Assembly (NCBI RefSeq): GCF_022374935.2
Contig: NZ_CP092430.2
Location: 2,852,001-2,916,000, forward strand
Direction of reading: 5' to 3'
DNA length: 64,000 bases
DNA from: Mycolicibacter virginiensis
Lineage (GTDB): Bacteria > Actinomycetota > Actinomycetes > Mycobacteriales > Mycobacteriaceae
Shown: positions 1 through 64,000 of the stretch, one piece after another
Numbering within the stretch: the first letter of the stretch is position 1
Layout of the letters: the number at the start of each line of letters is the position of its first letter
The notes under the pieces: model-generated
Told to the model about the DNA's origin: nothing
The model's input: the letters and a program-made list of their open reading frames with translations, nothing else
The model's database searches: none
Program-made: the position numbers and the translations under genes

Positions 1-32
1 GGGATGAAATAGTTCCCCGAGCGCTAATTCGA

Positions 33-62
33 GAACCCCGCACCTGAAGAGGTGCGGGGTTC
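33..62. terminator. Perfect 13-bp hairpin, likely terminator
   Basis: Bases 33-45 and 50-62 are perfect reverse complements separated by a GAAG tetraloop. No long T tract follows on the plus strand. It lies 40 bases before the DUF3800 start and probably ends a gene to the left of the window. Confidence 0.55.
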
Positions 63-102
63 TACGCTTTCCGCGGCCAGTCAAGCTGAGATACTGACGT
101 CC

Positions 103-1005
103 ATGCTGCTCGCCTACATCGATGAGATCGGGGAGACAGGAGCGTTCGTCTCCCACGATCATCCGAGGTTCAGGACGAGTCCTGCATTTGGCTATGCCGG
201 CTTTGTCATCCCTGCCGCTAACGCACGTCGTTTCGGTGCGGCCTTCACCGCGAACAAGCGGACTATGTTCAAGACCGAGATCGGCGACAGCGACCCATCG
301 TGTTTCGAGCGAAAAGGCGCGGAAATCTTTCGGCCCGGGACATTGAAGCAGTTCCCTCACCAGGTTCGAGTGTTCAACAGCCTCGTTTCGCAGCTGCGCA
401 GTCTTGATGGCGCACTGTTCTACTACGCAGATGAGAAGCCGCTCGGGACACCGAAACAGACCAATCTCGATACCGATGCGCGTGAGACAGCGGCGATGCG
501 AGAAGCGCTGAATCGGCTCGCCCGGCATGCGCAGCGCAAGAGCGATACGAACATCCTCGTGATGATCGATCAGATCAACGAGAAGACCCGCATCGAGCGC
601 CTGCAGCAGATGTACGGGCACATACTCGGCCGCGCATCCGACTATCAAGAGATGAAGTTGATCGTCGAACCACCGATGCACGTCGACAGCAAGCTGAGCG
701 GCAACATCCAGTTCGCGGACTGGGTAGCGGCCTGCGTGACGCGGGCGATCGACTACCAGCTGATCGCCGCCTCGCGATATCTCTGGATCACCGACGACTC
801 CGCCCTGAGCTCACTGCGGGGAGCCTTTACCTATGAGTCGAAGCTCCGCTTCTGGCACCGATCACTTGAGGACTTGCACCGCTCAGAGATCTTCAAGCGC
901 CACCGGCCGGTGCACCCAGCTGCGAACGGACACCTCCTCGGCGAAGGACATTTCGACTATTTCCGTCGGATCAAAGCCGCTGCGGAGCGCGCACGGCGGC
1001 GATAG
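103..1005 (+). CDS. DUF3800 domain protein
   Basis: A 300-residue protein opening with MLLAYIDE, the acidic N-terminal motif typical of DUF3800 proteins, a family thought to have an RNase H-like fold. The ATG at 103 places this motif at the very start; an upstream in-frame start at 52 would lie inside the hairpin and adds residues with no family character. A second acidic stretch (VMIDQ, near residue 165) and the C-terminal FADWVAACVTRAIDY segment also fit. DUF3800 genes are common in mobile islands, sometimes near defence genes, but the function is not established. It is a single gene, convergent with the lipoprotein gene that ends at 1029. Confidence 0.7.
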   Translation: MLLAYIDEIGETGAFVSHDHPRFRTSPAFGYAGFVIPAANARRFGAAFTANKRTMFKTEIGDSDPSCFERKGAEIFRPGTLKQFPHQVRVFNSLVSQLRSLDGALFYYADEKPLGTPKQTNLDTDARETAAMREALNRLARHAQRKSDTNILVMIDQINEKTRIERLQQMYGHILGRASDYQEMKLIVEPPMHVDSKLSGNIQFADWVAACVTRAIDYQLIAASRYLWITDDSALSSLRGAFTYESKLRFWHRSLEDLHRSEIFKRHRPVHPAANGHLLGEGHFDYFRRIKAAAERARRR

Positions 1006-1028
1006 CCGCACGCACTTGATCCCCGCCG

Positions 1029-1580
1029 TCAGCTATTCACGGCTCCGCAGCCCGGCACCACGTGATCATCGCTGATGCTGTGCAGGTACCAGGTGTTGTC
1101 GACGTTGACCAGGCCGAGGGTGGCTTCTGATGCTCCCGGGGCACGCTGGGTGTCGGCGATGTTTTCGTACCACCAGTGGGTGTAGGTGTAGCAGACATTG
1201 AGCACGGCAGCGTGGTCGTGCGCTGACTGGACCTGCGCGTGGGCGACGGTCATCCCGTCGTTGCCGTGGGTGGTGCGAGCCTGCGGGTCGTACTCCCCCT
1301 GCCGGCCTAGTTGCCGTGCTGCGCTGCGGAGATCGGTGTAGGCAGCGCCGGTGTCCCCGGACCGGAGATTGGGGTCGATAACGGCGCGAAACTGCTCGGC
1401 GCCGGGACTCGATTGGGAGGGCTGCAGGTTGTACAAACTCACGGCCGGCCAGATGTCGTTGGTCAGACGGTTGATGATCTGTTGCTCGTTCACGCTGGGA
1501 TCTGCTTTCGCTGGTTCGTTGGGAGAACTGCACGCCAAGACGGCGACGAAAGGAATGGCGAGCGCCACTGCAAGTCTCAT
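1029..1580 (-). CDS. Putative lipoprotein, last gene of the WXG/NlpC operon
   Basis: A 183-residue protein with a short hydrophobic N-terminus ending in VLAC (Cys17), a plausible though imperfect lipobox. The mature part contains a Cys pair (near residues 129 and 178) and aromatic segments (YTYTHWWYENI), giving an impression of an NTF2-like or DUF4878-like extracellular fold; I cannot assign a family. Its ATG overlaps the stop of the upstream NlpC/P60 gene by four bases (ATGA), so the two are translationally coupled. It is probably exported and acts at the cell surface with that hydrolase. Confidence 0.65.
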   Translation of the reverse strand: MRLAVALAIPFVAVLACSSPNEPAKADPSVNEQQIINRLTNDIWPAVSLYNLQPSQSSPGAEQFRAVIDPNLRSGDTGAAYTDLRSAARQLGRQGEYDPQARTTHGNDGMTVAHAQVQSAHDHAAVLNVCYTYTHWWYENIADTQRAPGASEATLGLVNVDNTWYLHSISDDHVVPGCGAVNS

Positions 1581-2818
1581 GATGGCAACCTCAGGATGTT
1601 CGTATTTCCACGTCCAGTGCCGACCGAACCCACGCTTACCGGTGCACCTGACTCGGGAGCATGGATCATAAAGCCGTTGCCGACGTAGATGCCGGTGTGA
1701 TGAGTTCCTGTTCCCGGGTATTCGCCCGATCCCCCGAAGACAAGTACGTCGCCGGCCTGCGCTTGAGCGGCGGCTTGACCGCTGCTCAGACCACCCCCGC
1801 CGTCCGGGTGGATGAAGGTTGAGTTGGTATCGATCGCGTTGGTGCCCATGCCCGTGTCGAAGCCGGCGCCCTGCTGCACCGAGTAGCGGACCAGGCCGCC
1901 GCAGTCGTAGCCAATGCGGTTCGTATCTCCGTATGCGTCAGCGTCGCCGCCGTCGGGAACACCGCGTGTGGGGCCGTCGACCGACTGGTTGCCGCCCCAG
2001 GCGTAGGTGGTGTTCTGCTGGCTCGCCGCGTGAGCCAGGGCGTCGATCGCCGGATCACCAGTCGGTGTGCGCGGGTCCGGCAGCGGGTCGCCCGGGTTGA
2101 AGTTCGCCAGTCGATCACGCCACTCCTGCGCCGATAATCCGGACAGCAGCGGTGAGGGGTGCAGGTTGTCGGCGAGATGGCGGCTCACGTCGGGCGAGGC
2201 GTTGTCACGCGTTCCGACAGTCGGCGAGGGAACTTGACCGTTCTTGGCCGGCAGCGGAAGCTGATCCGCCGGGGTCTCCTTGCCCTGCCCCTCGTCTTTC
2301 GGCATCGGCGGGCCGTAGATCGGGCGGCCGTCGGGGGTGAGTTTGGTGTCACCGACCACGGCGCGGATCGCGGTGGCCAGGTCGCGGTCGGTCTGGTCGG
2401 CCTCGCTCATGAGCTTCGTCAGCCGGCGCTGCAGGGCGTCGAAGGCGTCGCGGTTGCGTTCGGTGACCTGCCCGCTGAGTTGCCCGGTCGGGCTGATCGA
2501 CCAGTTGTTGCTGGCCGCCGCAGATTTGATGGCGCCCCACTCGCTCTTGCACGCCGCGACCTCAGCTCGCGCGTAGGAGAACGCGTTGGCGATCGCGGTC
2601 GCCTCGACCTGCTGGTCGGTGATGTCGACGCGGTGCTTGCCGAGCTCTTGGCGGAAGGCGTCGCCGCCCTTGCCTTCCCAGTCTTTGAGCCCGTTGCCCG
2701 CCGCATCCAGTGTCGCGCCGAAGTCAGCTTTGCGCGCGGAGCGTTCCGTGGCGATCTCGAACACCGTGTCCAGGGTTCCCAGATTCCATTTCTCGATGCC
2801 GTCGGTGGTGATCGTCAT
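1577..2818 (-). CDS. NlpC/P60 cell-wall hydrolase with WXG-like N-terminal domain
   Basis: A 413-residue protein. Residues 1-160 are helical with W47-E-G49, resembling the WXG helical hairpin of type VII substrates. A Pro-rich linker (about 165-225) follows, then an NlpC/P60 domain from about 255. The catalytic Cys is C306 in YDCGGL (the family usually has YDCSGL), and the catalytic His is H373 or H374 in HHTGIYVG. NlpC/P60 enzymes cut the peptide stems of peptidoglycan. There is no classical signal peptide, which fits export as a type VII-like substrate. The gene starts 4 bases after the stop of the WXG100-like gene. Confidence 0.8.
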   Translation of the reverse strand: MTITTDGIEKWNLGTLDTVFEIATERSARKADFGATLDAAGNGLKDWEGKGGDAFRQELGKHRVDITDQQVEATAIANAFSYARAEVAACKSEWGAIKSAAASNNWSISPTGQLSGQVTERNRDAFDALQRRLTKLMSEADQTDRDLATAIRAVVGDTKLTPDGRPIYGPPMPKDEGQGKETPADQLPLPAKNGQVPSPTVGTRDNASPDVSRHLADNLHPSPLLSGLSAQEWRDRLANFNPGDPLPDPRTPTGDPAIDALAHAASQQNTTYAWGGNQSVDGPTRGVPDGGDADAYGDTNRIGYDCGGLVRYSVQQGAGFDTGMGTNAIDTNSTFIHPDGGGGLSSGQAAAQAQAGDVLVFGGSGEYPGTGTHHTGIYVGNGFMIHAPESGAPVSVGSVGTGRGNTNILRLPS

Positions 2819-2821
2819 CGG

Positions 2822-3160
2822 CTATTGCGCGCTGGGCGCCCGGGGAACCAGCACGGTGAATCGGTGGGCGTGCTGCTCTTCCATCTCCATGTAGAGCCGG
2901 CCGCCCTCGGACATCGCCGCGGAGAACGCGCTGATCCGCCCATGCAGCCGCGCGTCGGTCGTCTCCCAGTGCGCACCGAGCTCAGCTAGGGCTTCCGCGG
3001 AGCTCCCGGCCCAAGCCGCGACGCATTCGCCGACGTAGCCGGCGTGACGAGCGGCGAAGGTGCGCGACACCTCGGTGGCGTTGGCCACGTGGGTGGCGTG
3101 GCTGTCCAGCAGCGCCGGGCGAACCGCGAGTTTCGCGGGATCGATCGGGACTGAAGCCAT
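2822..3160 (-). CDS. WXG100-like small helical protein
   Basis: A 112-residue protein of two predicted helices with W50-A-G52 in the turn, the size and layout of WXG100 (EsxA/EsxB-type) proteins. It is the first gene of a three-gene operon with the NlpC/P60 hydrolase and a lipoprotein. By analogy with known pairs it may form a dimer with the WXG-like N-terminus of the downstream protein and promote its export through a chromosomal ESX system. That partnership is inference from gene order. No secretion ATPase is encoded nearby. Confidence 0.65.
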   Translation of the reverse strand: MASVPIDPAKLAVRPALLDSHATHVANATEVSRTFAARHAGYVGECVAAWAGSSAEALAELGAHWETTDARLHGRISAFSAAMSEGGRLYMEMEEQHAHRFTVLVPRAPSAQ

Positions 3161-3323
3161 GCCCAGAAAGTTAACAGCGCTTCTCGGCTGCCGCTAGTCA
3201 CCTGCGGTCGACGAATCGGCATCGACCGGGGGACGCGCCCGCCGAGAAACGGTCAGCAACGGTCGGCAGCACATGGCAATCTGTCCATGGGTCGCGCGGG
3301 TAGTCGATCGATCGAAGGGCGCC

Positions 3324-3566
3324 ATGGTGAGAAAGCGGCAGGCGAAGGGCAAGTGCCAAGTCTGCTACCAGCTCTTTCCCCTAAAACCTAAGGGCCAGAC
3401 TATTCCCTGGCACAGGGTGGGCATCACTGGCGAGGGGTGCCCGGGCGTGGGCCGACCCCCAGTGCAAAAGCCCCAGAACGCCAAGAAGCCCCTACCTGAC
3501 AGTCGTGACGATTTTGAAATCAGAATTACGGCACTCGGCCATCCGGGGACGGGTAAACGGCGGTAG
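3324..3566 (+). CDS. Small cysteine-containing protein, unknown
   Basis: An 80-residue basic protein with CQVC near the N-terminus, then a His and a further Cys (KGQTIPWHRV and EGCPG), suggesting a small zinc-binding knuckle. The ATG at 3324 places the basic MVRKRQ segment first; an earlier start at 3273 is possible. It stands alone among small plus-strand genes of the island. Family unknown. Confidence 0.45.
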   Translation: MVRKRQAKGKCQVCYQLFPLKPKGQTIPWHRVGITGEGCPGVGRPPVQKPQNAKKPLPDSRDDFEIRITALGHPGTGKRR

Positions 3567-3655
3567 GTTCCGCACCGCGCTCATCCCGCCCGCAGCCCAC
3601 TTCCCCACCCGCGCTCCGCACCTGCTCCCCCGCCGACATCGTGCACGATCCCGGC

Positions 3656-3868
3656 ATGGACGCACCGACCCGCGCGCAGATCCACCGCTTCGTCGTCACG
3701 CCACTGGCCCCGGCCGGTGCCACCGGTGAGCAGCTCGACGCCGCGACAGACGCGCTCCTGGAGCGGGCGCCGTTGGCGACGTGGTCGTGCGACGGCCATT
3801 GGTACAGCACCGATGAGGTGACGTTTGAGGAACTGCAGCGGATCGTGAACGAAGTGGTGGGCGGCTGA
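3656..3868 (+). CDS. Small protein, unknown
   Basis: A 70-residue protein with a balanced composition (TWSCDGHWYSTDEVTF), so probably a real gene rather than a chance frame. The ATG at 3656 is preferred over a GTG at 3641. No recognised domain. It is one of a run of short plus-strand genes typical of mycobacterial plasmids and integrative elements. Confidence 0.45.
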   Translation: MDAPTRAQIHRFVVTPLAPAGATGEQLDAATDALLERAPLATWSCDGHWYSTDEVTFEELQRIVNEVVGG

Positions 3869-3938
3869 TCACGCCTCCGCCGGCCGGTACCCCGGCCCGT
3901 ACTCCAGCTTGTCACCAGTCGGTGACAGGATCACCGCC

Positions 3939-4112
3939 GTGCCCACCAACGCGATCGATTCCCTGCTCGCCGACGCCGTGACCGGCGCCGCCCACCCCGC
4001 CGTCGCCGAGGTGATCACCGATCCGTCCGGCCGCCCCGACGCCTGGACCAGGCTGACGGTGAAATTCGCCGACGGATCGGCCTGCTACATCAGCGCTGAG
4101 ACCGTCCGATGA
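3939..4112 (+). CDS. Small protein, possibly truncated by an in-frame stop
   Basis: A 57-residue frame from a GTG at 3939 (VPTNAIDSLLADAV), composition typical of a coding region and ending in FADGSACYISAETVR. The TGA at 4110 is followed in the same frame by an open stretch to 4235 that also looks protein-like (IEDLEIAVDGQRYRLRVV). The gene may therefore have been longer and be broken here. No family recognised. Confidence 0.4.
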   Translation: MPTNAIDSLLADAVTGAAHPAVAEVITDPSGRPDAWTRLTVKFADGSACYISAETVR

Positions 4113-4284
4113 CCCGCGACGGTCAGCCGGTACACCAGTGGTCCAAGCATCGAGGACCTAGAGATTGCGGTGGACGGCCAGCGCTACCGGCTGCGTGTTG
4201 TGCGGACGGCGGCGCCGACCCGCGCCAGCGGCTGACCGCGCCGCAGCACGCAGGGTGTCGGTGCGGCGGCGCAGACTGCGGAGC

Positions 4285-4557
4285 ATGAAGCTGATCCACC
4301 ACTGCGAAATCTGCCGCCGCGAAGAGATCCTCACGCCGGACGAGGCCTTCCAGCTTGGCTGGGATTACCCGCCACGAATGGGCGCGTTCGGCGTGATTTC
4401 ACCGCGGACCTGCGGCAATTGCCTGATGAAAGACACCGTCTGGGCCGCGTTAATGATGCAGGGGAAGGCACCTGACCAGCTGACCGACCGGCAGCTGGCG
4501 ACGATCGCCCGCATCCAGGCGGAGCCGGCGTCGATCACGGTCCCGAGCGAGAACTAA
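4285..4557 (+). CDS. Small protein with paired cysteine motifs
   Basis: A 90-residue protein with CEIC near residue 8 and CGNC near residue 44, a four-Cys arrangement suggesting a zinc ribbon. The start at 4285 is the ATG of MKLIHHCEIC; a longer in-frame extension upstream is Arg-rich and looks non-coding. It probably binds nucleic acid or protein, but nothing more specific can be said. Confidence 0.55.
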   Translation: MKLIHHCEICRREEILTPDEAFQLGWDYPPRMGAFGVISPRTCGNCLMKDTVWAALMMQGKAPDQLTDRQLATIARIQAEPASITVPSEN

Positions 4558-4589
4558 TCTGCGTCTCGACCGTTCGTGAAAGCGCAGCG

Positions 4590-5132
4590 TCACTGTCGCC
4601 GGGCGGTACGGGCTGCGTCAGCGCAGCGCTTGCGCGCGGCTTTGATCATCAGCGCGTCCGGATTTTTCCAATGCGTGAGGTTCAGCGGCGGCCCGGCCAT
4701 TGCGACCAGTTCGCGCTCAAGCGGTTTGGGATCCGCCGCGGGATGCACGGCCACGTCAAGGTGTCGGCGCATCCAGGCGCTGAGCCTTTCTTCGCCGGTC
4801 TCGTCGAACCGATAGTTGCGGTAGTTGGTTTCGCTGGTGCCGGCGCTTCTCGGTTCAGGTTGGAGACCAAGCTCATCGATCAGCAGCGCGCCCAGTGATC
4901 GACGCAGCGTGGAGAATCCGCTGCCGCCCGCACGGAAATGGGTTTCGAACTCCCGCTGAGCGAGATTCGACGACAGTCCGATGTAAAGACACTCTCCGGA
5001 TCCGCACTGGAGCCCAGGAAGGGCACCGTCACGGATGAAGAACGCATACACGCCGGATGCTGCTGGGGCATCGAGCAGGTCCAAGCGAGATCGACGGTCC
5101 GACAACTGCGCTAGCACCAGTGTTGCGTCCAT
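4590..5132 (-). CDS. GIY-YIG nuclease-family protein
   Basis: A 180-residue protein with the two hallmarks of a GIY-YIG domain in order: GVY (residues 27-29) in a strand, then LYIG (49-52) followed by R60 in a helix that ends ...FETHF. The family cleaves DNA with one metal ion. The C-terminal WMRRHLDVAV...LERELVAMAGPPLNLTHWKNP segment resembles stand-alone GIY-YIG proteins found in phages and islands. It lies alone on the minus strand between plus-strand orphans, so its partner and target are unknown. Confidence 0.7.
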   Translation of the reverse strand: MDATLVLAQLSDRRSRLDLLDAPAASGVYAFFIRDGALPGLQCGSGECLYIGLSSNLAQREFETHFRAGGSGFSTLRRSLGALLIDELGLQPEPRSAGTSETNYRNYRFDETGEERLSAWMRRHLDVAVHPAADPKPLERELVAMAGPPLNLTHWKNPDALMIKAARKRCADAARTARRQ

Positions 5133-5208
5133 TCACTGAACCTAAACGAGGTGCACCCTGCCCGCGCCCCAGACGCGATCTGTCGGTCTCCCTGCGCAGA
5201 CTGCAGGC

Positions 5209-5544
5209 ATGAAGTGGATCCCTGAAACCGACACCATGGAACTCACGGCGCGCAACATCACCGCGCTTACAGACAAACTCTCGGATCCGCTCAGCGCCAG
5301 GACCCTGATCAGCCCTGACCCGCATCGCATCCCCGTGACAGCCGTCGAATCCGCCGGCGCGGCCGAGGCAGTCGCGACGCCCGGCACCGTCTTTCTCACC
5401 CGGGCGCAGCTGCAGACGCTGGCCACCGAGGGGGCGACGGTGCGGGTCGGCGGTGTGCGGGTCCGCGCGGTGGCAGACGCTGAGCACTACCGCGATCGGG
5501 CGGCGGGTGAGGTGTACATGCCGAGCAGCGGTGAGCGACGCTAG
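5209..5544 (+). CDS. Hypothetical island protein
   Basis: A 111-residue protein. The C-terminal half reads like a small beta-rich domain (TLATEGATVRVGGVRVRAVAD). Its last bases overlap by four the end of the convergent 413-residue gene at 5541. No family recognised. Confidence 0.5.
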   Translation: MKWIPETDTMELTARNITALTDKLSDPLSARTLISPDPHRIPVTAVESAGAAEAVATPGTVFLTRAQLQTLATEGATVRVGGVRVRAVADAEHYRDRAAGEVYMPSSGERR

Positions 5545-6782
5545 CTGGCTTTTGACTCCGGCGGTTCATCGCCTCTCAGGATCGTCCCGCCGGGGACGAT
5601 TCCGTCGTCGTATGGCTCCGCCGCCTGCACGATCCGCGGCGCCTCACGGCCGGCACCTTTGCCGGCACCACCCATGCCTCCGCCCATCGGCGCCATCGGT
5701 GCGCCCATGCCCCCAGGCGCGGCCGCGGTGCCGGCGGCCTGCGCGGGCGCGGTGGAGGGCATGCCACCGGACAGGTTGACCTGCGGCGATGGGCGGCCGG
5801 TGACGTTGGTGCCCGTGACCAGGTCTTTCACGCTGTAGCCGGGGTTCGTGGCCCGCGGCGACAGCACCCCCACCGGGCTCGCGCCAGCACCGGCAGCACC
5901 GATGGCGCCGGCCAGGCCGGTGGGGGTGCTGTCGCCGCTGTCACGGCGTTTGTCAGCGGCCTTCGGTGTCGGTGTTCCGGTGGGGGCACCGCCAGCTGCT
6001 GCCTGCGGGTGCTGGCCCTGCTGCTGTTGGGGCTGGGCCTGGGGCTGTTGCTGACCCTGCGGGACCTGCGGCATCGTCGGCATCTCCGATTTCGACAGGT
6101 CGGTTCGGGGAGCTGTGCCGGCAGGGGTGGACGGCGCGGCACCAGCCGGAGTGCGTGGGGCAGCGGGGGTTCCGGGTGCGGGGGTGGATGGTGCCGAAAA
6201 TGCTGGGGGCTTGAGGGATCCGATGCTGTTGGAGATTCCAGGCAAGCGAGGCCGCGTGCCATCGATCTTGCTATGACTGTTCGCCTGCCGCTGCTGCTCA
6301 ACTTTGGTGGTCAATGTCGCCATGCCCGTCACGAAGGCCTCATCCGCTTCGGCGCGTTGCGCCCTCAACGTATTCGCGTACTGCAGCGCCGCTTTCGCCG
6401 CTGCCGCTGTAGATGCCTTTTGAGCGGGGGTTCCCAGTTCTTCCGCAGCTTGCATCGCACGTAGGGCTTGAGCCTTAGCGGCATCGGCAGCGTCGATGTC
6501 CGCGTCTTTGGGGGCCGAACCCTCCCAATGGGCTGCCAACTGTGCGGCTTCGTTCCCGGCTGCGCCGACCGCATAAGCCACCGCGGTCGTGCGGCCCACC
6601 TCCTGCCCACCCTGGTGAAGCGAGTCGACAGCGCGTGTGAGGCCGTCGCTGTCCCCCTCGGCTGCAATACCGTTCGCGCCGGATTGAAGGCCGCCCTCCA
6701 CACCGCCGGTGCTCGTACCGACCTGACGCGCTTGTCCAACGTTTCGTACAGCGGTGAAGTCAGGATCCTGGAACTCGCTCAT
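5541..6782 (-). CDS. Low-complexity Pro/Ala/Gly/Gln-rich protein with helical N-terminus, ESX-substrate-like
   Basis: A 413-residue protein. Residues 1-165 are Ala-rich helices with HWEG near residue 84, a W-x-G placed as in type VII-exported proteins. From about 185 onward it is disordered: Pro/Ala/Thr repeats, a Gln-rich run near 240-260 and Gly/Met-rich stretches. The layout recalls EspK/EspB-type secreted ESX proteins, but I see no sequence identity strong enough to name it. It is the last gene of the eight-gene operon that starts at 11380 and lies 48 bases after the protease gene. It has no signal peptide. Confidence 0.6.
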   Translation of the reverse strand: MSEFQDPDFTAVRNVGQARQVGTSTGGVEGGLQSGANGIAAEGDSDGLTRAVDSLHQGGQEVGRTTAVAYAVGAAGNEAAQLAAHWEGSAPKDADIDAADAAKAQALRAMQAAEELGTPAQKASTAAAAKAALQYANTLRAQRAEADEAFVTGMATLTTKVEQQRQANSHSKIDGTRPRLPGISNSIGSLKPPAFSAPSTPAPGTPAAPRTPAGAAPSTPAGTAPRTDLSKSEMPTMPQVPQGQQQPQAQPQQQQGQHPQAAAGGAPTGTPTPKAADKRRDSGDSTPTGLAGAIGAAGAGASPVGVLSPRATNPGYSVKDLVTGTNVTGRPSPQVNLSGGMPSTAPAQAAGTAAAPGGMGAPMAPMGGGMGGAGKGAGREAPRIVQAAEPYDDGIVPGGTILRGDEPPESKAS

Positions 6783-6830
6783 GCCCCTATTGTTCCAGCG
6801 GAACGCCCCGCAGCGGGTGTCCGGCGCGAC

Positions 6831-7682
6831 TTATCGGGCGGTAATCGCCTCAGCGCCAAGGCGGTCCAGGGCTGGGGCTAGATACGTGGCAGTCGATGCC
6901 AGCCTGTGATCGTCGCTGCTGGCCATGATCCCTATCAACCACGCAGATCCATCGGCATCGACGACGAACGCTGCGGCACCGGAATCCCCGCCCTTAGCGG
7001 TGCGCGCGAAATGCACACCACCCGGATCTGTCGCGCTCAGCAGGGGTCCACACGCAATTCCCGTCACAGCTCCGTAGAAGCAGATCGGCGTCTTCATCGG
7101 AAGATCGCGCACCTCAGATGCCATCAACGTTCCAGCTACAGGCCAAGTTCCAGCAAGAATCGATGCGCGGGCTCCTGTCGGCGTCCAAATCACAGCCGAA
7201 TCGTCTGCATAACCGGTGGCGGGATCAGGTATCCCATCGCTGTCGGCCGCATCGACAGCCACACCGAGGTCGTGTGCCGGCATACCATCAGGCCCGGTGA
7301 GCTGCTGAGGCCCGGTGGCATTCATCGCGCAGTGGCCTGCAGTCAGGAACCCCTGTCGGTCACCGGCGGTGATAGCAGGGCCAACTGTGCATCCAACGGT
7401 GCGTCCGTCGACAGTGTCGTGCGTGATAGTCGCTCCGGGACGGGGTGAGGAACTGTACTGGGTGCCCACCAGTGAATCGCGCGGCATCGACACGCCCTGA
7501 CCGGTGACATCGACCCACACCCGCTGATCCGCAACCGGAGCAACATCTTCCAGGGCCGCGGCCTTCAGCTCGCTCGACGGCCGCGCCTCTCCCGCGACCG
7601 TCGCGCTGCAGCCAGCGGACAGCGCGGTTACCGCCGCTGCTGCGAGAGCGGCGGCAACAGAGACTGCCGCACGACTGATCAT
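6831..7682 (-). CDS. Trypsin-like serine protease lipoprotein
   Basis: A 283-residue protein with an Ala-rich signal sequence ending LSAGC (Cys25), so probably a lipid-anchored surface protein. The chymotrypsin triad is visible: H117 in LTAGHC, D160 or D161 in YADDSAVIW, and S234 in GGDSG. Cys98/Cys118 and Cys201/Cys211 could form the usual disulfides. The family cuts peptide bonds outside the cytoplasm. It sits within the operon of WXG-like proteins, where known ESX loci carry a subtilisin-type mycosin instead. It may process the operon's own products; that role is inferred. Confidence 0.8.
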   Translation of the reverse strand: MISRAAVSVAAALAAAAVTALSAGCSATVAGEARPSSELKAAALEDVAPVADQRVWVDVTGQGVSMPRDSLVGTQYSSSPRPGATITHDTVDGRTVGCTVGPAITAGDRQGFLTAGHCAMNATGPQQLTGPDGMPAHDLGVAVDAADSDGIPDPATGYADDSAVIWTPTGARASILAGTWPVAGTLMASEVRDLPMKTPICFYGAVTGIACGPLLSATDPGGVHFARTAKGGDSGAAAFVVDADGSAWLIGIMASSDDHRLASTATYLAPALDRLGAEAITAR

Positions 7683-7699
7683 CTGTACATCATCCCACG

Positions 7700-8044
7700 T
7701 CAGCCAGCAGGCGTAGCCGAGATGTTTGCCGCCCTGGCATTTTGGATCGCTTCGAGACCGCCGTTCCAGGTACGCATGTCAAGCGTTGTCGACCGCAGAT
7801 GTGCGTGCGCCGCATCTGCTGCATCGGCCGCCTCGGTCATCGCTCCGCTCACCGCCGTGAGGAACTCGGCGATCGCTCCAGCAACCGAGCCGGTCGCCCC
7901 AGCTGCACCGGCGGCGGCCTCCTCCCCGTGCCGTCGAGCCTCCGCAGCAGCGTCGGGCAGCGGTGCGTACGCCGCTTCGATGTCAGACAGTTTCCGATTG
8001 AACCGGCCGAAGTCCTTGACTTCGACTTTCTTCTCGCCGGTCAT
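7700..8044 (-). CDS. WXG-like helical protein (operon gene 6)
   Basis: A 114-residue Ala-rich helical protein with a late W-N-G (RTWNGG, near residue 93). The ATG at 8044 lies one base after the stop of the upstream gene, and the gene ends 17 bases before the protease start. Size and composition match ESX-associated small substrates or chaperones. No family assignment is possible by eye. Confidence 0.55.
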   Translation of the reverse strand: MTGEKKVEVKDFGRFNRKLSDIEAAYAPLPDAAAEARRHGEEAAAGAAGATGSVAGAIAEFLTAVSGAMTEAADAADAAHAHLRSTTLDMRTWNGGLEAIQNARAANISATPAG

Positions 8045-8045
8045 G

Positions 8046-8354
8046 TCAGCCCTCCTCCCCCGCCAGTTCCTCGGTCGGCAACGCCCACTCGTCGGGCAAC
8101 GACTTACCCGGAACGAACGAGAGGTCGAATTCCACCAGCTCAACCAGATATTTGTGCAGCGCCGCGGCCAGCCGCTCGACGTGCTCCGCGGCTGCCTGGA
8201 TCGTCTGCGCCCCGCCGGATGCGGCCACGGCGGCATTCGCTGCTCGCAGCCCGACGATCGCTTCCCACAGCTCGGCGGGTTTCGTACGTTGATCGCCGAC
8301 GCCGATCTCCGGCGCCACCGCTGCTATTTGCTCCGCGCTCACTTTCTTTCTCAT
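8046..8354 (-). CDS. Small helical protein (operon gene 5)
   Basis: A 102-residue protein: a basic N-terminus (MRKKVS), a long amphipathic helix (near 30-75) and an acidic C-terminus (ALPTEELAGEEG). It follows the upstream gene by 8 bases and abuts the next. It could be a chaperone or partner for the neighbouring WXG-like proteins. Unknown family. Confidence 0.5.
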   Translation of the reverse strand: MRKKVSAEQIAAVAPEIGVGDQRTKPAELWEAIVGLRAANAAVAASGGAQTIQAAAEHVERLAAALHKYLVELVEFDLSFVPGKSLPDEWALPTEELAGEEG

Positions 8355-8362
8355 TCTCTCGG

Positions 8363-8686
8363 TTAGACGTTCTGAACTTCCTGCGCGCCAGTGCTATCGA
8401 TGTCCTGCATCCCGTTCACCAGCATTTCCAACTCCGCGAGCACCGCCTGCACCGCAGCGGCAGCAGCATCTACATGCGTCCCGCACCCTTCGATGCAGTT
8501 GCCCAACGCCGTCAGCGTCGTCCCGTAGACCGGGGCGGCGCCGTCCTCTCCCGCGGCCGCCTCGGCGGTCGCAGCAGCGACCTTGCTCCCGGCATCGCGC
8601 CTAGCCGGGATCTGCTGCGCCAACCCATTGAGCTGGGCCAGCACGCCCCTAAACCCCTCCCAGCTATGCACTTCGATGTCACCCAT
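8363..8686 (-). CDS. WXG-like helical protein (operon gene 4)
   Basis: A 107-residue protein with W9-E-G11 at the N-terminus, then two predicted helices, with a Cys pair (CIEGC, near 63-67). The ATG at 8686 overlaps the final base of the upstream stop, indicating coupling. It resembles WXG100-like proteins in size, though the W-x-G is unusually early. Confidence 0.55.
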   Translation of the reverse strand: MGDIEVHSWEGFRGVLAQLNGLAQQIPARRDAGSKVAAATAEAAAGEDGAAPVYGTTLTALGNCIEGCGTHVDAAAAAVQAVLAELEMLVNGMQDIDSTGAQEVQNV

Positions 8687-9066
8687 CAGTTCCCTTTCTC
8701 CATCTCGGCTTGGGCGTCGACCACGATCGCGTTGACCATGGTCACGAACCCCGGTCCGGGGGTGTAGGTGCGGGCCACAGCGTCGTAAACCTCTCCTCGC
8801 TCGACGAGGATGCGGCCTGTCGTGGCCTGCGGCATCCGCTTCACCGGCGCCCGCAGCGCCCGCAGATATTTCTCCATGTCCGTCATCACCGCCGCCAACT
8901 TTTGAGCCACTACCTGCTTTTGAGCCAGCGGCGACGGCTGCCGTGGCGGGAGCTCCAGCTGCACCACCGTGCCTTGCCCGGCGCAAGCCAGGGCACTGCC
9001 GACCGCGTGCATAAATATCTGGTCATCGCGGGTTGCACCCGTGATCGGTGGAATCTTCTGAGCCAT
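8686..9066 (-). CDS. Conserved-looking operon protein, possible ESX-associated chaperone
   Basis: A 126-residue protein, mixed helix and strand, with a central helix (QKQVVAQKLAAVMTDMEKYL). The ATG at 9066 overlaps the TGA of the 702-residue gene (TGATG). An alternative start three bases upstream exists. Nothing identifies a family; it lacks a W-x-G and signal peptide, which would suit a cytoplasmic chaperone. Confidence 0.5.
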   Translation of the reverse strand: MAQKIPPITGATRDDQIFMHAVGSALACAGQGTVVQLELPPRQPSPLAQKQVVAQKLAAVMTDMEKYLRALRAPVKRMPQATTGRILVERGEVYDAVARTYTPGPGFVTMVNAIVVDAQAEMEKGN

Positions 9067-11174
9067 CACTTCACCACCTTCGCGTCCATCGCCGACGGTG
9101 CCGCCGACGGAACGGATTCCTTCAACCCGGTGTCAGTGGCGCCGGCGTTCGCCGGCCCGCCGCCGTTACCTTGCGCCGGCACACCCGGCGTCCCAGCGGA
9201 CGTCACGCCGCTCGGGCTGGCATCGGCCGGCACCCCTGTCTGCGCGGTGCCGCCCGGCACCGGGTAGGACACGCTGGCGGGCGCCTGCCCGGAGACAGGA
9301 CCAGTCGCAGCGCCGCCCTGCGCTGGATCTAACAAGTGGAAATAGCCTGCGCGCGAGCCCATGTCGCGCGGTAGCTGATCCGCCGAGACCACGGTGTACG
9401 CCTCGGTGTCGTAGAACTGGCCGTCGCCGAGCAGCAGATACCTGTGGTCGCCCGCCACCAGGATGTCTCCCGGCTTGGCATCTGACGGCGCCACCTGCTG
9501 GCCTGGGTCCTGTCCGGGTGTCGGCGGCACCAGCCCGGCCTGCGCAGCTGCGTCGGCCAGGCTCAGCGGGTGCGCCGGGTCAGCCGCGGCCAAGAGCTGC
9601 GCCAACTTTGCGGTTCGTGGGTCGGGGAATACCGACTTGTGGCCCTTGACGTCTACCTCGGTGTTCGGCTTCAGCTCCGCAGCAGCGGGTTTCGCGCCGG
9701 ACTTGCCAGCAGCGGCGGGGCCGGTGGCATCCGCGGCGCCAGGAATCGGAGCGGCGGCCTTCTGCTGCACCGCGTCACCGCCGCTGAGTTTCGCTTTCTT
9801 CTCCGCCTTCTCGTCGTCGTCGACGAGCTTCTTACGATCTCCGTCGTCGACGAGCTTCTTGCCCTGCGGGGCGAGCGGGGACCCGCCACCCATCGGTGCG
9901 CCACCACCGTGGCCGAGCGGGGACCCGCCGCCCATCGGGGCGCCGCCCATGTGGGGAACGGTCGGCATCTGCGGCATCGCCTGCTTTCCCAGCTGCGACA
10001 GCAGCCTGTCGATGTCGCTTTGCTTCTCCGGCGTCTTGGCGGCTGGCGGCGCAGCAGGTGCGGCGGGAACCGTCGGCATCGCCGGCTTCGGCATCGGCAC
10101 CGCGACTGGTTTGCGATTGCCGACCAACGCCGCCCCGCCCGGCGCCAGAGGCGGTACGGGACTGTGGCTGAACAGCTGCGAGAGCTTCTCGTTCGAGGCC
10201 TTCATCGTGGTGGTCACCTGCTTCATCGCCGACTCCAGACTGGTGGCCGCGCCAGGGTCGGTCACGGATCCGCCGGCCAGCTGCCGGCGGATGTTGCCGT
10301 TCGTTTTCGTGACCGCTTCGTACCCGTGCTCGGCGGCGTCCGACGCGGCTTTCAATTCCGCCATGATCTTCTCGGTCTGAGACGGCAACTTCGCCATCGC
10401 GGCGAAGTGGCTCTGCAGCTGACTGCGAGCGCGCAGCATGTAGGGTTCACCGCTGCCCTGCAGCTGGCGGTCCAGCTGCGCAAACGTGTCGGCGATGCCC
10501 TTCAGCCAGGCATCCGTCGCGGCTTTGACCTCAGCCGTGTCCAACCTCAGCGGATCCGGCGGGGTCTGGCCCCAGACGGTGCCGCTGGGGCCATCCTTGA
10601 AAGCGAAGACCTTCTTGTTGGCGTCGGCCAGGGCCGTGTCCGCGACCTTCGCAACCTCAGCGGCGGCAGCGGGCAGCATAAAAGTTTTCACGCCATCCGG
10701 TGGCTCCCACTCACCGCAGGTGGAGCTAGAACCGCCGTGGGTGGCATCCCAGGCGGTGCCGGCGGCCATCCCGACCCAGCCGATCGGCCCAGGGATGGTC
10801 CCGACGAGGTTGAGGGCGCCGCCGACGATGTTTCCGCGCTCAAAGTCCTTCACCGCCAGGCTTCCCGCGGCCACGCTGCCCACCACGGGCAGCGCCCGCA
10901 TGCCGAATTTTGCTGCGGCACTGCCTAACAGAACCGGCGCTTTCTTCGAAGCGGCATCTGCCAGTTTGCCGCTGACCTGCCATTGGCTCTTGTACAGGCC
11001 CGGCACCTTTTTCACCCAGTCCGGCGCGGTGTACGGCGGCGGCGGCTTCGTGGCCGTGGCCTTCGCAGCACCGGCGGCGCCATTCACCCCGCCCTTGCCG
11101 CCGGCATCCTTCGGCAGCGGAACCTCTTCGGCGTCGATGATCCGCTCAGAATCGACATGCCTCGGCCCGCTCAC
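9066..11174 (-). CDS. Large 702-residue ESX-substrate-like protein
   Basis: The GTG at 11174 overlaps the TGA of the HTH gene (GTGA). The first 60 residues are polar. Residues about 60-150 are Gly/Ala-rich and hydrophobic (LPVVGSVAAGSLAVKDF...), followed by long helices to about 340. A disordered Pro/Gly/Met region (about 370-500) contains a duplicated GGAPMGGGSPL segment and two KKLVDD segments. The last 200 residues include a small folded stretch (PGDILVAGDHRYLLLGDGQFYD) reminiscent of non-catalytic NlpC-like or EspB/EspK C-terminal regions. It is probably an exported or envelope-associated effector. Function unknown. Confidence 0.6.
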   Translation of the reverse strand: MSGPRHVDSERIIDAEEVPLPKDAGGKGGVNGAAGAAKATATKPPPPYTAPDWVKKVPGLYKSQWQVSGKLADAASKKAPVLLGSAAAKFGMRALPVVGSVAAGSLAVKDFERGNIVGGALNLVGTIPGPIGWVGMAAGTAWDATHGGSSSTCGEWEPPDGVKTFMLPAAAAEVAKVADTALADANKKVFAFKDGPSGTVWGQTPPDPLRLDTAEVKAATDAWLKGIADTFAQLDRQLQGSGEPYMLRARSQLQSHFAAMAKLPSQTEKIMAELKAASDAAEHGYEAVTKTNGNIRRQLAGGSVTDPGAATSLESAMKQVTTTMKASNEKLSQLFSHSPVPPLAPGGAALVGNRKPVAVPMPKPAMPTVPAAPAAPPAAKTPEKQSDIDRLLSQLGKQAMPQMPTVPHMGGAPMGGGSPLGHGGGAPMGGGSPLAPQGKKLVDDGDRKKLVDDDEKAEKKAKLSGGDAVQQKAAAPIPGAADATGPAAAGKSGAKPAAAELKPNTEVDVKGHKSVFPDPRTAKLAQLLAAADPAHPLSLADAAAQAGLVPPTPGQDPGQQVAPSDAKPGDILVAGDHRYLLLGDGQFYDTEAYTVVSADQLPRDMGSRAGYFHLLDPAQGGAATGPVSGQAPASVSYPVPGGTAQTGVPADASPSGVTSAGTPGVPAQGNGGGPANAGATDTGLKESVPSAAPSAMDAKVVK

Positions 11175-11380
11175 CGTCCGACTCCTGCCTCGGCGAACTC
11201 GCCGGCGAACTCGAAGCTGTAACGCCTCACCGTGCTCGTGCTGATTCCCAACTCCGCCGCAATTTCGTCGATCGGCTCGCCAGCCTGTACGCGGCGGGCC
11301 ACCGCCCGACGCCCATCGGTGTCGGGGATCCGATACGCGAAGAACCTGCCTGGGATACCTCGCTGCTTCTCCATGCGCAC
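11171..11380 (-). CDS. Small HTH protein, first gene of the ESX-like operon
   Basis: A 69-residue protein with a clear helix-turn-helix (IDEIAAELGISTSTVRRY, about residues 37-54), like those of resolvases and sigma region 4. It is the first gene of the operon and overlaps the 702-residue gene. It is therefore a candidate autoregulator; a 9-bp perfect palindrome at 11603-11621 and its half site at 11404 are possible operators. A start at 11374 (MEKQ) is equally plausible. Confidence 0.65.
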   Translation of the reverse strand: MRMEKQRGIPGRFFAYRIPDTDGRRAVARRVQAGEPIDEIAAELGISTSTVRRYSFEFAGEFAEAGVGR

Positions 11381-11447
11381 GGTGTAGCACCGATTTCCAT
11401 GCGGCGTGGCACGCGGCGCGGTTTCGAAACACCCCCCTCCGCGGCGC

Positions 11448-11469
11448 CACTGTGACCAGCATCACAGTG
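11448..11469. promoter_or_regulatory. Perfect CRP-type operator (TGTGA-N6-TCACA)
   Basis: CACTGTGA and TCACAGTG, 8-bp perfect inverted repeats separated by CCAGCA, contain the full CRP consensus. The mycobacterial Crp homolog binds the same consensus. The site lies 68-89 bases upstream of the operon's first start codon at 11380 and about 206 bases before the plus-strand gene at 11675. Confidence 0.65.
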
Positions 11470-11602
11470 CAAGTTTCGGACGGCATCCCCGCCCTGCACC
11501 GCGCCCGGCAACCGCGCCGGCATCGGCACCCGATTCGCCGCCCCGCCACGGCGGGCGCACCCGGCACGGCATCCGGCACGGACAGCACCCGTTGCCGGAT
11601 CG

Positions 11603-11621
11603 GTGCCACGCCGCGTGGCAC
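11603..11621. promoter_or_regulatory. 9-bp palindrome, candidate operator
   Basis: GTGCCACGC and GCGTGGCAC flank a single C. The half GCGTGGCAC recurs at 11404-11412, close to the HTH gene start. The symmetrical site and its half-copy bracket the intergenic region 11381-11674, which otherwise holds only the CRP-type site. Confidence 0.4.
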
Positions 11622-11674
11622 GGGGGCGTTGACCGTGCTTGCGGCGCAACAGATTCGGGCGCATCCTCAGCGGC

Positions 11675-11878
11675 ATGACTGCAACTGCTGAGTACATGGA
11701 AATCAGAGACCGGATCGAGACCGTGGCGGCATTGGCAACAGCAGCGGTAAGAGGGGTCGAGGTGCTCGACCTCGACGACGCGGATTCGCTGTCAGATGAG
11801 GTGAAGACCGCGGCTGCCGACGCCGTGTGGAGCGGCCTCTGCGCCGGCATCCAGTCACTGGATCGGCTCGACCGCTGA
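11675..11878 (+). CDS. Small acidic protein, unknown
   Basis: A 67-residue acidic helical protein (MTATAEYMEIRDRIETVAAL...). The start at 11675 is preferred because upstream codons are Arg-rich and lie in the regulatory region. It is divergent from the ESX-like operon. No family recognised. Confidence 0.5.
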   Translation: MTATAEYMEIRDRIETVAALATAAVRGVEVLDLDDADSLSDEVKTAAADAVWSGLCAGIQSLDRLDR

Positions 11879-11977
11879 CCCACCCCCACCGAGCAGCCCC
11901 GGCCGCAGTTGAAAGCGGCTGGGGCTGTTGCGGTGAATGCAGCTGCGAGTGTCGGTGGCGGCGGGGAGGATGAGCAG

Positions 11978-12517
11978 GTGAGCGAATTCTCTTGTAGCTG
12001 CCCGGAGCCTGAGCTGCTTCCCGGCGACCGCTTCCCTTTCATCACCGTCGACGGGCTGCATGCGCTGACCGACACCGAGCACTGGCCGCCAACGCGGCCG
12101 GTGATGATCCGCATCGGCACTGGCGCACCGCGGCTTGCGTACGTGGCCAGCCAGATCGAAACGGTCGAGTTGCACGGCTCCCCGCAGCGCGTCTTGCTGA
12201 TCTCCGACACCGATCCCGCCCTCGTCTCCGGCGACCTGCCCGATCAGCCGCCAACGACGGTCGGCGAACTCATCGCAGCACTGCAGGAAATGGGCCCTGA
12301 TCGCCCCGTGGTGACCCGGGCGCCACATGGAGGGTACGGAACGGTGCGGATCGGCACAGCGACGCTCCAGGAGCGGCGTGGGCACCCGCGCGGTGAAGGG
12401 ATCTATGTGTCGGCCGGAACCAGGGTCGTCGATACGCCGGTCGGCTCGCCGGTCGAAGCGGTGACTTTGTCTTGGGAGGACGATCAGGCGATCGCGGCGC
12501 GGGAGGAGACGCGGTGA
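11978..12517 (+). CDS. Hypothetical protein A of a tandem paralogous pair
   Basis: A 179-residue protein started by a GTG with a good GGGGAGGA ribosome-binding site. The segment TVGELIAALQEMGPDRPVVT (about 108-127) followed by GGYGTV is repeated in altered form in the next gene (TVGELLERLQYIPPETPLLT then GGLTTA), so the two are paralogs. The repeated unit resembles a small module seen in phage and plasmid proteins that describe 'how many percent controlled'; I cannot name it. Its TGA overlaps the GTG of the next gene. Confidence 0.55.
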   Translation: MSEFSCSCPEPELLPGDRFPFITVDGLHALTDTEHWPPTRPVMIRIGTGAPRLAYVASQIETVELHGSPQRVLLISDTDPALVSGDLPDQPPTTVGELIAALQEMGPDRPVVTRAPHGGYGTVRIGTATLQERRGHPRGEGIYVSAGTRVVDTPVGSPVEAVTLSWEDDQAIAAREETR

Positions 12518-12942
12518 GTGACAACGCCAAACACCGCATCGTTGATACCGCCGACATCGCGGGCAAGCTGATCTGGTTCCGCTGCCTCATCCCGGGCGAC
12601 GAAAGCGGGGAAAGCGAGTACTCCACCGAGATCCCCACCGGCCCCGTGAAGACCGTAGGTGAGCTGTTGGAAAGGCTGCAGTACATCCCGCCGGAGACAC
12701 CGCTGCTCACCAGCGGCTACGAAGGCGGCCTGACCACCGCTGGGCTGAGCCTCATCGAGGTCCAGCAGCTCGACCGCCACGGCGATCAGGAATGGCTGGG
12801 TGATCTCGACACCGTGGCTGAAGCGCAGCGGCAGGCGGCGCTGTCCCCCGGCGACTTCGAATTGGCGATCGCCAGCCTGCAGCCGCCGACGCTGGTGGGT
12901 CAGCCGTTTTTCGCTGTGCATCTGTACCGCCCGGGGCGGTGA
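12514..12942 (+). CDS. Hypothetical protein B of a tandem paralogous pair
   Basis: A 142-residue protein whose GTG overlaps the stop of gene A (GTGA). It shares the TVGEL...P..P(L/V)(L/V)T...GG module (about residues 46-72) with gene A, but N- and C-termini differ. Cytoplasmic by appearance. Function unknown. Confidence 0.55.
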   Translation: MSDNAKHRIVDTADIAGKLIWFRCLIPGDESGESEYSTEIPTGPVKTVGELLERLQYIPPETPLLTSGYEGGLTTAGLSLIEVQQLDRHGDQEWLGDLDTVAEAQRQAALSPGDFELAIASLQPPTLVGQPFFAVHLYRPGR

Positions 12943-13006
12943 TGGTCGGCGCCGGCTGTTCTGCCCTAGTCGTGGAGCTATCTGTTACGGCTGACAGGCT
13001 CAGTGA

Positions 13007-13717
13007 ATGACCAATGCCGACCAACCGATTGTGGAGCTCTCAGGTATCCGCGTTCATCCAGCTGACTCCACCGGAAACAACCTCATTGAGTTCCAGGGGG
13101 TTCCTGAGACAACAAAGGCAGTCCGCGTTCCCGAGGACCTCGCGAAGCGCCTTACTGACCTGGCGCTCCACCGAATTGACCTGTCGGCGGCGTGGGAGTT
13201 CCTCGACGAGTTGGATCGCCACCGTCCTGCAACATCCGACGCACCGCCGACGTCCACGGCCACGGCCATCTGGCATTCGGCGCTCAACACGGCGATGAAG
13301 TGTTTCTTGTCCAGCAATGCCCGCCAGAAACTAAGCCCGGACAGTATCTTCGGCGGTACCGGACCCGAACGCGAGACGTTCGATTGGCTTCGGCACCTTC
13401 GCAACAAGAACATCGCGCACGACGACAATGACTGGATGCAGGCCCACCCGATCGCATTTATCGCGCAACTCGGATGCGAGCCGAAGGTCATCGACGTTCG
13501 TTGCGCGGTCCTGCAGATGGCTACTACGTGTGACGAAAACACCGCGAAACTTCGAATGGTGATAGACCGCTCGCTGGTCTGGATCAACGCCGAATACGAC
13601 CTAGAACACCACGCCGTAATCGGTGCACTGCAGTCACGCGATCATCAGTCGCTGCTTGCGCTCCCGGAGTTCAGCGGTGCGTGGCCGAACAACGAGAGTA
13701 TTGGGCGCACACGCTGA
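13007..13717 (+). CDS. Helical protein with HEPN-like RxxxxxH motif
   Basis: A 236-residue protein. Residues 80-200 are helical and carry FDWLRHLRNKNIAHDD, with R132-N...H138 matching the R-x4-6-H pattern of HEPN domains. Many HEPN proteins are RNases in toxin or defence systems, but the same look occurs in non-catalytic HEPN proteins. It stands alone between the paralog pair and the integrase module, with no obvious antitoxin. Confidence 0.5.
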   Translation: MTNADQPIVELSGIRVHPADSTGNNLIEFQGVPETTKAVRVPEDLAKRLTDLALHRIDLSAAWEFLDELDRHRPATSDAPPTSTATAIWHSALNTAMKCFLSSNARQKLSPDSIFGGTGPERETFDWLRHLRNKNIAHDDNDWMQAHPIAFIAQLGCEPKVIDVRCAVLQMATTCDENTAKLRMVIDRSLVWINAEYDLEHHAVIGALQSRDHQSLLALPEFSGAWPNNESIGRTR

Positions 13718-13749
13718 CGCATCGACTGTTGGCCTGAAGGGCAACGCGG

Positions 13750-14025
13750 TTACACCGCCCGCAAACGCGAATCGGCGCCGTCACCGCCGCTGGCTAGGAA
13801 CCGCTGCACTTCGGTGAGTGAGATCAGCCGCCGCCGACCGACTTTCACTCCAGCCAGCTTCCCGTCGCGCAACAGCCCGTAAACCAGCGACCGTGATACC
13901 CGCATCGCCGACGCCGCTTCATCCACCGTCAGCATGACTGGCAGGTCCGCGGCGGGCGGCGTGGCCGGTGCCTGCGATGCGCGCAGCAGCTGCGCCAGCG
14001 CGGCGGCCAAGGCGTCGGTGTCCAT
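13750..14025 (-). CDS. Excisionase-like helix-turn-helix protein
   Basis: A 91-residue protein with a MerR/excisionase-type HTH: MLTVDEAASAMRVSRSLVYGLLRDGKL then VGRRRLISLTEVQRFL. Small proteins of this type act as recombination directionality factors or repressors in actinobacterial elements. It is divergent from the integrase gene, with a perfect palindrome in the shared 114-bp intergenic region. Confidence 0.75.
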   Translation of the reverse strand: MDTDALAAALAQLLRASQAPATPPAADLPVMLTVDEAASAMRVSRSLVYGLLRDGKLAGVKVGRRRLISLTEVQRFLASGGDGADSRLRAV

Positions 14026-14073
14026 GCGGCTACGGTCGCCGTCGCCGGGACCCGGGTCCAGCGAGAACGCGCG

Positions 14074-14094
14074 ACACGCCGAAGTACGGCGTGT
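14074..14094. promoter_or_regulatory. Palindrome between excisionase-like and integrase genes
   Basis: ACACGCCG and CGGCGTGT are perfect 8-bp inverted repeats with a 5-base spacer. It lies between the two divergent start codons (14025 and 14140), so it could be the operator through which the HTH protein controls both genes. Confidence 0.45.
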
Positions 14095-14139
14095 TTCACG
14101 CACTTCCCCGCCCAGCTGTCGCCTGCGGGTGACACGCTG

Positions 14140-15345
14140 ATGCACGTGGCGCGCATCCCCGATTACGTGACTGTGCTGGACCTGCCCAGCGGGCGGCGCT
14201 ATGAGGTGCGCGTCGAGACCACCGGCGCTGATGGCAAACGCAAGCAGTCGCGTCGCCGGTTCCGCAACCTCAAGCAAGCGGTGGACTACCACTCCGGCAT
14301 CACCGCCGACCGCAGTCGCGGCACGCACGTTGCGCCCGCCGACTTGACGGTGCAGCAGGCCGTCGAGGTGTGGCTCGACGGCCAGCGAATCCGGCCGAAA
14401 ACGATGAGCGCCTACATCACCGCGCTCCGTCCCGTAGTCGACCACCTCGGCGACCGGACTGTGCAGAGCATCACCAAAGCCGACATCGAGGCGGTGGTGA
14501 AGGCGCTACAGGCCGGGAAATCGCCGCTGGGCACGTGGCGTGGCGCGACGAAGCTGACCAAGGGCAGGAAGAAGATTCGCGCCGCCTGGTCAGCGAACAG
14601 CGTCAACCCGATGCTCGCCCGGCTCCGATCGATCTTCGAAGACCTTGTGAATCAGGGAATCTTGGTCCGGAACGTCGCCGCCTTGGTCAAGCCGATCCCC
14701 ACAAAACGTCCAGCCCTGAACACGCTCTCCGCCGAGCAGGTGAAGCAGCTGCTGGAGGCCACCGCTGACGACCCGTTCTGGATCGCGTGGGAGCTCGCCT
14801 GCTACGGACTGCGGCGGGGCGAGATTCTGGCACTCGACTGGCCCGCGGTGAACTTCAAAACAAACACGCTCGGCATCACAGCCGCCAGGCTCGCCACCGA
14901 AGGCGGATCCAGCACCGGCTCTCCGAAGACGGAGAGCAGCATCCGCACCCTCCCCATGCCTCCCGACCTCGCTGCGGCGCTACGTCGTGAACGCACCCGG
15001 CAGAAGGCGCTGCGACTGCAGCTCGGGTCAGCTTGGCCGGGCAGCGGAATGGTGGTGGTCGACGGCGTCGGTTCTCCCCCGCACCCCGACACGGTGACGC
15101 ACGCGTGGCGTGACGCTCTGGCCGGCGCAAAACTCCCCCACGTTCGACTGCACGACGCGCGGCATAGCTGCGCGACCCTGATGCACCTGAACGGAGTTCC
15201 GGCGGCCGTGATCGCGGCCTGGCTCGGCCACACCGATGCCCGGTTCACCTTGTCCGTCTATGCGCACTCGAATGACGACGCTCTGGCGTCTGCCGCGACC
15301 ACCATCGGCGGCATCGTCTCCGGCCGCGGCAACACCGCGAAATAG
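14140..15345 (+). CDS. Tyrosine recombinase (integrase) of island 1
   Basis: A 401-residue phage-type integrase. An AP2-like arm-binding region (about 1-60) is followed by a SAM-like core-binding domain (about 68-180) and the catalytic domain from about 190. Catalytic residues visible: R225 (GLRRGE), K263, H338 and R341 (HDARH), H364 (LGH) and the nucleophile Y374. It inserts or excises DNA at a tRNA gene. It ends 191 bases before the 3' end of tRNA-Val(CAC), its likely target. Confidence 0.9.
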   Translation: MHVARIPDYVTVLDLPSGRRYEVRVETTGADGKRKQSRRRFRNLKQAVDYHSGITADRSRGTHVAPADLTVQQAVEVWLDGQRIRPKTMSAYITALRPVVDHLGDRTVQSITKADIEAVVKALQAGKSPLGTWRGATKLTKGRKKIRAAWSANSVNPMLARLRSIFEDLVNQGILVRNVAALVKPIPTKRPALNTLSAEQVKQLLEATADDPFWIAWELACYGLRRGEILALDWPAVNFKTNTLGITAARLATEGGSSTGSPKTESSIRTLPMPPDLAAALRRERTRQKALRLQLGSAWPGSGMVVVDGVGSPPHPDTVTHAWRDALAGAKLPHVRLHDARHSCATLMHLNGVPAAVIAAWLGHTDARFTLSVYAHSNDDALASAATTIGGIVSGRGNTAK

Positions 15346-15502
15346 CCACCGCCTGAACGGAAGGGTGCCACGAACCGTGTCACCTCCGCTGCAGGTGGAT
15401 AACCACCCGACCGATCAAGCTGGCCAGCTCCGGCTCAGATGGATTACAAAGCTGATGTGTCACATTGTGTCAACTTTCGACACGTGGCATGCGCCCAGAA
15501 AC

Positions 15503-15530
15503 GAGAAAAACCACCCGTCACCAGGTGGCT
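15503..15530 (-). terminator. Terminator of tRNA-Val(CAC)
   Basis: On the minus strand a 7-bp stem (AGCCACC with GGTGGTT, one wobble) is followed by TTTTTCT, directly after the tRNA 3' end. The rest of the gap 15346-15536 holds several TGTCA repeats (15378, 15454, 15466) that could be integrase arm sites. Confidence 0.6.
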
Positions 15531-15536
15531 TTCTTG

Positions 15537-15608
15537 TGGTCCCGGCTGGGATCGAACCAGCGACCTTCCGCGTGTGAGGCGGACGCTCTCCCCCTGAGCT
15601 ACGAGACC
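15537..15608 (-). tRNA. tRNA-Val (anticodon CAC)
   Basis: The acceptor GGTCTCG pairs with CGGGACC, and the discriminator is A. The anticodon arm TCCGC-CTCACAC-GCGGA gives CAC. The T arm reads GGTTCGATCCC. CCA is not encoded. A minus-strand promoter is plausible upstream (TTGATA at 15650-15655, TAGTGT at 15625-15630, 19-base spacer). Confidence 0.95.
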
Positions 15609-15700
15609 GGATGAACGAGGACGAACACTAGCACGCCGGACCCGCTAAGTATCAATGCGCAGGCCGCCTTTCAGGCGAATCGCCGTGCTGACATGCGGAG

Positions 15701-15730
15701 TTGTGCTGTCTCACATGTCTCCGCTAATGT
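15701..15730 (+). promoter_or_regulatory. Probable promoter of the tRNA-Gly/Cys/Val cluster
   Basis: TTGTGC and TAATGT are separated by 18 bases, and tRNA-Gly begins 36 bases later. The three plus-strand tRNA genes are 30 and 17 bases apart and are probably one transcript. Confidence 0.4.
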
Positions 15731-15766
15731 TCTGCAGGCACCGGGCGACGATCTCGCCCGAGGCAC

Positions 15767-15839
15767 GCGGATGTAGCGCAGTTGGTAGCGCATCACCTTG
15801 CCAAGGTGAGGGTCGCGGGTTCGAATCCCGTCATCCGCT
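15767..15839 (+). tRNA. tRNA-Gly (anticodon GCC)
   Basis: The acceptor GCGGATG pairs with CATCCGC, and the discriminator is T. The anticodon arm TCACC-TTGCCAA-GGTGA gives GCC. The T arm reads GGTTCGAATCC. Confidence 0.95.
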
Positions 15840-15869
15840 CGAGGGTGTCAAGTGGCATCAACCCCTTGC

Positions 15870-15940
15870 GGTGGAGTGGCCGAGTGGTGAGGCAACGGCC
15901 TGCAAAGCCGTGCACACGGGTTCGATTCCCGTCTCCACCT
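15870..15940 (+). tRNA. tRNA-Cys (anticodon GCA)
   Basis: The acceptor GGTGGAG pairs with CTCCACC. The anticodon arm ACGGC-CTGCAAA-GCCGT gives GCA. The T arm reads GGTTCGATTCC. Confidence 0.95.
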
Positions 15941-15957
15941 CCGTCCCAAGGCTCTAA

Positions 15958-16032
15958 GCGCGGTTAGCTCAGCGGGAGAGCGCTTCCCTGACACGGAAGA
16001 GGTCGCTGGTTCAATCCCAGTACCGCGCACCA
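15958..16032 (+). tRNA. tRNA-Val (anticodon GAC), attachment gene of island 2
   Basis: The acceptor GCGCGGT pairs with ACCGCGC. The anticodon arm CTTCC-CTGACAC-GGAAG gives GAC. The T arm reads GGTTCAATCCC, and CCA is encoded. Its last 27 bases plus one are duplicated at 30112-30139, so the gene was kept intact by the integration of island 2. Confidence 0.95.
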
Positions 16033-16033
16033 G
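16006..16033 (+). repeat. attL of island 2 (28-bp direct repeat)
   Basis: Twenty-eight bases from CTGGTTCAATCCC to GCGCACCAG are identical to 30112-30139 and cover the T arm, acceptor and CCA end of tRNA-Val(GAC). The bases on either side differ between the copies. Confidence 0.92.
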
Positions 16034-16150
16034 GATCGACGCAGGTCGGAAGATGGTTCCGGCCTCGCAATCGCCCGACATGGGCTACACGTGGGTTAAC
16101 GGGTTCTGATCGGTATGGCTGGCTCCGAGAATCGGAGGAACCCCCACGCC

Positions 16151-16546
16151 ATGACCACCACCGCCACCATCACCTCTGAAGCGGGATTCGAAAGCTTGTC
16201 AGACGGCAGTGCCACGCTGCCGGCCATGACGAACACACAGATCGCCGACACTGACCCAATCCAGACTCCAGCGGGTGCGATCCGCGTCGACGGCTGGGAT
16301 ATGGGTAGCCGAGGGTTCTACGGCGCCACCTCGGTGACCATCGCCGCGTCAGGTTGGTTGAACAACGACGTGTGCATCTACACGGGCGGCGTACAGCACG
16401 ACGACGGCACCTGCACCGAGTGGGTGATCATGGCCGGCGAGGTCCACCCGGACATGCCTCTCAACGCGGCTCAGGCAAGGCAGATCGGCGAAGCGCTGAT
16501 TGCGGCAGCCGACGAGCTGGACGCGATTGCCGAGGCCGCGAAGTGA
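16151..16546 (+). CDS. Hypothetical protein, first gene of the left operon
   Basis: A 131-residue protein. The ATG at 16151 follows GGAGGA by about 10 bases and is preferred over the ATG at 16115. The body (VRVDGWDM...VTIAASGWLNNDVCIYTGG) reads as a beta-rich domain, ending in an Ala-rich helix. This type of small protein is frequent near att sites of mycobacterial elements. Its TGA overlaps the GTG of the next gene. Confidence 0.55.
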   Translation: MTTTATITSEAGFESLSDGSATLPAMTNTQIADTDPIQTPAGAIRVDGWDMGSRGFYGATSVTIAASGWLNNDVCIYTGGVQHDDGTCTEWVIMAGEVHPDMPLNAAQARQIGEALIAAADELDAIAEAAK

Positions 16547-16812
16547 CGCTCGCGACAGTTCCGCAGCTACCTGTGGGAGCCACCTCCGCCAGCCCCTTCG
16601 ATCCCGAAGATGGCAAACGAATGGTCCTTGCAGATCTCGGCTGCGGGGTCGTGCTGTACGCCGAGGAAGAACGCGACGGGCGGCTGACTAGCATCGGCGC
16701 CCTGTTGGATCAGCACGACAGCGAAAGCGGCTATTCGGCTGCACAGCTCCGTGCACTGATTCCCGCCCTCGCACGCGCGGCCGAGCTCGCCGACCAGTGG
16801 GCGAGACAGTGA
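16543..16812 (+). CDS. Small hypothetical protein
   Basis: An 89-residue protein from a GTG that overlaps the upstream stop (GTGA). It combines a short beta segment (GVVLYAEEERDG) with a C-terminal helix. Its own stop overlaps the next GTG. Unknown family. Confidence 0.5.
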   Translation: MTLATVPQLPVGATSASPFDPEDGKRMVLADLGCGVVLYAEEERDGRLTSIGALLDQHDSESGYSAAQLRALIPALARAAELADQWARQ

Positions 16813-17009
16813 CCACCACGGAAGCCGACGTGTTCGACTTCATCCACCGCGAACTCGATTCGGTACCGCCAGAGACCTGGACAGAGGATGAGGCGTGGCA
16901 GGTTCTGGCGGTGCTGGTCGACATCAGGCGCGCACGCAACGCGCTAGCGCGGCCTTGCGTTCCTGCCGGCGAGATAGTCGACCTGGACGGCCCACCCGAG
17001 AGGAACTGA
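16809..17009 (+). CDS. Small acidic hypothetical protein
   Basis: A 66-residue protein, again joined by a GTGA overlap to the gene before it. Acidic helix TEADVFDFIHREL and a short tail. One base separates its stop from the next ATG. Confidence 0.5.
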   Translation: MTTTEADVFDFIHRELDSVPPETWTEDEAWQVLAVLVDIRRARNALARPCVPAGEIVDLDGPPERN

Positions 17010-17010
17010 C

Positions 17011-17520
17011 ATGGCCACCTACACCTGCCCCCGCTGCGGTTACGAATCGCACTGCTCGCACGGAACCTGGTACGACCGCCATCCCGCGGCCGCCGCCGCG
17101 CTGGGGATGTTCTCGGTGATGTTCGGCTTCGCGGTCGTCGTCGGGCACCCGTGGCTGCTGCTCGTCGCGGCGCTCGGTGCCGCGGCGTACGTCGTCGATC
17201 GTGAGCACCGGCGGCGACGAGCGCTGGCCGCTCGAGCAGACTGGGAGCATCGGGCGCTCATGGGGGCGTCGGCACCGAAACTGCCGGAGTTATCACGGGT
17301 GACCGTGAAAAGGGTGCCGGACGTCGTTCGGCGGTCGAGAATGGGTGTCCGTGGCGATGGACACCCCCGGACACCCGGCGGCGGATCCGGTTCAGCTGCA
17401 CGTCGCGGGCACGACGCCGATCACTGGTCGATCACCGAGCCGATCCGGAGGACCATTGAAGACTTACAGCCTGGCCGAGGTCGCGGCGCTGGTCCTTCCG
17501 GAGGAGTGGTCCGACGGTGA
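17011..17520 (+). CDS. Zinc-ribbon membrane protein
   Basis: A 169-residue protein. The N-terminus has CPRC (Cys6, Cys9) followed by His and Cys15, a small zinc ribbon. Two hydrophobic segments (about 28-45 and 47-62) form a membrane hairpin, followed by a basic tail. The last 65 bases overlap the start of the next gene in another frame, and the region after about residue 110 looks less like protein, so the real stop may reflect a recent frame change. Confidence 0.5.
   Translation: MATYTCPRCGYESHCSHGTWYDRHPAAAAALGMFSVMFGFAVVVGHPWLLLVAALGAAAYVVDREHRRRRALAARADWEHRALMGASAPKLPELSRVTVKRVPDVVRRSRMGVRGDGHPRTPGGGSGSAARRGHDADHWSITEPIRRTIEDLQPGRGRGAGPSGGVVRR
17343..17366. other. 8-bp inverted repeat inside the 3' part of the membrane-protein gene
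   Basis: GGGTGTCC and GGACACCC with an 8-base loop, followed at once by another GGACACCC. It precedes the start of the HTH gene at 17456 by about 90 bases and could be an operator or attenuator. Confidence 0.3.
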
Positions 17521-17746
17521 ACGCTGGCTCGCGCGCCGGCTGAACCGCGGCGAGATACGCGGATACCGGGTCGGGCGCACCTGGCGGATGACCGAAGGCC
17601 ACGTGCAAGAGTTCATCGAATCCTGCAGCAATACCCTGCGCGCAACGACAGAGCCGGCGGCCGAACCCGTGCGCCCGGTATCGGTGATCAATGGCCTGTC
17701 GCCGCGCGGCCGGGCGCGGGTCCGGCGATCGGACGCGGACACTTAA
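17456..17746 (+). CDS. Helix-turn-helix (excisionase-type) DNA-binding protein
   Basis: A 96-residue protein from a TTG preceded by GGAGGA at a suitable distance. YSLAEVAALVL...WLARRLNRGEIRGYRVGRTWRMTEGHVQEFI is a winged excisionase-type HTH. An upstream GTG at 17345 would extend it over the neighbouring gene. It could be the element's repressor or a second directionality factor. Confidence 0.6.
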   Translation: MKTYSLAEVAALVLPEEWSDGERWLARRLNRGEIRGYRVGRTWRMTEGHVQEFIESCSNTLRATTEPAAEPVRPVSVINGLSPRGRARVRRSDADT

Positions 17747-17768
17747 ATGCGAGAGGCAGGAGTGAACC

Positions 17769-18038
17769 ATGGGCAAGCGACTTGAACAGGCGCTCGCCGA
17801 GGCCGACGACATCGAACGCGCCGAAGCTGACGCCGACCCGAACGCTCCGATTCCTGCTCACGTCAAGGTGAGCCGGCCAGGCCGGGCCCGCAGCAAGGTG
17901 CTGCAGGTGCGCCTTAACCCCGACGAGTTCGACGCGCTCGAAGAGATCGCCGAGCGGCGTGGGCTGCCGGTGTCGACTGTTGCGCGTGAGCAGTTGCTCC
18001 GGCTGATCGCAGCGGACGAGGCCGCGCAGCCGAGATGA
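17769..18038 (+). CDS. Ribbon-helix-helix (CopG-like) protein
   Basis: An 89-residue protein, acidic at first, then SKVLQVRLNPDEFDALEEIAERRGLPVSTVAREQLLRLI, a ribbon-helix-helix domain with the expected strand and two helices. These are antitoxins or plasmid copy/repressor proteins. No toxin-like gene adjoins it; the next gene is a Phd-type antitoxin. Confidence 0.7.
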   Translation: MGKRLEQALAEADDIERAEADADPNAPIPAHVKVSRPGRARSKVLQVRLNPDEFDALEEIAERRGLPVSTVAREQLLRLIAADEAAQPR

Positions 18039-18136
18039 ACCCCCCTTTGACCTGTGGATTTAGCAGTCCAGCGGTATGGTGGGCACCGCAGGTTGAGCGC
18101 GATTCGCGAAGGTGCTCACCTCAGAGAGGTATACCG

Positions 18137-18421
18137 ATGACCGACCGCCGCGTGCCCATCGCCGAGGCCCGGGCGCGCCTGTCGGCGGTGATCAAGTCGG
18201 CCGCCGACGGTGACATCATCCTCATGAGTCACGGTCGGCCCGCCGCGGTGCTGATGTCGCCCGAGCACTACCGCTCGCTGCTGGATGAGCTTGATGACCT
18301 GCAGGACCGCTTGGGGGTGCTCGAAAGCCGAGACGCGCCAGCGGTGCCGTTCGATCAGGCGATGGCCGAGCTGGGCATTACTGACGAGGTCAGAAGTTCA
18401 CCGCCGCGACAGCGCCGTTAA
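18137..18421 (+). CDS. Phd/YefM-family antitoxin without adjacent toxin
   Basis: A 94-residue protein: VPIAEARARLSAVIKSAADGDIILMSHGRPAAVLMSPEHYRSLL is the Phd/YefM fold that binds DNA and neutralises a partner toxin. GGTATACC at 18128-18135, just before the ATG, is a possible operator. The gene runs 32 bases into the end of the convergent tape-measure gene, leaving no room for a RelE, Doc or PIN toxin downstream. Confidence 0.75.
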   Translation: MTDRRVPIAEARARLSAVIKSAADGDIILMSHGRPAAVLMSPEHYRSLLDELDDLQDRLGVLESRDAPAVPFDQAMAELGITDEVRSSPPRQRR

Positions 18422-21400
18422 GCGATCCCGAATTGATCATCCACATCGACTCATTCATCATTTCGCCCGGCGACTGGCCCGGGCCCGCGTAGATGGTGAG
18501 CTGTCCAACGCCCGGCGTGACCGTGTTGACGGAAGGCTTGTCGTAGAAGCGCATCCACGTCGGAACGTCGCCCGTCCGCTTGTCCAGGGGGTTCTGCTCG
18601 CTGTAGCTCGACATCGTGTCGTTGTTGGTGTTGAGCAGGAAGCGGATATCACCCATCAGGTCGCCCTGGCCGAATCCGACCAGACTGCTCATGAAGCGGC
18701 CGACGTAGGAACCGACGATGTGATAGATCTGTATGCCCAGCGTGATCGCCTGGTTGACGCCCTGGATCGCGCCCGACACGATCGACGCGATCTCGGAGAC
18801 GCCGCGCGCCGCCTCGCCGACCTGACCGCCGAACTCCTCTGGCGCCATGCTCGCGAAGTCGCCGACGGTGTTGGCGACATCGGCGACGGTGGTGGCGATG
18901 TTCGAGGCGAACGTGAGCCACTTCTGGGAGTTCTCAATGATCTTGACGACGTCTTCGCCGTTGCGCAGGCCATAGACCAGGCGATCGGCGGTATCCTGCG
19001 TCGCCCCAATCGCATCGACGCCTGACTTGATGTTGGCGAATACGTCGTTGACGATCTTGCCGATATTGCCGGCGCCCTGCTGGATCTGCTGCAGCGGGTT
19101 CTGCTGCGTGAAGCCATGCTCCTGCGAGATCGAGTTCTGCACCCGGGTCAGCGCCGCGATCTGGTCGGCGTTGCCATTCTCGTCCGTGGCCTTCAGCTGG
19201 GCGATGTTGCGCGAGATGTCGTTCAGGGTCGATCCGACCACTTCATCGGACGCACCGGGCGCCTGGGCGGCCGCAATCCGGTTTGCCAGCTCGGGGTCGC
19301 TGATGCCGTTCGGGTAGTTGGCCAGCATCGGGTTCTGGGCGCCGAGCGGGTACTGGCCGCGGTTGCCTGACCCGGGCGACGTTGTGCCGTAGCCGAAGTT
19401 GGGCAGTCCGCCAGGAGGCAAGGGCACGCCGGCCGGGATGACGAACAGGCCGGTTCCCGTCATCTGATTGTCAAATCCGGTGAACGCGTGAACGTGATCT
19501 TCGTGGCGAGTGGTAGGCCCGTTGCCAGTGCCGGCGATCGGCGTGTAGGACCGAGCTTGCTCCCCGGCGTTCTGGATCGTGTCATTCCAAATCGACCAGC
19601 TCAGGCCGAAAGCCTTCGCGTTGTCCTGCACGAACTTGTTGATCCGGTTTCCGAGCTCGACACCCTCGGGTGTCTGCTTGCCGATCACGTCGGTCATGAT
19701 GTCCAGCGCGCCACCCGAGCTGTGCTCATGTGAACCCGAGTCGTTCGCGCGGTACCCGCCGATCGTCAGGCCGCGGGCGCGCAGCTCGTCACCGAATACC
19801 GCAGTGACGGCGTTGTCGAGCAATTTGGCGTTCGGGGTGAGCTTGTCGCGATTCTGCGCCATGCCGGCCGGAAGCTTGCGGGCATCGATCAGACCCCTGG
19901 GCGCCCCGACGTCGAACTGCGGCACTACGACGGTGTTCGGGAGCACGTTCGGCAGCGCGCGCGTCGGCATTGGGATATTGCCCGGGCCGGGGGTGGTGTC
20001 GGTCGGCGTCGGGAGGCCGATGATGGGCGGCGTTGCGCCGGGGAGCACGTCAGCCCACGGCGGGGCCTGTCCTGCGGATTGCATCGCCGCGACAACGCGC
20101 TGCACGTAATCCGCCGGCTGGGCGTTGCCCTGCCAGTCGCTCGACAAACCGGCCTGCCCAACGACCTTGGCGATCCATTGGGCCAACTCCAGATCAGTGC
20201 CTCCCGCAGGGAAGGCTCCCGCGACGCTCTCTCGATCCTTGAACTGCTTAAGCAACGCGTCGACATGCGACTGCAGATCGGATGCGCCGCCGAGCTGCGC
20301 ATCGGTGAAACCGAGAGTTGGATTGCCCGACGGGTTGTTGCCCTCGACCTGACTGAAGCCCTGAATGAGCCGAATCTGCTCTGGGCTAACTCCCCGCCGC
20401 TTCAGTTCATCCACCAGCCCGGAGTCCGTGCCGGGGATCGACCGTGGCAAGTTCCCTGCGCCCGGCCCGAGAAGGTCTGCCCATGGGTCGCTCTTGCCGA
20501 TGCCGGTGCTCTTCCGGCGCGCCAGCTCCTCGTCGGAGATGGTCTTGTGCCAGACGGGGGTTACCAGGTCGCCACGGAAGCCGAGCAATCCCATAGCCAG
20601 GCTTGAGAATTGGCTAGCGAGGTCGCTCAGGCCCTGGCCGATGTCCCCGAACTGGCCGAAGCTCTTGGCAAAGCCCTTGAGGCCGCGGTTCTCGTCGAAC
20701 TGGTGGTTGAGGTAGGCGCTCAGGATGGAGTTGTCGGCGCCGGCGATGCGGTCGGGCAGCAGCGCGCCGCCCAGGGCGCTCGCGCCGCCTGCCGCCGGTG
20801 CGCCGGCGAATGCCCCTGCAGCTCCCGACATCACCGACGCCGCCGCGCCCGAGACCGATCCGGCGGCCGCGGTCATGCCCGCGGCCATGTCGGTGATCAT
20901 CTTGCGGCCGACAGTCCCGGTGTAGCCGTCGCCGGAGAACGGGCCCTTCTTGGCCGGCGAGTGCTGGAAGAAGTCGGAGATCCCGTGCATGATGCGCTTG
21001 GTCTGGTCAATAACGGCGCTGAGTCCAGTCGCGTCCATAAGGCCCTGCTTGAGGCCTTCGAGCAGCGCCTTGCCGCCATCCTCGCCGAGGCGCTTCAGCC
21101 CAGGCTTGACCGCGTCGCCGAGCTTAGTCAGCAAGCTGGTGAAGAAGTCCGTGATGCCGGTGCTGCCGTTGATCAGGCCGGTGATCACCGTGACGAAATC
21201 GCGGACGAATCCAATGATGATCGGCCAGTAAGGCTGCGTGGAGATCAGGAAGTCCGTGATCGAACCGAACAGCTTCGGCAACTGCGGACCAACGGAATTC
21301 ACCAGCTCCAGGAACGCCTGGGTGAGCGGCTGCAGTTGCGGCAGCAGCGCAACGAACGAATCCGACATCCCCTTAAAGAGCTGCGGCAACTGCGGGCCGA

Positions 21401-23045
21401 CCGACGCCATCAGTTGTGAGAACGCCGACGACAGCCCGATCAGGAACTGGTTGAGCGCCGGCGCCATGCCGGTAATGGCCGGCTCCAACTGGCCCATCGT
21501 CGCCGCGAAGGTGTTGAAGAACGTCTGCCAGCCCGGCGCGATCGCAATGCCCAGCTGGGTGAACGCGGTTGCCAGCGACACCAAGCCTTCCAGGATCGGC
21601 TGTAGCATCGGCGTGAACGCGTCAGTCGCCTCGCGCAGCACAGTGAAGAAGTCGATGAGCTTGCTCTGACCCTGCTCCGACTGCGTCCAGCCGTTGAGCT
21701 GCGCGGTGATCTTGTCCAGCCAGCCCAGCAGTCCCCCGCCGCCGAACCGATCGGCGATATCCATGATGTGGTTGAACGCGGCGCCGACCGAATAGACGAT
21801 GTTGATCAGGTGGCTGATTCCGTCGATGCCCGACTGAATCCAGCGCTGCAAGGAGCCGGACTGCGCGGCCTTGTCGATGACGTCGGAGAAGAATCCGAGC
21901 ATCTGCGAGATGCGGCCGCCGATCTGCTCAAAGAAGCTCGACCCGATGACGGTCAACTGCGTGAAGATCTTCAGTAGCGGGGCCATGGCCGGCGCCATCG
22001 CCTGCAGTCCCTTGGAGATGTTCTCGATGAACAGCTGGAAGCCCTGCATGATCTGCGGTTGCATCAGCAGGCCGGCGAATTGGTGCGCCATCTGCCCGTA
22101 CACGCCGGCCACTTGCGACATACCCTTGCCGAGGGCGGGCATCCACGTCTGGATCAACGGCTGAATGTCGTTGATGACCTGCTTGAAGAATGAGTCCTGA
22201 ATCGCCGCGGCGCCCAGCTTGAACTGGTTGCGGAACTGCGCGATCTGCAGCATGGCCTGGCCCGCGACCGGCCCCATGTTCTTGATGTCCTCAAGGAACT
22301 TCTTCGGGTCGTCGGCCATCATGTCTTTGAGCGCGTCCCCGACGCCGTGGAACGCGATCTTCAGGGTGCCCATCGAGAATCCAACGCCGGCGGCCGCGGC
22401 CGGCAGTAGGGCAAGGGCGCCGGTCAGCTGACGTACAGCGCCGGCCACCTGGGTCACACCCATCAGCCCGGCCGCGCCACCCAACCCCGCCAGGCCGCCG
22501 AGTGACGCGCCACCCAGCGCAAGTCCGCTGATCTTGCCGACGCTCATCTCAAAACTGGCGATGTGCTTGACGGCATTGCGCAAGTGCTGGTTGGTCTTTG
22601 CGGCGGCCTCACCGACGCCATCGAGGCCGAACTTGAACTTCTCGAGGGCGAGCGCGCCGGCCCGTGCCTCGGGGCCGAAGAAGCTCGCGGCGAGGGTTAG
22701 GCCGCGCAAAGCCTCGTGAAGCCGCTCTGCGGAATCGCCCGCAGCATCGGCGCCCTCGGCGAATCTGCCCATGTCGTCACGGGACTGGCGATGCGAATGG
22801 TGCAGGCGGACATGCGCCCGGTCCACGTCGTCGATGCGGCGCTCGTAGTGCTCTGCCGAATCGCCGGTGCGGTCGAACTCGCGTTCGGTGTCACGCAGGC
22901 TGCGTTGGGTTTTCGTCAGCGACGAGTCGAGGTTCTCTGAGGATGCCGCAGTGCGATCGAGATCGCGCGCAGCCTTCTGCGCGCCCGAGCTGTTGTACTC
23001 GATCTCGATCTTGCCGTGGGCGCGGCCGAGGCTGTAATCAGTCAA
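18390..23045 (-). CDS. Phage tape-measure-like protein with M15-type peptidase domain
   Basis: A 1551-residue protein from a TTG preceded by GGGAGG at good spacing; longer in-frame starts are Arg/Cys-rich and not protein-like. Coiled-coil segment (about 15-110), then hydrophobic Gly/Ala-rich segments (about 165-235), then repeated helical LPQLFKGM/GPQLPKLF blocks (to about 650), as in siphophage tape measures. At about 1050-1200 is a peptidoglycan peptidase-like domain with SHEHSSGGALDI and HEDHVHAF, the zinc-binding pattern of M15 enzymes. Such proteins set tail length and help DNA pass the wall. No other tail gene accompanies it. Confidence 0.8.
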   Translation of the reverse strand: MTDYSLGRAHGKIEIEYNSSGAQKAARDLDRTAASSENLDSSLTKTQRSLRDTEREFDRTGDSAEHYERRIDDVDRAHVRLHHSHRQSRDDMGRFAEGADAAGDSAERLHEALRGLTLAASFFGPEARAGALALEKFKFGLDGVGEAAAKTNQHLRNAVKHIASFEMSVGKISGLALGGASLGGLAGLGGAAGLMGVTQVAGAVRQLTGALALLPAAAAGVGFSMGTLKIAFHGVGDALKDMMADDPKKFLEDIKNMGPVAGQAMLQIAQFRNQFKLGAAAIQDSFFKQVINDIQPLIQTWMPALGKGMSQVAGVYGQMAHQFAGLLMQPQIMQGFQLFIENISKGLQAMAPAMAPLLKIFTQLTVIGSSFFEQIGGRISQMLGFFSDVIDKAAQSGSLQRWIQSGIDGISHLINIVYSVGAAFNHIMDIADRFGGGGLLGWLDKITAQLNGWTQSEQGQSKLIDFFTVLREATDAFTPMLQPILEGLVSLATAFTQLGIAIAPGWQTFFNTFAATMGQLEPAITGMAPALNQFLIGLSSAFSQLMASVGPQLPQLFKGMSDSFVALLPQLQPLTQAFLELVNSVGPQLPKLFGSITDFLISTQPYWPIIIGFVRDFVTVITGLINGSTGITDFFTSLLTKLGDAVKPGLKRLGEDGGKALLEGLKQGLMDATGLSAVIDQTKRIMHGISDFFQHSPAKKGPFSGDGYTGTVGRKMITDMAAGMTAAAGSVSGAAASVMSGAAGAFAGAPAAGGASALGGALLPDRIAGADNSILSAYLNHQFDENRGLKGFAKSFGQFGDIGQGLSDLASQFSSLAMGLLGFRGDLVTPVWHKTISDEELARRKSTGIGKSDPWADLLGPGAGNLPRSIPGTDSGLVDELKRRGVSPEQIRLIQGFSQVEGNNPSGNPTLGFTDAQLGGASDLQSHVDALLKQFKDRESVAGAFPAGGTDLELAQWIAKVVGQAGLSSDWQGNAQPADYVQRVVAAMQSAGQAPPWADVLPGATPPIIGLPTPTDTTPGPGNIPMPTRALPNVLPNTVVVPQFDVGAPRGLIDARKLPAGMAQNRDKLTPNAKLLDNAVTAVFGDELRARGLTIGGYRANDSGSHEHSSGGALDIMTDVIGKQTPEGVELGNRINKFVQDNAKAFGLSWSIWNDTIQNAGEQARSYTPIAGTGNGPTTRHEDHVHAFTGFDNQMTGTGLFVIPAGVPLPPGGLPNFGYGTTSPGSGNRGQYPLGAQNPMLANYPNGISDPELANRIAAAQAPGASDEVVGSTLNDISRNIAQLKATDENGNADQIAALTRVQNSISQEHGFTQQNPLQQIQQGAGNIGKIVNDVFANIKSGVDAIGATQDTADRLVYGLRNGEDVVKIIENSQKWLTFASNIATTVADVANTVGDFASMAPEEFGGQVGEAARGVSEIASIVSGAIQGVNQAITLGIQIYHIVGSYVGRFMSSLVGFGQGDLMGDIRFLLNTNNDTMSSYSEQNPLDKRTGDVPTWMRFYDKPSVNTVTPGVGQLTIYAGPGQSPGEMMNESMWMINSGSLNGAVAAVNF

Positions 23046-23427
23046 CGGAGGACCTCCCTGATGCCGCGGTGCCTGAGTCACCCAGCTCGTCAACGGCACG
23101 GCCGGGATAGGCGAATCGGGCTGTGGAAGGCCGCACCGTGTCATCGACCTCAACGACGACGGCGGCGACGTCCGGCCGTGTCCATGGCAGTCCCCACTTG
23201 GACGCCGGCAGCGGCACCACAACGGGCCTGCCCTGCTCCAGCGCATCAAGCAGGCGCCGCGATCGCCGAAATTTCTCCGCAGGCTCCTCACCGCGGCAAG
23301 CCGCCGGTGTGTACCGCCAACGCGGGTCGTGGCGTCGGCACGCCTCGCGTTCGTCGTCCAACAACGACGCGTACAGGCCCGGTGCGCGAAACCCGCGTAC
23401 CCCGCCGAGAGCCCTAATTCGCGGCAT
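23038..23427 (-). CDS. Hypothetical protein upstream of the tape-measure gene
   Basis: A 129-residue basic protein; the ATG at 23427 has GAGGTGGG about 8 bases upstream, and a start at 23454 is possible. Its stop overlaps the tape-measure start by 8 bases, so the two are coupled. The position suggests a tail-assembly function, but the sequence (LLDALEQGRPVVVPLPASKWGLPW) resembles no chaperone I know. Confidence 0.5.
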   Translation of the reverse strand: MPRIRALGGVRGFRAPGLYASLLDDEREACRRHDPRWRYTPAACRGEEPAEKFRRSRRLLDALEQGRPVVVPLPASKWGLPWTRPDVAAVVVEVDDTVRPSTARFAYPGRAVDELGDSGTAASGRSSVD

Positions 23428-23959
23428 TGCGCGCCCACCTCGTATTCGCGGCACGCTGGGCCTTCACTGATGTCAGCGACGGGGCCGCCGGCAGGTCCGT
23501 GTGCACCCGCCTCAGCATCCGGTCCACCGCCGTCTCCAGCAGACGAATCTCGCCCGCCAGCTTTACCCGGATCTTGTCGTCGTCGGTGGCACGGTAGCTG
23601 CCATAGAGGTCAGCTCTCCGGTCGATGGCGGCAGCGATCATCTCCAAAGTGGCCAGCTCGACCGCCGACCATTCCAGCGGCTGATCGGGCGGCAACCCCA
23701 TCGCGTCCGACTTCTGGGCCAGCTCGGTGTTGAGCGCCTGGAGCAGCGCCATCGCGTCCGGCCCATGGGCATGCGGCCCGTGCTTGAAACCGGCAGCCGA
23801 TCGCGACCGTGCCGTTTCTGTAACGCCCTGAGCGTTACGGTTGTCACATCGGCGGCCGCGGTGCGCGCGCTGCCTGCAGGCAGCGGAACAGTATTGAGCC
23901 CGCGCACGACCGATGAACTTGTCGCCGCAGGTCACGCACGTTCGCTTAGCACCAGTCAT
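23414..23959 (-). CDS. Zinc-finger protein, possible terminase-small-subunit-like
   Basis: A 181-residue protein. The N-terminal CVTCGDKF...YCSAACRQRAHR is a four-Cys zinc knuckle; the rest is helical, with acidic and basic stretches and a KIRVKLAGEIRLLETAVDRML coiled segment. Similar Cys-knuckle proteins occur in actinophage packaging or replication modules. It overlaps the next gene by 14 bases. Assignment weak. Confidence 0.5.
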   Translation of the reverse strand: MTGAKRTCVTCGDKFIGRARAQYCSAACRQRAHRGRRCDNRNAQGVTETARSRSAAGFKHGPHAHGPDAMALLQALNTELAQKSDAMGLPPDQPLEWSAVELATLEMIAAAIDRRADLYGSYRATDDDKIRVKLAGEIRLLETAVDRMLRRVHTDLPAAPSLTSVKAQRAANTRWARNAAN

Positions 23960-24247
23960 GACCACCATCCCGGCGCCGGGAAACTGGCTGGTCGGGGTGA
24001 AAATGGCCCCAAAACGGGGGTTGCATCCGTAATGCGAACCCTACGAAAATGCGTGCGCAGACAATGAGACACAGAACGCTCAGGCTGTGACTGCTGGGGC
24101 GGGAGGGGCTACCCCCCATACCCCGCGTAGCGCAGGCGGCGGCCGGCGCAGGTACAAGCTGGGGGCCGTGAGTTGTCCCCGTCGTGGCAAGTCCTTGCCC
24201 TGATGCAGACCAAGGGTTGGGTTTGACGCCATGGCCGCCGCCTAGTC
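23960..24247. other. Intergenic region of 288 bases
   Basis: No protein-like frame on either strand. It separates the tail-type genes from the replication-type genes and probably contains the promoter for the tape-measure operon; a lower-G+C stretch lies near 24040-24070. I could not place a convincing -35/-10 pair. Confidence 0.4.
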
Positions 24248-25159
24248 TCATCCGAGCGGTACCCCCAGAAATCTCCCTCTCGACTTCGGTGTGCGGTTCA
24301 GCAGCGGCCCGGGCTGATTTGACGGCTTCGGGTTCGGATTGCGTCGCCGGCGGCGCTCCTCATGCAGCTCAGCCAGCTGTTTACGGGTTGGAATCCACGG
24401 TTGCGCTTCGGAAGTCACGAGCCACGCCAATAGCTCGACTGGATCGGTCGGCCACGGCTCGTAGCGATGCGGCTGGCCGTCGAGACGCGTCACGCGCTTC
24501 GTACCTTGGCCAGGGTTGCGCCAATCGGGCCACAGCTCGTCGATGTTGCGTAGGTAGGCGGTGCTGGCGGGGGCTTCTCTTCCTCCCCAGGAACCAGCGC
24601 TGCGCCAAGCCTGGGACGCGCATTGCGTCATCACGAGCTCCTGCCCCGCGCGCAAGAGCTCGTAGTCACCGCTGAGCTTCGTCAGGGCTTTCCAGGCTGG
24701 CGCGACATCGGCCTCGATCGCCTGCCCTGCCGTGCGTACGGGGCCGAGCTTGTCAACGATCCGAGCCGCGTCTGCGAGCTGATTCTCAAGTTCGCAATTG
24801 AGGGCCGCGAGAACGTCGTCGATCTTGGTGACGATGATAGTTTCGGCCCGCATCTGTGCTTCATGCATCAGATCTCGCAACGTCGTCTGGCGCTGCTCAC
24901 GGCGTGCCAACTCTGCGCTGCGACGAAGACGGGCGTCGATCCACTCCTCCTCGACCTTGCCGGTCAGAAACGGATCAAGTTCGACAGGGCACTCTGCTAC
25001 AGGTGGCAGGGTGTTCAACACCGCCGCCTGCGCGGTGTCAACGAGGGCCATGGCATCCAGCCAGCCGTCGAGTTGCTCAACTGCAGCCTGCACAAAGCGA
25101 TTCGAATTGACGTCGTGGACTGTCAGCCGCGACGCGAGTAGCACCTCGGACGACAACAT
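24248..25159 (-). CDS. Hypothetical 303-residue helical protein
   Basis: Long helices between residues 50 and 170 (acidic and basic heptads), then a W-rich segment (QAWRSAGSWGG...LWPDW) and a basic C-terminus. Its ATG overlaps the stop of the 52-residue gene (TGATG). No domain recognised. It could be a scaffold-like or regulatory protein of the element. Confidence 0.5.
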   Translation of the reverse strand: MLSSEVLLASRLTVHDVNSNRFVQAAVEQLDGWLDAMALVDTAQAAVLNTLPPVAECPVELDPFLTGKVEEEWIDARLRRSAELARREQRQTTLRDLMHEAQMRAETIIVTKIDDVLAALNCELENQLADAARIVDKLGPVRTAGQAIEADVAPAWKALTKLSGDYELLRAGQELVMTQCASQAWRSAGSWGGREAPASTAYLRNIDELWPDWRNPGQGTKRVTRLDGQPHRYEPWPTDPVELLAWLVTSEAQPWIPTRKQLAELHEERRRRRNPNPKPSNQPGPLLNRTPKSRGRFLGVPLG

Positions 25160-25317
25160 CAGCGAGCTCCGTTCCGCTGCTCAGCCCTTCGTCGGGCTTC
25201 TGCACGACCGCCATCGCCCGACGCCGCGGGCTGCCGTACGCGGGCGACGAGCGCGTTCCAGTCGCCGTCGTCGAGGTCGGCGAGTTGCTGCTCGACCTCA
25301 TTCCCGAGATCCGCCAT
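25159..25317 (-). CDS. 52-residue acidic small protein
   Basis: ATG at 25317, reading MADLGNEVEQQLADLDDGDW and ending RAEQRNGAR; the TGA overlaps the next ATG. The acidic helix and Trp are typical of short actinophage proteins, and the overlaps at both ends support it as a real gene. Confidence 0.6.
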   Translation of the reverse strand: MADLGNEVEQQLADLDDGDWNALVARVRQPAASGDGGRAEARRRAEQRNGAR

Positions 25318-25657
25318 CTGCGAGCCCTTCTCTGTACTGGTCGACCTTCGACTTGCTGAAAATCCAGCGGCCGGTGATCATCTCGCCGTCGAGGTCCGCG
25401 GCCAGGCGTTGCACCTTTCGGGTGCTCCATCCGAGAACTGCCGCGGCTTCAGCGACGCCGATCAGATCCTGATGCTTTGATTGTCTTCCGTCACTTGCTG
25501 ATTCGTGTCGCGTGCGCGACATACGCACCTCAGCATCGAGGCGGTTGAAGAGCGCCCGAACGGGTGGCGGCACCTCATGGTTGTGCAGCTCGCGGCCACG
25601 AATCACGGCGGCCACGCAGAAGTACGCGGCGCGGATGTCGGTGGCGTTGAGTATCAT
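25298..25657 (-). CDS. HTH DNA-binding protein
   Basis: A 119-residue protein. The C-terminal half (LIGVAEAAAVLGWSTRKVQRLAADLDGEMITGRWIFSKSKVDQY) is an excisionase/MerR-type winged helix. The N-terminal half (about 1-60) is helical. The ATG at 25657 overlaps the upstream stop (ATGA). Confidence 0.65.
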   Translation of the reverse strand: MILNATDIRAAYFCVAAVIRGRELHNHEVPPPVRALFNRLDAEVRMSRTRHESASDGRQSKHQDLIGVAEAAAVLGWSTRKVQRLAADLDGEMITGRWIFSKSKVDQYREGLADGGSRE

Positions 25658-26070
25658 CCGCCCTCCGTGTGGCAGACCGCATCCAAAACCCCGGGCGCCG
25701 AGACGATCACCGACCAGGCCGACCCGCTCGGAAACCGGAAGTGGTCCACCGCCGCGTGGGGCTGATTCTCGTGATGCGCGGGGTCTGGGTGCCACACGTG
25801 CCGGTGATACGTCGGCGGTTCCAAGTCTGCGATTGACGTGACGCGACGGCCGTCAGAGTAGGCCTCATGGTCGAGTCCTGCAGGGGAGAAAGGAACGGCC
25901 GACTGCTGCAGGATGTGACGCACGTGCTGGACGAGATGCCGCAGTTCCGTCAGCTCGGCCAAACCGGATTCGGCCGCGATGGCATCCAGTCGAGCGGCCA
26001 CCGCTTGTAGACGGTCATCGCTCGCCGCGGCCATGTACAGCAGATAGTCACGCGGATCTGGTGCGTTCAT
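25654..26070 (-). CDS. Hypothetical element protein
   Basis: A 138-residue protein with an N-terminal helix pair (DDRLQAVAARLDAIAAESGL) and a His-rich segment (TYHRHVWHPDPAHHENQPH, about 87-105). The start overlaps the upstream gene by four bases. The His cluster could bind metal; no family known. Confidence 0.5.
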   Translation of the reverse strand: MNAPDPRDYLLYMAAASDDRLQAVAARLDAIAAESGLAELTELRHLVQHVRHILQQSAVPFSPAGLDHEAYSDGRRVTSIADLEPPTYHRHVWHPDPAHHENQPHAAVDHFRFPSGSAWSVIVSAPGVLDAVCHTEGG

Positions 26071-26540
26071 GATTTCTGTCCCTTGATGATTCGGAATTGC
26101 CGGCGCGGAACTGCTTCAGCGAAGCCCTGTTCGGCCAGCAGTTCGGACACCATGTCGACGGGGCATGTGCCCAGGTATCCGCCGCCGAGGTAGGCGGGTC
26201 GCCAGTCTGTGTCGACGTAGTGCTGACGTTGCGCGGGGAGATCGGCGACTTCGCAGGCGATGACGACGGGATGCTCGTCATAGAGATAGCCATACTCGTC
26301 GACGATCTCCCCGTCACCGTCAGCCCACGACTCCACGATCTCAGTGACCGAATTGTCCTCGTAGAGCACGCCAGGGCACTTGTCGATTGCGTACACGTCG
26401 ACGCTAAGAATCGGGTCGTACGTCCAGATGCGGACGTTCACCCATCCTGGCGGCAGGGATTCAATACCGGCGGGGCGCCACATGTGGGGTGCCGGCCTCC
26501 GGTAGATGATCGGGTACAGGGGCGGCGTTTCATCAGTCAT
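26067..26540 (-). CDS. Hypothetical element protein
   Basis: A 157-residue protein, Trp/Tyr-rich and acidic (WVNVRIWTYDPILSVDVYAI...EYGYLYDEHPV). The ATG at 26540 overlaps the stop of the RepA-like gene by 8 bases. Unknown family, probably cytoplasmic. Confidence 0.5.
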   Translation of the reverse strand: MTDETPPLYPIIYRRPAPHMWRPAGIESLPPGWVNVRIWTYDPILSVDVYAIDKCPGVLYEDNSVTEIVESWADGDGEIVDEYGYLYDEHPVVIACEVADLPAQRQHYVDTDWRPAYLGGGYLGTCPVDMVSELLAEQGFAEAVPRRQFRIIKGQKS

Positions 26541-27723
26541 GGACGTTGCCTTTCGCCCCGGATGGCTGGTTCTGCGTGTCTGTTTCACCTGTTACGAGCG
26601 TTACGGATTGCCCGTTTTCGCTGGCCCGCCTAGGTTCCGGTGGCGTAACAGTTGCTGTGGTGTTGGAAGGTGTTACGCCGGCGGCCGATTCACCACCTTC
26701 ATTTCCGCAGTTCGCAGGGGGCGTAACAGTCGTAACGGTCGTAACACTGGTGTACGCACCAACACCCACCTTGCTGATACGGTCCGCCTTGGCCAGCCGG
26801 TTGAGGTAGACCCGTGCCTGGTCGTTGTCGAGGCCGAGGGCTTCCGCCACGTCGGCAGCGGTGGTGTGGTTGGCCGGCGCACGCCTGTTGACGACAGCGA
26901 CGACTTCCATTGCACGTTCGCCGTACCGCTTGCTGTCGCGACGCTTCTGCGCTTCCGCAGCAGCCTCGGACAGCTCATTTCCGGCCAGCCGCCACATGCC
27001 CTCGGTAACCGTGAATGCATACTCCCCTTCAGGTGCGTCACGGCCGGTGACTTGCAGGGTGGCCTCGGTGCTGTTGCGCTGACGCCGTAACACCAGCACG
27101 TAGTCCGCGGCACCGGCCAGCCCGAGCGTGCCCGACAGGTCATCCACGAAGTCATCTGAGGATGCCTTTCGGGTGTGGTGCACACCGAGCAGTGCACTGC
27201 CCGGGAACGCATCAACGATGTTTTTGAGCGAAACACCCGCTTGATAGTCCGCAAGATACGCATCGTCGCCGCGGTTACGCTGCTGCCGCGCACGCCCCAG
27301 GGTGTCGAGAATGACCAAGCCGCGAGGGTGGCTCACCAGCCATGCGCTGATCGTCGGAATCAGCAGCCGCGGCCCAACCTTGGTCAGGATATGCAGCCGA
27401 TGCGGCGGGATCCCGTCGCCCCAGACTGCCTGAATGCGACCCTGGAGCCTCCGTGGTGAATCTTCCAGTGCGAGTAGTAGAACGTCACGCTGCTCTACTG
27501 ACACCTTGCCGAATGCGCTGCCGCCTGCGGCGATCGCCAAAGCTACACACAAAGTCCACCAGGACTTACCAAGCTTCGGCGGGCCGGCCACGATGCCAAA
27601 ACCCTCAGTGATGAGGCCGTGTACGAACTGCACCAGCTCGGCAAATTCCTGATGGTGTAGCTCAGCGGCGGTGATCACTTCGGCTAATAGTGAATCCGCT
27701 TCCTGGGTCTCGGGCGCAGTCAC
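26533..27723 (-). CDS. RepA-like AAA ATPase (AAA_25 type), probable replication helicase
   Basis: A 396-residue protein started by a GTG overlapping the previous stop (GTGA). A RecA-like domain: Walker A GPPKLGKS (47-54), Walker B LVILD (to D140), and HHTRK near 196. A winged-helix-like region (about 290-340) and a Val/Thr-rich tail (VTTVTTVTPP) follow. The family includes hexameric plasmid helicases such as RSF1010 RepA. It would unwind element DNA for replication after excision. Repeats of GTTACG in the 3' part of the gene may be origin sites. Confidence 0.75.
   Translation of the reverse strand: MTAPETQEADSLLAEVITAAELHHQEFAELVQFVHGLITEGFGIVAGPPKLGKSWWTLCVALAIAAGGSAFGKVSVEQRDVLLLALEDSPRRLQGRIQAVWGDGIPPHRLHILTKVGPRLLIPTISAWLVSHPRGLVILDTLGRARQQRNRGDDAYLADYQAGVSLKNIVDAFPGSALLGVHHTRKASSDDFVDDLSGTLGLAGAADYVLVLRRQRNSTEATLQVTGRDAPEGEYAFTVTEGMWRLAGNELSEAAAEAQKRRDSKRYGERAMEVVAVVNRRAPANHTTAADVAEALGLDNDQARVYLNRLAKADRISKVGVGAYTSVTTVTTVTPPANCGNEGGESAAGVTPSNTTATVTPPEPRRASENGQSVTLVTGETDTQNQPSGAKGNVHD
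26586..26750. repeat. Cluster of GTTACG/CGTAAC repeats, candidate replication origin
   Basis: GTTACG or its complement occurs at 26589, 26599, 26643, 26672, 26719, 26728 and 26737 within the 3' end of the RepA-like gene. Some copies arise in Val-Thr codons of the VTTVTTVT tail, so coding bias may explain part of it. Confidence 0.35.
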
Positions 27724-27914
27724 ACGATCACCCCTATGCGAGAGCGACAAACGGGGCCACGTCGGTGGATGACACTCAGTTCGGCCGTGAGGGGCCGCCG
27801 GCAGTCCAGGCACCGACAGGTGGTCGCCTCAGCAGTGTTTAGGTCTTGGTCGCATTTCAGATGCAACCCTTCGACACCGGCGGCCAGCACGGCGGCGGCG
27901 ATTGAGGTCGTCAT
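27720..27914 (-). CDS. Small Cys-rich protein (DUF6011-like)
   Basis: A 64-residue protein; CRCLDCRRPLTAELSVIHR then GPVC matches the small zinc-ribbon protein type with a GPxC ending common in actinophages. It is coupled by overlaps to the genes on both sides. Probably binds zinc and contacts DNA or the RepA-like protein. Confidence 0.6.
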   Translation of the reverse strand: MTTSIAAAVLAAGVEGLHLKCDQDLNTAEATTCRCLDCRRPLTAELSVIHRRGPVCRSRIGVIV

Positions 27915-28333
27915 GCGATCACCCCGCCGCACTCACGGTGCAGACGCTCAGCAAGAGCACGCTCTGCGCCACCGCGACGCCACCAGGCCCGCCGGACTTC
28001 CAGCGGAACCAGCGGAGTCTGGCCGCGGTCGAGGAGGTATTCAGCAGCGGACCGGAAGCTGTCAAGCAACTGGTCCGGCAACGGCGGTTCAGTGCAGCGG
28101 CACACGAGTGGGTCGCGGCAGCCGCAGTCAAGCGGCACGGACCGATCGGCAGCGTCGCGGCGGCGGTGGTGCTGCGAACGCATATCCATCGCCGCTGCCG
28201 GCGGCGCGCACTGCACCCAACCCGGGCGATTTCGGCTAGACTCAGATTCAGCGGAAGTGGTTGCGGGAACTCGGTCCTTGGCGGGGGCCGAGTTTTCTGT
28301 TTCCGGCGGACCTCCCGTCTGCGGAGTGCTCAT
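27911..28333 (-). CDS. Hypothetical element protein with Cys cluster
   Basis: A 140-residue protein. The first 60 residues look disordered; CGCRDPLVCRC (about 70-80) is a Cys cluster, followed by a helix-rich C-terminus (LLDSFRSAAEYLLDRG). It lies directly after the excisionase-like gene. Unknown family. Confidence 0.5.
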   Translation of the reverse strand: MSTPQTGGPPETENSAPAKDRVPATTSAESESSRNRPGWVQCAPPAAAMDMRSQHHRRRDAADRSVPLDCGCRDPLVCRCTEPPLPDQLLDSFRSAAEYLLDRGQTPLVPLEVRRAWWRRGGAERALAERLHRECGGVIA

Positions 28334-28528
28334 TCAGGCACCACCGCCGAACGGCTGCATCAAGGCGTCGATTTCATTCAGGTCAACCCGAATGAACCGC
28401 TTGCCGCCGCGATAGCCGGTCAGTCGGCCGTCGGAGATCATCTGGCGGATCGTGCGATCGGTGACGCCGATATAGTCGGCGGCTTCGCGCAGGGTTACGT
28501 AACGACGTTGAACGGCATTGGTACTCAA
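28334..28528 (-). CDS. Excisionase-like HTH protein of island 2
   Basis: A 64-residue protein from a TTG preceded by GGAG. YVTLREAADYIGVTDRTIRQMISDGRLTGYRGGKRFIRVDLNEIDAL is a textbook excisionase/MerR-type HTH. It heads the long minus-strand operon. GTTACGTAAC at 28495-28504, inside its 5' coding part, is a perfect palindrome. It probably steers integrase towards excision or represses the operon. Confidence 0.75.
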   Translation of the reverse strand: MSTNAVQRRYVTLREAADYIGVTDRTIRQMISDGRLTGYRGGKRFIRVDLNEIDALMQPFGGGA

Positions 28529-28798
28529 AGGAATCAACTCCGCAGGGCGCGCCTGAGAAGCCGACCGCTGGAATTGATAGCAAAGCGCGAACAAGTCCAG
28601 CAGAAGCCTCAGCAGGCTTTCCGGCGCTCAGTCCCCATATCGGCGACCGCCTGCCATTGGGCAGGCCCTGGACTCCTCGGTCTCCCCGAGTCCCCACACT
28701 GTCAGGTCCTCGTTTAGAGCAAGCTAATTAGACCATGATTCCGCATGGAGTAGAAGCAAGCGCAAGCAAAAGGCTTCGTCGTGTCGCATCTTCTCCCG
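28529..28798. promoter_or_regulatory. Intergenic region with operon promoter and GCAAGC repeats
   Basis: Between the integrase stop and the excisionase-like start. GCAAGC occurs at 28719-28724, 28756-28761 and 28762-28767, matching the core of the decamer repeated on the other side of the integrase at 30010. It probably carries the operon promoter (AT-rich near 28720-28735). Confidence 0.4.
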
Positions 28799-29926
28799 CT
28801 ACCCGTTCTCGGCGAGCTTGCTTAGCAGCGCAGCGATCTCGCGCCCGCGCTGCTTCGACGCGTGCTGATACCTCATGGCCGCCGCCGGTGTGCTGTGGCC
28901 TAGTCGGTCCATCAGCTCGGCCAGTGTGGCCCCGGTCGCCGCCGCCAGAACCGCGCCGGAGTGCCGCAAATCGTGGAAGCGCAGATCAGGACGCCCGGCC
29001 GCAGCACGTGCCTGGTAGTACCAACGGTTCATGGTGCCTGGCGCTAGGTGCCCGCCGTTGATCGCAGGGAATAGCAGCGAATCCTGTCCTGAATCAACGT
29101 ATTTCGACAGGTGATCCTCAATAGCTGGGAGCAGATGCGGAGGTATTGACACGTCGCGGATACCAGCATTGGACTTCGGCGTGGTGACCTTGAATTTGCC
29201 GCCGTCAACCCGCACGACGCCGCGCTCTATCCGAACAATCTCGTCGTCGAGATCGACATCCCTACGGCGCAGTTCGGCCAGCTCGCCGTACCGCAACGCA
29301 CACCAGGCCCCGAGCAGAATCATCAGCCGGTAAGCCTCGGGCATGCTGGCGGTGATCGTCTCCAGCTGCGGCAGCGTTGCCGGCCGAATCTTGTGGACAC
29401 GGTGGGCGGTTCCGGCTCCTCGAATGACGCACGGGTTGGTATTGATCTTGCCGTCGGATGCGGCAGTGCCCATGATCGTTCGCATCAGCCCGTAGGCATG
29501 GGCGCGCAGCGTCGGCGTGCCCGTTCCCATCGCCGTATGCCACGCGCGTACGTCATCAGGCGTAATAGACGTCAACGGCAGTGCGCCGAACGTCGGCAGC
29601 AGGTGGTTGGTCAACAGCTTGTTGTAGTGCTGCTCGGTTCGCTCCTTCAGGTCACGCTGCTGCAGCCATGTCTCGGCATATCCGCCGAATGTGACCGGGT
29701 TGCGCGTGGGCGCCTGCGCGTCAGGTGGCTCCCATGCCCTTCGGATGATCTCGGCTTGTCGCAGCGCCAACCAACCGCGGGCATCCTGCTTGGTCAGAAA
29801 CAGCGTCGGCGCGGTGTAGCGCCGACCATCGGGGCCCCGGTAGCGCGCGCGGTGGCGTCCACTAGGGAGGGTTTCCACAGTGCCGAACGTGCCAGGTGCG
29901 CGCTTCTTGCGTGTCGTTGCCGCCAT
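28799..29926 (-). CDS. Tyrosine recombinase (integrase) of island 2
   Basis: A 375-residue phage-type integrase; the ATG at 29926 has GGGGGAG upstream. N-terminal arm-binding region (1-65), core-binding domain (about 75-165) and catalytic domain with R212 (ALRYGE), K251, H318 and R321 (HDLRH), H344 (LGH) and nucleophile Y353. It lies 185 bases from attR and evidently inserted the element into the 3' end of tRNA-Val(GAC). It differs clearly from the island 1 integrase. Confidence 0.92.
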   Translation of the reverse strand: MAATTRKKRAPGTFGTVETLPSGRHRARYRGPDGRRYTAPTLFLTKQDARGWLALRQAEIIRRAWEPPDAQAPTRNPVTFGGYAETWLQQRDLKERTEQHYNKLLTNHLLPTFGALPLTSITPDDVRAWHTAMGTGTPTLRAHAYGLMRTIMGTAASDGKINTNPCVIRGAGTAHRVHKIRPATLPQLETITASMPEAYRLMILLGAWCALRYGELAELRRRDVDLDDEIVRIERGVVRVDGGKFKVTTPKSNAGIRDVSIPPHLLPAIEDHLSKYVDSGQDSLLFPAINGGHLAPGTMNRWYYQARAAAGRPDLRFHDLRHSGAVLAAATGATLAELMDRLGHSTPAAAMRYQHASKQRGREIAALLSKLAENG

Positions 29927-29962
29927 GTCGTCATCTCCCCCGCGGTGAATGGCTGAGCAGTA

Positions 29963-29982
29963 GCGTGGGCCAGCGTGGGCCA
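29963..29982. repeat. Tandem decamer GCGTGGGCCA x2
   Basis: Two exact copies lie 37 bases upstream of the integrase start, followed by a related TTGGGCT. Possible arm-type or promoter-proximal site. Confidence 0.4.
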
Positions 29983-30009
29983 AACTTGGGCTAACAAAAC
30001 TGTAGTCAC

Positions 30010-30034
30010 TTCTGCTTGCTTCTGCTTGCTTCTG
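30010..30034. repeat. Tandem decamer TTCTGCTTGC, 2.4 copies
   Basis: Two complete copies and a partial third lie between the integrase gene and attR. The complement GCAAGC core recurs at the far side of the gene. This spacing fits integrase arm-binding sites. Confidence 0.5.
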
Positions 30035-30111
30035 GCGGTACTGTCCGAGGTTAGCGCAGGTAAATCGCCGAATGCGCTGGTCAAGTAAACAGAGTCAGCA
30101 AACTGATTGGA

Positions 30112-30139
30112 CTGGTTCAATCCCAGTACCGCGCACCAG
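30112..30139 (+). repeat. attR of island 2 (28-bp direct repeat)
   Basis: Identical to 16006-16033. It is a 3' tRNA-Val fragment with no matching 5' half, marking the right end of the element. Confidence 0.92.
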
Positions 30140-30152
30140 ACTCGACATTGCG

Positions 30153-30190
30153 AAAACCCCTGCCGCCACCGCGTGACGACGGGGGTTTTT
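30153..30190 (+). terminator. Original terminator of the tRNA-Val(GAC) operon, displaced by island 2
   Basis: AAAACCCC and GGGGGTTTTT form a stem around an 18-20 base loop and end in a T run, 14 bases after attR. It would have followed the tRNA directly before the insertion. Bases 30191-30414 hold no convincing gene; a minus-strand frame ending in KALKAKKA at 30206 could be a gene remnant. Confidence 0.65.
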
Positions 30191-30414
30191 CCGTCTCTGA
30201 GTATTAGGCCTTCTTCGCCTTGAGCGCCTTGCCGACGAAGACGCGACTGATGGACCCCCCATTGGGCTGCGCCGACCGACAGCCGTAACGAAGATCACAC
30301 CTTAAGGCGCATTTGCCGAATCGCGCCCAATTCCCGAGTCGGACCGAGGGTCACCAGCCGGTAAGCACCACAATCGTTAACAATGCACGAAGGGGAATTA
30401 CGAAAGGTGGCCCA

Positions 30415-31002
30415 ATGAATCGACCCATCGTCGCGCTGTCGGTGTTCGCCTTGACTGTCGCCATGTCCGCGGCATGTTCAAGCCACACCGACTCGACGAG
30501 CGCGCCACCCGCGGCCGACACCTCTAACGGAGCCAGCCCGGCCACCCCGAAACCCGCCGGGCACACCGGCGACACCCTGAACCTCACCCGAGCCGACGGC
30601 AGCACTGTCACCGTCACCTTGGACAAGGTGATCAACCCCGCGACCGTCACGCCCGGCGCCAGCGACCCGGGCATCACCTATATCGCTACGCAGTTCACGA
30701 TCGCGAACCCAGGCACCGCGGCCATGAACGGCGACATCAACACCAACGTCTGGGCTTTCGGTTCCGACGGGCAGCGCTACGCGCCGAACCTCAAAGATGT
30801 CGGCGAGTGCACGAACTTCGACGCCGGCATGTTCCACATCGCCCCGGGCGAGTCCGCGACCGGCTGCGTGGTGTTCGCCCTGCCGGCCGGGGTCAGCCCG
30901 GCGAAAGTCAGGTATGCCCCGTCGTCCGGGTTCGCCGATGGCTTCGGGGAATGGCTATTTCCCTCCCCCAGCCGCGCCACACCGCCCCCCAGCGTCAACT
31001 AA
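30415..31002 (+). CDS. DUF4352-like lipoprotein
   Basis: A 195-residue protein with a signal peptide ending MSAACS (lipobox Cys), a Pro/Ser/Thr linker, then an immunoglobulin-like beta domain (GDTLNLTRADGSTVTVTLDKV...YIATQFTIANPGTA) of the DUF4352 kind with two Cys. The ATG at 30415 has AAAGGTGG upstream. It is the first chromosomal gene right of island 2. Its stop lies within the first clpC2 operator palindrome. Confidence 0.75.
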   Translation: MNRPIVALSVFALTVAMSAACSSHTDSTSAPPAADTSNGASPATPKPAGHTGDTLNLTRADGSTVTVTLDKVINPATVTPGASDPGITYIATQFTIANPGTAAMNGDINTNVWAFGSDGQRYAPNLKDVGECTNFDAGMFHIAPGESATGCVVFALPAGVSPAKVRYAPSSGFADGFGEWLFPSPSRATPPPSVN

Positions 31003-31011
31003 CGGTTGACG
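30993..31011. promoter_or_regulatory. clpC2 operator 1: CGTCAAC-N5-GTTGACG
   Basis: A perfect 7-bp inverted repeat covering the -35 element (TTGACG, 31006-31011). It has the same half sites and spacer length as operator 2, 29 bases downstream centre to centre. Confidence 0.65.
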
Positions 31012-31035
31012 ATCACCATGCCGTCAACCTAGAGT
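31006..31035 (+). promoter_or_regulatory. clpC2 promoter (TTGACG-N18-TAGAGT), probably leaderless
   Basis: The -35 TTGACG (31006-31011) and -10 TAGAGT (31030-31035) are near consensus. The ATG at 31043 is 7 bases after the -10 and lacks a Shine-Dalgarno sequence, so transcription probably starts at or beside the start codon. Confidence 0.65.
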
Positions 31036-31041
31036 TGACGG
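31021..31041. promoter_or_regulatory. clpC2 operator 2: CCGTCAAC-N5-GTTGACGG
   Basis: A perfect 8-bp inverted repeat centred on the -10 element and ending one base before the ATG. A repressor bound here would block RNA polymerase directly. Confidence 0.65.
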
Positions 31042-31042
31042 C

Positions 31043-31789
31043 ATGGCTGATCCCACCCCGCTCACGCAGTCCATCCGCCTGGACGACCTGATCAACGCCA
31101 TCACCGGCGTGCACGATAACCCCCTGGAACAGTTGACCGATGCCGTCTTGGCCGCCGAGCACCTCGGCGAGGTCGCCGACCATCTGATCGGGCACTTCGT
31201 CGACCAGGCGCGCCGATCGGGAGCGTCGTGGACCGATATCGGCAAGTGCATGGGCGTCACCAAGCAGGCGGCGCAGAAGAAGTTCGTTCCGCGCCCTGAG
31301 TCCGCCACGCTCGATCCCGAGCAGGGCTTCGCCCGGTTCACCCCGCGGGCGCGCAGTGCCGTGGTGGCGGCCCAGAACGCCGCGCACCGGGCACGCAACG
31401 CCGAGATCACCCCCGATCACCTGGTCCTGGGACTGCTGCACGATCCCGGCGCGCTGGCCACCGCGTTGCTCACCGCGCAGCAGGTCGACCCGGAAGCCGT
31501 TGTTGCCGCCGTCGCCCTTGAGCCCGGCGACGCCGAGCCGCCCGCCCTGATCCCGTTCAACGGCCCGGCACGCAAAGCGCTGGAGTTGACCTTCCGCACC
31601 GCACTTCGACTCGGCCACAACTACATCGGCACCGAGCACCTGCTGCTGGCGTTGCTGGAAGCCGAGGACGGCAGCGGCCCTCTGCATCGCGCCGGAGTCG
31701 ACCGGCAGCGCGCCGAAACCGATCTGGCTCGCGCGCTGGAGGCGATCACCGAGAAGCTGGCTGCCCCCGATTCAGAAACCACGAACTGA
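31043..31789 (+). CDS. clpC2: ClpC2, Clp N-domain protein without ATPase
   Basis: A 248-residue protein, the length of mycobacterial ClpC2 (Rv2667). The N-terminal part holds an HTH-like segment (SWTDIGKCMGVTKQAAQKKF, about 62-81). Two Clp-N repeats follow (about 98-160 and 172-240; LGHNYIGTEHLLLALLE is diagnostic). No AAA domain is present. In mycobacteria ClpC2 is reported to bind ClpC1-targeting antibiotics and to repress its own gene. The two palindromes over its promoter fit that. Confidence 0.88.
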   Translation: MADPTPLTQSIRLDDLINAITGVHDNPLEQLTDAVLAAEHLGEVADHLIGHFVDQARRSGASWTDIGKCMGVTKQAAQKKFVPRPESATLDPEQGFARFTPRARSAVVAAQNAAHRARNAEITPDHLVLGLLHDPGALATALLTAQQVDPEAVVAAVALEPGDAEPPALIPFNGPARKALELTFRTALRLGHNYIGTEHLLLALLEAEDGSGPLHRAGVDRQRAETDLARALEAITEKLAAPDSETTN

Positions 31790-31883
31790 TCGCCGAAACC
31801 AACCATCTGCGGACGTGGCGGGCCAAGGCGGCTGCACCCGCGATGCCGATGTGCCATCATGCCCAGAAGCAAACGAAGAGGAC

Positions 31884-32423
31884 ATGATGCATCGCTGGAT
31901 TCTGGCCCTGGTCACTTCCGTCGTCACCGCGTTGGCAGCTTTGGTAGCGCCGGCCGCTGGAAACGCCACGCCGACCACCACCCCGGAAGCGCCGATCGGT
32001 CGCCTCGGCGACACGCTGCGCATCTCCTACCACGATGAGGCATTCGGGCCGATCGTCGCCGACGTCACCGTGCACGACGTGGTGCCCAGCGAGATCCCCC
32101 CGGGCTGGGGCGCCAACGGCACGCCGCGCTGGCGAAACCAGGGCGGTCCGTGGCGGGCGAACGTAACCGTCCACCCGATCTCGGTGCCCAACCCCTACAT
32201 CATGGCGGCCTCGGTCACCTTCGACGGTGTCACGCCCGGCGGCGACGCCTACGTGTCCAAGCACACCGACGACCCGACCACCCTGGACGCGGTGCTCACC
32301 AACGCTCCGGCGGGCTCCACCGTCGACGGTGGCGTCTACTGGGATGTCTACCGCGGCTTGGTAACCCACGTGGTGATGCTGTCGCGCAACACCGGCCTGC
32401 GTCTGGCGCAGTGGAATCTCTGA
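31884..32423 (+). CDS. Exported protein, Rv2668-like
   Basis: A 179-residue protein with a classical signal peptide (MMHRWILALVTSVVTALAALVAPAAG). The mature part is beta-rich (LGDTLRISYHDEAFGPIVADVTVHDV) and similar in fold to the DUF4352-like lipoprotein two genes upstream. GAAGAGG precedes the ATG at 31884; the next codon is a second ATG. Synteny suggests Rv2668. Function unknown; secreted. Confidence 0.75.
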   Translation: MMHRWILALVTSVVTALAALVAPAAGNATPTTTPEAPIGRLGDTLRISYHDEAFGPIVADVTVHDVVPSEIPPGWGANGTPRWRNQGGPWRANVTVHPISVPNPYIMAASVTFDGVTPGGDAYVSKHTDDPTTLDAVLTNAPAGSTVDGGVYWDVYRGLVTHVVMLSRNTGLRLAQWNL

Positions 32424-32430
32424 GCCAACC

Positions 32431-32578
32431 CCCAGGTTGATGCGGCGGTCCAGCTTCGGCTCTCCTTCGTCGAGCCTCGCTAACCCCCGGGTTTGATGCG
32501 GCGGTCCAGCTTCGGCTCTCCTTCGTCGAGCCTCGCTAACCCCCGGGTTTGATGCGGCGGTCCAGCTTCGGCTCTAAC
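32431..32578. repeat. 56-bp tandem repeat array (about 2.6 units)
   Basis: Units start at 32439, 32495 and 32551 and contain CGGCGGTCCAGCTTCGG and GAGCCTCGCTAACCCCC. The stop codon of the adjacent ATPase gene (TAG, 32574-32576) lies in the final CTAACC box. Same family as the array at 56821. Confidence 0.85.
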
Positions 32579-33629
32579 CCCCGCTGCTGAGCGCGAGCAG
32601 TCGCGAGGTGGCCCGCAGGTACTTCTTGCGATAACCACCGGCCAGCATCTCGGCGCTGAAGATCTGGTCGAGTTTGGCGCCGGAAGCCACCACCGGAATG
32701 CCGGCGTCATACAGGCGATCGGTGAGGGCGACCAATCGCAGCGCCACATTCTGGTCGTCGATCGGGTGCGCGCCGGTGAGAAACACCGCGGTGACGCCCT
32801 CGATCAGGGTCAGGTAGCGCGACGGGTGCATAGTGGCCAGGTGGACACACAGCCCGTCGAAGTCGTCCAATGTCGCTCCGGGCCGCGCCGCTGCGCGCTG
32901 CGTGACCTGTTGAGCTGAGGGCGGTTCGGGCGCCGGTGGCAGGTCCCGGTGCCGATAGTCGGGGCCGTCAACGCGCACCGGGGTGAAAATGCTTGCCAGC
33001 GCACTGATCTCACGTAGAAAGTCCTGCACAGCGAAGCGGCCTTCGCCGAGCTGCTCGGGCAGCGTGTTCGATGTCGCGGCGATAGAGACCCCACGCGCCA
33101 CCAATTCGGACAACAGCCGCGACACCAAGGTGGTGTTGCCCGGATCGTCGAGTTCGAATTCGTCGATGCACACCACGGTGTAGCCGCCGAGCAGCTCGAT
33201 GCACTCGGTGAAGCCGAACACCCCGGCCAACTGGGTCAGCTCCATGAACGTCGCGAACGCCGTGCCAGGCGCCTGGGCAGCGCCAAGGCTGCTGCCGGTG
33301 TCGGTGATCGTGTGGTAGATCGAGGCCAGCAGGTGCGTCTTGCCGACACCGAAACCGCCGTCGAGGTAGATGCCCACGCCCGGCAACACCTCGCGCTTGC
33401 CCAGCAGCTTGCGCCGCCCGGCACGCCGGGTCAGCGCCTGCGCGCAGAACGCGGTGCACGCCGTCACGGCGGCCGCCTGGCTGGGTTGCGCCGGGTCTGG
33501 TCGGTAGCTGGCGAAGCTGGCGCCGGCGAACGTCGGGGGCGGCTTGAGCTGCGCGATCAACCGTTCCGGCGACACCGCCGGATGCCGGTCTACCAGGTGG
33601 TCGATCGACTCAGCGGCTGGATTGGGCAC
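32574..33629 (-). CDS. ZapE/AFG1-family ATPase
   Basis: A 351-residue P-loop ATPase. Walker A GGFGVGKTHL is near residue 90 and Walker B VVCIDEFEL near 145; the FAGASFASYRPDPAQPSQ segment before them is typical of the family. Members couple cell division or proteolysis to ATP hydrolysis. The GTG at 33629 (VPNPAAESIDHL) is chosen because the ATG at 33665 would abut the divergent ribD start, leaving no promoter space. Corresponds to Rv2670c. Its stop lies in the 56-bp repeat. Confidence 0.85.
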   Translation of the reverse strand: MPNPAAESIDHLVDRHPAVSPERLIAQLKPPPTFAGASFASYRPDPAQPSQAAAVTACTAFCAQALTRRAGRRKLLGKREVLPGVGIYLDGGFGVGKTHLLASIYHTITDTGSSLGAAQAPGTAFATFMELTQLAGVFGFTECIELLGGYTVVCIDEFELDDPGNTTLVSRLLSELVARGVSIAATSNTLPEQLGEGRFAVQDFLREISALASIFTPVRVDGPDYRHRDLPPAPEPPSAQQVTQRAAARPGATLDDFDGLCVHLATMHPSRYLTLIEGVTAVFLTGAHPIDDQNVALRLVALTDRLYDAGIPVVASGAKLDQIFSAEMLAGGYRKKYLRATSRLLALSSGG

Positions 33630-33663
33630 GCACGAACTGTAGTCACATGGTGCAATCGAGGCC

Positions 33664-34446
33664 ATGTCCGACCTCAGCGCAGACCCGGGATTCACCCTGC
33701 TGGGCTCCACGGCGCCCATCGACGACGGCGAACTGGGCCGGTTGTACGCCTACCCCGAAACCGATATTCCGCGCGTGTGGGTGCGGGCCAATTTCATCGG
33801 GAGCATCGACGGTGGCGCCACGGTGGCCGGCACCTCCGGCGGGTTGGCCGGGTCCGGCGATCGGTCCCTGTTCATGCTGCTGCGAGCGCTGGCCGACATC
33901 GTGCTGGTGGGTGCGGGCACGGTCCGAGTCGAGAATTACGGCGGAGCGCGGCTCGGGGTTGCGCAACGCCAGGGCCGCCGCGACCGCGGACAGTCCGAAC
34001 TGCCCCGGTTGGCGATCGTGACCCAGTCCGGGCAACTGGACCGCGACCTGCGGGTCTTCAACGACACGGAGCTGGCGCCGCTGGTGTTGACCTGCTCCGC
34101 GGTCGCCGACGACACCCGGCGGCGACTGGCCGGGTACGCCGAAGTGCTGGACTGCTCGGGCGATGACCCCGGGCGGGTCGACGAGGCCGTGGTGCTGGCC
34201 GCGTTGGCGCAGCGCGAACAGTTCCGGGTCCTCACCGAAGGCGGACCGACCTTGCTGGGATCGTTCATCGAGCGCGAGCTGCTCGACGAGCTCTGCCTGA
34301 CCATGGCCCCCTATCTGGTCGGTGGCCTGGCCCGCCGCATCGCCACCGGTCCGGGCGAGCTGACGACGCCGATGCGCTGTGCGCATCTGCTCGCCGACGA
34401 ATCCGGCTACCTCTACGGCCGCTACGTCAAAAGCGCGCGCCTATAA
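33664..34446 (+). CDS. ribD: RibD C-terminal (reductase) domain protein
   Basis: A 260-residue stand-alone RibD-C/DHFR-fold protein (VRANFIGSIDGGATVAGTSGGLAGSGDR; VLTEGGPTLLGSF). No deaminase domain is present, so it is not a full riboflavin RibD. The M. tuberculosis ortholog Rv2671 can replace dihydrofolate reductase and its overproduction is linked to para-aminosalicylic acid resistance. NADPH-dependent reductase, cytoplasmic. Followed after 10 bases by the hydrolase-like lipoprotein. Confidence 0.85.
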   Translation: MSDLSADPGFTLLGSTAPIDDGELGRLYAYPETDIPRVWVRANFIGSIDGGATVAGTSGGLAGSGDRSLFMLLRALADIVLVGAGTVRVENYGGARLGVAQRQGRRDRGQSELPRLAIVTQSGQLDRDLRVFNDTELAPLVLTCSAVADDTRRRLAGYAEVLDCSGDDPGRVDEAVVLAALAQREQFRVLTEGGPTLLGSFIERELLDELCLTMAPYLVGGLARRIATGPGELTTPMRCAHLLADESGYLYGRYVKSARL

Positions 34447-34456
34447 GGTGACAGGC

Positions 34457-36040
34457 ATGACCAGCTATTCGAGGTTCGCCCGGGTCGCGGTGGTGACGGC
34501 TGCCGCCGTACTGGCCGGGTCCGCGCCCCTGCTGGCCGGTTGCGCGCCCGGACTGGCCGCCGACCCGCGTTTCGCAACCAACTCCGGCGCAGGCCCCCAG
34601 GGGCAACCAGAGTCCACCGCGGACAAGGCTGGACCGCCCGCGATCGAGGTGCCCAAAAACGACCTGCCGTGGCATGACTGCACCGCCCGGGTCTTCGGCG
34701 ACGCGGCGCTGCCCGCCACGCCCGGGGTGCGGCTGGACTGCGCCAGCTACGACGCCGACGTCGACCCCCTCGGCGGCGGCTCCGGGGCGATCAGCATCGG
34801 GGTGGTGCGTGCCCGGTCCGTGCAGACCCCCGGCGATGCCGGCCCCGTGGTGTTCACCACCGGCTGGGATCTGCCGTCGTCGCTGCAGCTGCCGATCTGG
34901 CTGGCACGGGCCGGCGCGGACGTGCTCAAGAGCCACCCGATCGTCGCCGTCGACCGGCGCGGCACCGGGATGTCGACTCCGGTGGACTGCCGCGATCGCA
35001 GCCAGCGCGACGAAATGTGGAACCAGGCGCAATTCGCCACCGGCGACGACCCCGTGGCCAGCCTGGGCACGGTCACGATGGAAGCCACCACCGACTGCAC
35101 CGACTCCATCTCGCCGGGCGAGTCCTCCTACGACAACACCCATGCCGCCACCGATCTCGAACGGCTGCGCAGCATCTGGGACATCCCCGCGCTGTCGCTG
35201 ATCGGTATCGGCAATGGCGCTCAGATCGCCCTGGCCTACGCCGGCTCTCACCCGGGGAAGGTGGCCCGGTTGGCACTGGACTCCCCCATTCCGCTCGGAG
35301 CCGCCGCCGAATCCGCCGCCGAGGAACGAGTGAAGGGCCAGCAGGCGGCCTTTGAGGCGTTCGCCGCGCAGTGCGTCGCGGTGAGCTGCGCGCTGGGCCC
35401 GGACCCGAAGGGCGCTGTCAACGCGGTGCTGGACGCCGCTCGCTCCGGGCATGGTCCGGGCGGCGCCTCGGTGGCCGCGGTGACCAACGCGATCGTCACG
35501 GCCCTGGGCTATCCCACCGGCGATCGCGTCAACACCACCAACGAGTTGGCCAGGGCGCTGGCCTCGGCCAACTCCGGCGACGCCAATCTGTTGAACAACC
35601 TGATCAACAGGGCCCAAGGCACCACCGGCAGTGACGGCCGCTTCGTCAACTCATGCGCCGACGCGCTCAATCGGCCTACGCCAGACCGGGTCCGGGAGCT
35701 GGTGGTCGCCTGGGGCAAGGAATACCCGCAGTTCGGCACGGTCGGCGCGCTGGACATGGCGCAATGCCTGAGCTGGCCCAGCAGCAGCACCCCGGACCTG
35801 CCGAAGGAACTCAAGATCGATGTCCTGCTGCTGGGAGTGCAAAACGATCCGATTGTCGGGGAGGAGGGCGTGGCGGCTACCGCCGCGGCCGTCATCAACG
35901 CCGGGTCGGCCAGCAAGCGGGTGATGTGGCAGGGCATCGGGCATGGCGCCGCGGTCTATTCGTCGTGCACGTTGCCGCCGCTGATCGGCTACCTCGACAG
36001 CGGCAAGTTGCCCGACACCGACGTCTACTGCCCGGCCTGA
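34457..36040 (+). CDS. TAP-like alpha/beta-hydrolase lipoprotein lacking the nucleophile Ser
   Basis: A 527-residue protein with a lipobox LLAGC near residue 31 and the layout of the SlpD/TAP-like secreted peptidases (Rv2672-like). The C-terminal TAP domain keeps D464 (VQNDP) and H496 (GIGHGA). The nucleophile elbow reads SLIGIGNGAQ, with Gly252 where Ser is expected in GxSxG. It may therefore be a non-catalytic binding protein or use another residue. Located at the cell envelope. Confidence 0.75.
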   Translation: MTSYSRFARVAVVTAAAVLAGSAPLLAGCAPGLAADPRFATNSGAGPQGQPESTADKAGPPAIEVPKNDLPWHDCTARVFGDAALPATPGVRLDCASYDADVDPLGGGSGAISIGVVRARSVQTPGDAGPVVFTTGWDLPSSLQLPIWLARAGADVLKSHPIVAVDRRGTGMSTPVDCRDRSQRDEMWNQAQFATGDDPVASLGTVTMEATTDCTDSISPGESSYDNTHAATDLERLRSIWDIPALSLIGIGNGAQIALAYAGSHPGKVARLALDSPIPLGAAAESAAEERVKGQQAAFEAFAAQCVAVSCALGPDPKGAVNAVLDAARSGHGPGGASVAAVTNAIVTALGYPTGDRVNTTNELARALASANSGDANLLNNLINRAQGTTGSDGRFVNSCADALNRPTPDRVRELVVAWGKEYPQFGTVGALDMAQCLSWPSSSTPDLPKELKIDVLLLGVQNDPIVGEEGVAATAAAVINAGSASKRVMWQGIGHGAAVYSSCTLPPLIGYLDSGKLPDTDVYCPA

Positions 36041-36088
36041 CCCAGCCTGATCCGGACTCCTAGGACCGGTCCGGGGTACGGTTCGCTG

Positions 36089-37384
36089 GTGACGGCAGCC
36101 GACTCCTTGATGCACCGGGCGGGCACCGCCCTACAGGCCGCGTTCCGGCCCCCCACGTCCCCGCCGAGCACCGCGACCGTACTGCGTTCGGTGCTGTGGC
36201 CGGTGGCCATCATGTCGTTGATCCATCGCGCCATCGTGCTGCCGCTCAACGGCAACATCACCGATGACTTCAAACCGGTCTACCGGGCGGTGCTGAACTT
36301 CCGGCACGGCCTGGACATTTACAACGAGCACTTCGACTACGTCGATCCGCACTACCTGTACTCCCCCGGCGGCACCCTGCTGATGTCGCCGTTCGGATAT
36401 CTGCCGGAGACCCTGTCGCGGTACACGTTCATCGCGACCAACACGATCGCGATCGTGCTCGCCGCTTACCTGCTGCTGCGGATGTTCGGATTCGGGCTGA
36501 GCTCGGTCGCGGCGCCGGCCCTGTTGGCGGCGATGTTCCTCACCGAAAGCGTGAGCAGCACACTGGTGTTCACCAACATCAACGGTGTGATTCTGCTGGC
36601 CGAGGTGTTGTTCTTGCGCTGGCTGCTCGACGGCCGGGCGAGCCGCCAGTGGTGGGCCGGTGTCGCCATCGGCTTGACCATTGTGGTCAAGCCGGTGCTG
36701 ATACCGCTGCTGCTGCTGCCGCTGCTGAGCCGGCAGTGGCGGCCGTTCGTCGGAGCGATCGCGGTGCCCGTGCTGTTCAACGTGGTGGCGTTCCCGCTGG
36801 CCAGCGATCCGAACAGCTACTTCACCCACACGGTGCCGTACATCATGGGCACCCGCGACTACTTCAACTCCTCGATCCTGGGCAACGGCGTGTTCTTCGG
36901 GCTGCCCGCGGGCCTCATCCTGTTCATGCGGGTGCTGTTCACCGTGTTGGCTGCCGTCAGCCTGTGGCTGCTCTACCGCTACTACCGCACCCGCGACCCC
37001 CGGTTCTGGATGCTGACCTCCTCCGGCGTGCTGCTGACGACGTCGTTCTTGGTGCTGTCGCTGGGCCAGGGCTACTACTCGATCGTGCTGTTCCCGTTCC
37101 TGATGACCGTGGTGCTGCCGAACTCGGTGCTGCGCAACTGGCCGGCGTGGCTGGGGATCTACGGGTTCATGACCCTGGACAAGTGGCTGATCTTCCGGTG
37201 GATGAACATCGGGCGGCCACTGGACTACCTCAAGATCACCTACGGTTGGTCGCTGCTGCTGATCGTGATCTGCACGGTGCTGTGCTATCGCTACCTGGAT
37301 GCCAAGGAGCAGGGCCGCCTGGACGACGGGATCGATCCGGCCTGGCTGACGGCCGAGCCGAAGCGGATTAACGTGGACGCATGA
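36089..37384 (+). CDS. aftC: AftC-like alpha-(1->3)-arabinofuranosyltransferase
   Basis: A 431-residue GT-C type membrane glycosyltransferase with about ten hydrophobic segments and an early periplasmic loop DDFKPVYRAVLNFRHGLDIY, containing the acidic residues expected for decaprenyl-phosphate-arabinose use. Starts with GTG at 36089. AftC adds the alpha-1,3 branches of arabinogalactan and lipoarabinomannan. Its end overlaps the msrB start by four bases. Position matches Rv2673. Confidence 0.88.
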   Translation: MTAADSLMHRAGTALQAAFRPPTSPPSTATVLRSVLWPVAIMSLIHRAIVLPLNGNITDDFKPVYRAVLNFRHGLDIYNEHFDYVDPHYLYSPGGTLLMSPFGYLPETLSRYTFIATNTIAIVLAAYLLLRMFGFGLSSVAAPALLAAMFLTESVSSTLVFTNINGVILLAEVLFLRWLLDGRASRQWWAGVAIGLTIVVKPVLIPLLLLPLLSRQWRPFVGAIAVPVLFNVVAFPLASDPNSYFTHTVPYIMGTRDYFNSSILGNGVFFGLPAGLILFMRVLFTVLAAVSLWLLYRYYRTRDPRFWMLTSSGVLLTTSFLVLSLGQGYYSIVLFPFLMTVVLPNSVLRNWPAWLGIYGFMTLDKWLIFRWMNIGRPLDYLKITYGWSLLLIVICTVLCYRYLDAKEQGRLDDGIDPAWLTAEPKRINVDA

Positions 37385-37791
37385 CCTCTCCCAAGGTGTC
37401 GCTCACCGACGACGAGTGGCGCGCGAAACTGACCCCCGAAGAGTTCGCGGTGCTGCGCCGCGCCGGTACCGAGCCGCCGAACACCGGCGAATACACCGAC
37501 ACCACCACCGAAGGTGTCTACGAGTGCCGGGCGTGCGGTGCCGAGTTGTTCCGCAGCGCAGAGAAATTCCACTCTCACTGCGGTTGGCCGTCGTTCTTCG
37601 ACCCGGCCGACTCCGACGCGGTGATACTGCGCTCGGATGACTCGCTGGGGATGCGGCGCACCGAGGTGCTGTGCGCGTCCTGCCATAGCCATTTGGGCCA
37701 CGTATTCACCGGCGAGGGCTACCCCACCCCCACCGACCAGCGCTACTGCATAAACTCGATTTGTCTGCGGCTGGTGCCGGCGTCGTCCTGA
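37381..37791 (+). CDS. msrB: Methionine-R-sulfoxide reductase MsrB
   Basis: A 136-residue protein of standard length. Zinc cysteines C49/C52 and C98/C101, the substrate site HCGWPSF, HLGHVF, and the catalytic Cys123 in RYCINS are all present. It reduces methionine-R-sulfoxide with thioredoxin. The ATG overlaps the aftC stop (ATGA), so it is co-transcribed with a cell-wall gene, as in M. tuberculosis. Confidence 0.93.
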   Translation: MTSPKVSLTDDEWRAKLTPEEFAVLRRAGTEPPNTGEYTDTTTEGVYECRACGAELFRSAEKFHSHCGWPSFFDPADSDAVILRSDDSLGMRRTEVLCASCHSHLGHVFTGEGYPTPTDQRYCINSICLRLVPASS

Positions 37792-37882
37792 GCGCCGCGC
37801 CTGGGGCCACCTCCCGCTTGCGGGAGAGAGTTACCGAGGTCCCATTCGCAGTTCCCCACGCTCACTACGGCCTCGACGACCG

Positions 37883-38584
37883 CTACGGCAGCGACGCCAC
37901 TAACTGCTCCACCTCGACCCGGGGGCCGGTGAAGAACGGGGTTTCCTCCCGAGCGTGCAAGCGCGCCTCGGTGTTGCGCAGGTCGCGCATCAGGTCGACG
38001 ATCCGGTCGAGTTCGGGCGCCTCGAACGCCAGGATCCACTCGTAGTCGCCGAGCGCGAACGCGGGCACGGTGTTGGCCCGCACATCCTTGTACTCCCGGG
38101 CCGCCATGCCGTGCTCGGCCAGCATCCTGCGACGGTCCTCTTCGGGCAGGACGTACCACTCGAGCGACCGCACGAAGGGATACACGCAGACGTAGGCGCC
38201 TGCCGGTTCACCGGCGATGAACGCCGGAACATGACTGCGATTGAACTCGGCCGGCCGGTGCAATGCCACGCTGCTCCACACCGGCTCGCAGGCCCGGCCC
38301 AGTGCGGTGCGACGGAAACCGGCGTAGGTGGCCTGCAGGTCTTCGATGCGCTCGGCGTGGGTCCAGATCATGAAGTCGGCGTCGGCGCGCAGGCCGGCGA
38401 CGTCGTACACCCCGCGGACCACCACGCCCCGCTCTTCCTGCTGCTTCAAGAAGGTGGCGACCTGGTCGGCGATCTCCTCTCGGGTCTGCGAACCCGCGTC
38501 GAGTCCACCCGGATTCACCGAGAACACCGAGAACATCACGTAGCGGAGAGTGGAGTTCAACTTGTCGTAGTCGAGGTGCGCCAT
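37883..38584 (-). CDS. hemQ: Coproheme decarboxylase HemQ (chlorite-dismutase family)
   Basis: A 233-residue protein with the family core ([12 protein letters not shown]..., [20 protein letters not shown]-like [22 protein letters not shown]). It converts coproheme to heme b with hydrogen peroxide, the last step of the coproporphyrin pathway used by actinobacteria. The ATG at 38584 (MAHLDYDKL) gives the usual length. It is the last gene of the hemE-hemY-hemQ cluster, 35 bases after hemY. Matches Rv2676c. Confidence 0.9.
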
Positions 38585-38619
38585 GGCCCATATGCTGCCA
38601 CGATGCGCTGTGAAGTTCG

Positions 38620-39981
38620 CTAGGGCGCCGGGGTGGCGCTGATCACGGCCGCCACAGCCCGGTCGGCCGCGGCGATGCAGGCCGGCACTCCGATGCCGTC
38701 GAGATAGTTTCCGGCGACCGCCACCGTCGGTGGCAGCGCCGCGCGCAGCCCGGTGACCAGGGCGGCGTGACCGGACCGATATTGCGGCATCGCCGCAGGC
38801 CAGCGCTGCACGCGCACGTCGATGGGGTCCACCGAGAGACCGAAGACGGCCTCCAGGTCCTGCACCGACCACGCCACCAGCTCCGCGTCGGCGGCGCTGG
38901 TACGGGGGTCGCCGAACCGACCGAACGACAACCGCAACACCTCGACCCGGCCGCCGTACCCCCGGTCGCCCCATTTCCGCGACGTCAGGGTGATCGCCTT
39001 GGCGTGCAGCCGTTCCCCGGTGGCAACCAGTACCCCGGAGTTGTTCGGGAAGGCCGCGCCGGCGGGAACCGCCATCGCCACCACCACCGAGGATGCGTTG
39101 CCGATCCGGCTGGCCGCTGCCGCGGCACGCGGGGCGAACCCGGTGGCCAGCCGGGCCAGCACGGGGGCGGGCACCGCGACCACTACCCGGTCGGCGCGAT
39201 GATGGCCGCCACTGGCGTCTCGTAACAGCCATCCGTCGCCGGCCGGGTCGATCTGGGTCACCGCCGACTGCACCCAGCGCAGCCGGGCGCTGCGCACCAG
39301 TGCGTTGACCAGCACCTGATACCCGCCGGTGATCGCGCCGAACACCGGCACGCCGGTGGTGGTGGGCAGTGCCCGCCGCACGGCCTCGGTCAGGCTGGAC
39401 GCACCCTCATCGAGCACGGTGGCCAACCCTGGGACCGCCGAGCGCAGGCCGACGGTTGCCGCCGAACCCGCGTACACCCCGCCGATCAGCGGATCCACCG
39501 AGCAGGCGACCACTTGGTCCCCGAAACGGTCGGCTACCAGTGCCCCCAGCGCCGGATCGCTGCCCGGTTCGAACGCCAACGGGCGGCTGGGTTCGCCGGC
39601 GATCCGGGCGAGGGTTTCGTTGTCGACCAGCCCGGCCATCGACTCCGGTGAGGACGGAATCCCGCTGAGGGTGTCCGGCGGCAGCCGATGCAGCAGCCGG
39701 CGGCTGTAGAGCAACGGCCGCACTCCGGTGGTACCGCGCTGCCGGTCGGCCAAACCCAGCTCGGCCAACAGGGCCGGGACCTCGGGCCGCCGGGCGATGA
39801 ACGCCTCAGCACCCACGTCCACCCCGATCCCGCCCAGGGTCTCGGTCCGCAACAACCCGCCGAGCCGATCGGCCGGATCGAAGATGGTGATGTCGACTGC
39901 GTCGCCGAGTGTCGCCCGCAGGCGGTGGGCGGCGGCCAGACCGGAGATTCCGCCCCCGACGACGCAGTACGACGTGGTCAC
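38620..39981 (-). CDS. hemY: Coproporphyrinogen III oxidase (HemY/CgoX)
   Basis: A 453-residue FAD enzyme: dinucleotide motif [15 protein letters not shown] at the N-terminus, GGLLRTE, a central [10 protein letters not shown] and the C-terminal [12 protein letters not shown] flavin-contact segment. In actinobacteria it oxidises coproporphyrinogen III to coproporphyrin III. GTG start at 39981 overlaps the hemE stop (GTGA). Matches Rv2677c. Confidence 0.92.
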
Positions 39982-41027
39982 AATGAATGAACCAGCGATA
40001 CCAGGTCGGTCAGCACCCCGGGGTCGGTCTCCGGCAGTACGCCGTGTCCGAGGTTAAAAACGTGCCCCGACGCTCCGGCGGCAACAGCGGCACGGCCATC
40101 GGCGACGACGGCCTTGGCGGCACGCTCCACGGCCGGCCACCCCGCCAGCAGCACCGCCGGGTCCAGGTTGCCCTGCAAGGCCCGTCCGGCGCCCACCCGG
40201 GCGGCGGCGTCGGTCAGTGAGGTACGCCAGTCCACCCCGACGACCGTGGCCCCGGTAGCCGCCATCTCACCCAACAGCTCGCCGGTCTGCACGCCGAAGT
40301 GCGTCATCGGCACGTCCCGGTCGGCGAGCGTGGCGAACACCCGGGCGCTGTGCGGTGCCACGAAACACCGGTAGTCGGCCAGGCACAGCGTTCCGGCCCA
40401 GGAGTCGAACAACTGAATGGCGTCCACGCCGTGGTCGAGTTGCACCGTCAGAAATGCGATGGTCAGGTCGGTAAGCCGCGTCATCAACTCATGCCAGGTG
40501 TCCGGATCGGCCAGCATCATCGCCTTGGTGCGGGCGTGGGTCCGGCTGGGCCCGCCCTCGACCAGGTAGGAGGCCATGGTGAACGGCGCGCCGGCGAAGC
40601 CGATCAGCGGCACCGTTCCGAGTGCGTCCACCAGCAGCGATACCGCCGCCGCGACGGCCGTCACCTGCTGCGGGTCCAACGGCCGCAGGGCAGCGACATC
40701 ACTCGCGCTGCGCACCGGGTCGGCGATCACCGGCCCGACATCGGGGACGATGTCCAGATCCACCCCGGCGCCACGCAGCGGCACCACGATGTCGGAGAAC
40801 AGGATCGCCGCGTCGACATCATGTCGGCGCACCGGCTGCAGCGTGATCTCGCAGACCAGTTCGGGATCAAAACAGGCCGCCAGCATGCTGTGCTGTGCGC
40901 GCAGCTCACGGTATTCCGGCAGGGATCGACCGGCCTGGCGCATGAACCAGACCGGCATCCGGTTGGGTTGCCGGCCGGCAGCGGCGGCCAGGTACGGGGA
41001 ATCAGGCAGTTCACGACGGGCACTCAT
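39978..41027 (-). CDS. hemE: Uroporphyrinogen decarboxylase HemE
   Basis: A 349-residue protein with signature sequences [17 protein letters not shown] (near 20-36), [22 protein letters not shown] and the C-terminal [12 protein letters not shown]. It converts uroporphyrinogen III to coproporphyrinogen III. The ATG at 41027 is used; the longer frame upstream runs into an 80-bp tandem repeat. First gene of the heme cluster; matches Rv2678c. Confidence 0.93.
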
Positions 41028-41375
41028 CGAGCTCAATGCTGCCACGCCGGGTTGCCGCAGGCCGAACCGTGCCGTTTCCTGCGGCGGTCCCGGCTTCCCC
41101 TCGCCTCCGTCGCCCCTCCGGGCCACCTCCGCCGAGCCTCGCCGAACCCTGCCGTTTCCTGCGGCGGTCCCGGCTTCCCCTCGCCTCCGCCGCCCCTCCG
41201 GGCCACCTCCGCCGAGCCTCGCCGAACCGCCCTATTCGGCGCGCCTGTCTGCGCCGACCGGCGCCGGGGGTTAGCGTGAGAATCGGTGACCCGCGTCGCG
41301 GCGGTGCGCAACAGAACCTTGTGTGCCGGCCGCTGGCGACGTGGCGCACAGCAAATCAGTTAAGGAGCGGCACCA
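41028..41375. other. 348-base intergenic region between hemE and the DUF3000 gene
   Basis: In M. tuberculosis, as I recall, echA15 lies here. In this window there is no enoyl-CoA hydratase gene; the space is filled by an 80-bp tandem repeat array (41061-41228) and about 150 bases that must contain the divergent hemE and DUF3000 promoters. Confidence 0.6.
41061..41228. repeat. 80-bp tandem repeat array (2.1 units)
   Basis: Units begin at 41061, 41141 and 41221 with GCCGAACC and contain TTTCCTGCGGCGGTCCCGG and GCCGAGCCTCGCCGAACC. Units 1 and 2 differ at very few positions, so the duplication is recent. Confidence 0.85.
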
Positions 41376-41957
41376 GTGACATCAGCCGAGCCTGCCCCCT
41401 TTCGGGAAGCGGTGGCAACGATGCACGCCGCAACCGTGCGGTCGGAAATCGAATTGGGCCCGATCCGGCCACCACAGCGCCTGGCGCCCTACAGCTACGC
41501 GCTGGGCGCCGAGGTTAAGCATCCCGAAACCGACTTCATCCCCGAAGACTCCGACGGCGATGCCTTCGGCCGGTTGATCCTGCTGTATGACCCCGACGGC
41601 ACCGACGCCTGGGACGGCACCATGCGGATGGTGGCCTTCATTCAGGCCGACCTGGACCCGCACGAGGCGATCGACCCGCTGCTGCCCGAGGTCGCCTGGA
41701 GTTGGCTCGTCGACGCGCTGGGCGCTCGCACCGAACACGTCACCGCATTGGGTGGGACCGTCACGGCCACCACGTCAGTTCGGTACGGCGACATCTCCGG
41801 CCCGCCGCGGGGTCACCAGTTGGAGCTGCGCGCGTCGTGGACCGCGACCACCCCGGAGCTGGGCACACATGTCCAGGCCTTCTGTGAGGTGCTGGAACAC
41901 GCCGCGGGCCTACCGCCGGTCGGGATCACCGATCTGAGCTCGCGAACCCGCGTCTGA
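41376..41957 (+). CDS. DUF3000 family protein (Rv2680-like)
   Basis: A 193-residue protein started by GTG with AAGGAG 10 bases upstream. Typical DUF3000 content: LGPIRPPQRLAPYSYALGAEV, LILLYDPDGTDAWDGTMRMVAF and PEVAWSWLVDAL. Conserved in mycobacteria and always next to the ribonuclease D gene, which begins one base after its stop. Function unknown. Confidence 0.85.
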   Translation: MTSAEPAPFREAVATMHAATVRSEIELGPIRPPQRLAPYSYALGAEVKHPETDFIPEDSDGDAFGRLILLYDPDGTDAWDGTMRMVAFIQADLDPHEAIDPLLPEVAWSWLVDALGARTEHVTALGGTVTATTSVRYGDISGPPRGHQLELRASWTATTPELGTHVQAFCEVLEHAAGLPPVGITDLSSRTRV

Positions 41958-41958
41958 G

Positions 41959-43212
41959 ATGTCCGAGCAGACCACCGAACCGGCCGTCACCGAAGAGCCC
42001 GAGCCGACACCGCTGCCGCACCCTGCCGATGGGGTGCCGGAGGTATCGGTCACCCGCACCCAGATCGGTGCCGCCGCAGACCTGCTGGCAGGCGGTCACG
42101 GACCGTTCGCCGTGGATGCCGAGCGGGCGTCGGGCTTCCGCTACTCCAACCGTGCCTACCTCATCCAGATCCGTCGAGCGGGTGCCGGGACGGTGCTGAT
42201 CGATCCGGTCGGCGCCGGCGAGGATCCGGCTGCCCTGCTGCGCCCAGTCGCCGAAGTACTCGACGACGACGAGTGGATTCTGCACGCCGCCGACCAGGAC
42301 CTGGCCTGCCTGGCCGAGGTCGGCATGTGGCCCAAGGCGCTGTACGACACCGAACTGGCCGGGCGGCTGGCCGGCTTCGACAGGGTCAACCTGGCCGCGA
42401 TGGTGCAGCGACTGTTGGGACTGGGTCTTGCCAAGGGACACGGCGCCGCTGACTGGTCAAAGCGACCGCTGCCTGCCGATTGGCTCAACTATGCGGCACT
42501 CGACGTCGAGGTGCTCATCGAACTGCGCCAGGCGGTCGCTGAAGTGCTGGCCGAGCAGGGCAAAACCGATTGGGCGGCACAGGAGTTCAATCACGTCCGG
42601 GTGACCGACTTCACCACCACGACGCGCCGGGACCGCTGGCGGCGTACGTCGGGCATTCACAAGGTGCGCGATCGACGCGGCCTGGCCGCCGTCCGAGAGC
42701 TCTGGACGGTCCGCGACCAGATCGCCGCGCGCCGGGACATCGCGCCCGGACGCGTCCTGCCCGACTCGGCGATCATCGCTGCGGCCGTCGCCAACCCCAC
42801 CACCGTCGCAGAGCTGCTCGCCCTACCGGTCTTCGGCGGACCCAAACAACGTCGCAGCGCGTCGACCTGGTTGGCAGCGCTGGCCGCAGCACGCGACAAC
42901 CCCGAGCCGCTGGAAGCCGGCGAATCCGCCAGCGGGCCGCCGCCGCCATCGCGCTGGGCACGGCGCAAGCCCGAGGCCGCCGCACGACTGGAGGCCGCCC
43001 GCGCCGCGCTGGGCGCAGTATCCGAGCTGGTGCACGTGCCGACCGAGAACCTGATCACCCCGGAGCTGGTGCGCAGGCTGTGCTGGGATTGGAAACCTGC
43101 GGCATCGGACGCAGCGGTGGCGATCGAGGAGTTCTTGGTCGCCGGCGGCGCACGCCCCTGGCAGCGTGAGCTGACGGTGCCGGTGCTGGCGCAGGCTCTC
43201 GGCCGCGCCTAG
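41959..43212 (+). CDS. rnd: Ribonuclease D-like 3'-5' exonuclease
   Basis: A 417-residue protein. DEDD exonuclease motifs: FAVDAERASGFRY (Exo I), WILHAADQDLACL (Exo II) and NYAALDVEVLIELR (Exo III). One HRDC domain (about 215-290) and a second helical region follow. RNase D trims tRNA 3' ends and stable RNAs. Matches Rv2681 in position. Confidence 0.88.
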   Translation: MSEQTTEPAVTEEPEPTPLPHPADGVPEVSVTRTQIGAAADLLAGGHGPFAVDAERASGFRYSNRAYLIQIRRAGAGTVLIDPVGAGEDPAALLRPVAEVLDDDEWILHAADQDLACLAEVGMWPKALYDTELAGRLAGFDRVNLAAMVQRLLGLGLAKGHGAADWSKRPLPADWLNYAALDVEVLIELRQAVAEVLAEQGKTDWAAQEFNHVRVTDFTTTTRRDRWRRTSGIHKVRDRRGLAAVRELWTVRDQIAARRDIAPGRVLPDSAIIAAAVANPTTVAELLALPVFGGPKQRRSASTWLAALAAARDNPEPLEAGESASGPPPPSRWARRKPEAAARLEAARAALGAVSELVHVPTENLITPELVRRLCWDWKPAASDAAVAIEEFLVAGGARPWQRELTVPVLAQALGRA

Positions 43213-43255
43213 TCAGCCTAGGTCCGCGGCAGCAGGGTGCTCGGCACGGCTGTTG

Positions 43256-43268
43256 CTAGACTGTCTAG
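43256..43268. promoter_or_regulatory. Palindrome over the -10 of the PACE transporter gene
   Basis: CTAGAC-T-GTCTAG, a perfect 6-bp inverted repeat, contains TAGACT, a good -10 hexamer. The start codon is about 104 bases downstream, so transcripts would carry a leader. Confidence 0.45.
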
Positions 43269-43371
43269 GGAGCAGCCGTATTCAGTGTTCGGCCAGTGCT
43301 TCTCACGTCACGCTAACCGTGGACGCGAACCGTCAAGGACTTCCCATGGTTGATTTTTCTGGGAGGACCTC

Positions 43372-43788
43372 GTGTCGCCAGCTTTTCGTCGCATCATCTA
43401 CGTCATCAGCTACGAGCTTGTCGCCGTTGCGCTGACCACTGTCGGACTGACCGTGCTGGGGTTCGGCGGCGGCAGTTCAGGGGCCGTGGCAGTCGCAGCA
43501 TCAACAGTCGCGGTGATCTGGAACTACGTCTGGACCACCGTGTTCGAGGCATGGGAGCGCCGGCAGGACTCCACAACCCGCACGGTGGGCCGCCGGATCG
43601 TGCACGCGATCGGCTTCGAAGGTGGCCTGGTGGTGCTGCTGTTGCCGATCGTGGCCGCGCTGTTGAAGGTGTCGCTCGCACAGGCCTTCGGTCTCGAGAT
43701 CGGCCTGCTGGCGTTCTTCCTGGTCTACACGTTCGTGTTCGCGTGGGTGTTCGACGCGGTGTGGCCGCCGATCTCCGACGTGAACTAG
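43372..43788 (+). CDS. PACE-family efflux protein
   Basis: A 138-residue protein with four hydrophobic segments arranged as two repeated pairs; [17 protein letters not shown] and [17 protein letters not shown] are the paired bacterial transmembrane motifs of proteobacterial antimicrobial compound efflux (chlorhexidine) transporters. GTG start with GGGAGGA. It is absent from the M. tuberculosis order I recall, and it converges on dxs with a 4-base overlap. Likely exports cationic biocides or polyamines. Confidence 0.75.
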
Positions 43789-45698
43789 TCCAGCCGCTCG
43801 CTGACCTCGTCGACGCAGTTGGCGGCGCCCATCGCCGCCACCCAACCGGTGATCTGGCGGGCCACGTCCTGGGCGGTCAGGCCGACCTCGGCCAGCAGCT
43901 CGCCGCGCGAGGCGTGGTCGTAGAAACGCTGCGGCAGAGCGACGTCGCGGCAGGGCAGGTCGATCTCGGCACTGCGCAGCGCAGCCGACACAGCCCAGCC
44001 GATACCCCCGGCCACGCCGTTGTCCTCGCAGGTGACCACCAGCTTGTGCGCGCGGGCCATCTCGATGAGTACCGCTGGCACCGGAAGCACCCAACGCGGG
44101 TCGATCACCGTCACCCCGATGCCCTGGTTGTGCAGCCGGTCGGCCACGGCCAATGCCATGGGCGCGAACGCGCCGACCGCGACCAGCAGGACGTCTTGGG
44201 GCAACCCGTCGGCCGGGACCGCCAGCACGTCCACCCCAGCTCGCCGCTCGATGGCGGGAATGTCTTCGCCCACATCCCCTTTGGGGAATCGCAATGCGGT
44301 GGGCCCGTCGTGGATGTCGAGCGCTTCGCCGAGCTCTTCGCGCAGCCGGATGCCGTCGCGAGGTGCCGCCACCCGGATTCCGGGCACGATCCCCAGCACC
44401 GACAGATCCCACATGCCGTTGTGACTGGCGCCGTCGGGTCCGGTGATCCCGGACCGGTCCAGCACCAGCGTCACCGGCAGCTTGTGCAGCGCGACGTCCA
44501 TCACGAGCTGATCGAAGGCGCGGTTGAGGAACGTCGAATACACCGCCACCACCGGGTGCAGACCACCCATCGCCAGGCCGGCCGCGGACGTCATCGCGTG
44601 TTGCTCGGCGATTCCCACGTCGAACATCCGATCCGGAAAACGCTGTCCGAACGGCGCGAGCCCCGTGGGGCCCGGCATCGCGGCGGTGATGGCGACGACA
44701 TCGCGGCGCTTGGTGCCGTACTCGATGAGCGCGTCGGAGAACACCGCCGTCCAGCCGCGCCCGGCGGTTTCGGTTGCGTTGCCGGTCAGCGGATCGATCA
44801 CCCCGCAGGCGTGCATCTGCTCGGCCTCGTCGTTCTCGGCCGGGCCGTAGCCCTTGCCCTTTTGGGTGACCACGTGCACGATCACCGGCCCGCCGAAGCC
44901 CCGTGCGCGGCGCAGCGCGGATTCCACCGCAGCCTCGTCATGACCGTCGATCGGGCCCAGGTATTTCAGGCCGAGGTCGGTGAAGAGCGCCTGCGGTGCC
45001 AGCGCATCTTTGAGCCCCGCCTTAAAGCTGTGGATCACCTGGTAGCCGAGTTCCCCGACGACCGGCACCCCGCGGATCGCGGTGCGGCCCCGCTCCAGCA
45101 GGCGCTCGTAGGCCGGCTGCAGCCGCAGTGCAGCCAGGTGGTCGGCGAAGCCACCGATGGTGGGCGCGTAGCTGCGGCCGTTGTCGTTGACCACGACCAC
45201 CACCGGGCGGTTACCCGCCGCGATGTTGTTGAGCGCCTCCCAGCACATCCCGCCGGTCAGGGCGCCGTCACCGACGACGGCCACCACGTGCCGGTTGCGG
45301 TGCCCGGTGAGCTCGAAGGCTTTGGCCAGGCCGTCGGCGTAGGACAGCGCCGAGCTGGCGTGGCTGGACTCCACCCAGTCGTGCTCGCTCTCGGCGCGCG
45401 ACGGGTAACCCGACAGCCCGCCCTTCTTGCGCAGGGTGTCGAAGTCGCGGCTGCGCCCGGTCAGCATCTTGTGCACGTAGGCCTGATGTCCGGTGTCGAA
45501 GATGATCGGGTCGTGTGGGGAATCGAACACCCGGTGCAGCGCCAAGGTCAGCTCCACCACACCCAGGTTGGGGCCCAGATGCCCGCCGGTCGCGGCGACC
45601 TTGTGGATCAGGAACTCGCGGATTTCCGCCGCCAGATCGGTCAGCTGAGCCTGCGAGAGGTGCTGCAGATCGGCGGGGCCGCGGATCCCTTCAAGCAT
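43785..45698 (-). CDS. dxs: 1-deoxy-D-xylulose-5-phosphate synthase
   Basis: A 637-residue thiamine-diphosphate enzyme of standard length. [29 protein letters not shown] (cofactor motif, near 150), [19 protein letters not shown] and the C-terminal transketolase-like domain are all present. It condenses pyruvate and glyceraldehyde-3-phosphate, the first step of the MEP isoprenoid pathway. Matches Rv2682c; 47 bases from the divergent CBS gene. Confidence 0.95.
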
Positions 45699-45745
45699 CC
45701 GGCCAGTTTACGCATGGCCGCGGGCACCCACCGTATCGTCATCGT

Positions 45746-46189
45746 GTGCAGGCCGAACAGATCGCCGAAGAATTCCCGGTGGTGACTATCGACTCCGACG
45801 CACTGGCCGCCGCGAGATTATTGGCGGAACACCGGTTGCCCGGCATCGTCGTCACCGACGCGGCCGGCAAGCCGTACGCGGTGCTGCCGGCCTCCCAGGT
45901 GGTGCGCTTCATCGTGCCGGGCTACGTCCAGGACGACCCATCGCTGGCGGGCGTACTGAGCGAGACCGTGGCGGACCGCTCGGCCGAGAAGCTTCGCGGC
46001 AAAACGGTCCGCGACGTGCTGCCCGAACACCTACGAGACGTGCCGGCCGCCGACGCCGACGCCACCGTGATCGAAGTGGCCGCCATGATGGCCCGCCTGC
46101 ACAGCCCCTTGATTGCCGTCGTCAAGGACGGTGAACTGCACGGGGTCATCACCGCGTCGCGGTTGCTTGCCGCGGCGCTGAGAGTCTGA
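45746..46189 (+). CDS. CBS-pair domain protein (Rv2683-like)
   Basis: A 147-residue protein from a GTG at 45746. Two CBS motifs are visible: [25 protein letters not shown] (about 20-45) and [28 protein letters not shown] (about 112-140). CBS pairs sense adenosyl nucleotides. It is followed after 7 bases by the ArsB-like carrier and may regulate it. Confidence 0.8.
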
Positions 46190-46196
46190 CCCGCTG

Positions 46197-47486
46197 ATGG
46201 CCTTCATTGCGGTCGCGGTGTTTCTGACCGCATACGCGTTCATCGCCGCCGATCGCGTCAACAAAACAGTTGTAGCGCTGGCCGGCGCGGCGGCAGTCGT
46301 CATCCTGCCGGTCATATCGTCCGATGACATCTTCTATTCCCGCGCGACCGGTATCGACTGGGACGTCATCTTCCTGCTGCTGGGCATGATGATCATCGTC
46401 AGCGTGCTGCGCCAGACCGGCGTCTTCGAGTACATCGCCATTTGGGCCGCCAAGCGCGCCAAGGGTTCCCCGCTGCGGATCATGATCCTGCTGGTGCTGG
46501 TGACCGCGGTGGCCTCAGCGTTGCTGGACAACGTCACCACCGTGCTGCTGATCGCCCCGGTCACGCTGCTGGTCTGTGACCGTCTGGACATCAGCGCCGC
46601 ACCGTTTCTGATGGCCGAGGTGTTCGCATCCAACATCGGCGGCGCCGCAACCCTGGTCGGTGATCCACCCAACATCATCATCGCCAGCCGAGGAGGATTG
46701 TCGTTCAATTCCTTCCTGCTGAACCTGGCGCCTATCGTCGCGATCGTCATCGCCGCGTTCATCCTCATGTTGCCCCGCCTGTTTCCCGGGTCGTTCGCCG
46801 TCGACGCCGAGCGAGTCGCCGACGTGATGGCACTGGAGGAGGGTGAAGCAATCCGCGATCGCGGCCTGCTGATCAAGTGCGGACTGGTGCTCGCCGCGGT
46901 GTTCGCCGCATTCATCGGGCATTCGGCGCTACACCTCGAGCCATCGGTGGTCGCCCTGCTCGGTGCGGGGATCTTGATCCTCACCTCCGGTCTGGAGCGC
47001 CCGGAGTATCTGTCCGGGGTCGAATGGGAAACGCTGTTGTTCTTCGCCGGACTCTTCGTGATGGTCGGCGCCCTGGTGGATACCGGTGTGATCGCCGCCC
47101 TCGCCAAAGCTGCCACCGCGGTTACCGACGGCAATGCGCTGTTGACCACAATGGGCATCTTGGGGGTGTCCGCTCCGGTGTCCGGGATCATCGACAACAT
47201 CCCCTACGTGGCAACCATGACGCCGATCGTGGCCGAGCTGAGCACCACCCTGCCCACCAACGTGCACCCCGACGCGCTGTGGTGGGCGCTGGCACTGGGT
47301 GCTGACTTCGGTGGCAACCTGACCGCCGTCGGAGCCAGCGCCAACGTGGTGATGCTCGGAATCGCCCGCCGGTCAGACAATCCCATCTCATTCTGGGAAT
47401 TCACCCGCAAGGGCATTGTGGTCACCGCCGTCTCGGTCACGCTGACGGCGGTGTATCTGTGGTTGCGCTACTTCGTATTTGGCTGA
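46197..47486 (+). CDS. ArsB/NhaD-family membrane transporter
   Basis: A 429-residue protein with about 11 membrane segments; [43 protein letters not shown] and [19 protein letters not shown] are the family's repeated signatures. It matches the first of the two ars-named carriers of M. tuberculosis (Rv2684 position); no arsenite regulator or reductase is nearby, so the substrate (arsenite, Na+/H+ or organic anion) is open. Confidence 0.8.
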
Positions 47487-47507
47487 CGTTCAACCCACGC
47501 ATTGCCC

Positions 47508-48251
47508 TCAGGTGTTCTTGGCGACGAAGCGGCGATACAGCGGCATCGCGACCGCCAGGTTGTAGACGACCCCGCCGACCAGATACGGCCACCACACCCC
47601 GTGGTCACCGGCCACCCAGAATGCCTTGACCGCCCAGTACGGCGGCAACACCCCGAACGCCAGATTCCAGCTCGAGTCGATGAACCACGGCAGGCACGGC
47701 AACCCGGCGATCAGCATGCCCAGGCCGCGCAAAGCGGCCAGGCCCTGAATCTTGTTGCTGGCCATGGCCAGAATCAACAGCAGCGTCACCACCGCGGTCA
47801 GGCCGGCCAGCAGCCCGATCGGGATCAGCGACGGCAGCAGGCCCGGTTGCAGAATCCCGCTGAACGACAGGGTGGCAATCACGTAAGCGGTCGTCACCAC
47901 CATCACGGTGGCCACCCGGTAGCCGAAGAACACCGACAGCCGAACCGGGGTGACTCGCAGCGCGGTCAGCGTGCCGGCGTCGACTTCGTCGAGCACCAGA
48001 AACGCGGCCAGGCCACCGGTGATGATGATGGATGTCAGCAACAGAAATGCGGTGAGCACCAACGGGTAGTAGGGCACCAGGTCGAACGCGTAGCGCTCGG
48101 CGAGCATGGCGGTGACCCGCGGCGTCAGCACCGCTACCCCGGTGGTCCAGATCACCGGCGCCAGCACGATCATCACCAGCAGCGGGTCGCGATAGGTGCC
48201 ACGCAGATCATTGCGGCCGAACGCGGCCACTGCGCGCCAGCCCACCATCAT
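47508..48251 (-). CDS. ABC exporter permease (Rv2686c-like)
   Basis: A 247-residue protein with six membrane segments of the ABC-2 kind. The two ATGs (48251 and 48248) overlap the stop of the upstream permease. In M. tuberculosis the Rv2686c-Rv2687c-Rv2688c transporter gives fluoroquinolone resistance when overproduced. Third gene of the exporter operon. Confidence 0.82.
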   Translation of the reverse strand: MMVGWRAVAAFGRNDLRGTYRDPLLVMIVLAPVIWTTGVAVLTPRVTAMLAERYAFDLVPYYPLVLTAFLLLTSIIITGGLAAFLVLDEVDAGTLTALRVTPVRLSVFFGYRVATVMVVTTAYVIATLSFSGILQPGLLPSLIPIGLLAGLTAVVTLLLILAMASNKIQGLAALRGLGMLIAGLPCLPWFIDSSWNLAFGVLPPYWAVKAFWVAGDHGVWWPYLVGGVVYNLAVAMPLYRRFVAKNT

Positions 48252-48946
48252 GACCGCTCGATGATGTAGTGGGCGAACAGTTTCCGGCCCGCCAAGTACA
48301 ACCCGGCGATACACAGTGTGGGATAGATCAGCGCGTACGCGATCTGCCATGGCGCCAGGGTGAGCTGATCGAATGCGGCGCCGAACAGCAGCAGCGGCCC
48401 CTGACTCGGAATCAGGTAGCACAGCGGCGACGGCCACACCCCGGAGTAGTGCAGCATCGGCAGTGACATCACCGCCAGTGGGATCGTCGCGGTCAGGAAC
48501 CAGTCACTGATCGACGCGAACGGCAGGGATGTGGTGAATCCGACCAGCAGCATCACCAGAGTCGCCAGCAGCACCCCCGTCAGCAATGGAATCGGGTGGT
48601 AGCCGACGCGATCCACGCCGGCCACCACCACAGCCACCGCCAGTGAGATCCCGGCCAGCGGAGTGAGTTTCGCCGTCAGGTACTCGCCGAATCGCAGCGG
48701 TGTGGCGACGATCGCCGACAGGGTTCGATCCTGCTTGTCGAAGAACACCGTGCCGGCGATGAAGAAGAAACCGATGATGGCCGTATCGCCCATCAGCACA
48801 TACGGTTCGGCGGCCGTGCGCAGACGCGCCGGCATCGGCAACAGCACAGCCAGCCAGATCAGACCCGAGAACACCGCGGCGTGCAGAAACTTCTGCCGGA
48901 CCTGCAGCATCAGCTCCAGACGTAGCGCGGCCACCAGCCGGCTCAT
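48248..48946 (-). CDS. ABC exporter permease (Rv2687c-like)
   Basis: A 232-residue membrane protein, six hydrophobic segments (FLHAAVFSGLIWLAVLLPM, GDTAIIGFFFIAGTVFF and others). Its ATG overlaps the ATPase gene's stop. It forms the membrane part of the exporter together with the neighbouring permease. Confidence 0.82.
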   Translation of the reverse strand: MSRLVAALRLELMLQVRQKFLHAAVFSGLIWLAVLLPMPARLRTAAEPYVLMGDTAIIGFFFIAGTVFFDKQDRTLSAIVATPLRFGEYLTAKLTPLAGISLAVAVVVAGVDRVGYHPIPLLTGVLLATLVMLLVGFTTSLPFASISDWFLTATIPLAVMSLPMLHYSGVWPSPLCYLIPSQGPLLLFGAAFDQLTLAPWQIAYALIYPTLCIAGLYLAGRKLFAHYIIERS

Positions 48947-49833
48947 GTCAGCTGCCTGCCGGTGACCTCGACGAAAACGTCATCGAGGCTGGCCTCGCGG
49001 CTGTGGATCGTCTCGATCTGTCGTTCGCGCAGCACCGCGTGAAACCCCGGGTCGTCGGCCAGGGTGTCCATGGCGAAGTCCGCGTTCGCCAGGCCACCCT
49101 GCTCGGAACGGTAGGTCACCCGGACCACGCGCTGGCTGCGGGCGATCTTCAGCTCGGCGGGCTTGTCCAGCGCGACGATTCGGCCGTCAACGACGAACGC
49201 CACCCGGTCGCACAGCTCGTCGGCGGTCTCCATGTCGTGCGTGGTCAGGAAAACGGTGCGGCCGCGCGCCTTGAGATCGCGCACCATGTCTTTGACCTTG
49301 TTGGCATTGACCGGGTCCAGACCGGACGTGGGCTCGTCGAGAAAGATCAGCTCCGGATCGTGGATCAGCGATCGGATGAAGGTCAGCCGCATCTGCATGC
49401 CCTTGGAGTAGTCACCCACCCGGGTGTCGGCGTATTCGGTCAGGCCGACGGCGTCCAGCAGGACCATCGGGTCGACGGTCCTGCCGGCGTACAGCGATGC
49501 GAAGAACTGCAGGTTCTCCAGTCCGGTGAGCTTCTGGTAGTGGTTGGGCAATTCGAAGGACACCCCGATGCGCTGGTAGTAGTCGGGCCCCCAGGCGACC
49601 GGGTCGCGGCCCCAGACCTGGGCCTGGCCGCCGTGGCCGCGCAGCAGGCCGATGAGCAGCTTCTGGGTCGTGGACTTGCCGGCGCCGCTGGGACCCAGGA
49701 ACCCGAAGATCTCGCCGCGGTCGACCGAGAAGTCCATGCCGCGAACGGCGGGCTGCTCGGCCTTCGGATAGGTGTAGGTGAGTCCGCGCACCCGGATCAC
49801 TTCGGTCGCATCGCCGTCGATCAACACCCGCAC
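48943..49833 (-). CDS. ABC exporter ATP-binding protein (Rv2688c-like)
   Basis: A 296-residue ATPase: Walker A GPSGAGKST, signature YSKGMQMRL in place of LSGGQ, Walker B LIFLDEPTSGLDP and the H-loop LTTHDM. The C-terminal 70 residues are the extension common to drug-export ATPases. GTG start at 49833, divergent from the GbsR/MarR-like regulator with 44 bases between. Confidence 0.87.
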   Translation of the reverse strand: MRVLIDGDATEVIRVRGLTYTYPKAEQPAVRGMDFSVDRGEIFGFLGPSGAGKSTTQKLLIGLLRGHGGQAQVWGRDPVAWGPDYYQRIGVSFELPNHYQKLTGLENLQFFASLYAGRTVDPMVLLDAVGLTEYADTRVGDYSKGMQMRLTFIRSLIHDPELIFLDEPTSGLDPVNANKVKDMVRDLKARGRTVFLTTHDMETADELCDRVAFVVDGRIVALDKPAELKIARSQRVVRVTYRSEQGGLANADFAMDTLADDPGFHAVLRERQIETIHSREASLDDVFVEVTGRQLT

Positions 49834-49834
49834 G

Positions 49835-49863
49835 AGTATACTGACATTTCAGAAATTACTGAA
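49835..49863. promoter_or_regulatory. Operator/promoter between exporter operon and its regulator
   Basis: AGTATACT (49835-49842) is self-complementary and provides TATACT -10 hexamers on both strands. CTGACATTTCAG (49841-49852) and TTCAG-N6-CTGAA (49848-49863) are overlapping inverted repeats. The 44-base gap is almost filled by these symmetrical sites. Confidence 0.55.
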
Positions 49864-49877
49864 CATTAGGAGCTTCG

Positions 49878-50330
49878 GTGGCAGATGATGTCGATATCGC
49901 CGAACAACTCGCGCTGACGTTGACCGGTCTCGGACTGCAGCGCATGACCGCCCGGGTCCTGGCCACCTTGCTGTTCACCGAACAGTCGACGATGACGATG
50001 GGCGAGCTGGCCGAGAAGCTGCGGGCCAGTGCGGGCGCGATCTCCGGGGCGATGAAGATGCTCACCGCGGTCGGGTTGGCCGAGCGGGTTCCGGTTCCGG
50101 CCAGCCGCCGCGAGCATTATCGACTGCGCGACGATGCATGGGCGGTGTTGTTCACCAACCAGAATGTGACGATCTCAGCGATGCAGGACGCCGCGGCAGC
50201 CGGGATCGCGGCCATCGGCGCCGACCATCCGGCCCACCATCGGCTCACCCAGATGCGGGACTTCTACACGTTTCTGCTCGCCGAGATACCTGCGCTGCTG
50301 GACCGCTGGCGCGAGCGGTCAGCGAGTTAG
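49878..50330 (+). CDS. GbsR/MarR-like transcriptional regulator
   Basis: A 150-residue winged-helix protein: MTMGELAEKLRASAGAISGAMKMLTAVGLAERVPVPASRREHYRL is the HTH and wing; the C-terminal helix is for dimerisation. GTG start with TAGGAG. Divergent from the drug exporter, so a likely repressor of it. It overlaps the end of the convergent methyltransferase gene by 12 bases. Confidence 0.8.
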   Translation: MADDVDIAEQLALTLTGLGLQRMTARVLATLLFTEQSTMTMGELAEKLRASAGAISGAMKMLTAVGLAERVPVPASRREHYRLRDDAWAVLFTNQNVTISAMQDAAAAGIAAIGADHPAHHRLTQMRDFYTFLLAEIPALLDRWRERSAS

Positions 50331-51494
50331 CAGCGCGACGCACTCCACGTGGTGGGTCAGCGGGAACGCGTCGAATACGCGGATCTGCTCCACGGCATAT
50401 CCCTGGGCACGGTACAAACCGATGTCGCGGGCGAAAGACGCTGCCTCGCAACCGATGTGCACAATGCGTGGTACACCTGCGGCGGCCAGCGCCTCGATCA
50501 CCTCCCGCCCGGCGCCGGCGCGCGGCGGGTCCAGCACCGCCACGTCGGCGCCGGAGGGCGCATCGCTCAACACGCGCCGCACCGAATCGGTGCGCACCGA
50601 TACCTGCGGCAGGTCGGCCAGCGCAGCGCGCGCGGCCCCGGTCGCGGCCCGCGACGTGTCGGCACTGATCACCCGGCCCGACTCCCCCACTGTCTCCGCC
50701 AGCGCCGCTGCGAAGATCCCGGCCCCGCCGTAAAGATCCCAGGCGGTCATCCCGGTGTCGGCCTGCGCCCACTGGCCGACCAGCGCGCTGTAGAGCGCGG
50801 CCGCCCGGCGATGCGCCTGCCAGAACGACGTGACCGGTATCTGCCAACGCCGCCGGCCCACCCACTGGGTGGCGTGATAGTCACCCTCCATGACCTGCGG
50901 GCGGTGATCGCGCCCGGTGCTCACCACATGCCGGACACCGTCGTCGTCGGCCACCACGTGCAGGTGATCGCCGGGCCGCCAGGACTGTTCGGCCAGTCCC
51001 TTGATCATTCCGGCCGGCAGCTGCCCGCACTGCAGGTCGGTGACCAGCTCATCACTGTGATACCGGTGGAATCCGGCGCGGCCGTCGGAACCGACGTCCA
51101 AGCGGACTCGGGTGCGCCAACCGGTTGGGGCGTCGTCTCCGACCGGTTCGGCGGCACCCTCCCACTCGTGGCCGCCGAGCCTTGCCAGCTGATTGGACAC
51201 CACCGCACCCTTGAGCTCGCGCGCCAGGGCCGGATCGGCGAACGCCAGGTCGCAGCAACCGGCGCCGTCGACCCCGGCGATCGGGCAGAGCGATGGCACC
51301 CGGCCGGCCGCTGGTTCGAGCACCTCAACACATTCACCGTGCCAATACGAGCCCCGCTCGGCGGTGATCCGCACTCGTACCTGCTCACCTGGCAGCGCAT
51401 AGCGCACGAAAACGACCCTCCCGTCGTGGCGCGCCACACAGCTGCCGCCGTTCGCCGGTGCCCCGGTCGTCAAGACCAATTCCTGGTCGATCAC
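50319..51494 (-). CDS. TrmA/RumA-type RNA (uracil-5)-methyltransferase (Rv2689c-like)
   Basis: A 391-residue protein: an N-terminal TRAM/OB domain (about 1-55), a Cys-rich segment (SLCPIAGVDGAGCCDLAF) that could bind an iron-sulfur cluster, and the methyltransferase domain with DLYGGAGIFAAAL, VLDPPRAGAG and the catalytic Cys in HIGCEAASFARD. The GTG at 51494 overlaps the permease stop (GTGA). It modifies tRNA or rRNA. Confidence 0.85.
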   Translation of the reverse strand: MIDQELVLTTGAPANGGSCVARHDGRVVFVRYALPGEQVRVRITAERGSYWHGECVEVLEPAAGRVPSLCPIAGVDGAGCCDLAFADPALARELKGAVVSNQLARLGGHEWEGAAEPVGDDAPTGWRTRVRLDVGSDGRAGFHRYHSDELVTDLQCGQLPAGMIKGLAEQSWRPGDHLHVVADDDGVRHVVSTGRDHRPQVMEGDYHATQWVGRRRWQIPVTSFWQAHRRAAALYSALVGQWAQADTGMTAWDLYGGAGIFAAALAETVGESGRVISADTSRAATGAARAALADLPQVSVRTDSVRRVLSDAPSGADVAVLDPPRAGAGREVIEALAAAGVPRIVHIGCEAASFARDIGLYRAQGYAVEQIRVFDAFPLTHHVECVALLTR

Positions 51495-53488
51495 TCTAAA
51501 AAGCCTCTCCGGGTGTCGCCGGGAGCATGGTGCGGCTCCAAGACTTTGCGCCGCTCCGAGGAGTTCAGCTGCCAGGGCACCGAGGTGACCATGACCTGCG
51601 GCATGAACAACAGCCGGGTCTTGAGCCGCAGCGCGCTCTGGTTGTGGAGCAACTGCTCCCACCAGTGACCCACCACGTATTCGGGGATGTAGACGGTCAC
51701 CACGGTGCGCGGCGACTCCTTGCTGATGCGTTTGACGTAATCGAGCACCGGTCGAGTGACCTCGCGGTACGGGGATGCAATCACCTTGAGCGGGACGGTG
51801 ATATCGCTATCCTCCCACTCGCGCACCAGGGCGCGGGTTTCGGTGTCATCGACGTTGACCGTGATCGCCTCCAGGGCGTCAGGGCGTGTCGCTCGCGCGT
51901 AGGCCAGCGCGCGGCGGGTCGGCAGATGCAGCTTGGACACCAGCACCAGGGCATGGTTGCGACTGGGCAGCACCGCCTGGTCATCCAGCGCGGCCGACTG
52001 CTCGGCCAACTCCTGGCTGACGGTGTCGTAATGCCGGCGGATCATCTTCATCAACACGAACAGCACCGACATCGCGACGATCGCAATCCACGCGCCGGCC
52101 ACGAACTTGGTGGCGATCACCACGATCAACACCGCTCCGGTAGCCACGAATCCGATGGTGTTGACGACCCGGGAACGCATCATCTTGACCCGCGCTGCAC
52201 GGTCGGTTTCGTTACGCAGCAACCGGTTCCAGTGCCGCACCATGCCGATCTGACTCAGTGTGAAGGAAACGAACACCCCAACGATGTAGAGCTGGATCAG
52301 CGCCGTCACCTCCGCGCCGAACGCCACGATGAAGGCGATGGCCACCACCGCGAGGAACACGATGCCGTTGGAGAACGCCAGCCGGTCGCCGCGGGTGTGC
52401 AGCTGGCGCGGCAGGTAGCGGTCCTGCGCCAAGATCGAACCCAGCACCGGGAAACCGTTGAACGCGGTGTTGGCGGCGAGCGCCAGGATCAGCGCCGTCA
52501 CTCCGGCAATGATCCACAGACCGGGCGGAAAACCCCGGAACACCGTCTCGGCCAGCTGAGCCAGCAGGGTCTTCTGGTCGTAGTCCGCCGGCGCCCCGAT
52601 GAGCTGTTCATGCGGGCGAGCGGCGATCTTCACCCCGGTCTCGCGGGCCAGCACGATGATGCCCATCATCAGTGTCACCGCGATCACACCCAGCATCAGC
52701 AGCGTGGTGGCCGCGTTGCGCGACTTCGGTTTGCGGAAGGCCGGCACCCCGTTGCTGATCGCCTCCACCCCGGTCAGCGCCGCACATCCCGACGAGAACG
52801 ATTTCGCCACCAGGAACACCAGGGCCACCCCGACCATCTCGCCCTGGGTGGAGTGGATTTTGAACTCGGCCGACTCGGCCTGCAATGGATTGCCCATCAC
52901 AAAGATCTGGAACAGCCCCCACCCCAGCATGGCGAAGACCCCGATCATGAACGCATAGGTCGGGATGGCGAACGCGGTGCCCGATTCTCGGATGCCCCGC
53001 AGATTGGCCGCCGCCACCACGATCACAGTCCCGACCGCGAACGCCACCTTGTGGTCGGCGATGAACGGTATCGCCGAGCCGATATTGGCGATCCCCGATG
53101 AGATCGAGACCGCAACCGTCAGAACGTAATCCACCATCAACGCGCTGGCCACGGTCAGGCCCGCGGTGGCACCCAGGTTGGTGGTGACCACCTCGTAGTC
53201 GCCGCCGCCGGAAGGATAGGCGTGCACATTCTGGCGGTAAGAGGCCACCACCGTGATGAACACGAAGGCGACGGCCAGGCCCACCCACAGCGTCATCCGA
53301 TAGGCCGCCAGACCCGCCACCGACAACACCAGAAAGACTTCTTCGGGTCCGTAGGCAACCGACGACAGCGCGTCGGACGCGAATACCGGCAGGGCGATGC
53401 GCTTGGGCAGCAGCGTGTGGCTTAGCCGATCGCTGCGAAAGGGCCGGCCTAGAACCAGGCGCCGCGCAGCGGTGGAAATCTTCGACAC
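51491..53488 (-). CDS. APC-family amino acid/cation permease (Rv2690c-like)
   Basis: A 665-residue protein from a GTG at 53488. A membrane domain of about twelve segments (residues 40-480) carries ALSSVAYGPEE and the loop YPSGGGDYEVV near the N-terminus; a cytoplasmic C-terminal domain of about 180 residues resembles those of KUP/APC potassium carriers. Divergent from ceoB-ceoC, the potassium-uptake regulators, which suggests a potassium-related role. Confidence 0.82.
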   Translation of the reverse strand: MSKISTAARRLVLGRPFRSDRLSHTLLPKRIALPVFASDALSSVAYGPEEVFLVLSVAGLAAYRMTLWVGLAVAFVFITVVASYRQNVHAYPSGGGDYEVVTTNLGATAGLTVASALMVDYVLTVAVSISSGIANIGSAIPFIADHKVAFAVGTVIVVAAANLRGIRESGTAFAIPTYAFMIGVFAMLGWGLFQIFVMGNPLQAESAEFKIHSTQGEMVGVALVFLVAKSFSSGCAALTGVEAISNGVPAFRKPKSRNAATTLLMLGVIAVTLMMGIIVLARETGVKIAARPHEQLIGAPADYDQKTLLAQLAETVFRGFPPGLWIIAGVTALILALAANTAFNGFPVLGSILAQDRYLPRQLHTRGDRLAFSNGIVFLAVVAIAFIVAFGAEVTALIQLYIVGVFVSFTLSQIGMVRHWNRLLRNETDRAARVKMMRSRVVNTIGFVATGAVLIVVIATKFVAGAWIAIVAMSVLFVLMKMIRRHYDTVSQELAEQSAALDDQAVLPSRNHALVLVSKLHLPTRRALAYARATRPDALEAITVNVDDTETRALVREWEDSDITVPLKVIASPYREVTRPVLDYVKRISKESPRTVVTVYIPEYVVGHWWEQLLHNQSALRLKTRLLFMPQVMVTSVPWQLNSSERRKVLEPHHAPGDTRRGFLE

Positions 53489-53602
53489 GAGAGCCAAGGG
53501 TAAGCCAGGCGGGCACTGGCGGTAGCGTTCACCGAATACAGGCACTATCGCAGTCGATAACCAGCCGAAAGTCGGCCCAGAGGGCCTGAAAGGACACAGC
53601 AC

Positions 53603-54274
53603 GTGCGGGTAGTTGTGATGGGTTGCGGCCGGGTGGGAGCCTCGCTCGCCGACGGGCTGTCCCGGATCGGCCACGAGGTCGCCATCATCGACCGAGACAG
53701 CACCGCGTTCAACCGGCTCAGCCCGGAGTTCAACGGCGAACGAGTGCTCGGTATGGGCTTCGACCGCGACGTCCTGCTGCGAGCCGGCATCGAGGAAGCC
53801 GCCGCGTTCGCCGCGGTGTCCTCCGGCGATAACTCCAACATCATCGCGGCCCGGCTGGCCCGGGAGACGTTCGGCGTCTCGCGGGTGGTCGCCCGTATCT
53901 ATGACGCCAAGCGGGCCGCGGTCTACGAGCGCCTGGGCATCCCGACCATCGCCACCGTGCCGTGGACCACCGATCGGCTGCTCGACGCGCTGACCCGGGA
54001 AAGCGAGACCACCAAGTGGCGTGACCCCACCGGCACCGTCGCCGTCGCCGAGGTCGTCCTGCACGAGGACTGGATCGGTCGCCCCGTCACCGACCTGGAA
54101 GCCGCCACCAACGCCCGAGTGGCGTTCTTGATCCGATTCGGAACCGGCATCCTGCCCGAGCCCAAGACGGTGATTCAGGCCAGCGACCAGGTGTACATCG
54201 TGGCGGTGTCGGGCCGGGTCGCCGAAGCGATCGCCATCGCCGCGTTGCCGCCCAGCGAGGACCTGGACAAATGA
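53603..54274 (+). CDS. ceoB: TrkA-type potassium uptake protein CeoB
   Basis: A 223-residue protein: Rossmann TrkA-N domain (VVVMGCGRVGASLADGL) and a TrkA-C domain (about 140-215). It binds NAD(H) or nucleotides and gates the partner K+ channel. GTG start; four-base overlap with ceoC. Matches Rv2691. Confidence 0.9.
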   Translation: MRVVVMGCGRVGASLADGLSRIGHEVAIIDRDSTAFNRLSPEFNGERVLGMGFDRDVLLRAGIEEAAAFAAVSSGDNSNIIAARLARETFGVSRVVARIYDAKRAAVYERLGIPTIATVPWTTDRLLDALTRESETTKWRDPTGTVAVAEVVLHEDWIGRPVTDLEAATNARVAFLIRFGTGILPEPKTVIQASDQVYIVAVSGRVAEAIAIAALPPSEDLDK

Positions 54275-54933
54275 AAGTAGTCGTAGCCGGCGCCGGCGCG
54301 GTCGGACGATCGATTGCGCGCGAGCTGCTCGACAGCGATCACCAGGTGACATTGATCGAGCGCAACCCCGATCACGTCGACACCGAGGACATCGCCGACG
54401 CGCAGTGGCACCTCGGCGACGCCTGCGAGCTCAGTCTGCTGGAGTCGGTGCACCTGGAGTCCTTCGATGTGGTGATCGCCGCGACCGGCGACGACAAAGC
54501 CAACGTGGTGCTGTCCTTGCTCGCCAAGACCGAGTTCGCGGTACCGCGGGTGGTGGCCCGCGTCAACGATCCCCGCAACGAGTGGCTGTTCACCGACGCC
54601 TGGGGCGTGGACGTCGCAGTGTCCACGCCGCGCATGCTGGCCTCGCTGGTCGAGGAGGCCGTCGCGGTCGGAGACCTGGTGCGGCTCATGGAGTTCCGCA
54701 AGGGGCAGGCCAACCTGCTGGAGATCACGCTGCCCGACGACACCCCGTGGGGTGGCAAGCCGGTGCGCAAACTGGCACTACCGCGTGACGCCGCGCTGGT
54801 GACGATCCTGCGCGGGACACGGGTGATCGTGCCGCAGGACGACGAGCCGCTCGAGGGCGGCGACGAGCTGCTCTTCGTCGCATCCAGCGGCGTCGAGACC
54901 GAACTGCGCGCGCTGCTGCTACCGGCCCACTGA
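54271..54933 (+). CDS. ceoC: TrkA-type potassium uptake protein CeoC
   Basis: A 220-residue paralog of CeoB: VVVAGAGAVGRSIARELL at the N-terminus and a TrkA-C domain at the end. ATG overlaps the ceoB stop (ATGA). Both are needed as a heteromer in Trk systems. It overlaps the end of the convergent DUF3159 gene by 15 bases. Confidence 0.9.
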   Translation: MKVVVAGAGAVGRSIARELLDSDHQVTLIERNPDHVDTEDIADAQWHLGDACELSLLESVHLESFDVVIAATGDDKANVVLSLLAKTEFAVPRVVARVNDPRNEWLFTDAWGVDVAVSTPRMLASLVEEAVAVGDLVRLMEFRKGQANLLEITLPDDTPWGGKPVRKLALPRDAALVTILRGTRVIVPQDDEPLEGGDELLFVASSGVETELRALLLPAH

Positions 54934-55593
54934 GCGCGGTTCGGGCTCGGCCTCACCCGCGGTGGGCCGCTCATCCAGCGCGCGCTGCACGTATTTGACC
55001 GCCAGGTAGGTGACCACCGCCGCCACCGCGGTCAGCGGCCAACCCATGGCGATGCGCGTCACGCCCAGCCAGCCGGTCTGATCGGCGTTGTAGAGCAGTC
55101 GCTGGACCACGAAGCGGGAGCCGAACACCAGCGCCCAGGTCAGCGTCGCAAGATCGTAGGCGTAGACCGCCGACCGCAGCTCACGCCAGGTCTGGGGCTG
55201 GCCGCTGGCCCACGACCAGATGTAGCCGACAACCGGGCGGCGGATCACCATCGATGCGGCAAACACCACCGCCCACACCAGCGACGTCCAGATTCCGAGC
55301 AGGAAATAGCCCTTGGAGTCACCCATCAGATACGCGATCAGGGCGCAGACGGCGACCCCGAAGAAGCCGGAGATGGCCGGTTGACTGGACTGCTTGCGGA
55401 TCAGGCGCCACACCAGCACCGCCGCCGCCACGCCCAACGCCGATAGGACCGCGACGCGCAGTCCAAAGAGATTGGAGGCCGGCACGAACACCACGATCGG
55501 CAGCGAGGAGTAGATGACTCCGGCCAACCCGCCGATCTGCTCCAGGAGCCGCTGCGGCCCCTGAGCGCCCTCGACGCTGTATTCCTCGCTCAT
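54919..55593 (-). CDS. DUF3159 membrane protein (Rv2693c-like)
   Basis: A 224-residue protein with five to six hydrophobic segments (VIYSSLPIVVFVPASNLFGL is typical of DUF3159). Conserved in actinobacteria next to ceoBC and the OB-fold gene. Function unknown. Confidence 0.85.
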   Translation of the reverse strand: MSEEYSVEGAQGPQRLLEQIGGLAGVIYSSLPIVVFVPASNLFGLRVAVLSALGVAAAVLVWRLIRKQSSQPAISGFFGVAVCALIAYLMGDSKGYFLLGIWTSLVWAVVFAASMVIRRPVVGYIWSWASGQPQTWRELRSAVYAYDLATLTWALVFGSRFVVQRLLYNADQTGWLGVTRIAMGWPLTAVAAVVTYLAVKYVQRALDERPTAGEAEPEPRSVGR

Positions 55594-55621
55594 CGCTGCA
55601 CCGGCCCGGAGGGAGGCGCGA

Positions 55622-55993
55622 TCACTGCTGGATTTCGTAGTGGGGGTTGTAGATGGCCTTGCAGCCGCTTTCGAGTTTGCCCAGCCGGCCGTGCACCCGC
55701 AGGGTGCGGCCGGAGTCGATGCCGGGGATGCGTCGCTGCCCCAGCCATACCAGCGTCACCGTGTCGGTGCCGTCGAAGAGCTCGGCGCGGACGCCGCCCA
55801 CGCAGCCCTTGGCGTTGGCTTCGACGCTGCGCAGTACCCCGACCATGGTGACCTCTTGGCCGCGTTGGCAGTCGATCGCGCGCTGCGCGCCGGTGTTGAG
55901 CGCCTCATCGGACAACTCTTCGACGTCACGCAGCTCGGGATCTTCCGTCAATCGCCGAGTCAGCCGGCGCAGGTACCCTTTCGGAGCAGCCAT
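55622..55993 (-). CDS. OB-fold nucleic-acid-binding protein (Rv2694c-like)
   Basis: A 123-residue protein; GQEVTMVGVLRSVEANAKGCVGGVRAELFDGTDTVTLVWLGQRRIPGI is an OB-fold of the RecG-wedge/tRNA-anticodon-binding kind. The ATG at 55993 follows GAGGGAGAGGG. It precedes the DUF3159 gene by 28 bases. Function not known. Confidence 0.85.
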   Translation of the reverse strand: MAAPKGYLRRLTRRLTEDPELRDVEELSDEALNTGAQRAIDCQRGQEVTMVGVLRSVEANAKGCVGGVRAELFDGTDTVTLVWLGQRRIPGIDSGRTLRVHGRLGKLESGCKAIYNPHYEIQQ

Positions 55994-56104
55994 TGCCCTC
56001 TCCCTCAATCGTGTGCGCACGCTACGGTAGACCTGTTGAATATCTAATGCCACATGACCTGCCTACGGGGTGGCTGACAACACCCAACATGATCAAGAGG
56101 TGGC

Positions 56105-56806
56105 ATGTTTCTGCGCGGCGTGACGGCCGTCCTGCTGCCGGGGACCGGATCCGACGACGACTACATTCGCCGGGCCTTCTGCGCTCCGTTGCAGCAGGTG
56201 GGTGCCGAATTGGTCACTCATCGCCCGCAGCCCGGCCGCCTCATCGAGGGCTATCTGGAGGCGCTGGAGGCGGCGGCCATCCGGTCCGGCCCGATCCTCG
56301 CCGGCGGGGTCTCGATCGGCGCGGCGGTGGCCACGGCGTGGGCACTGCGCCATCCCGAGCGAGTGGTCGGAGTGCTGGCCGCGCTGCCGGCCTGGACCGG
56401 CTCCCCTGATGACGCCCCGGCAGCCCACGCCGCGCGCTACAGCGCCGGGCAGTTGCGCAAGGACGGTCTGGCAGCGGTCGTGGCCCAGATGCGGGCATCG
56501 AGCCCGACCTGGCTCGGCGACGAGCTGACCCGGTCGTGGACCGCGCAGTGGCCGCAGCTGCCCGACGCCCTGGAAGAGGCGGCGGCCTATGTTGCGCCGA
56601 CAGAGGCCGAGCTGGCGACTCTGACCGTGCCGATGGGCGTGACCGCGGCCGTCGACGACGCGGTTCATCCACTGCAGACGGCCACCGAATGGGCCGCCAC
56701 CGCCCCGCGCGCGGCGCTGTGCACCGTCACCCTGGACCAGATCGGCGCCGACCCGACCGCCTTGGGCACCGCCTGCGTGAACGCGTTGAGGATCGCTGCG
56801 GGCTAA
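56105..56806 (+). CDS. Alpha/beta-hydrolase (Rv2695-like)
   Basis: A 233-residue protein: LLPGTGSDD (oxyanion loop), nucleophile S70 in GGVSIGAA, and His in DDAVHPLQTATEWA near 195. Cytoplasmic. Substrate unknown. Single gene divergent from the OB-fold gene. Confidence 0.82.
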   Translation: MFLRGVTAVLLPGTGSDDDYIRRAFCAPLQQVGAELVTHRPQPGRLIEGYLEALEAAAIRSGPILAGGVSIGAAVATAWALRHPERVVGVLAALPAWTGSPDDAPAAHAARYSAGQLRKDGLAAVVAQMRASSPTWLGDELTRSWTAQWPQLPDALEEAAAYVAPTEAELATLTVPMGVTAAVDDAVHPLQTATEWAATAPRAALCTVTLDQIGADPTALGTACVNALRIAAG

Positions 56807-56820
56807 CTGCCTCTAGCGGC

Positions 56821-56997
56821 TAACCGCCGGGCTTAACTCGGCGGTCCAGCTTCGCCTCTCCTGCGTCGAGGCTCGCTAACCGCCGGGGTAATTCGGCGAT
56901 CCAGCTTCGCCTCTCCTGCGTCGAGGCTCGCTAACCGCCCGGGCTTAACTCGGCGGTCCAGCTTCGCCTCTCCTGCGTCGAGGCTCGCTAACCGCCG
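56821..56997. repeat. 56-bp tandem repeat array (three units)
   Basis: Units begin TAACCGCC at 56821, 56877 and 56932, and a last partial unit at 56989. Period 55-57 bases. The unit is homologous to that at 32439. The stop codon of the DUF3710 gene (56988-56990) lies in the final CTAACC box. Confidence 0.85.
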
Positions 56998-57800
56998 GTG
57001 ATAGTGCGCAACTGCTGCATCGCGGATCCCTCCACGCTGCGGCGTGCGGCCGGCGCGGGCGGTACGTCGCCGCCTCCACCGAACATGGCGGACTGCTGCA
57101 GCGCGGCCGCCTGCTGGGCTGCGGCCTGCTCGGCCGCTGCCTGCTGCGCCGCTGCCTGCTGCGCCGCGGCAGCGCGTAACTGCTCGGCCATCGGCTCGGG
57201 CAGCCGCACCGGCAACGGGGTGCGCACCGGCAGTGGAGTGTCGCCGCGCCGGACGACCGTGTCCGCCAGCGCCTCTCGCGCCTGCTGGGCGAGCACGTCC
57301 ATGGTCTCTGGCCGGCCGTTGATCACGCAGCGCACCATCCAGCGGTAACCGTCGACACCGATGAACCGCACGGCGCCGGTCGCCGAACCGAGCACCTCCC
57401 GGCCCCACGGCCCATCGACGATGCTGACCATCGCGTTGTCCCTGCGCAGCGCCTCGGCCAGCTCACCGGCCACCTCGCGCCACAGACCCGGGGACTTGGG
57501 CGCCGCGTAGGCAGCGATGTTGAACCGGCCGTTGGGCGTCACCAGCCACACCGCACTGGGGACGCCCGCCTCGCTCAGCTCGACCTGGACCTGAGCACCC
57601 GCGGGCATCGGCACCAGCACCGAACCCAGGTCGAGTCGGGCCGTCGTCGCCGCTGCCGGGTCGTCGAAATCTTCGATGTCGAAGGGGCCCTCCAGCTCCT
57701 CCGAATCGGATACGAACTCGTCCGCTGCTCCGGAGGCTTCCGGCCCGGCGCTCGTCGGCTCGTCCGCCTCGCCCTTGCCTTTACCCCTACCGAATGCCAT
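56988..57800 (-). CDS. DUF3710 family protein (Rv2696c-like)
   Basis: A 270-residue protein: an acidic disordered N-terminus, the DUF3710 core (SVLVPMPAGAQVQVELSEAGVPSAVWLVTPNGRFNIAAYAAP), and an Ala/Gln-rich tail near 225-245. Conserved beside dut. Cytoplasmic. The ATG at 57800 is preceded by an in-frame GTG. Function unknown. Confidence 0.85.
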   Translation of the reverse strand: MAFGRGKGKGEADEPTSAGPEASGAADEFVSDSEELEGPFDIEDFDDPAAATTARLDLGSVLVPMPAGAQVQVELSEAGVPSAVWLVTPNGRFNIAAYAAPKSPGLWREVAGELAEALRRDNAMVSIVDGPWGREVLGSATGAVRFIGVDGYRWMVRCVINGRPETMDVLAQQAREALADTVVRRGDTPLPVRTPLPVRLPEPMAEQLRAAAAQQAAAQQAAAEQAAAQQAAALQQSAMFGGGGDVPPAPAARRSVEGSAMQQLRTITGG

Positions 57801-57839
57801 CACAGCCGCCCATCTTCATCGCTTCGTCGTCGCAAGCCA

Positions 57840-58304
57840 TCACAGGCTCGCGTGCCCACCGGAGGACCCGTGTCCACCGGAACCACGGGTCGTCGGTTCC
57901 AGCCCGGCCTCGTCGAACGAGGTCACCTCGATCAGTTCCGGAAGCTCGACCCGCTGCACCAGCAGCTGGGCGATCCGGTCGCCGCGGTGGATCACGATCG
58001 GCGTCGCCGGGTCCAGGTTGATCAACGAGACCTTTATCTCACCACGATAGCCCGCGTCGACGGTGCCGGGACTGTTGACGATCGAAAGACCTACCCGCGC
58101 AGCCAAACCCGACCGGGGGTGGATGAGACCGACCATGCCGAAGGGAATTGCCACCGCGATCCCGGTAGGTACCAGGGCACGTTGACCTGGACCCAACTCG
58201 ACATCGACCGCGCTGTAGAGGTCGACGCCGGCATCGCCGGCGTGAGCACGGCTCGGCAGTGGAAGATCCGGATCCAGGCGAACAACCGCAAGACTGGGTG
58301 ACAC
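57840..58304 (-). CDS. dut: dUTP diphosphatase
   Basis: A 154-residue trimeric dUTPase with motifs [37 protein letters not shown] and the C-terminal arm [15 protein letters not shown]. The GTG at 58304 gives exactly the M. tuberculosis length. It hydrolyses dUTP to dUMP, keeping uracil out of DNA. Confidence 0.95.
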
Positions 58305-58329
58305 GAGGCGCAAGACTACTCTTAGCCGG

Positions 58330-58815
58330 ATGTCGGGATCGCGCCTGAACCATCGGGCATCGCAAACAGTGCGCTACAGCGAACAGCTGTGGGTGCCGTG
58401 GTGGTGGTGGCCACTGGGGTTCTTGGGTAACGGCCTGATGGCCTACGAAGTCCGCTTGGGCCTGCGCACTCTGCCCGGCTGGCTGCCGTTCGCGGTGTTC
58501 TTCGCGATCACCGTCGGCGCCCTGCTGTGGCTGGGACGCATCAAGGTGCGAGTCGTCGAAAGCGGCGGGGAAACGCAGCTGTGGGCCGGCGACGCGCACC
58601 TGCCCGCAACGGCGATCGCACGCTGCGCCGAGGTCCCGCGATCGGCCAAGTCTGCAGCGCTAGGCCGTCAGCTCGATCCGGCGGCATATGTCGTCCACCG
58701 TGGCTGGGTGGGGCCCATGGTCTTGGTCGTGCTCGACGATCCCGACGACCCGACACCGTACTGGCTGGTCAGCTGCCGCAATCCGCAGCGGGTACTGGCG
58801 GCGTTGCAGGCCTAG
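58330..58815 (+). CDS. DUF3093 membrane protein (Rv2698-like)
   Basis: A 161-residue protein with two membrane segments ([19 protein letters not shown] and [18 protein letters not shown]), then a cytoplasmic domain ending [16 protein letters not shown], typical of DUF3093. 25 bases from the divergent dut start. Function unknown. Confidence 0.85.
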
Positions 58816-58941
58816 CGACGTATCCCCAGCGCGACCGAGTCGGCCACTGGGGACACGTCGTTTCTACGGTGTGGGCCCACCCCCTTGCGGGGAACGGGCC
58901 GTCGCCATCGGACTAAGCAGGATTGAGCGGGACGGGCCCGG

Positions 58942-59244
58942 TCAGGCCGCGCAGTCGGTGCAGATCATCACACCGTTCTTCTCGCTGGCCAGACGGCTGC
59001 GGTGCTGAACCAGGAAACAGCTCGAGCAGGTGAACTCGTCGGCCTGCTTCGGCACGACACGCACCGACAGCTCTTCACCGGACAGGTCGGCGCCCGGCAG
59101 CTCGAACGACTCGGCCGATTCGGACTCGTCGACGTCGACCACAGCGGACTGCGCCTCGTTACGCCGCGCCTTGAGTTCCTCCAACGAATCCTCGGAAACG
59201 TCGTCGGTCTCGGTGCGCCGCGGGGCGTCGTAATCGGTAGCCAT
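58942..59244 (-). CDS. DUF4193 protein (Rv2699c-like)
   Basis: A 100-residue acidic protein with a C-terminal zinc ribbon (FTCSSCFLV...MICTDCAA), the DUF4193 pattern. A highly conserved, usually well expressed actinobacterial protein, whose role is unknown. ATG at 59244. Confidence 0.9.
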   Translation of the reverse strand: MATDYDAPRRTETDDVSEDSLEELKARRNEAQSAVVDVDESESAESFELPGADLSGEELSVRVVPKQADEFTCSSCFLVQHRSRLASEKNGVMICTDCAA

Positions 59245-59414
59245 GGTCTTCTCCCCTCAAGTCCCCTCGAAACCCTGCGCGAGCTTTGTACCAGCGTCGA
59301 ACGCATCCACCAAATGATTCGTGCCCGGAACGCCGCCAGATCAACTGTGATTTACGTCACATTACATTCCTGACCACGGTGATCGTCGGTGCGAGCGCCC
59401 TCTAGAGTGCGTAC

Positions 59415-60065
59415 GTGGTCGCGCAAATCACTACCGGTTCCGAGTTCGACAAACACGGTCGGCCGTTCCGGCGACGCAACAACCGACCGGCCGCCTACGC
59501 CTTGGCCGCTCTGGCATTACTGACCGCCGTGGCATGGGGCGTAGCACTCACCCGGCCGGCCGACGTCCATGAAGTCGCGGTGTGCAATGCCCCGCCGGCG
59601 CCGACCGAGCCCGCCCAGCCGCGGCTGGGCACTCAGGTGCCGCGTGCCGCGATGATCAGCACCACCCCGGCCAAACTGGCCGACATCAAAGCCCGCGTCC
59701 TCAACGCCAGCGGCCGAGCCGGACAGGCCGCCGATGTCGCCGACGCACTGCGCGACGACGGCTTCGCGCAGCCGACCGCCGCCAACGACCCCATCTACGC
59801 CGAGGACCGGCTGGACTGCCAGGGCCAGATCCGCTTCGGCCCGGCGGGCCAAGCCGCGGCGGCAGCACTGTGGTTGGTGGCGCCGTGCACGGAACTGTTC
59901 CGCGACGACCGCCCCGACGACTCGGTGGATCTGGCGGTCGGCAGCGACTTCGTCAGCCTCTCCCACAGCGATGACATCGAGGCCGCGCTGGCCGGACTGC
60001 GTCCAGACGCCACCGGATTGCCCGACCCCGCACTGCTGACCAAGATTCATTCCGGCACCTGCTGA
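59415..60065 (+). CDS. cei: Envelope integrity protein Cei
   Basis: A 216-residue protein: a basic N-terminus, one membrane anchor (about 27-46, AAYALAALALLTAVAWGVAL) and an extracytoplasmic LytR_C domain (IKARVLNASGRAGQAADVADAL). In M. tuberculosis Cei (Rv2700) interacts with VirR and affects cell envelope integrity. GTG start. Confidence 0.87.
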   Translation: MVAQITTGSEFDKHGRPFRRRNNRPAAYALAALALLTAVAWGVALTRPADVHEVAVCNAPPAPTEPAQPRLGTQVPRAAMISTTPAKLADIKARVLNASGRAGQAADVADALRDDGFAQPTAANDPIYAEDRLDCQGQIRFGPAGQAAAAALWLVAPCTELFRDDRPDDSVDLAVGSDFVSLSHSDDIEAALAGLRPDATGLPDPALLTKIHSGTC

Positions 60066-60091
60066 CGACCGATCGCCGAAGAGGAGATCCG

Positions 60092-60904
60092 ATGACCGGC
60101 ACCGACCCTGTCCCCTCCCCGATCGAGGACCGTCCGATCGCCGGTGCACGGCGGCAGCGACGGGGCTTCGGCGTCGACGTGGGCGGCAGCGGCATCAAGG
60201 GCGGCGTCGTCGATCTGGACACCGGCGCGCTGATCGGTGAGCGGTTCAAGCTGCCCACGCCCAGCCCCGCCACACCGGTCTTGGTCGCCCAGACCGTCGC
60301 CGCGGTGGTCCGGGACTTCGGATGGACCGGCCCACTGGGGGTCACCTATCCAGGCGTGGTGGTCAACGGTGTTGTGCAGACTGCCGCCAACGTCGACAAG
60401 TCCTGGATCGGGCTGAACGCGCAGGAGACGATCGCCGCCGAACTCGACGGCCAGGAGATCGTCATCCTCAACGACGCCGACGCCGCCGGGCTGGCCGAGG
60501 AGCGGTTCGGCGCAGGCAAGAACAACAGCGGCGTGGTCGTGTTGCTCACCTTCGGAACCGGGATCGGCTCGGCGGTGATCCACAACGGAAAGCTGCTGCC
60601 CAACACCGAACTCGGGCATATCGAGGTGGGCGGCAAAGAAGCCGAACACCGGGCCGCCGCGTCGGTCAAGGAGCGCAAAAACTGGTCCATGGAGAAATGG
60701 GCCAAGCAGGTGACCATGGTGCTGATGGCGATCGAGGACGCGCTCTGCCCGGACCTGATCATCGTCGGGGGCGGAATCAGCCGTAAAGCCGACCGGTGGG
60801 TGCCACTGCTGGGCAACCGGACCCCGGTGGTCGCCGCGACACTGCAGAACACCGCGGGGATTGTCGGGGCCGCGATGGCGTCATCGGCCGACGTGACCCG
60901 CTGA
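60092..60904 (+). CDS. ppgK: Polyphosphate glucokinase
   Basis: A 270-residue ROK-family kinase: FGVDVGGSGIKGGVVDLDTG (phosphate-1 loop), NDADAAGLAEERFG, and LTFGTGIGSAVIHNG. It phosphorylates glucose with polyphosphate or ATP. GAAGAGGAG precedes the ATG. 26 bases after cei; the suhB gene that I recall between them in M. tuberculosis is not here. Confidence 0.95.
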   Translation: MTGTDPVPSPIEDRPIAGARRQRRGFGVDVGGSGIKGGVVDLDTGALIGERFKLPTPSPATPVLVAQTVAAVVRDFGWTGPLGVTYPGVVVNGVVQTAANVDKSWIGLNAQETIAAELDGQEIVILNDADAAGLAEERFGAGKNNSGVVVLLTFGTGIGSAVIHNGKLLPNTELGHIEVGGKEAEHRAAASVKERKNWSMEKWAKQVTMVLMAIEDALCPDLIIVGGGISRKADRWVPLLGNRTPVVAATLQNTAGIVGAAMASSADVTR

Positions 60905-60942
60905 ATAACGCCCGCTCGGCGATTACCGCCTCACCCTGTCGT

Positions 60943-60948
60943 TACAAT
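60943..60948 (+). promoter_or_regulatory. sigA -10 element (TACAAT)
   Basis: TACAAT is a near-perfect -10 hexamer 142 bases before the sigA start. The -35 is not clear. Transcription would start near 60955, giving a leader of about 136 bases that contains the hairpin at 61035-61067 and the palindrome CAGTTG-N5-CAACTG at 60988-61004. Confidence 0.5.
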
Positions 60949-61034
60949 GGTCGACGGCGGCCGCCTAACCGATAGCGGCGACTATCCCAGTTGATCACCA
61001 ACTGAAATAGAGCCGACATTCGACATACCCGACA

Positions 61035-61067
61035 CTTTCGGTTGCGCACGACGCTGCAACCCGAAAG
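61035..61067 (+). other. Hairpin in the sigA leader
   Basis: CTTTCGGTTGC pairs with GCAACCCGAAAG (one bulged base) around a 10-base loop, ending 23 bases before the start codon. Confidence 0.45.
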
Positions 61068-61090
61068 TCAGTCCGACCGAAGGGGTGGAC

Positions 61091-62566
61091 GTGGCAGCGA
61101 GCAAGGCACAGCCGGCGACTGAGGAGCCCAAGAAGGGCAGTGCCGCCAAGGCACCCGCCAAAGCCGCCGTGAAGTCGCCTGCGAAGGCTCCCGCCAAGCG
61201 GACCGCGGCCAAGGCCACCAAGGCAGCGCCCGCCAAGAAGGCCACCAAGTCCACGGCGCGTGGCGCCGCCGCAGACGGCGCAGCCAAGCCCGCGGCCCGG
61301 TCGACCCGGGGCCCGGCGAAGAAGGCCGCCAAGGCCACCAAGGCCGGCGCGAAGAACACCGACGCCGACTTGGCACCCGAGGATCTCGACACCGATGTAG
61401 AGCTGGACGGCGAGCCCGGTGACGAGGACATCGACGACGCCGACGTGGCCATCGACGATCTCGAGGATGGCGACGGCGACGACGCCGCACCGGGTCCCGC
61501 CGCCGTCGCCGCCGGTAGTGCGGGCGACGAAGAAGACGACGAGATCGCCGAGCCCAGCGAGAAGGACAAGGCGTCCGGCGACTTCGTCTGGGACGAAGAG
61601 GAATCCGAGGCGCTGCGGCAGGCCCGTAAGGACGCCGAACTCACCGCCTCGGCCGACTCGGTGCGGGCCTACCTCAAGCAGATCGGCAAGGTCGCGCTGC
61701 TCAACGCCGAAGAGGAAGTCGAGCTGGCCAAGCGGATCGAGGCCGGTCTGTTCGCCACCCAGAAGATGGCCGAGCACACCGAAAAGGGCGAGAAGCTCGC
61801 GGTCGCCTACCGGCGTGACATGGCGTGGATCTGTCGCGACGGCGACCGCGCCAAGAACCACCTGCTCGAGGCCAACCTGCGACTGGTGGTGTCGCTGGCC
61901 AAGCGTTACACCGGCCGCGGGATGGCGTTCCTGGACCTGATCCAGGAGGGCAACCTCGGCCTGATCCGCGCCGTGGAGAAGTTCGACTACACCAAGGGCT
62001 ACAAGTTCTCCACCTACGCCACCTGGTGGATCCGCCAGGCCATCACCCGCGCCATGGCCGACCAGGCACGCACCATCCGTATCCCGGTGCACATGGTCGA
62101 GGTGATCAACAAGCTCGGCCGCATCCAGCGTGAGCTGCTGCAGGACCTGGGTCGCGAGCCCACCCCCGAGGAACTGGCCCGGGAGATGGACATCACCCCG
62201 GAGAAGGTGCTGGAGATCCAGCAGTACGCCCGCGAGCCCATCTCGCTGGACCAGACCATCGGCGACGAGGGCGACTCCCAGCTCGGCGACTTCATCGAGG
62301 ACAGTGAAGCCGTCGTAGCCGTCGATGCCGTGTCGTTCACCTTGCTGCAAGACCAGCTGCAGTCGGTGCTCGAGACGCTCTCCGAGCGTGAGGCCGGCGT
62401 GGTGCGGCTGCGGTTCGGCCTCACCGACGGCCAGCCGCGCACCCTCGACGAGATCGGCCAGGTCTACGGCGTCACCCGCGAACGCATTCGTCAGATCGAG
62501 TCGAAGACGATGTCGAAACTCCGGCACCCCAGCCGGTCCCAAGTCCTGCGCGACTACCTCGACTAG
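61091..62566 (+). CDS. sigA: Principal sigma factor SigA
   Basis: A 491-residue protein from the GTG at 61091 (VAASKAQ), aligning with M. tuberculosis SigA. N-terminal 110 residues are Lys/Ala-rich, histone-tail-like; an acidic stretch follows (about 110-165). Then region 1.2 ([15 protein letters not shown]), 2.3-2.4 ([17 protein letters not shown]), 3, and 4.2 ([18 protein letters not shown]). GAAGGGGTGGAC provides the ribosome site. It directs RNA polymerase to housekeeping promoters. Confidence 0.97.
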
Positions 62567-62577
62567 CGCGCAGCGAT

Positions 62578-63654
62578 ATGGCCAGAACTCCCCCGGCGGC
62601 GGTACTCAGTGCCATCAACGCGTTTCGCGGTGGCCTGCAGTGGCTGCGCCAGGCCACCGTCCCCGCCCCCGTGGCCATCATGGAGCTCGGGTTCGGCGGC
62701 TGGCTCACCCAGGCGCTCAGTGCCGCGGTGCGCTTGGGAATCGCCGACGCGCTCAGTGCCGGTCCGCTGACCGCCGACGAGGTCGCCAACCGAGTGGGCA
62801 CCGACCCGCGCGCCACCTATCGGCTCATGCGCGCCCTCGCCAGCCACTCGGTGCTCAAGTTGCGCCGCGATGGCCGCTTCGCCTTGACCCGTACCGGACG
62901 AGCACTGGTCTCCGACAACCCGGCCGGCGTCGGCCCGATGCTCGCGTTCATCGGCCACCCGGCGCACCGGGAACACTGGTCGAACCTGGAGCACTCCGTA
63001 CGGACGGGTGAAACCGCCGTCAGCAAGGTTCGCGGAATGTCGTTCTTTTCCTACACCGACACCAACCCTGAGCTGGCGCGGGTCTTCAACGATGCCATGA
63101 CCGGCGCTTCCGCTATGGCAATCGAAAGCGCTGTTCCCGCATATGATTTCAGCGCCAGTAAGCTGATCGTGGATGTGGGCGGCGGCCACGGCGCACTACT
63201 GGCCGCGGTGCTGCGTCAGACGCCGGATGCTCGCGGCGTGCTGTTCGACCTGCCGCAGGTGGTCGCTGGCGCGGGCGCGACGGTGGCGGACGTAGCGTCA
63301 CGCTGTGATCTGCACGGTGGGTCCTTCTTCGAGTCAGTCCCCGCCGGCGGCGACACCTATCTACTCAAGACCGTCATCCACGACTGGGACGACGAGCAGT
63401 CGTTGGCGATTCTGCGCAATGTCCGGGCCGCCATCGCGCCCGGCGGCAAGGTGCTGCTGTTCGAAATGGTGTTGCCCGAGGGCGCGCCTGCCCACCTCGG
63501 GCTGGTTCTCGACCTGGAGATGCTGGTTGCCGCCGGTGGACAGGAACGCACGCGGCGCGAGTACTCCGAGTTGCTGTCCCAGACGGGATTCGAGTTGCAG
63601 CGCGTGATTCCGACCACCAGCCCCCTGGCGATCATCGAGGCCCGAGCGGTCTAG
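62578..63654 (+). CDS. SAM-dependent O-methyltransferase (family 2)
   Basis: A 358-residue protein: a winged-helix dimerisation domain (about 40-110, LGIADALSAGPLTADEVANRVG) and a methyltransferase domain with D199-VGGGHG (SAM site), HDWDDEQ and the C-terminal RTRREYSELL. The family includes hydroxyneurosporene and small-molecule O-methyltransferases. It begins 11 bases after sigA and may share its transcript. Substrate unknown. Confidence 0.85.
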   Translation: MARTPPAAVLSAINAFRGGLQWLRQATVPAPVAIMELGFGGWLTQALSAAVRLGIADALSAGPLTADEVANRVGTDPRATYRLMRALASHSVLKLRRDGRFALTRTGRALVSDNPAGVGPMLAFIGHPAHREHWSNLEHSVRTGETAVSKVRGMSFFSYTDTNPELARVFNDAMTGASAMAIESAVPAYDFSASKLIVDVGGGHGALLAAVLRQTPDARGVLFDLPQVVAGAGATVADVASRCDLHGGSFFESVPAGGDTYLLKTVIHDWDDEQSLAILRNVRAAIAPGGKVLLFEMVLPEGAPAHLGLVLDLEMLVAAGGQERTRREYSELLSQTGFELQRVIPTTSPLAIIEARAV

Positions 63655-63692
63655 GGCGCCGACGTCTTCGCCGCGGCGTAGGATCGCCCAGC

Positions 63693-63980
63693 ATGCCGAC
63701 CGATGACGCGTCGCAGGTGACTTTCGCCGCGTTGTTGAAGCGTGCCGCCACCCACGGCCATCGGGTGCCGCCCGAGGCCGATCTGAATCCTGCTGTGTGC
63801 GACGCGATCAACGCGGTCGCCGCCGCCTGGCCACGAGTGCCCGCGATTTTGATCAACAAGGCGCAAACCGCGTTCGCTCGTAGCGAACTCACCCGGGCGT
63901 CGGCAGCCAAGCCGACGACCCCGTTCAACCTCAATCGGCCGGAGCGAACACACCGTCCGGGCCCGGCCGATAATCACTGA
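63693..63980 (+). CDS. Hypothetical small protein
   Basis: A 95-residue protein (VTFAALLKRAATHGHRVPPEADLNPAVCDAINAVAAAWPRVPAIL) with a helical first half and a polar, probably disordered, tail. Its ATG follows the methyltransferase stop by 38 bases. Family unknown. The remaining 20 bases of the window hold nothing recognisable. Confidence 0.5.
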   Translation: MPTDDASQVTFAALLKRAATHGHRVPPEADLNPAVCDAINAVAAAWPRVPAILINKAQTAFARSELTRASAAKPTTPFNLNRPERTHRPGPADNH

Positions 63981-64000
63981 CACCGATCACCGCCTCAACG

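Follow-up and report, generated by a model that had tools for sequence, protein, structure and literature searches.

AICEs (actinomycete integrative and conjugative elements) are described as moving by means of a single translocase in the part of the source available to us (PMC3218068), and the main text of that paper contains no occurrence of either 'ESX' or 'type VII'. Conjugative-type plasmids and ICEs of Mycobacteriales that bear ESX genes are also known, with ICEMyc226 and pCBMA213_2 as examples in the accessible portion of a second report (PMC7478629). Mobile cassettes of ESX substrates without an ESX core have already been published as the PEST toxin systems of mycobacterial prophages (PMC10654092, in the sections available). 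ESX systems have been implicated in recipient cells: ESX-1 and ESX-4 were reported to be necessary in M. smegmatis recipients and ESX-1 to be dispensable in tubercle bacilli (PMC8262963, partial text). How conjugative elements pass the mycobacterial outer membrane is the question for which the locus described below is relevant.

Here, we report a computational analysis of an eight-gene operon in a 64,000-nucleotide stretch of Mycolicibacter virginiensis DNA (the window). We give an even chance to the reading that this operon serves an AICE-like element as a surface kit or as an accessory to transfer. Its families are shared with a lineage of large, PPE- and ESX-bearing plasmid-like elements in Mycobacteriales, and they recur in the presence of an ESX core as well as in its absence. 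A compact operon with such families and a closely linked protease, probably active outside the membrane, provides a natural experiment, and the protein set is small enough for the export route and the effect on transfer to be measured individually.

The island and its operon

The operon sits on a 44.4-kb island at tRNA-Val, which runs from window coordinate -28,914 to 15,581; the region noted originally, 5541..11380, is only part of this island. The island features within the window are as follows.

15521..15581, no strand: right att repeat, overlapping the 3' half of tRNA-Val CAC; an identical 61 bp lies at window coordinate -28914
14140..15345 (+): tyrosine integrase of the island
2822..3160 (-): 112-aa WXG100-like protein, island companion (PF06013 at E 6.7e-4, its 20.3 bits short of the 27.3-bit cut-off); 84% identical in the second island
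1577..2818 (-): 413-aa NlpC/P60 protein (PF00877), Cys and His motifs present; 81% identical in the second island

Two further genes of the island bear on its class. One encodes a 942-aa Prim-Pol protein (PF09250, 32.6 bits against a cut-off of 22.8), and the other a 653-aa protein of the FtsK/HerA type, for which the scores are marginal (PF01580, 24.9 bits, cut-off 24; PF01935, 27.7, cut-off 23.2). From its genes and att repeats, the island is AICE-like. A second island of 50.4 kb in the same genome holds a diverged copy of the operon, and insert-free sites were found in relatives, with the empty site contiguous in one of 118 genomes (G077). Together with the att repeats and the integrase, these observations support the mobile cassette proposed in the original prediction. 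When phage and plasmid records were searched with the window DNA, tRNA matches and one 41-bp match were all that appeared.

Searches of the island gave no matches to the ESX core, PPE or SLT. Neither island holds EccB or EccD, which agrees with the claim of an operon without an ESX core; the whole genome contains five EccB loci (six matches) and five EccD matches. Since the ESX machine is missing from the island, the operon products may need that of the host, in line with the borrowing of a chromosomal system put forward in the original prediction.

The operon comprises eight minus-strand ORFs between 11380 and 5541, designated A to H in the order of transcription.

A, 11171..11380 (-): 69-aa HTH protein, operon gene 1; PF13384 HTH_23 over its cut-off
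B, 9066..11174 (-): 702 aa; Gly-rich hydrophobic, helical, linker and probable NlpC/P60-fold parts (from hydropathy, model and alignment)
C, 8686..9069 (-): 127 aa; family encoded beside B
D, 8363..8686 (-): 107 aa; D/F family of small proteins
E, 8046..8354 (-): 102 aa; no relative seen in the 23 other stretches compared with the window operon
F, 7700..8044 (-): 114 aa; D/F family
G, 6831..7682 (-): 283-aa S1-type serine protease, probable lipoprotein
H, 5541..6782 (-): 413 aa; N-terminal helical hairpin and low-complexity tail (from a 38-row alignment and model)

The successive intergenic gaps are -4, -4, -1, +8, +1, +17 and +48 bases, and the predicted eight-gene operon with overlapping or closely spaced genes (<50 bases) therefore stands. 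The order A-B-C-D-x-F-G-H recurs in the second copy, where the proteins share 57% (A), 64% (B), 72% (C), 62% (D), 43% (F), 42% (G) and 54% (H) identity with those of the window; this repetition of gene order indicates that the operon ORFs are not due to chance. E lacks conservation: in the second copy, its place is taken by a 227-aa ORF unrelated to it. Matches resembling A are found near B also in I2, G242, G279, G313 and G394a. The C family is present in I1, I2, G189 and seven of the eight PPE-type loci. D clusters with F and, by profile, also with small proteins of PPE-type and compact elements.

Predicted properties of the operon proteins

B has a hydrophobic Gly-rich stretch at about residues 88-156, as judged from hydropathy, which is found in 50 of 52 aligned rows. 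In the model this is followed by a helical domain (about 170-343), a disordered linker and a second domain (about 502-617). The helical domain is possibly PPE-like; the likeness is one of fold only, and unrelated helical proteins such as arfaptin tie with it. PF00823 matched none of the 52 B rows at E <= 0.1, and Foldseek gave no match to the B model at E <= 0.001. From the model, residues 502-617 probably adopt an NlpC/P60 fold without the catalytic Cys. No NlpC/P60 protein was among the 50 matches listed by Foldseek, and the NlpC/P60 likeness surfaced in a second look with VIA alone; the B sequence did not match NlpC/P60 models. Cys is absent from this domain in 52/52 rows, and 26 of the alignment's 59 invariant columns fall within residues 501-617. 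A sequence search of the PDB with B gave a single match at chance level, and neither B nor H matched a toxin family.

The original prediction listed four short proteins, three of them with W-x-G. Four short proteins are indeed present, with W-x-G in two of these (D and F); the third W-x-G is in H. The motif is not conserved among relatives, occurring in 3/9 D/F rows, 0/5 F-like rows, 0/10 C rows and 2/14 H rows. No cassette protein scored over the PF06013 cut-off, and none of 15 D/F-set members scored as WXG100, EspC or PE in Pfam; the WXG100 outcome comes from Pfam alone, and the profile-comparison set included L052_6, L059_9 and L062_11, which are probably not WXG100 proteins. The designation of these products as WXG proteins was thus rejected on Pfam results and motif counts. 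The export motif Y-x3-[DE] is lacking in all 15 D/F rows and all 10 C rows. It occurs in 25 of 38 H rows, and the window H has F150 at this position.

At the turn of its hairpin, H carries W86...A90-P91, and W86, A90 and P91 are kept in the alignment with 37 H-type proteins; W, unlike the G of W-x-G, is conserved at the turn. In the nine-row H set, F replaces W in G279 and A-P is absent in G123. A protein search with the H N-terminus returned the window's own protein as the sole match. Fold searches with the H model gave long-helix proteins such as BAR domains, with no ESX protein among the matches listed, a result that excludes nothing. A 605-aa ORF in G132 joins an F-like protein to H; it was considered as a Rosetta-stone link and set aside, being the only case seen and lying in a locus that is truncated elsewhere. 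Owing to the unconserved W-x-G and the failed WXG100, EspC and PE tests, ESX export of the putative substrates in the operon is at most plausible.

The protease G contains the motifs TAGHC, DDSA and GGDSGA, giving a triad of H117, D160 or D161, and S234. Across 19 rows, the Ser motif is kept in 19/19 and the His motif in 18/19, while the Asp motif is less clear (14/19). The hydrophobic start of the protein closes with the lipobox ALSAGC, which has Ser at -3 and falls outside the lipobox pattern applied; in the second island, the G copy carries the standard VSGC. The predicted lipid-anchored serine protease with a triad is therefore matched by its motifs, G being a probable lipoprotein. Its score against NF051463 (Rv1815-type) is 33 bits, with a cut-off of 175. 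The proposed link of the cassette to a non-mycosin protease was also supported, as strong relatives of G are linked to B elements (the protease count used a cut of E <= 1e-15 that was set after the list was seen), and B occurs together with a G-type protease in 13 of 15 compact loci. At E <= 1e-5, protease matches extend to 83 of 198 genomes, which reflects how common the wider S1 family is. G012 has no protease match in this 198-genome search and has an other-clade relative beside its B fragment.

Distribution and possible roles

B was found in 20 of 396 genomes of the genus. Its companions recur in two settings, namely PPE-bearing plasmid-like elements, with ESX genes where seen, and compact islands with neither; the two classes were separated by gene content, so that PPE in 8/8 loci of the one and 0/15 of the other is a definition. 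Two loci, G214 and D16Q14, were assigned to the PPE type from their PPE and SLT genes, with no ecc match over the 36.5 and 22 kb searched, and G086 and G037 gave no ecc match in 80 and 60 kb. The neighbourhood query sets included proteins from several of the compared loci, and gene calls beyond the annotated plasmid came from a simple ORF caller. The B tree intermixes PPE-type and compact loci. The suggested ESX link is supported in gene neighbourhood only, through operon families shared with plasmid-like elements that carry PPE and ESX genes. A Gordonia carrier has a single EccB locus, which indicates that multiple ESX systems are not required for carriage.

If the operon is a surface or transfer-accessory kit, A would regulate its expression, and B, D, F and H would leave the cytoplasm, most likely through a host ESX system. 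B may be held in the envelope by its Cys-less NlpC/P60-like domain, through peptidoglycan binding, and by its hydrophobic segment. Mycosin trims some ESX substrates; the trypsin-like G, probably membrane-anchored and outside the membrane, would cut the disordered linkers of B or H. The assembled proteins could then aid cell-cell contact or DNA passage as the island translocase moves the element. ESX export, and a role in transfer over one in competition or exclusion, are the shakiest steps of this scheme. We regard as doubtful a split, host-dependent conjugation in which ESX-less AICE-like islands export the envelope kit they share with ESX conjugative plasmids via the host ESX to bring their DNA across the mycomembrane, and a private trypsin-like protease replaces an element-encoded mycosin.

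A kit for competition or exclusion, unrelated to DNA transfer, would act in surface exclusion, in immunity between sister elements or in PEST-like harm to neighbours. Two sister islands share one genome here, the hydrophobic stretch of B could enter membranes, and toxin cassettes without an ESX core are known from mycobacterial prophages (PMC10654092, in the sections available). However, PEST toxins vary at their C-terminal toxin domain, whereas that region of B is rich in invariant columns and probably has a Cys-less NlpC/P60 fold; a PEST-type toxin identity of B is not favoured on these grounds and from the lack of a toxin family. Plasmids that encode conjugative transfer and ESX also carry these families, and we consider competition or exclusion rather unlikely.

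The absence of an ESX core would also suit a decaying relic of an ESX plasmid that entered an integrative element by recombination and persists there by chance, now functionless. Some related loci are truncated, with B fragments in G132, G012, G174 and G394b (G012 and G174 added by the B profile). Nevertheless, all eight window ORFs are open, the second copy, with proteins 42-72% identical, preserves gene order and reading frames, and the conserved protease motifs and the pairing of B with the protease in compact loci make such decay improbable. A neighbouring prophage-like element at 16-30 kb of the window includes a tape-measure gene, which raises the case of a virion or lysis module belonging to it. 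The two elements use different tRNA att repeats. None of the six proteins from C to H had a PHROG match, B gave nothing beyond a weak tape-measure hit there (E 0.097), and B is in no phage record at E <= 0.01. Placement of the families in a phage virion module, which the original prediction had named as its refutation, was thus not seen in these searches, and the phage module was rejected as extremely improbable.

Comparison with described systems

We prefer the accessory-kit reading, and the locus can be compared with several known systems. With AICEs the island shares a tyrosine integrase, a tRNA att site, a Prim-Pol replication gene and, with marginal scores, an FtsK/SpoIIIE-type protein. 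B lies on the Tsukamurella plasmid NZ_LR134450.1 next to genes for SLT, Prim-Pol and PPE; eccD, mycP and a gene for a T4SS conjugative-transfer protein are found no more than 16 kb away. Unlike ESX-bearing plasmids and ICEs, the 44-kb island has an integrase with a tRNA att site and an F-protease-H block beside B, and is without matches to the ESX core, PPE or SLT. The cassette resembles PEST in being mobile, in its candidate ESX-type substrates and in the absent ESX core. PEST consists of prophage-borne toxin, immunity and WXG100 cassettes, whereas the operon combines a conserved B, for which no toxin was matched, with a protease, and none of its proteins matches WXG100. At the level of single proteins, G has an S1-type catalytic region in common with the Rv1815-type serine proteinase (NF051463) and falls far below the cut-off of that model, and B 502-617 probably shares its fold, by model and with no sequence match, with Cys-less NlpC/P60 proteins such as 'NlpC_inact_RipD'.

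The operon and its second copy

The original prediction of an eight-gene operon holds, and a further pair of interest lies nearby:

11380-5541, minus strand: eight-ORF operon with gaps of -4, -4, -1, +8, +1, +17 and +48 bases, encoding A (HTH, 69 aa), B (702 aa), C (127 aa), D (107 aa), E (102 aa), F (114 aa), G (serine protease, 283 aa) and H (413 aa)
1577-3160: NlpC/P60 protein, Cys and His motifs present, adjoining a 112-aa WXG100-like protein

G contains the motifs TAGHC, DDSA and GGDSGA and has a hydrophobic N-terminal start ending in ALSAGC; it probably acts outside the membrane. The argument from W-x-G motifs, previously ascribed to three of the four short proteins, fails, since only D and F among these carry one, the third sits in H, and in relatives the motif occurs in 3/9 D/F rows, 0/5 F-like, 0/10 C and 2/14 H rows.

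B is present at two places in the 4.98-Mb genome. The second operon copy (~466.7-473.1 kb) has the same gene order as the first, with amino-acid identities of 57% (A), 64% (B), 72% (C), 62% (D), 43% (F), 42% (G) and 54% (H), and the position of E is taken by an unrelated 227-aa ORF. Further genes on both sides are common to the two copies, including the NlpC/P60 protein and its 112-aa neighbour; judged from sequence, the latter two form a more convincing candidate ESX-type pair than any protein within the operon.

Two integrated islands

The window operon is carried by island 1 (44.4 kb), which is bounded by an exact 61-bp repeat at 15521-15581, overlapping the 3' half of tRNA-Val(CAC), and at window coordinate -28914, left of the window. 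Its integrase lies beside the first repeat:

14140-15345: tyrosine integrase

The island also encodes a 653-aa protein matching HerA/FtsK (PF01935, 27.7 bits vs 23.2; PF01580, 24.9 vs 24) and a 942-aa protein with a Prim-Pol/DUF3987 match. Integrase, Prim-Pol and FtsK-type genes are the markers by which AICEs were found in PMC3218068, and all three are present here.

Island 2 spans 50.4 kb between two copies of a 21-bp repeat, at 461783 and 512168. The joined flanks of each island were used as a query against 118 genomes. Those of island 1 gave some match in 113, which in most of the genomes listed reached no further than the tRNA end, and a single contiguous match in one (G077; bases 9-561 of 561, 86%); its own genome gave partial matches at both ends. 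The island is an insertion. The island 2 flanks matched in 57/118 genomes, contiguously in 55 and split in its own genome and in G022, where the site (G022:C1:516466-520138) is broken up by ~3.1 kb, so another element may use it.

A housekeeping gene of leuA type, for 2-isopropylmalate synthase, is present on both islands, at window coordinate -6582 to -4759 (L068:13418-15241) on island 1 and at genome 486887-488713 on island 2; the two proteins are 92% identical, and a third copy lies at 4.516 Mb. Island 1 further encodes a MurB-like protein as well as a DNA methylase that includes an Mrr-type domain (L068:15700-16800 and L068:11459-13204). Island 2 carries, near its integrase, a protein that we take from its sequence to resemble orotate phosphoribosyltransferase (L011:7567-8124), along with a series of small paralogues of secreted type (L011:17663-19918). 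A 14-kb prophage-like element directly adjoins island 1, between 28-bp repeats (16006-16033 and 30112-30139) that are the tRNA-Val(GAC) 3' end:

18390-23438, minus strand: tape-measure gene
28799-29926, minus strand: tyrosine integrase

Distribution and settings of B

B was found in 9/198 genus genomes with a single-protein query and in 20/396 with a profile, counting its own genome and fragments. Three plasmid records (two Tsukamurella, one M. avium) contain it, and the phage-record search gave no match. A scan of named genomes yielded eight loci, including Gordonia effusa, Mycolicibacterium austroafricanum, M. canariasense, Mycolicibacillus koreensis and Mycobacteroides franklinii.

We compared 24 B-holding stretches of 8 to 80 kb. 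PPE- and SLT-type genes are both present in eight, four of which (in relatives G156, G123, G188 and G377) also have ESX core gene matches; G188 has EccA, EccB, an EccC-type FtsK/SpoIIIE protein, EccD, a mycosin-type subtilase and EccE. In G086, the contig that carries B also has EccB, ~96 kb away from it, and EccD, ~89 kb away. By record annotation, SLT, Prim-Pol and PPE genes flank B on a Tsukamurella plasmid, with a T4SS conjugative-transfer protein, mycP and eccD within 16 kb. Fifteen stretches are compact, giving no match to the PPE, SLT and Ecc queries used; G293, an 8-kb contig, was left unassigned.

In a tree of 20 B proteins (nine PPE-type, 11 compact; G188 on a very long branch) the two settings are intermixed, with six changes, at least two forced by starred branches. 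A shuffle control was as low for the compact group in 182/500 cases, indicating no clustering by setting, and the tree gives no direction of change between settings. A single compact clade was rejected (p-AU 0.00015, or 0.00065 when the long G394a row is left out).

A G-type protease lies within 12 kb of B in 13/15 compact stretches (absent in G242 and G174; the G394b match counted is weak, 1e-8), and G lies within 1.1 kb of an H-type match in 14/14 loci having one. At E <= 1e-15 the protease is matched in 7/198 genomes, all among the nine with B, for which chance gives 1.7e-11 at a cut picked after the list was seen. Second protease paralogues share a contig with a low-scoring EccB gene, at distances of 36 (G123), 37 (G086) and 80 kb (G037); in G123 and G037 this contig differs from that of B, and the two may belong to the same element.

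Putative function and relation to known elements

The gene families' linkages are shown by computation, and the genomic half of the proposed mobile, ESX-linked cassette with its own protease and no ESX core is supported by the islands, neighbourhoods and G linkage; its functional half is a proposal. The operon proteins would be exported by ESX, as they lack an obvious signal peptide but are linked to the G protease and PPE/ESX genes. B may be held in the envelope, G may process operon products, and the operon may have a role in transfer. The host genome has five EccB loci, so host ESX is available; however, EccB presence in host and relatives does not discriminate borrowing, because all 9/9 genomes checked have it, with one locus seen in the Gordonia carrier, a genome of unstated completeness. 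Within the listings and main text covered (PMC7478629, PMC8190616, PMC3218068, PMC10654092 and PMC8262963 among them), neither the operon nor AICE-like islands carrying it are described. The element combines known kinds, joining the companions of ESX plasmids to an AICE-like island.
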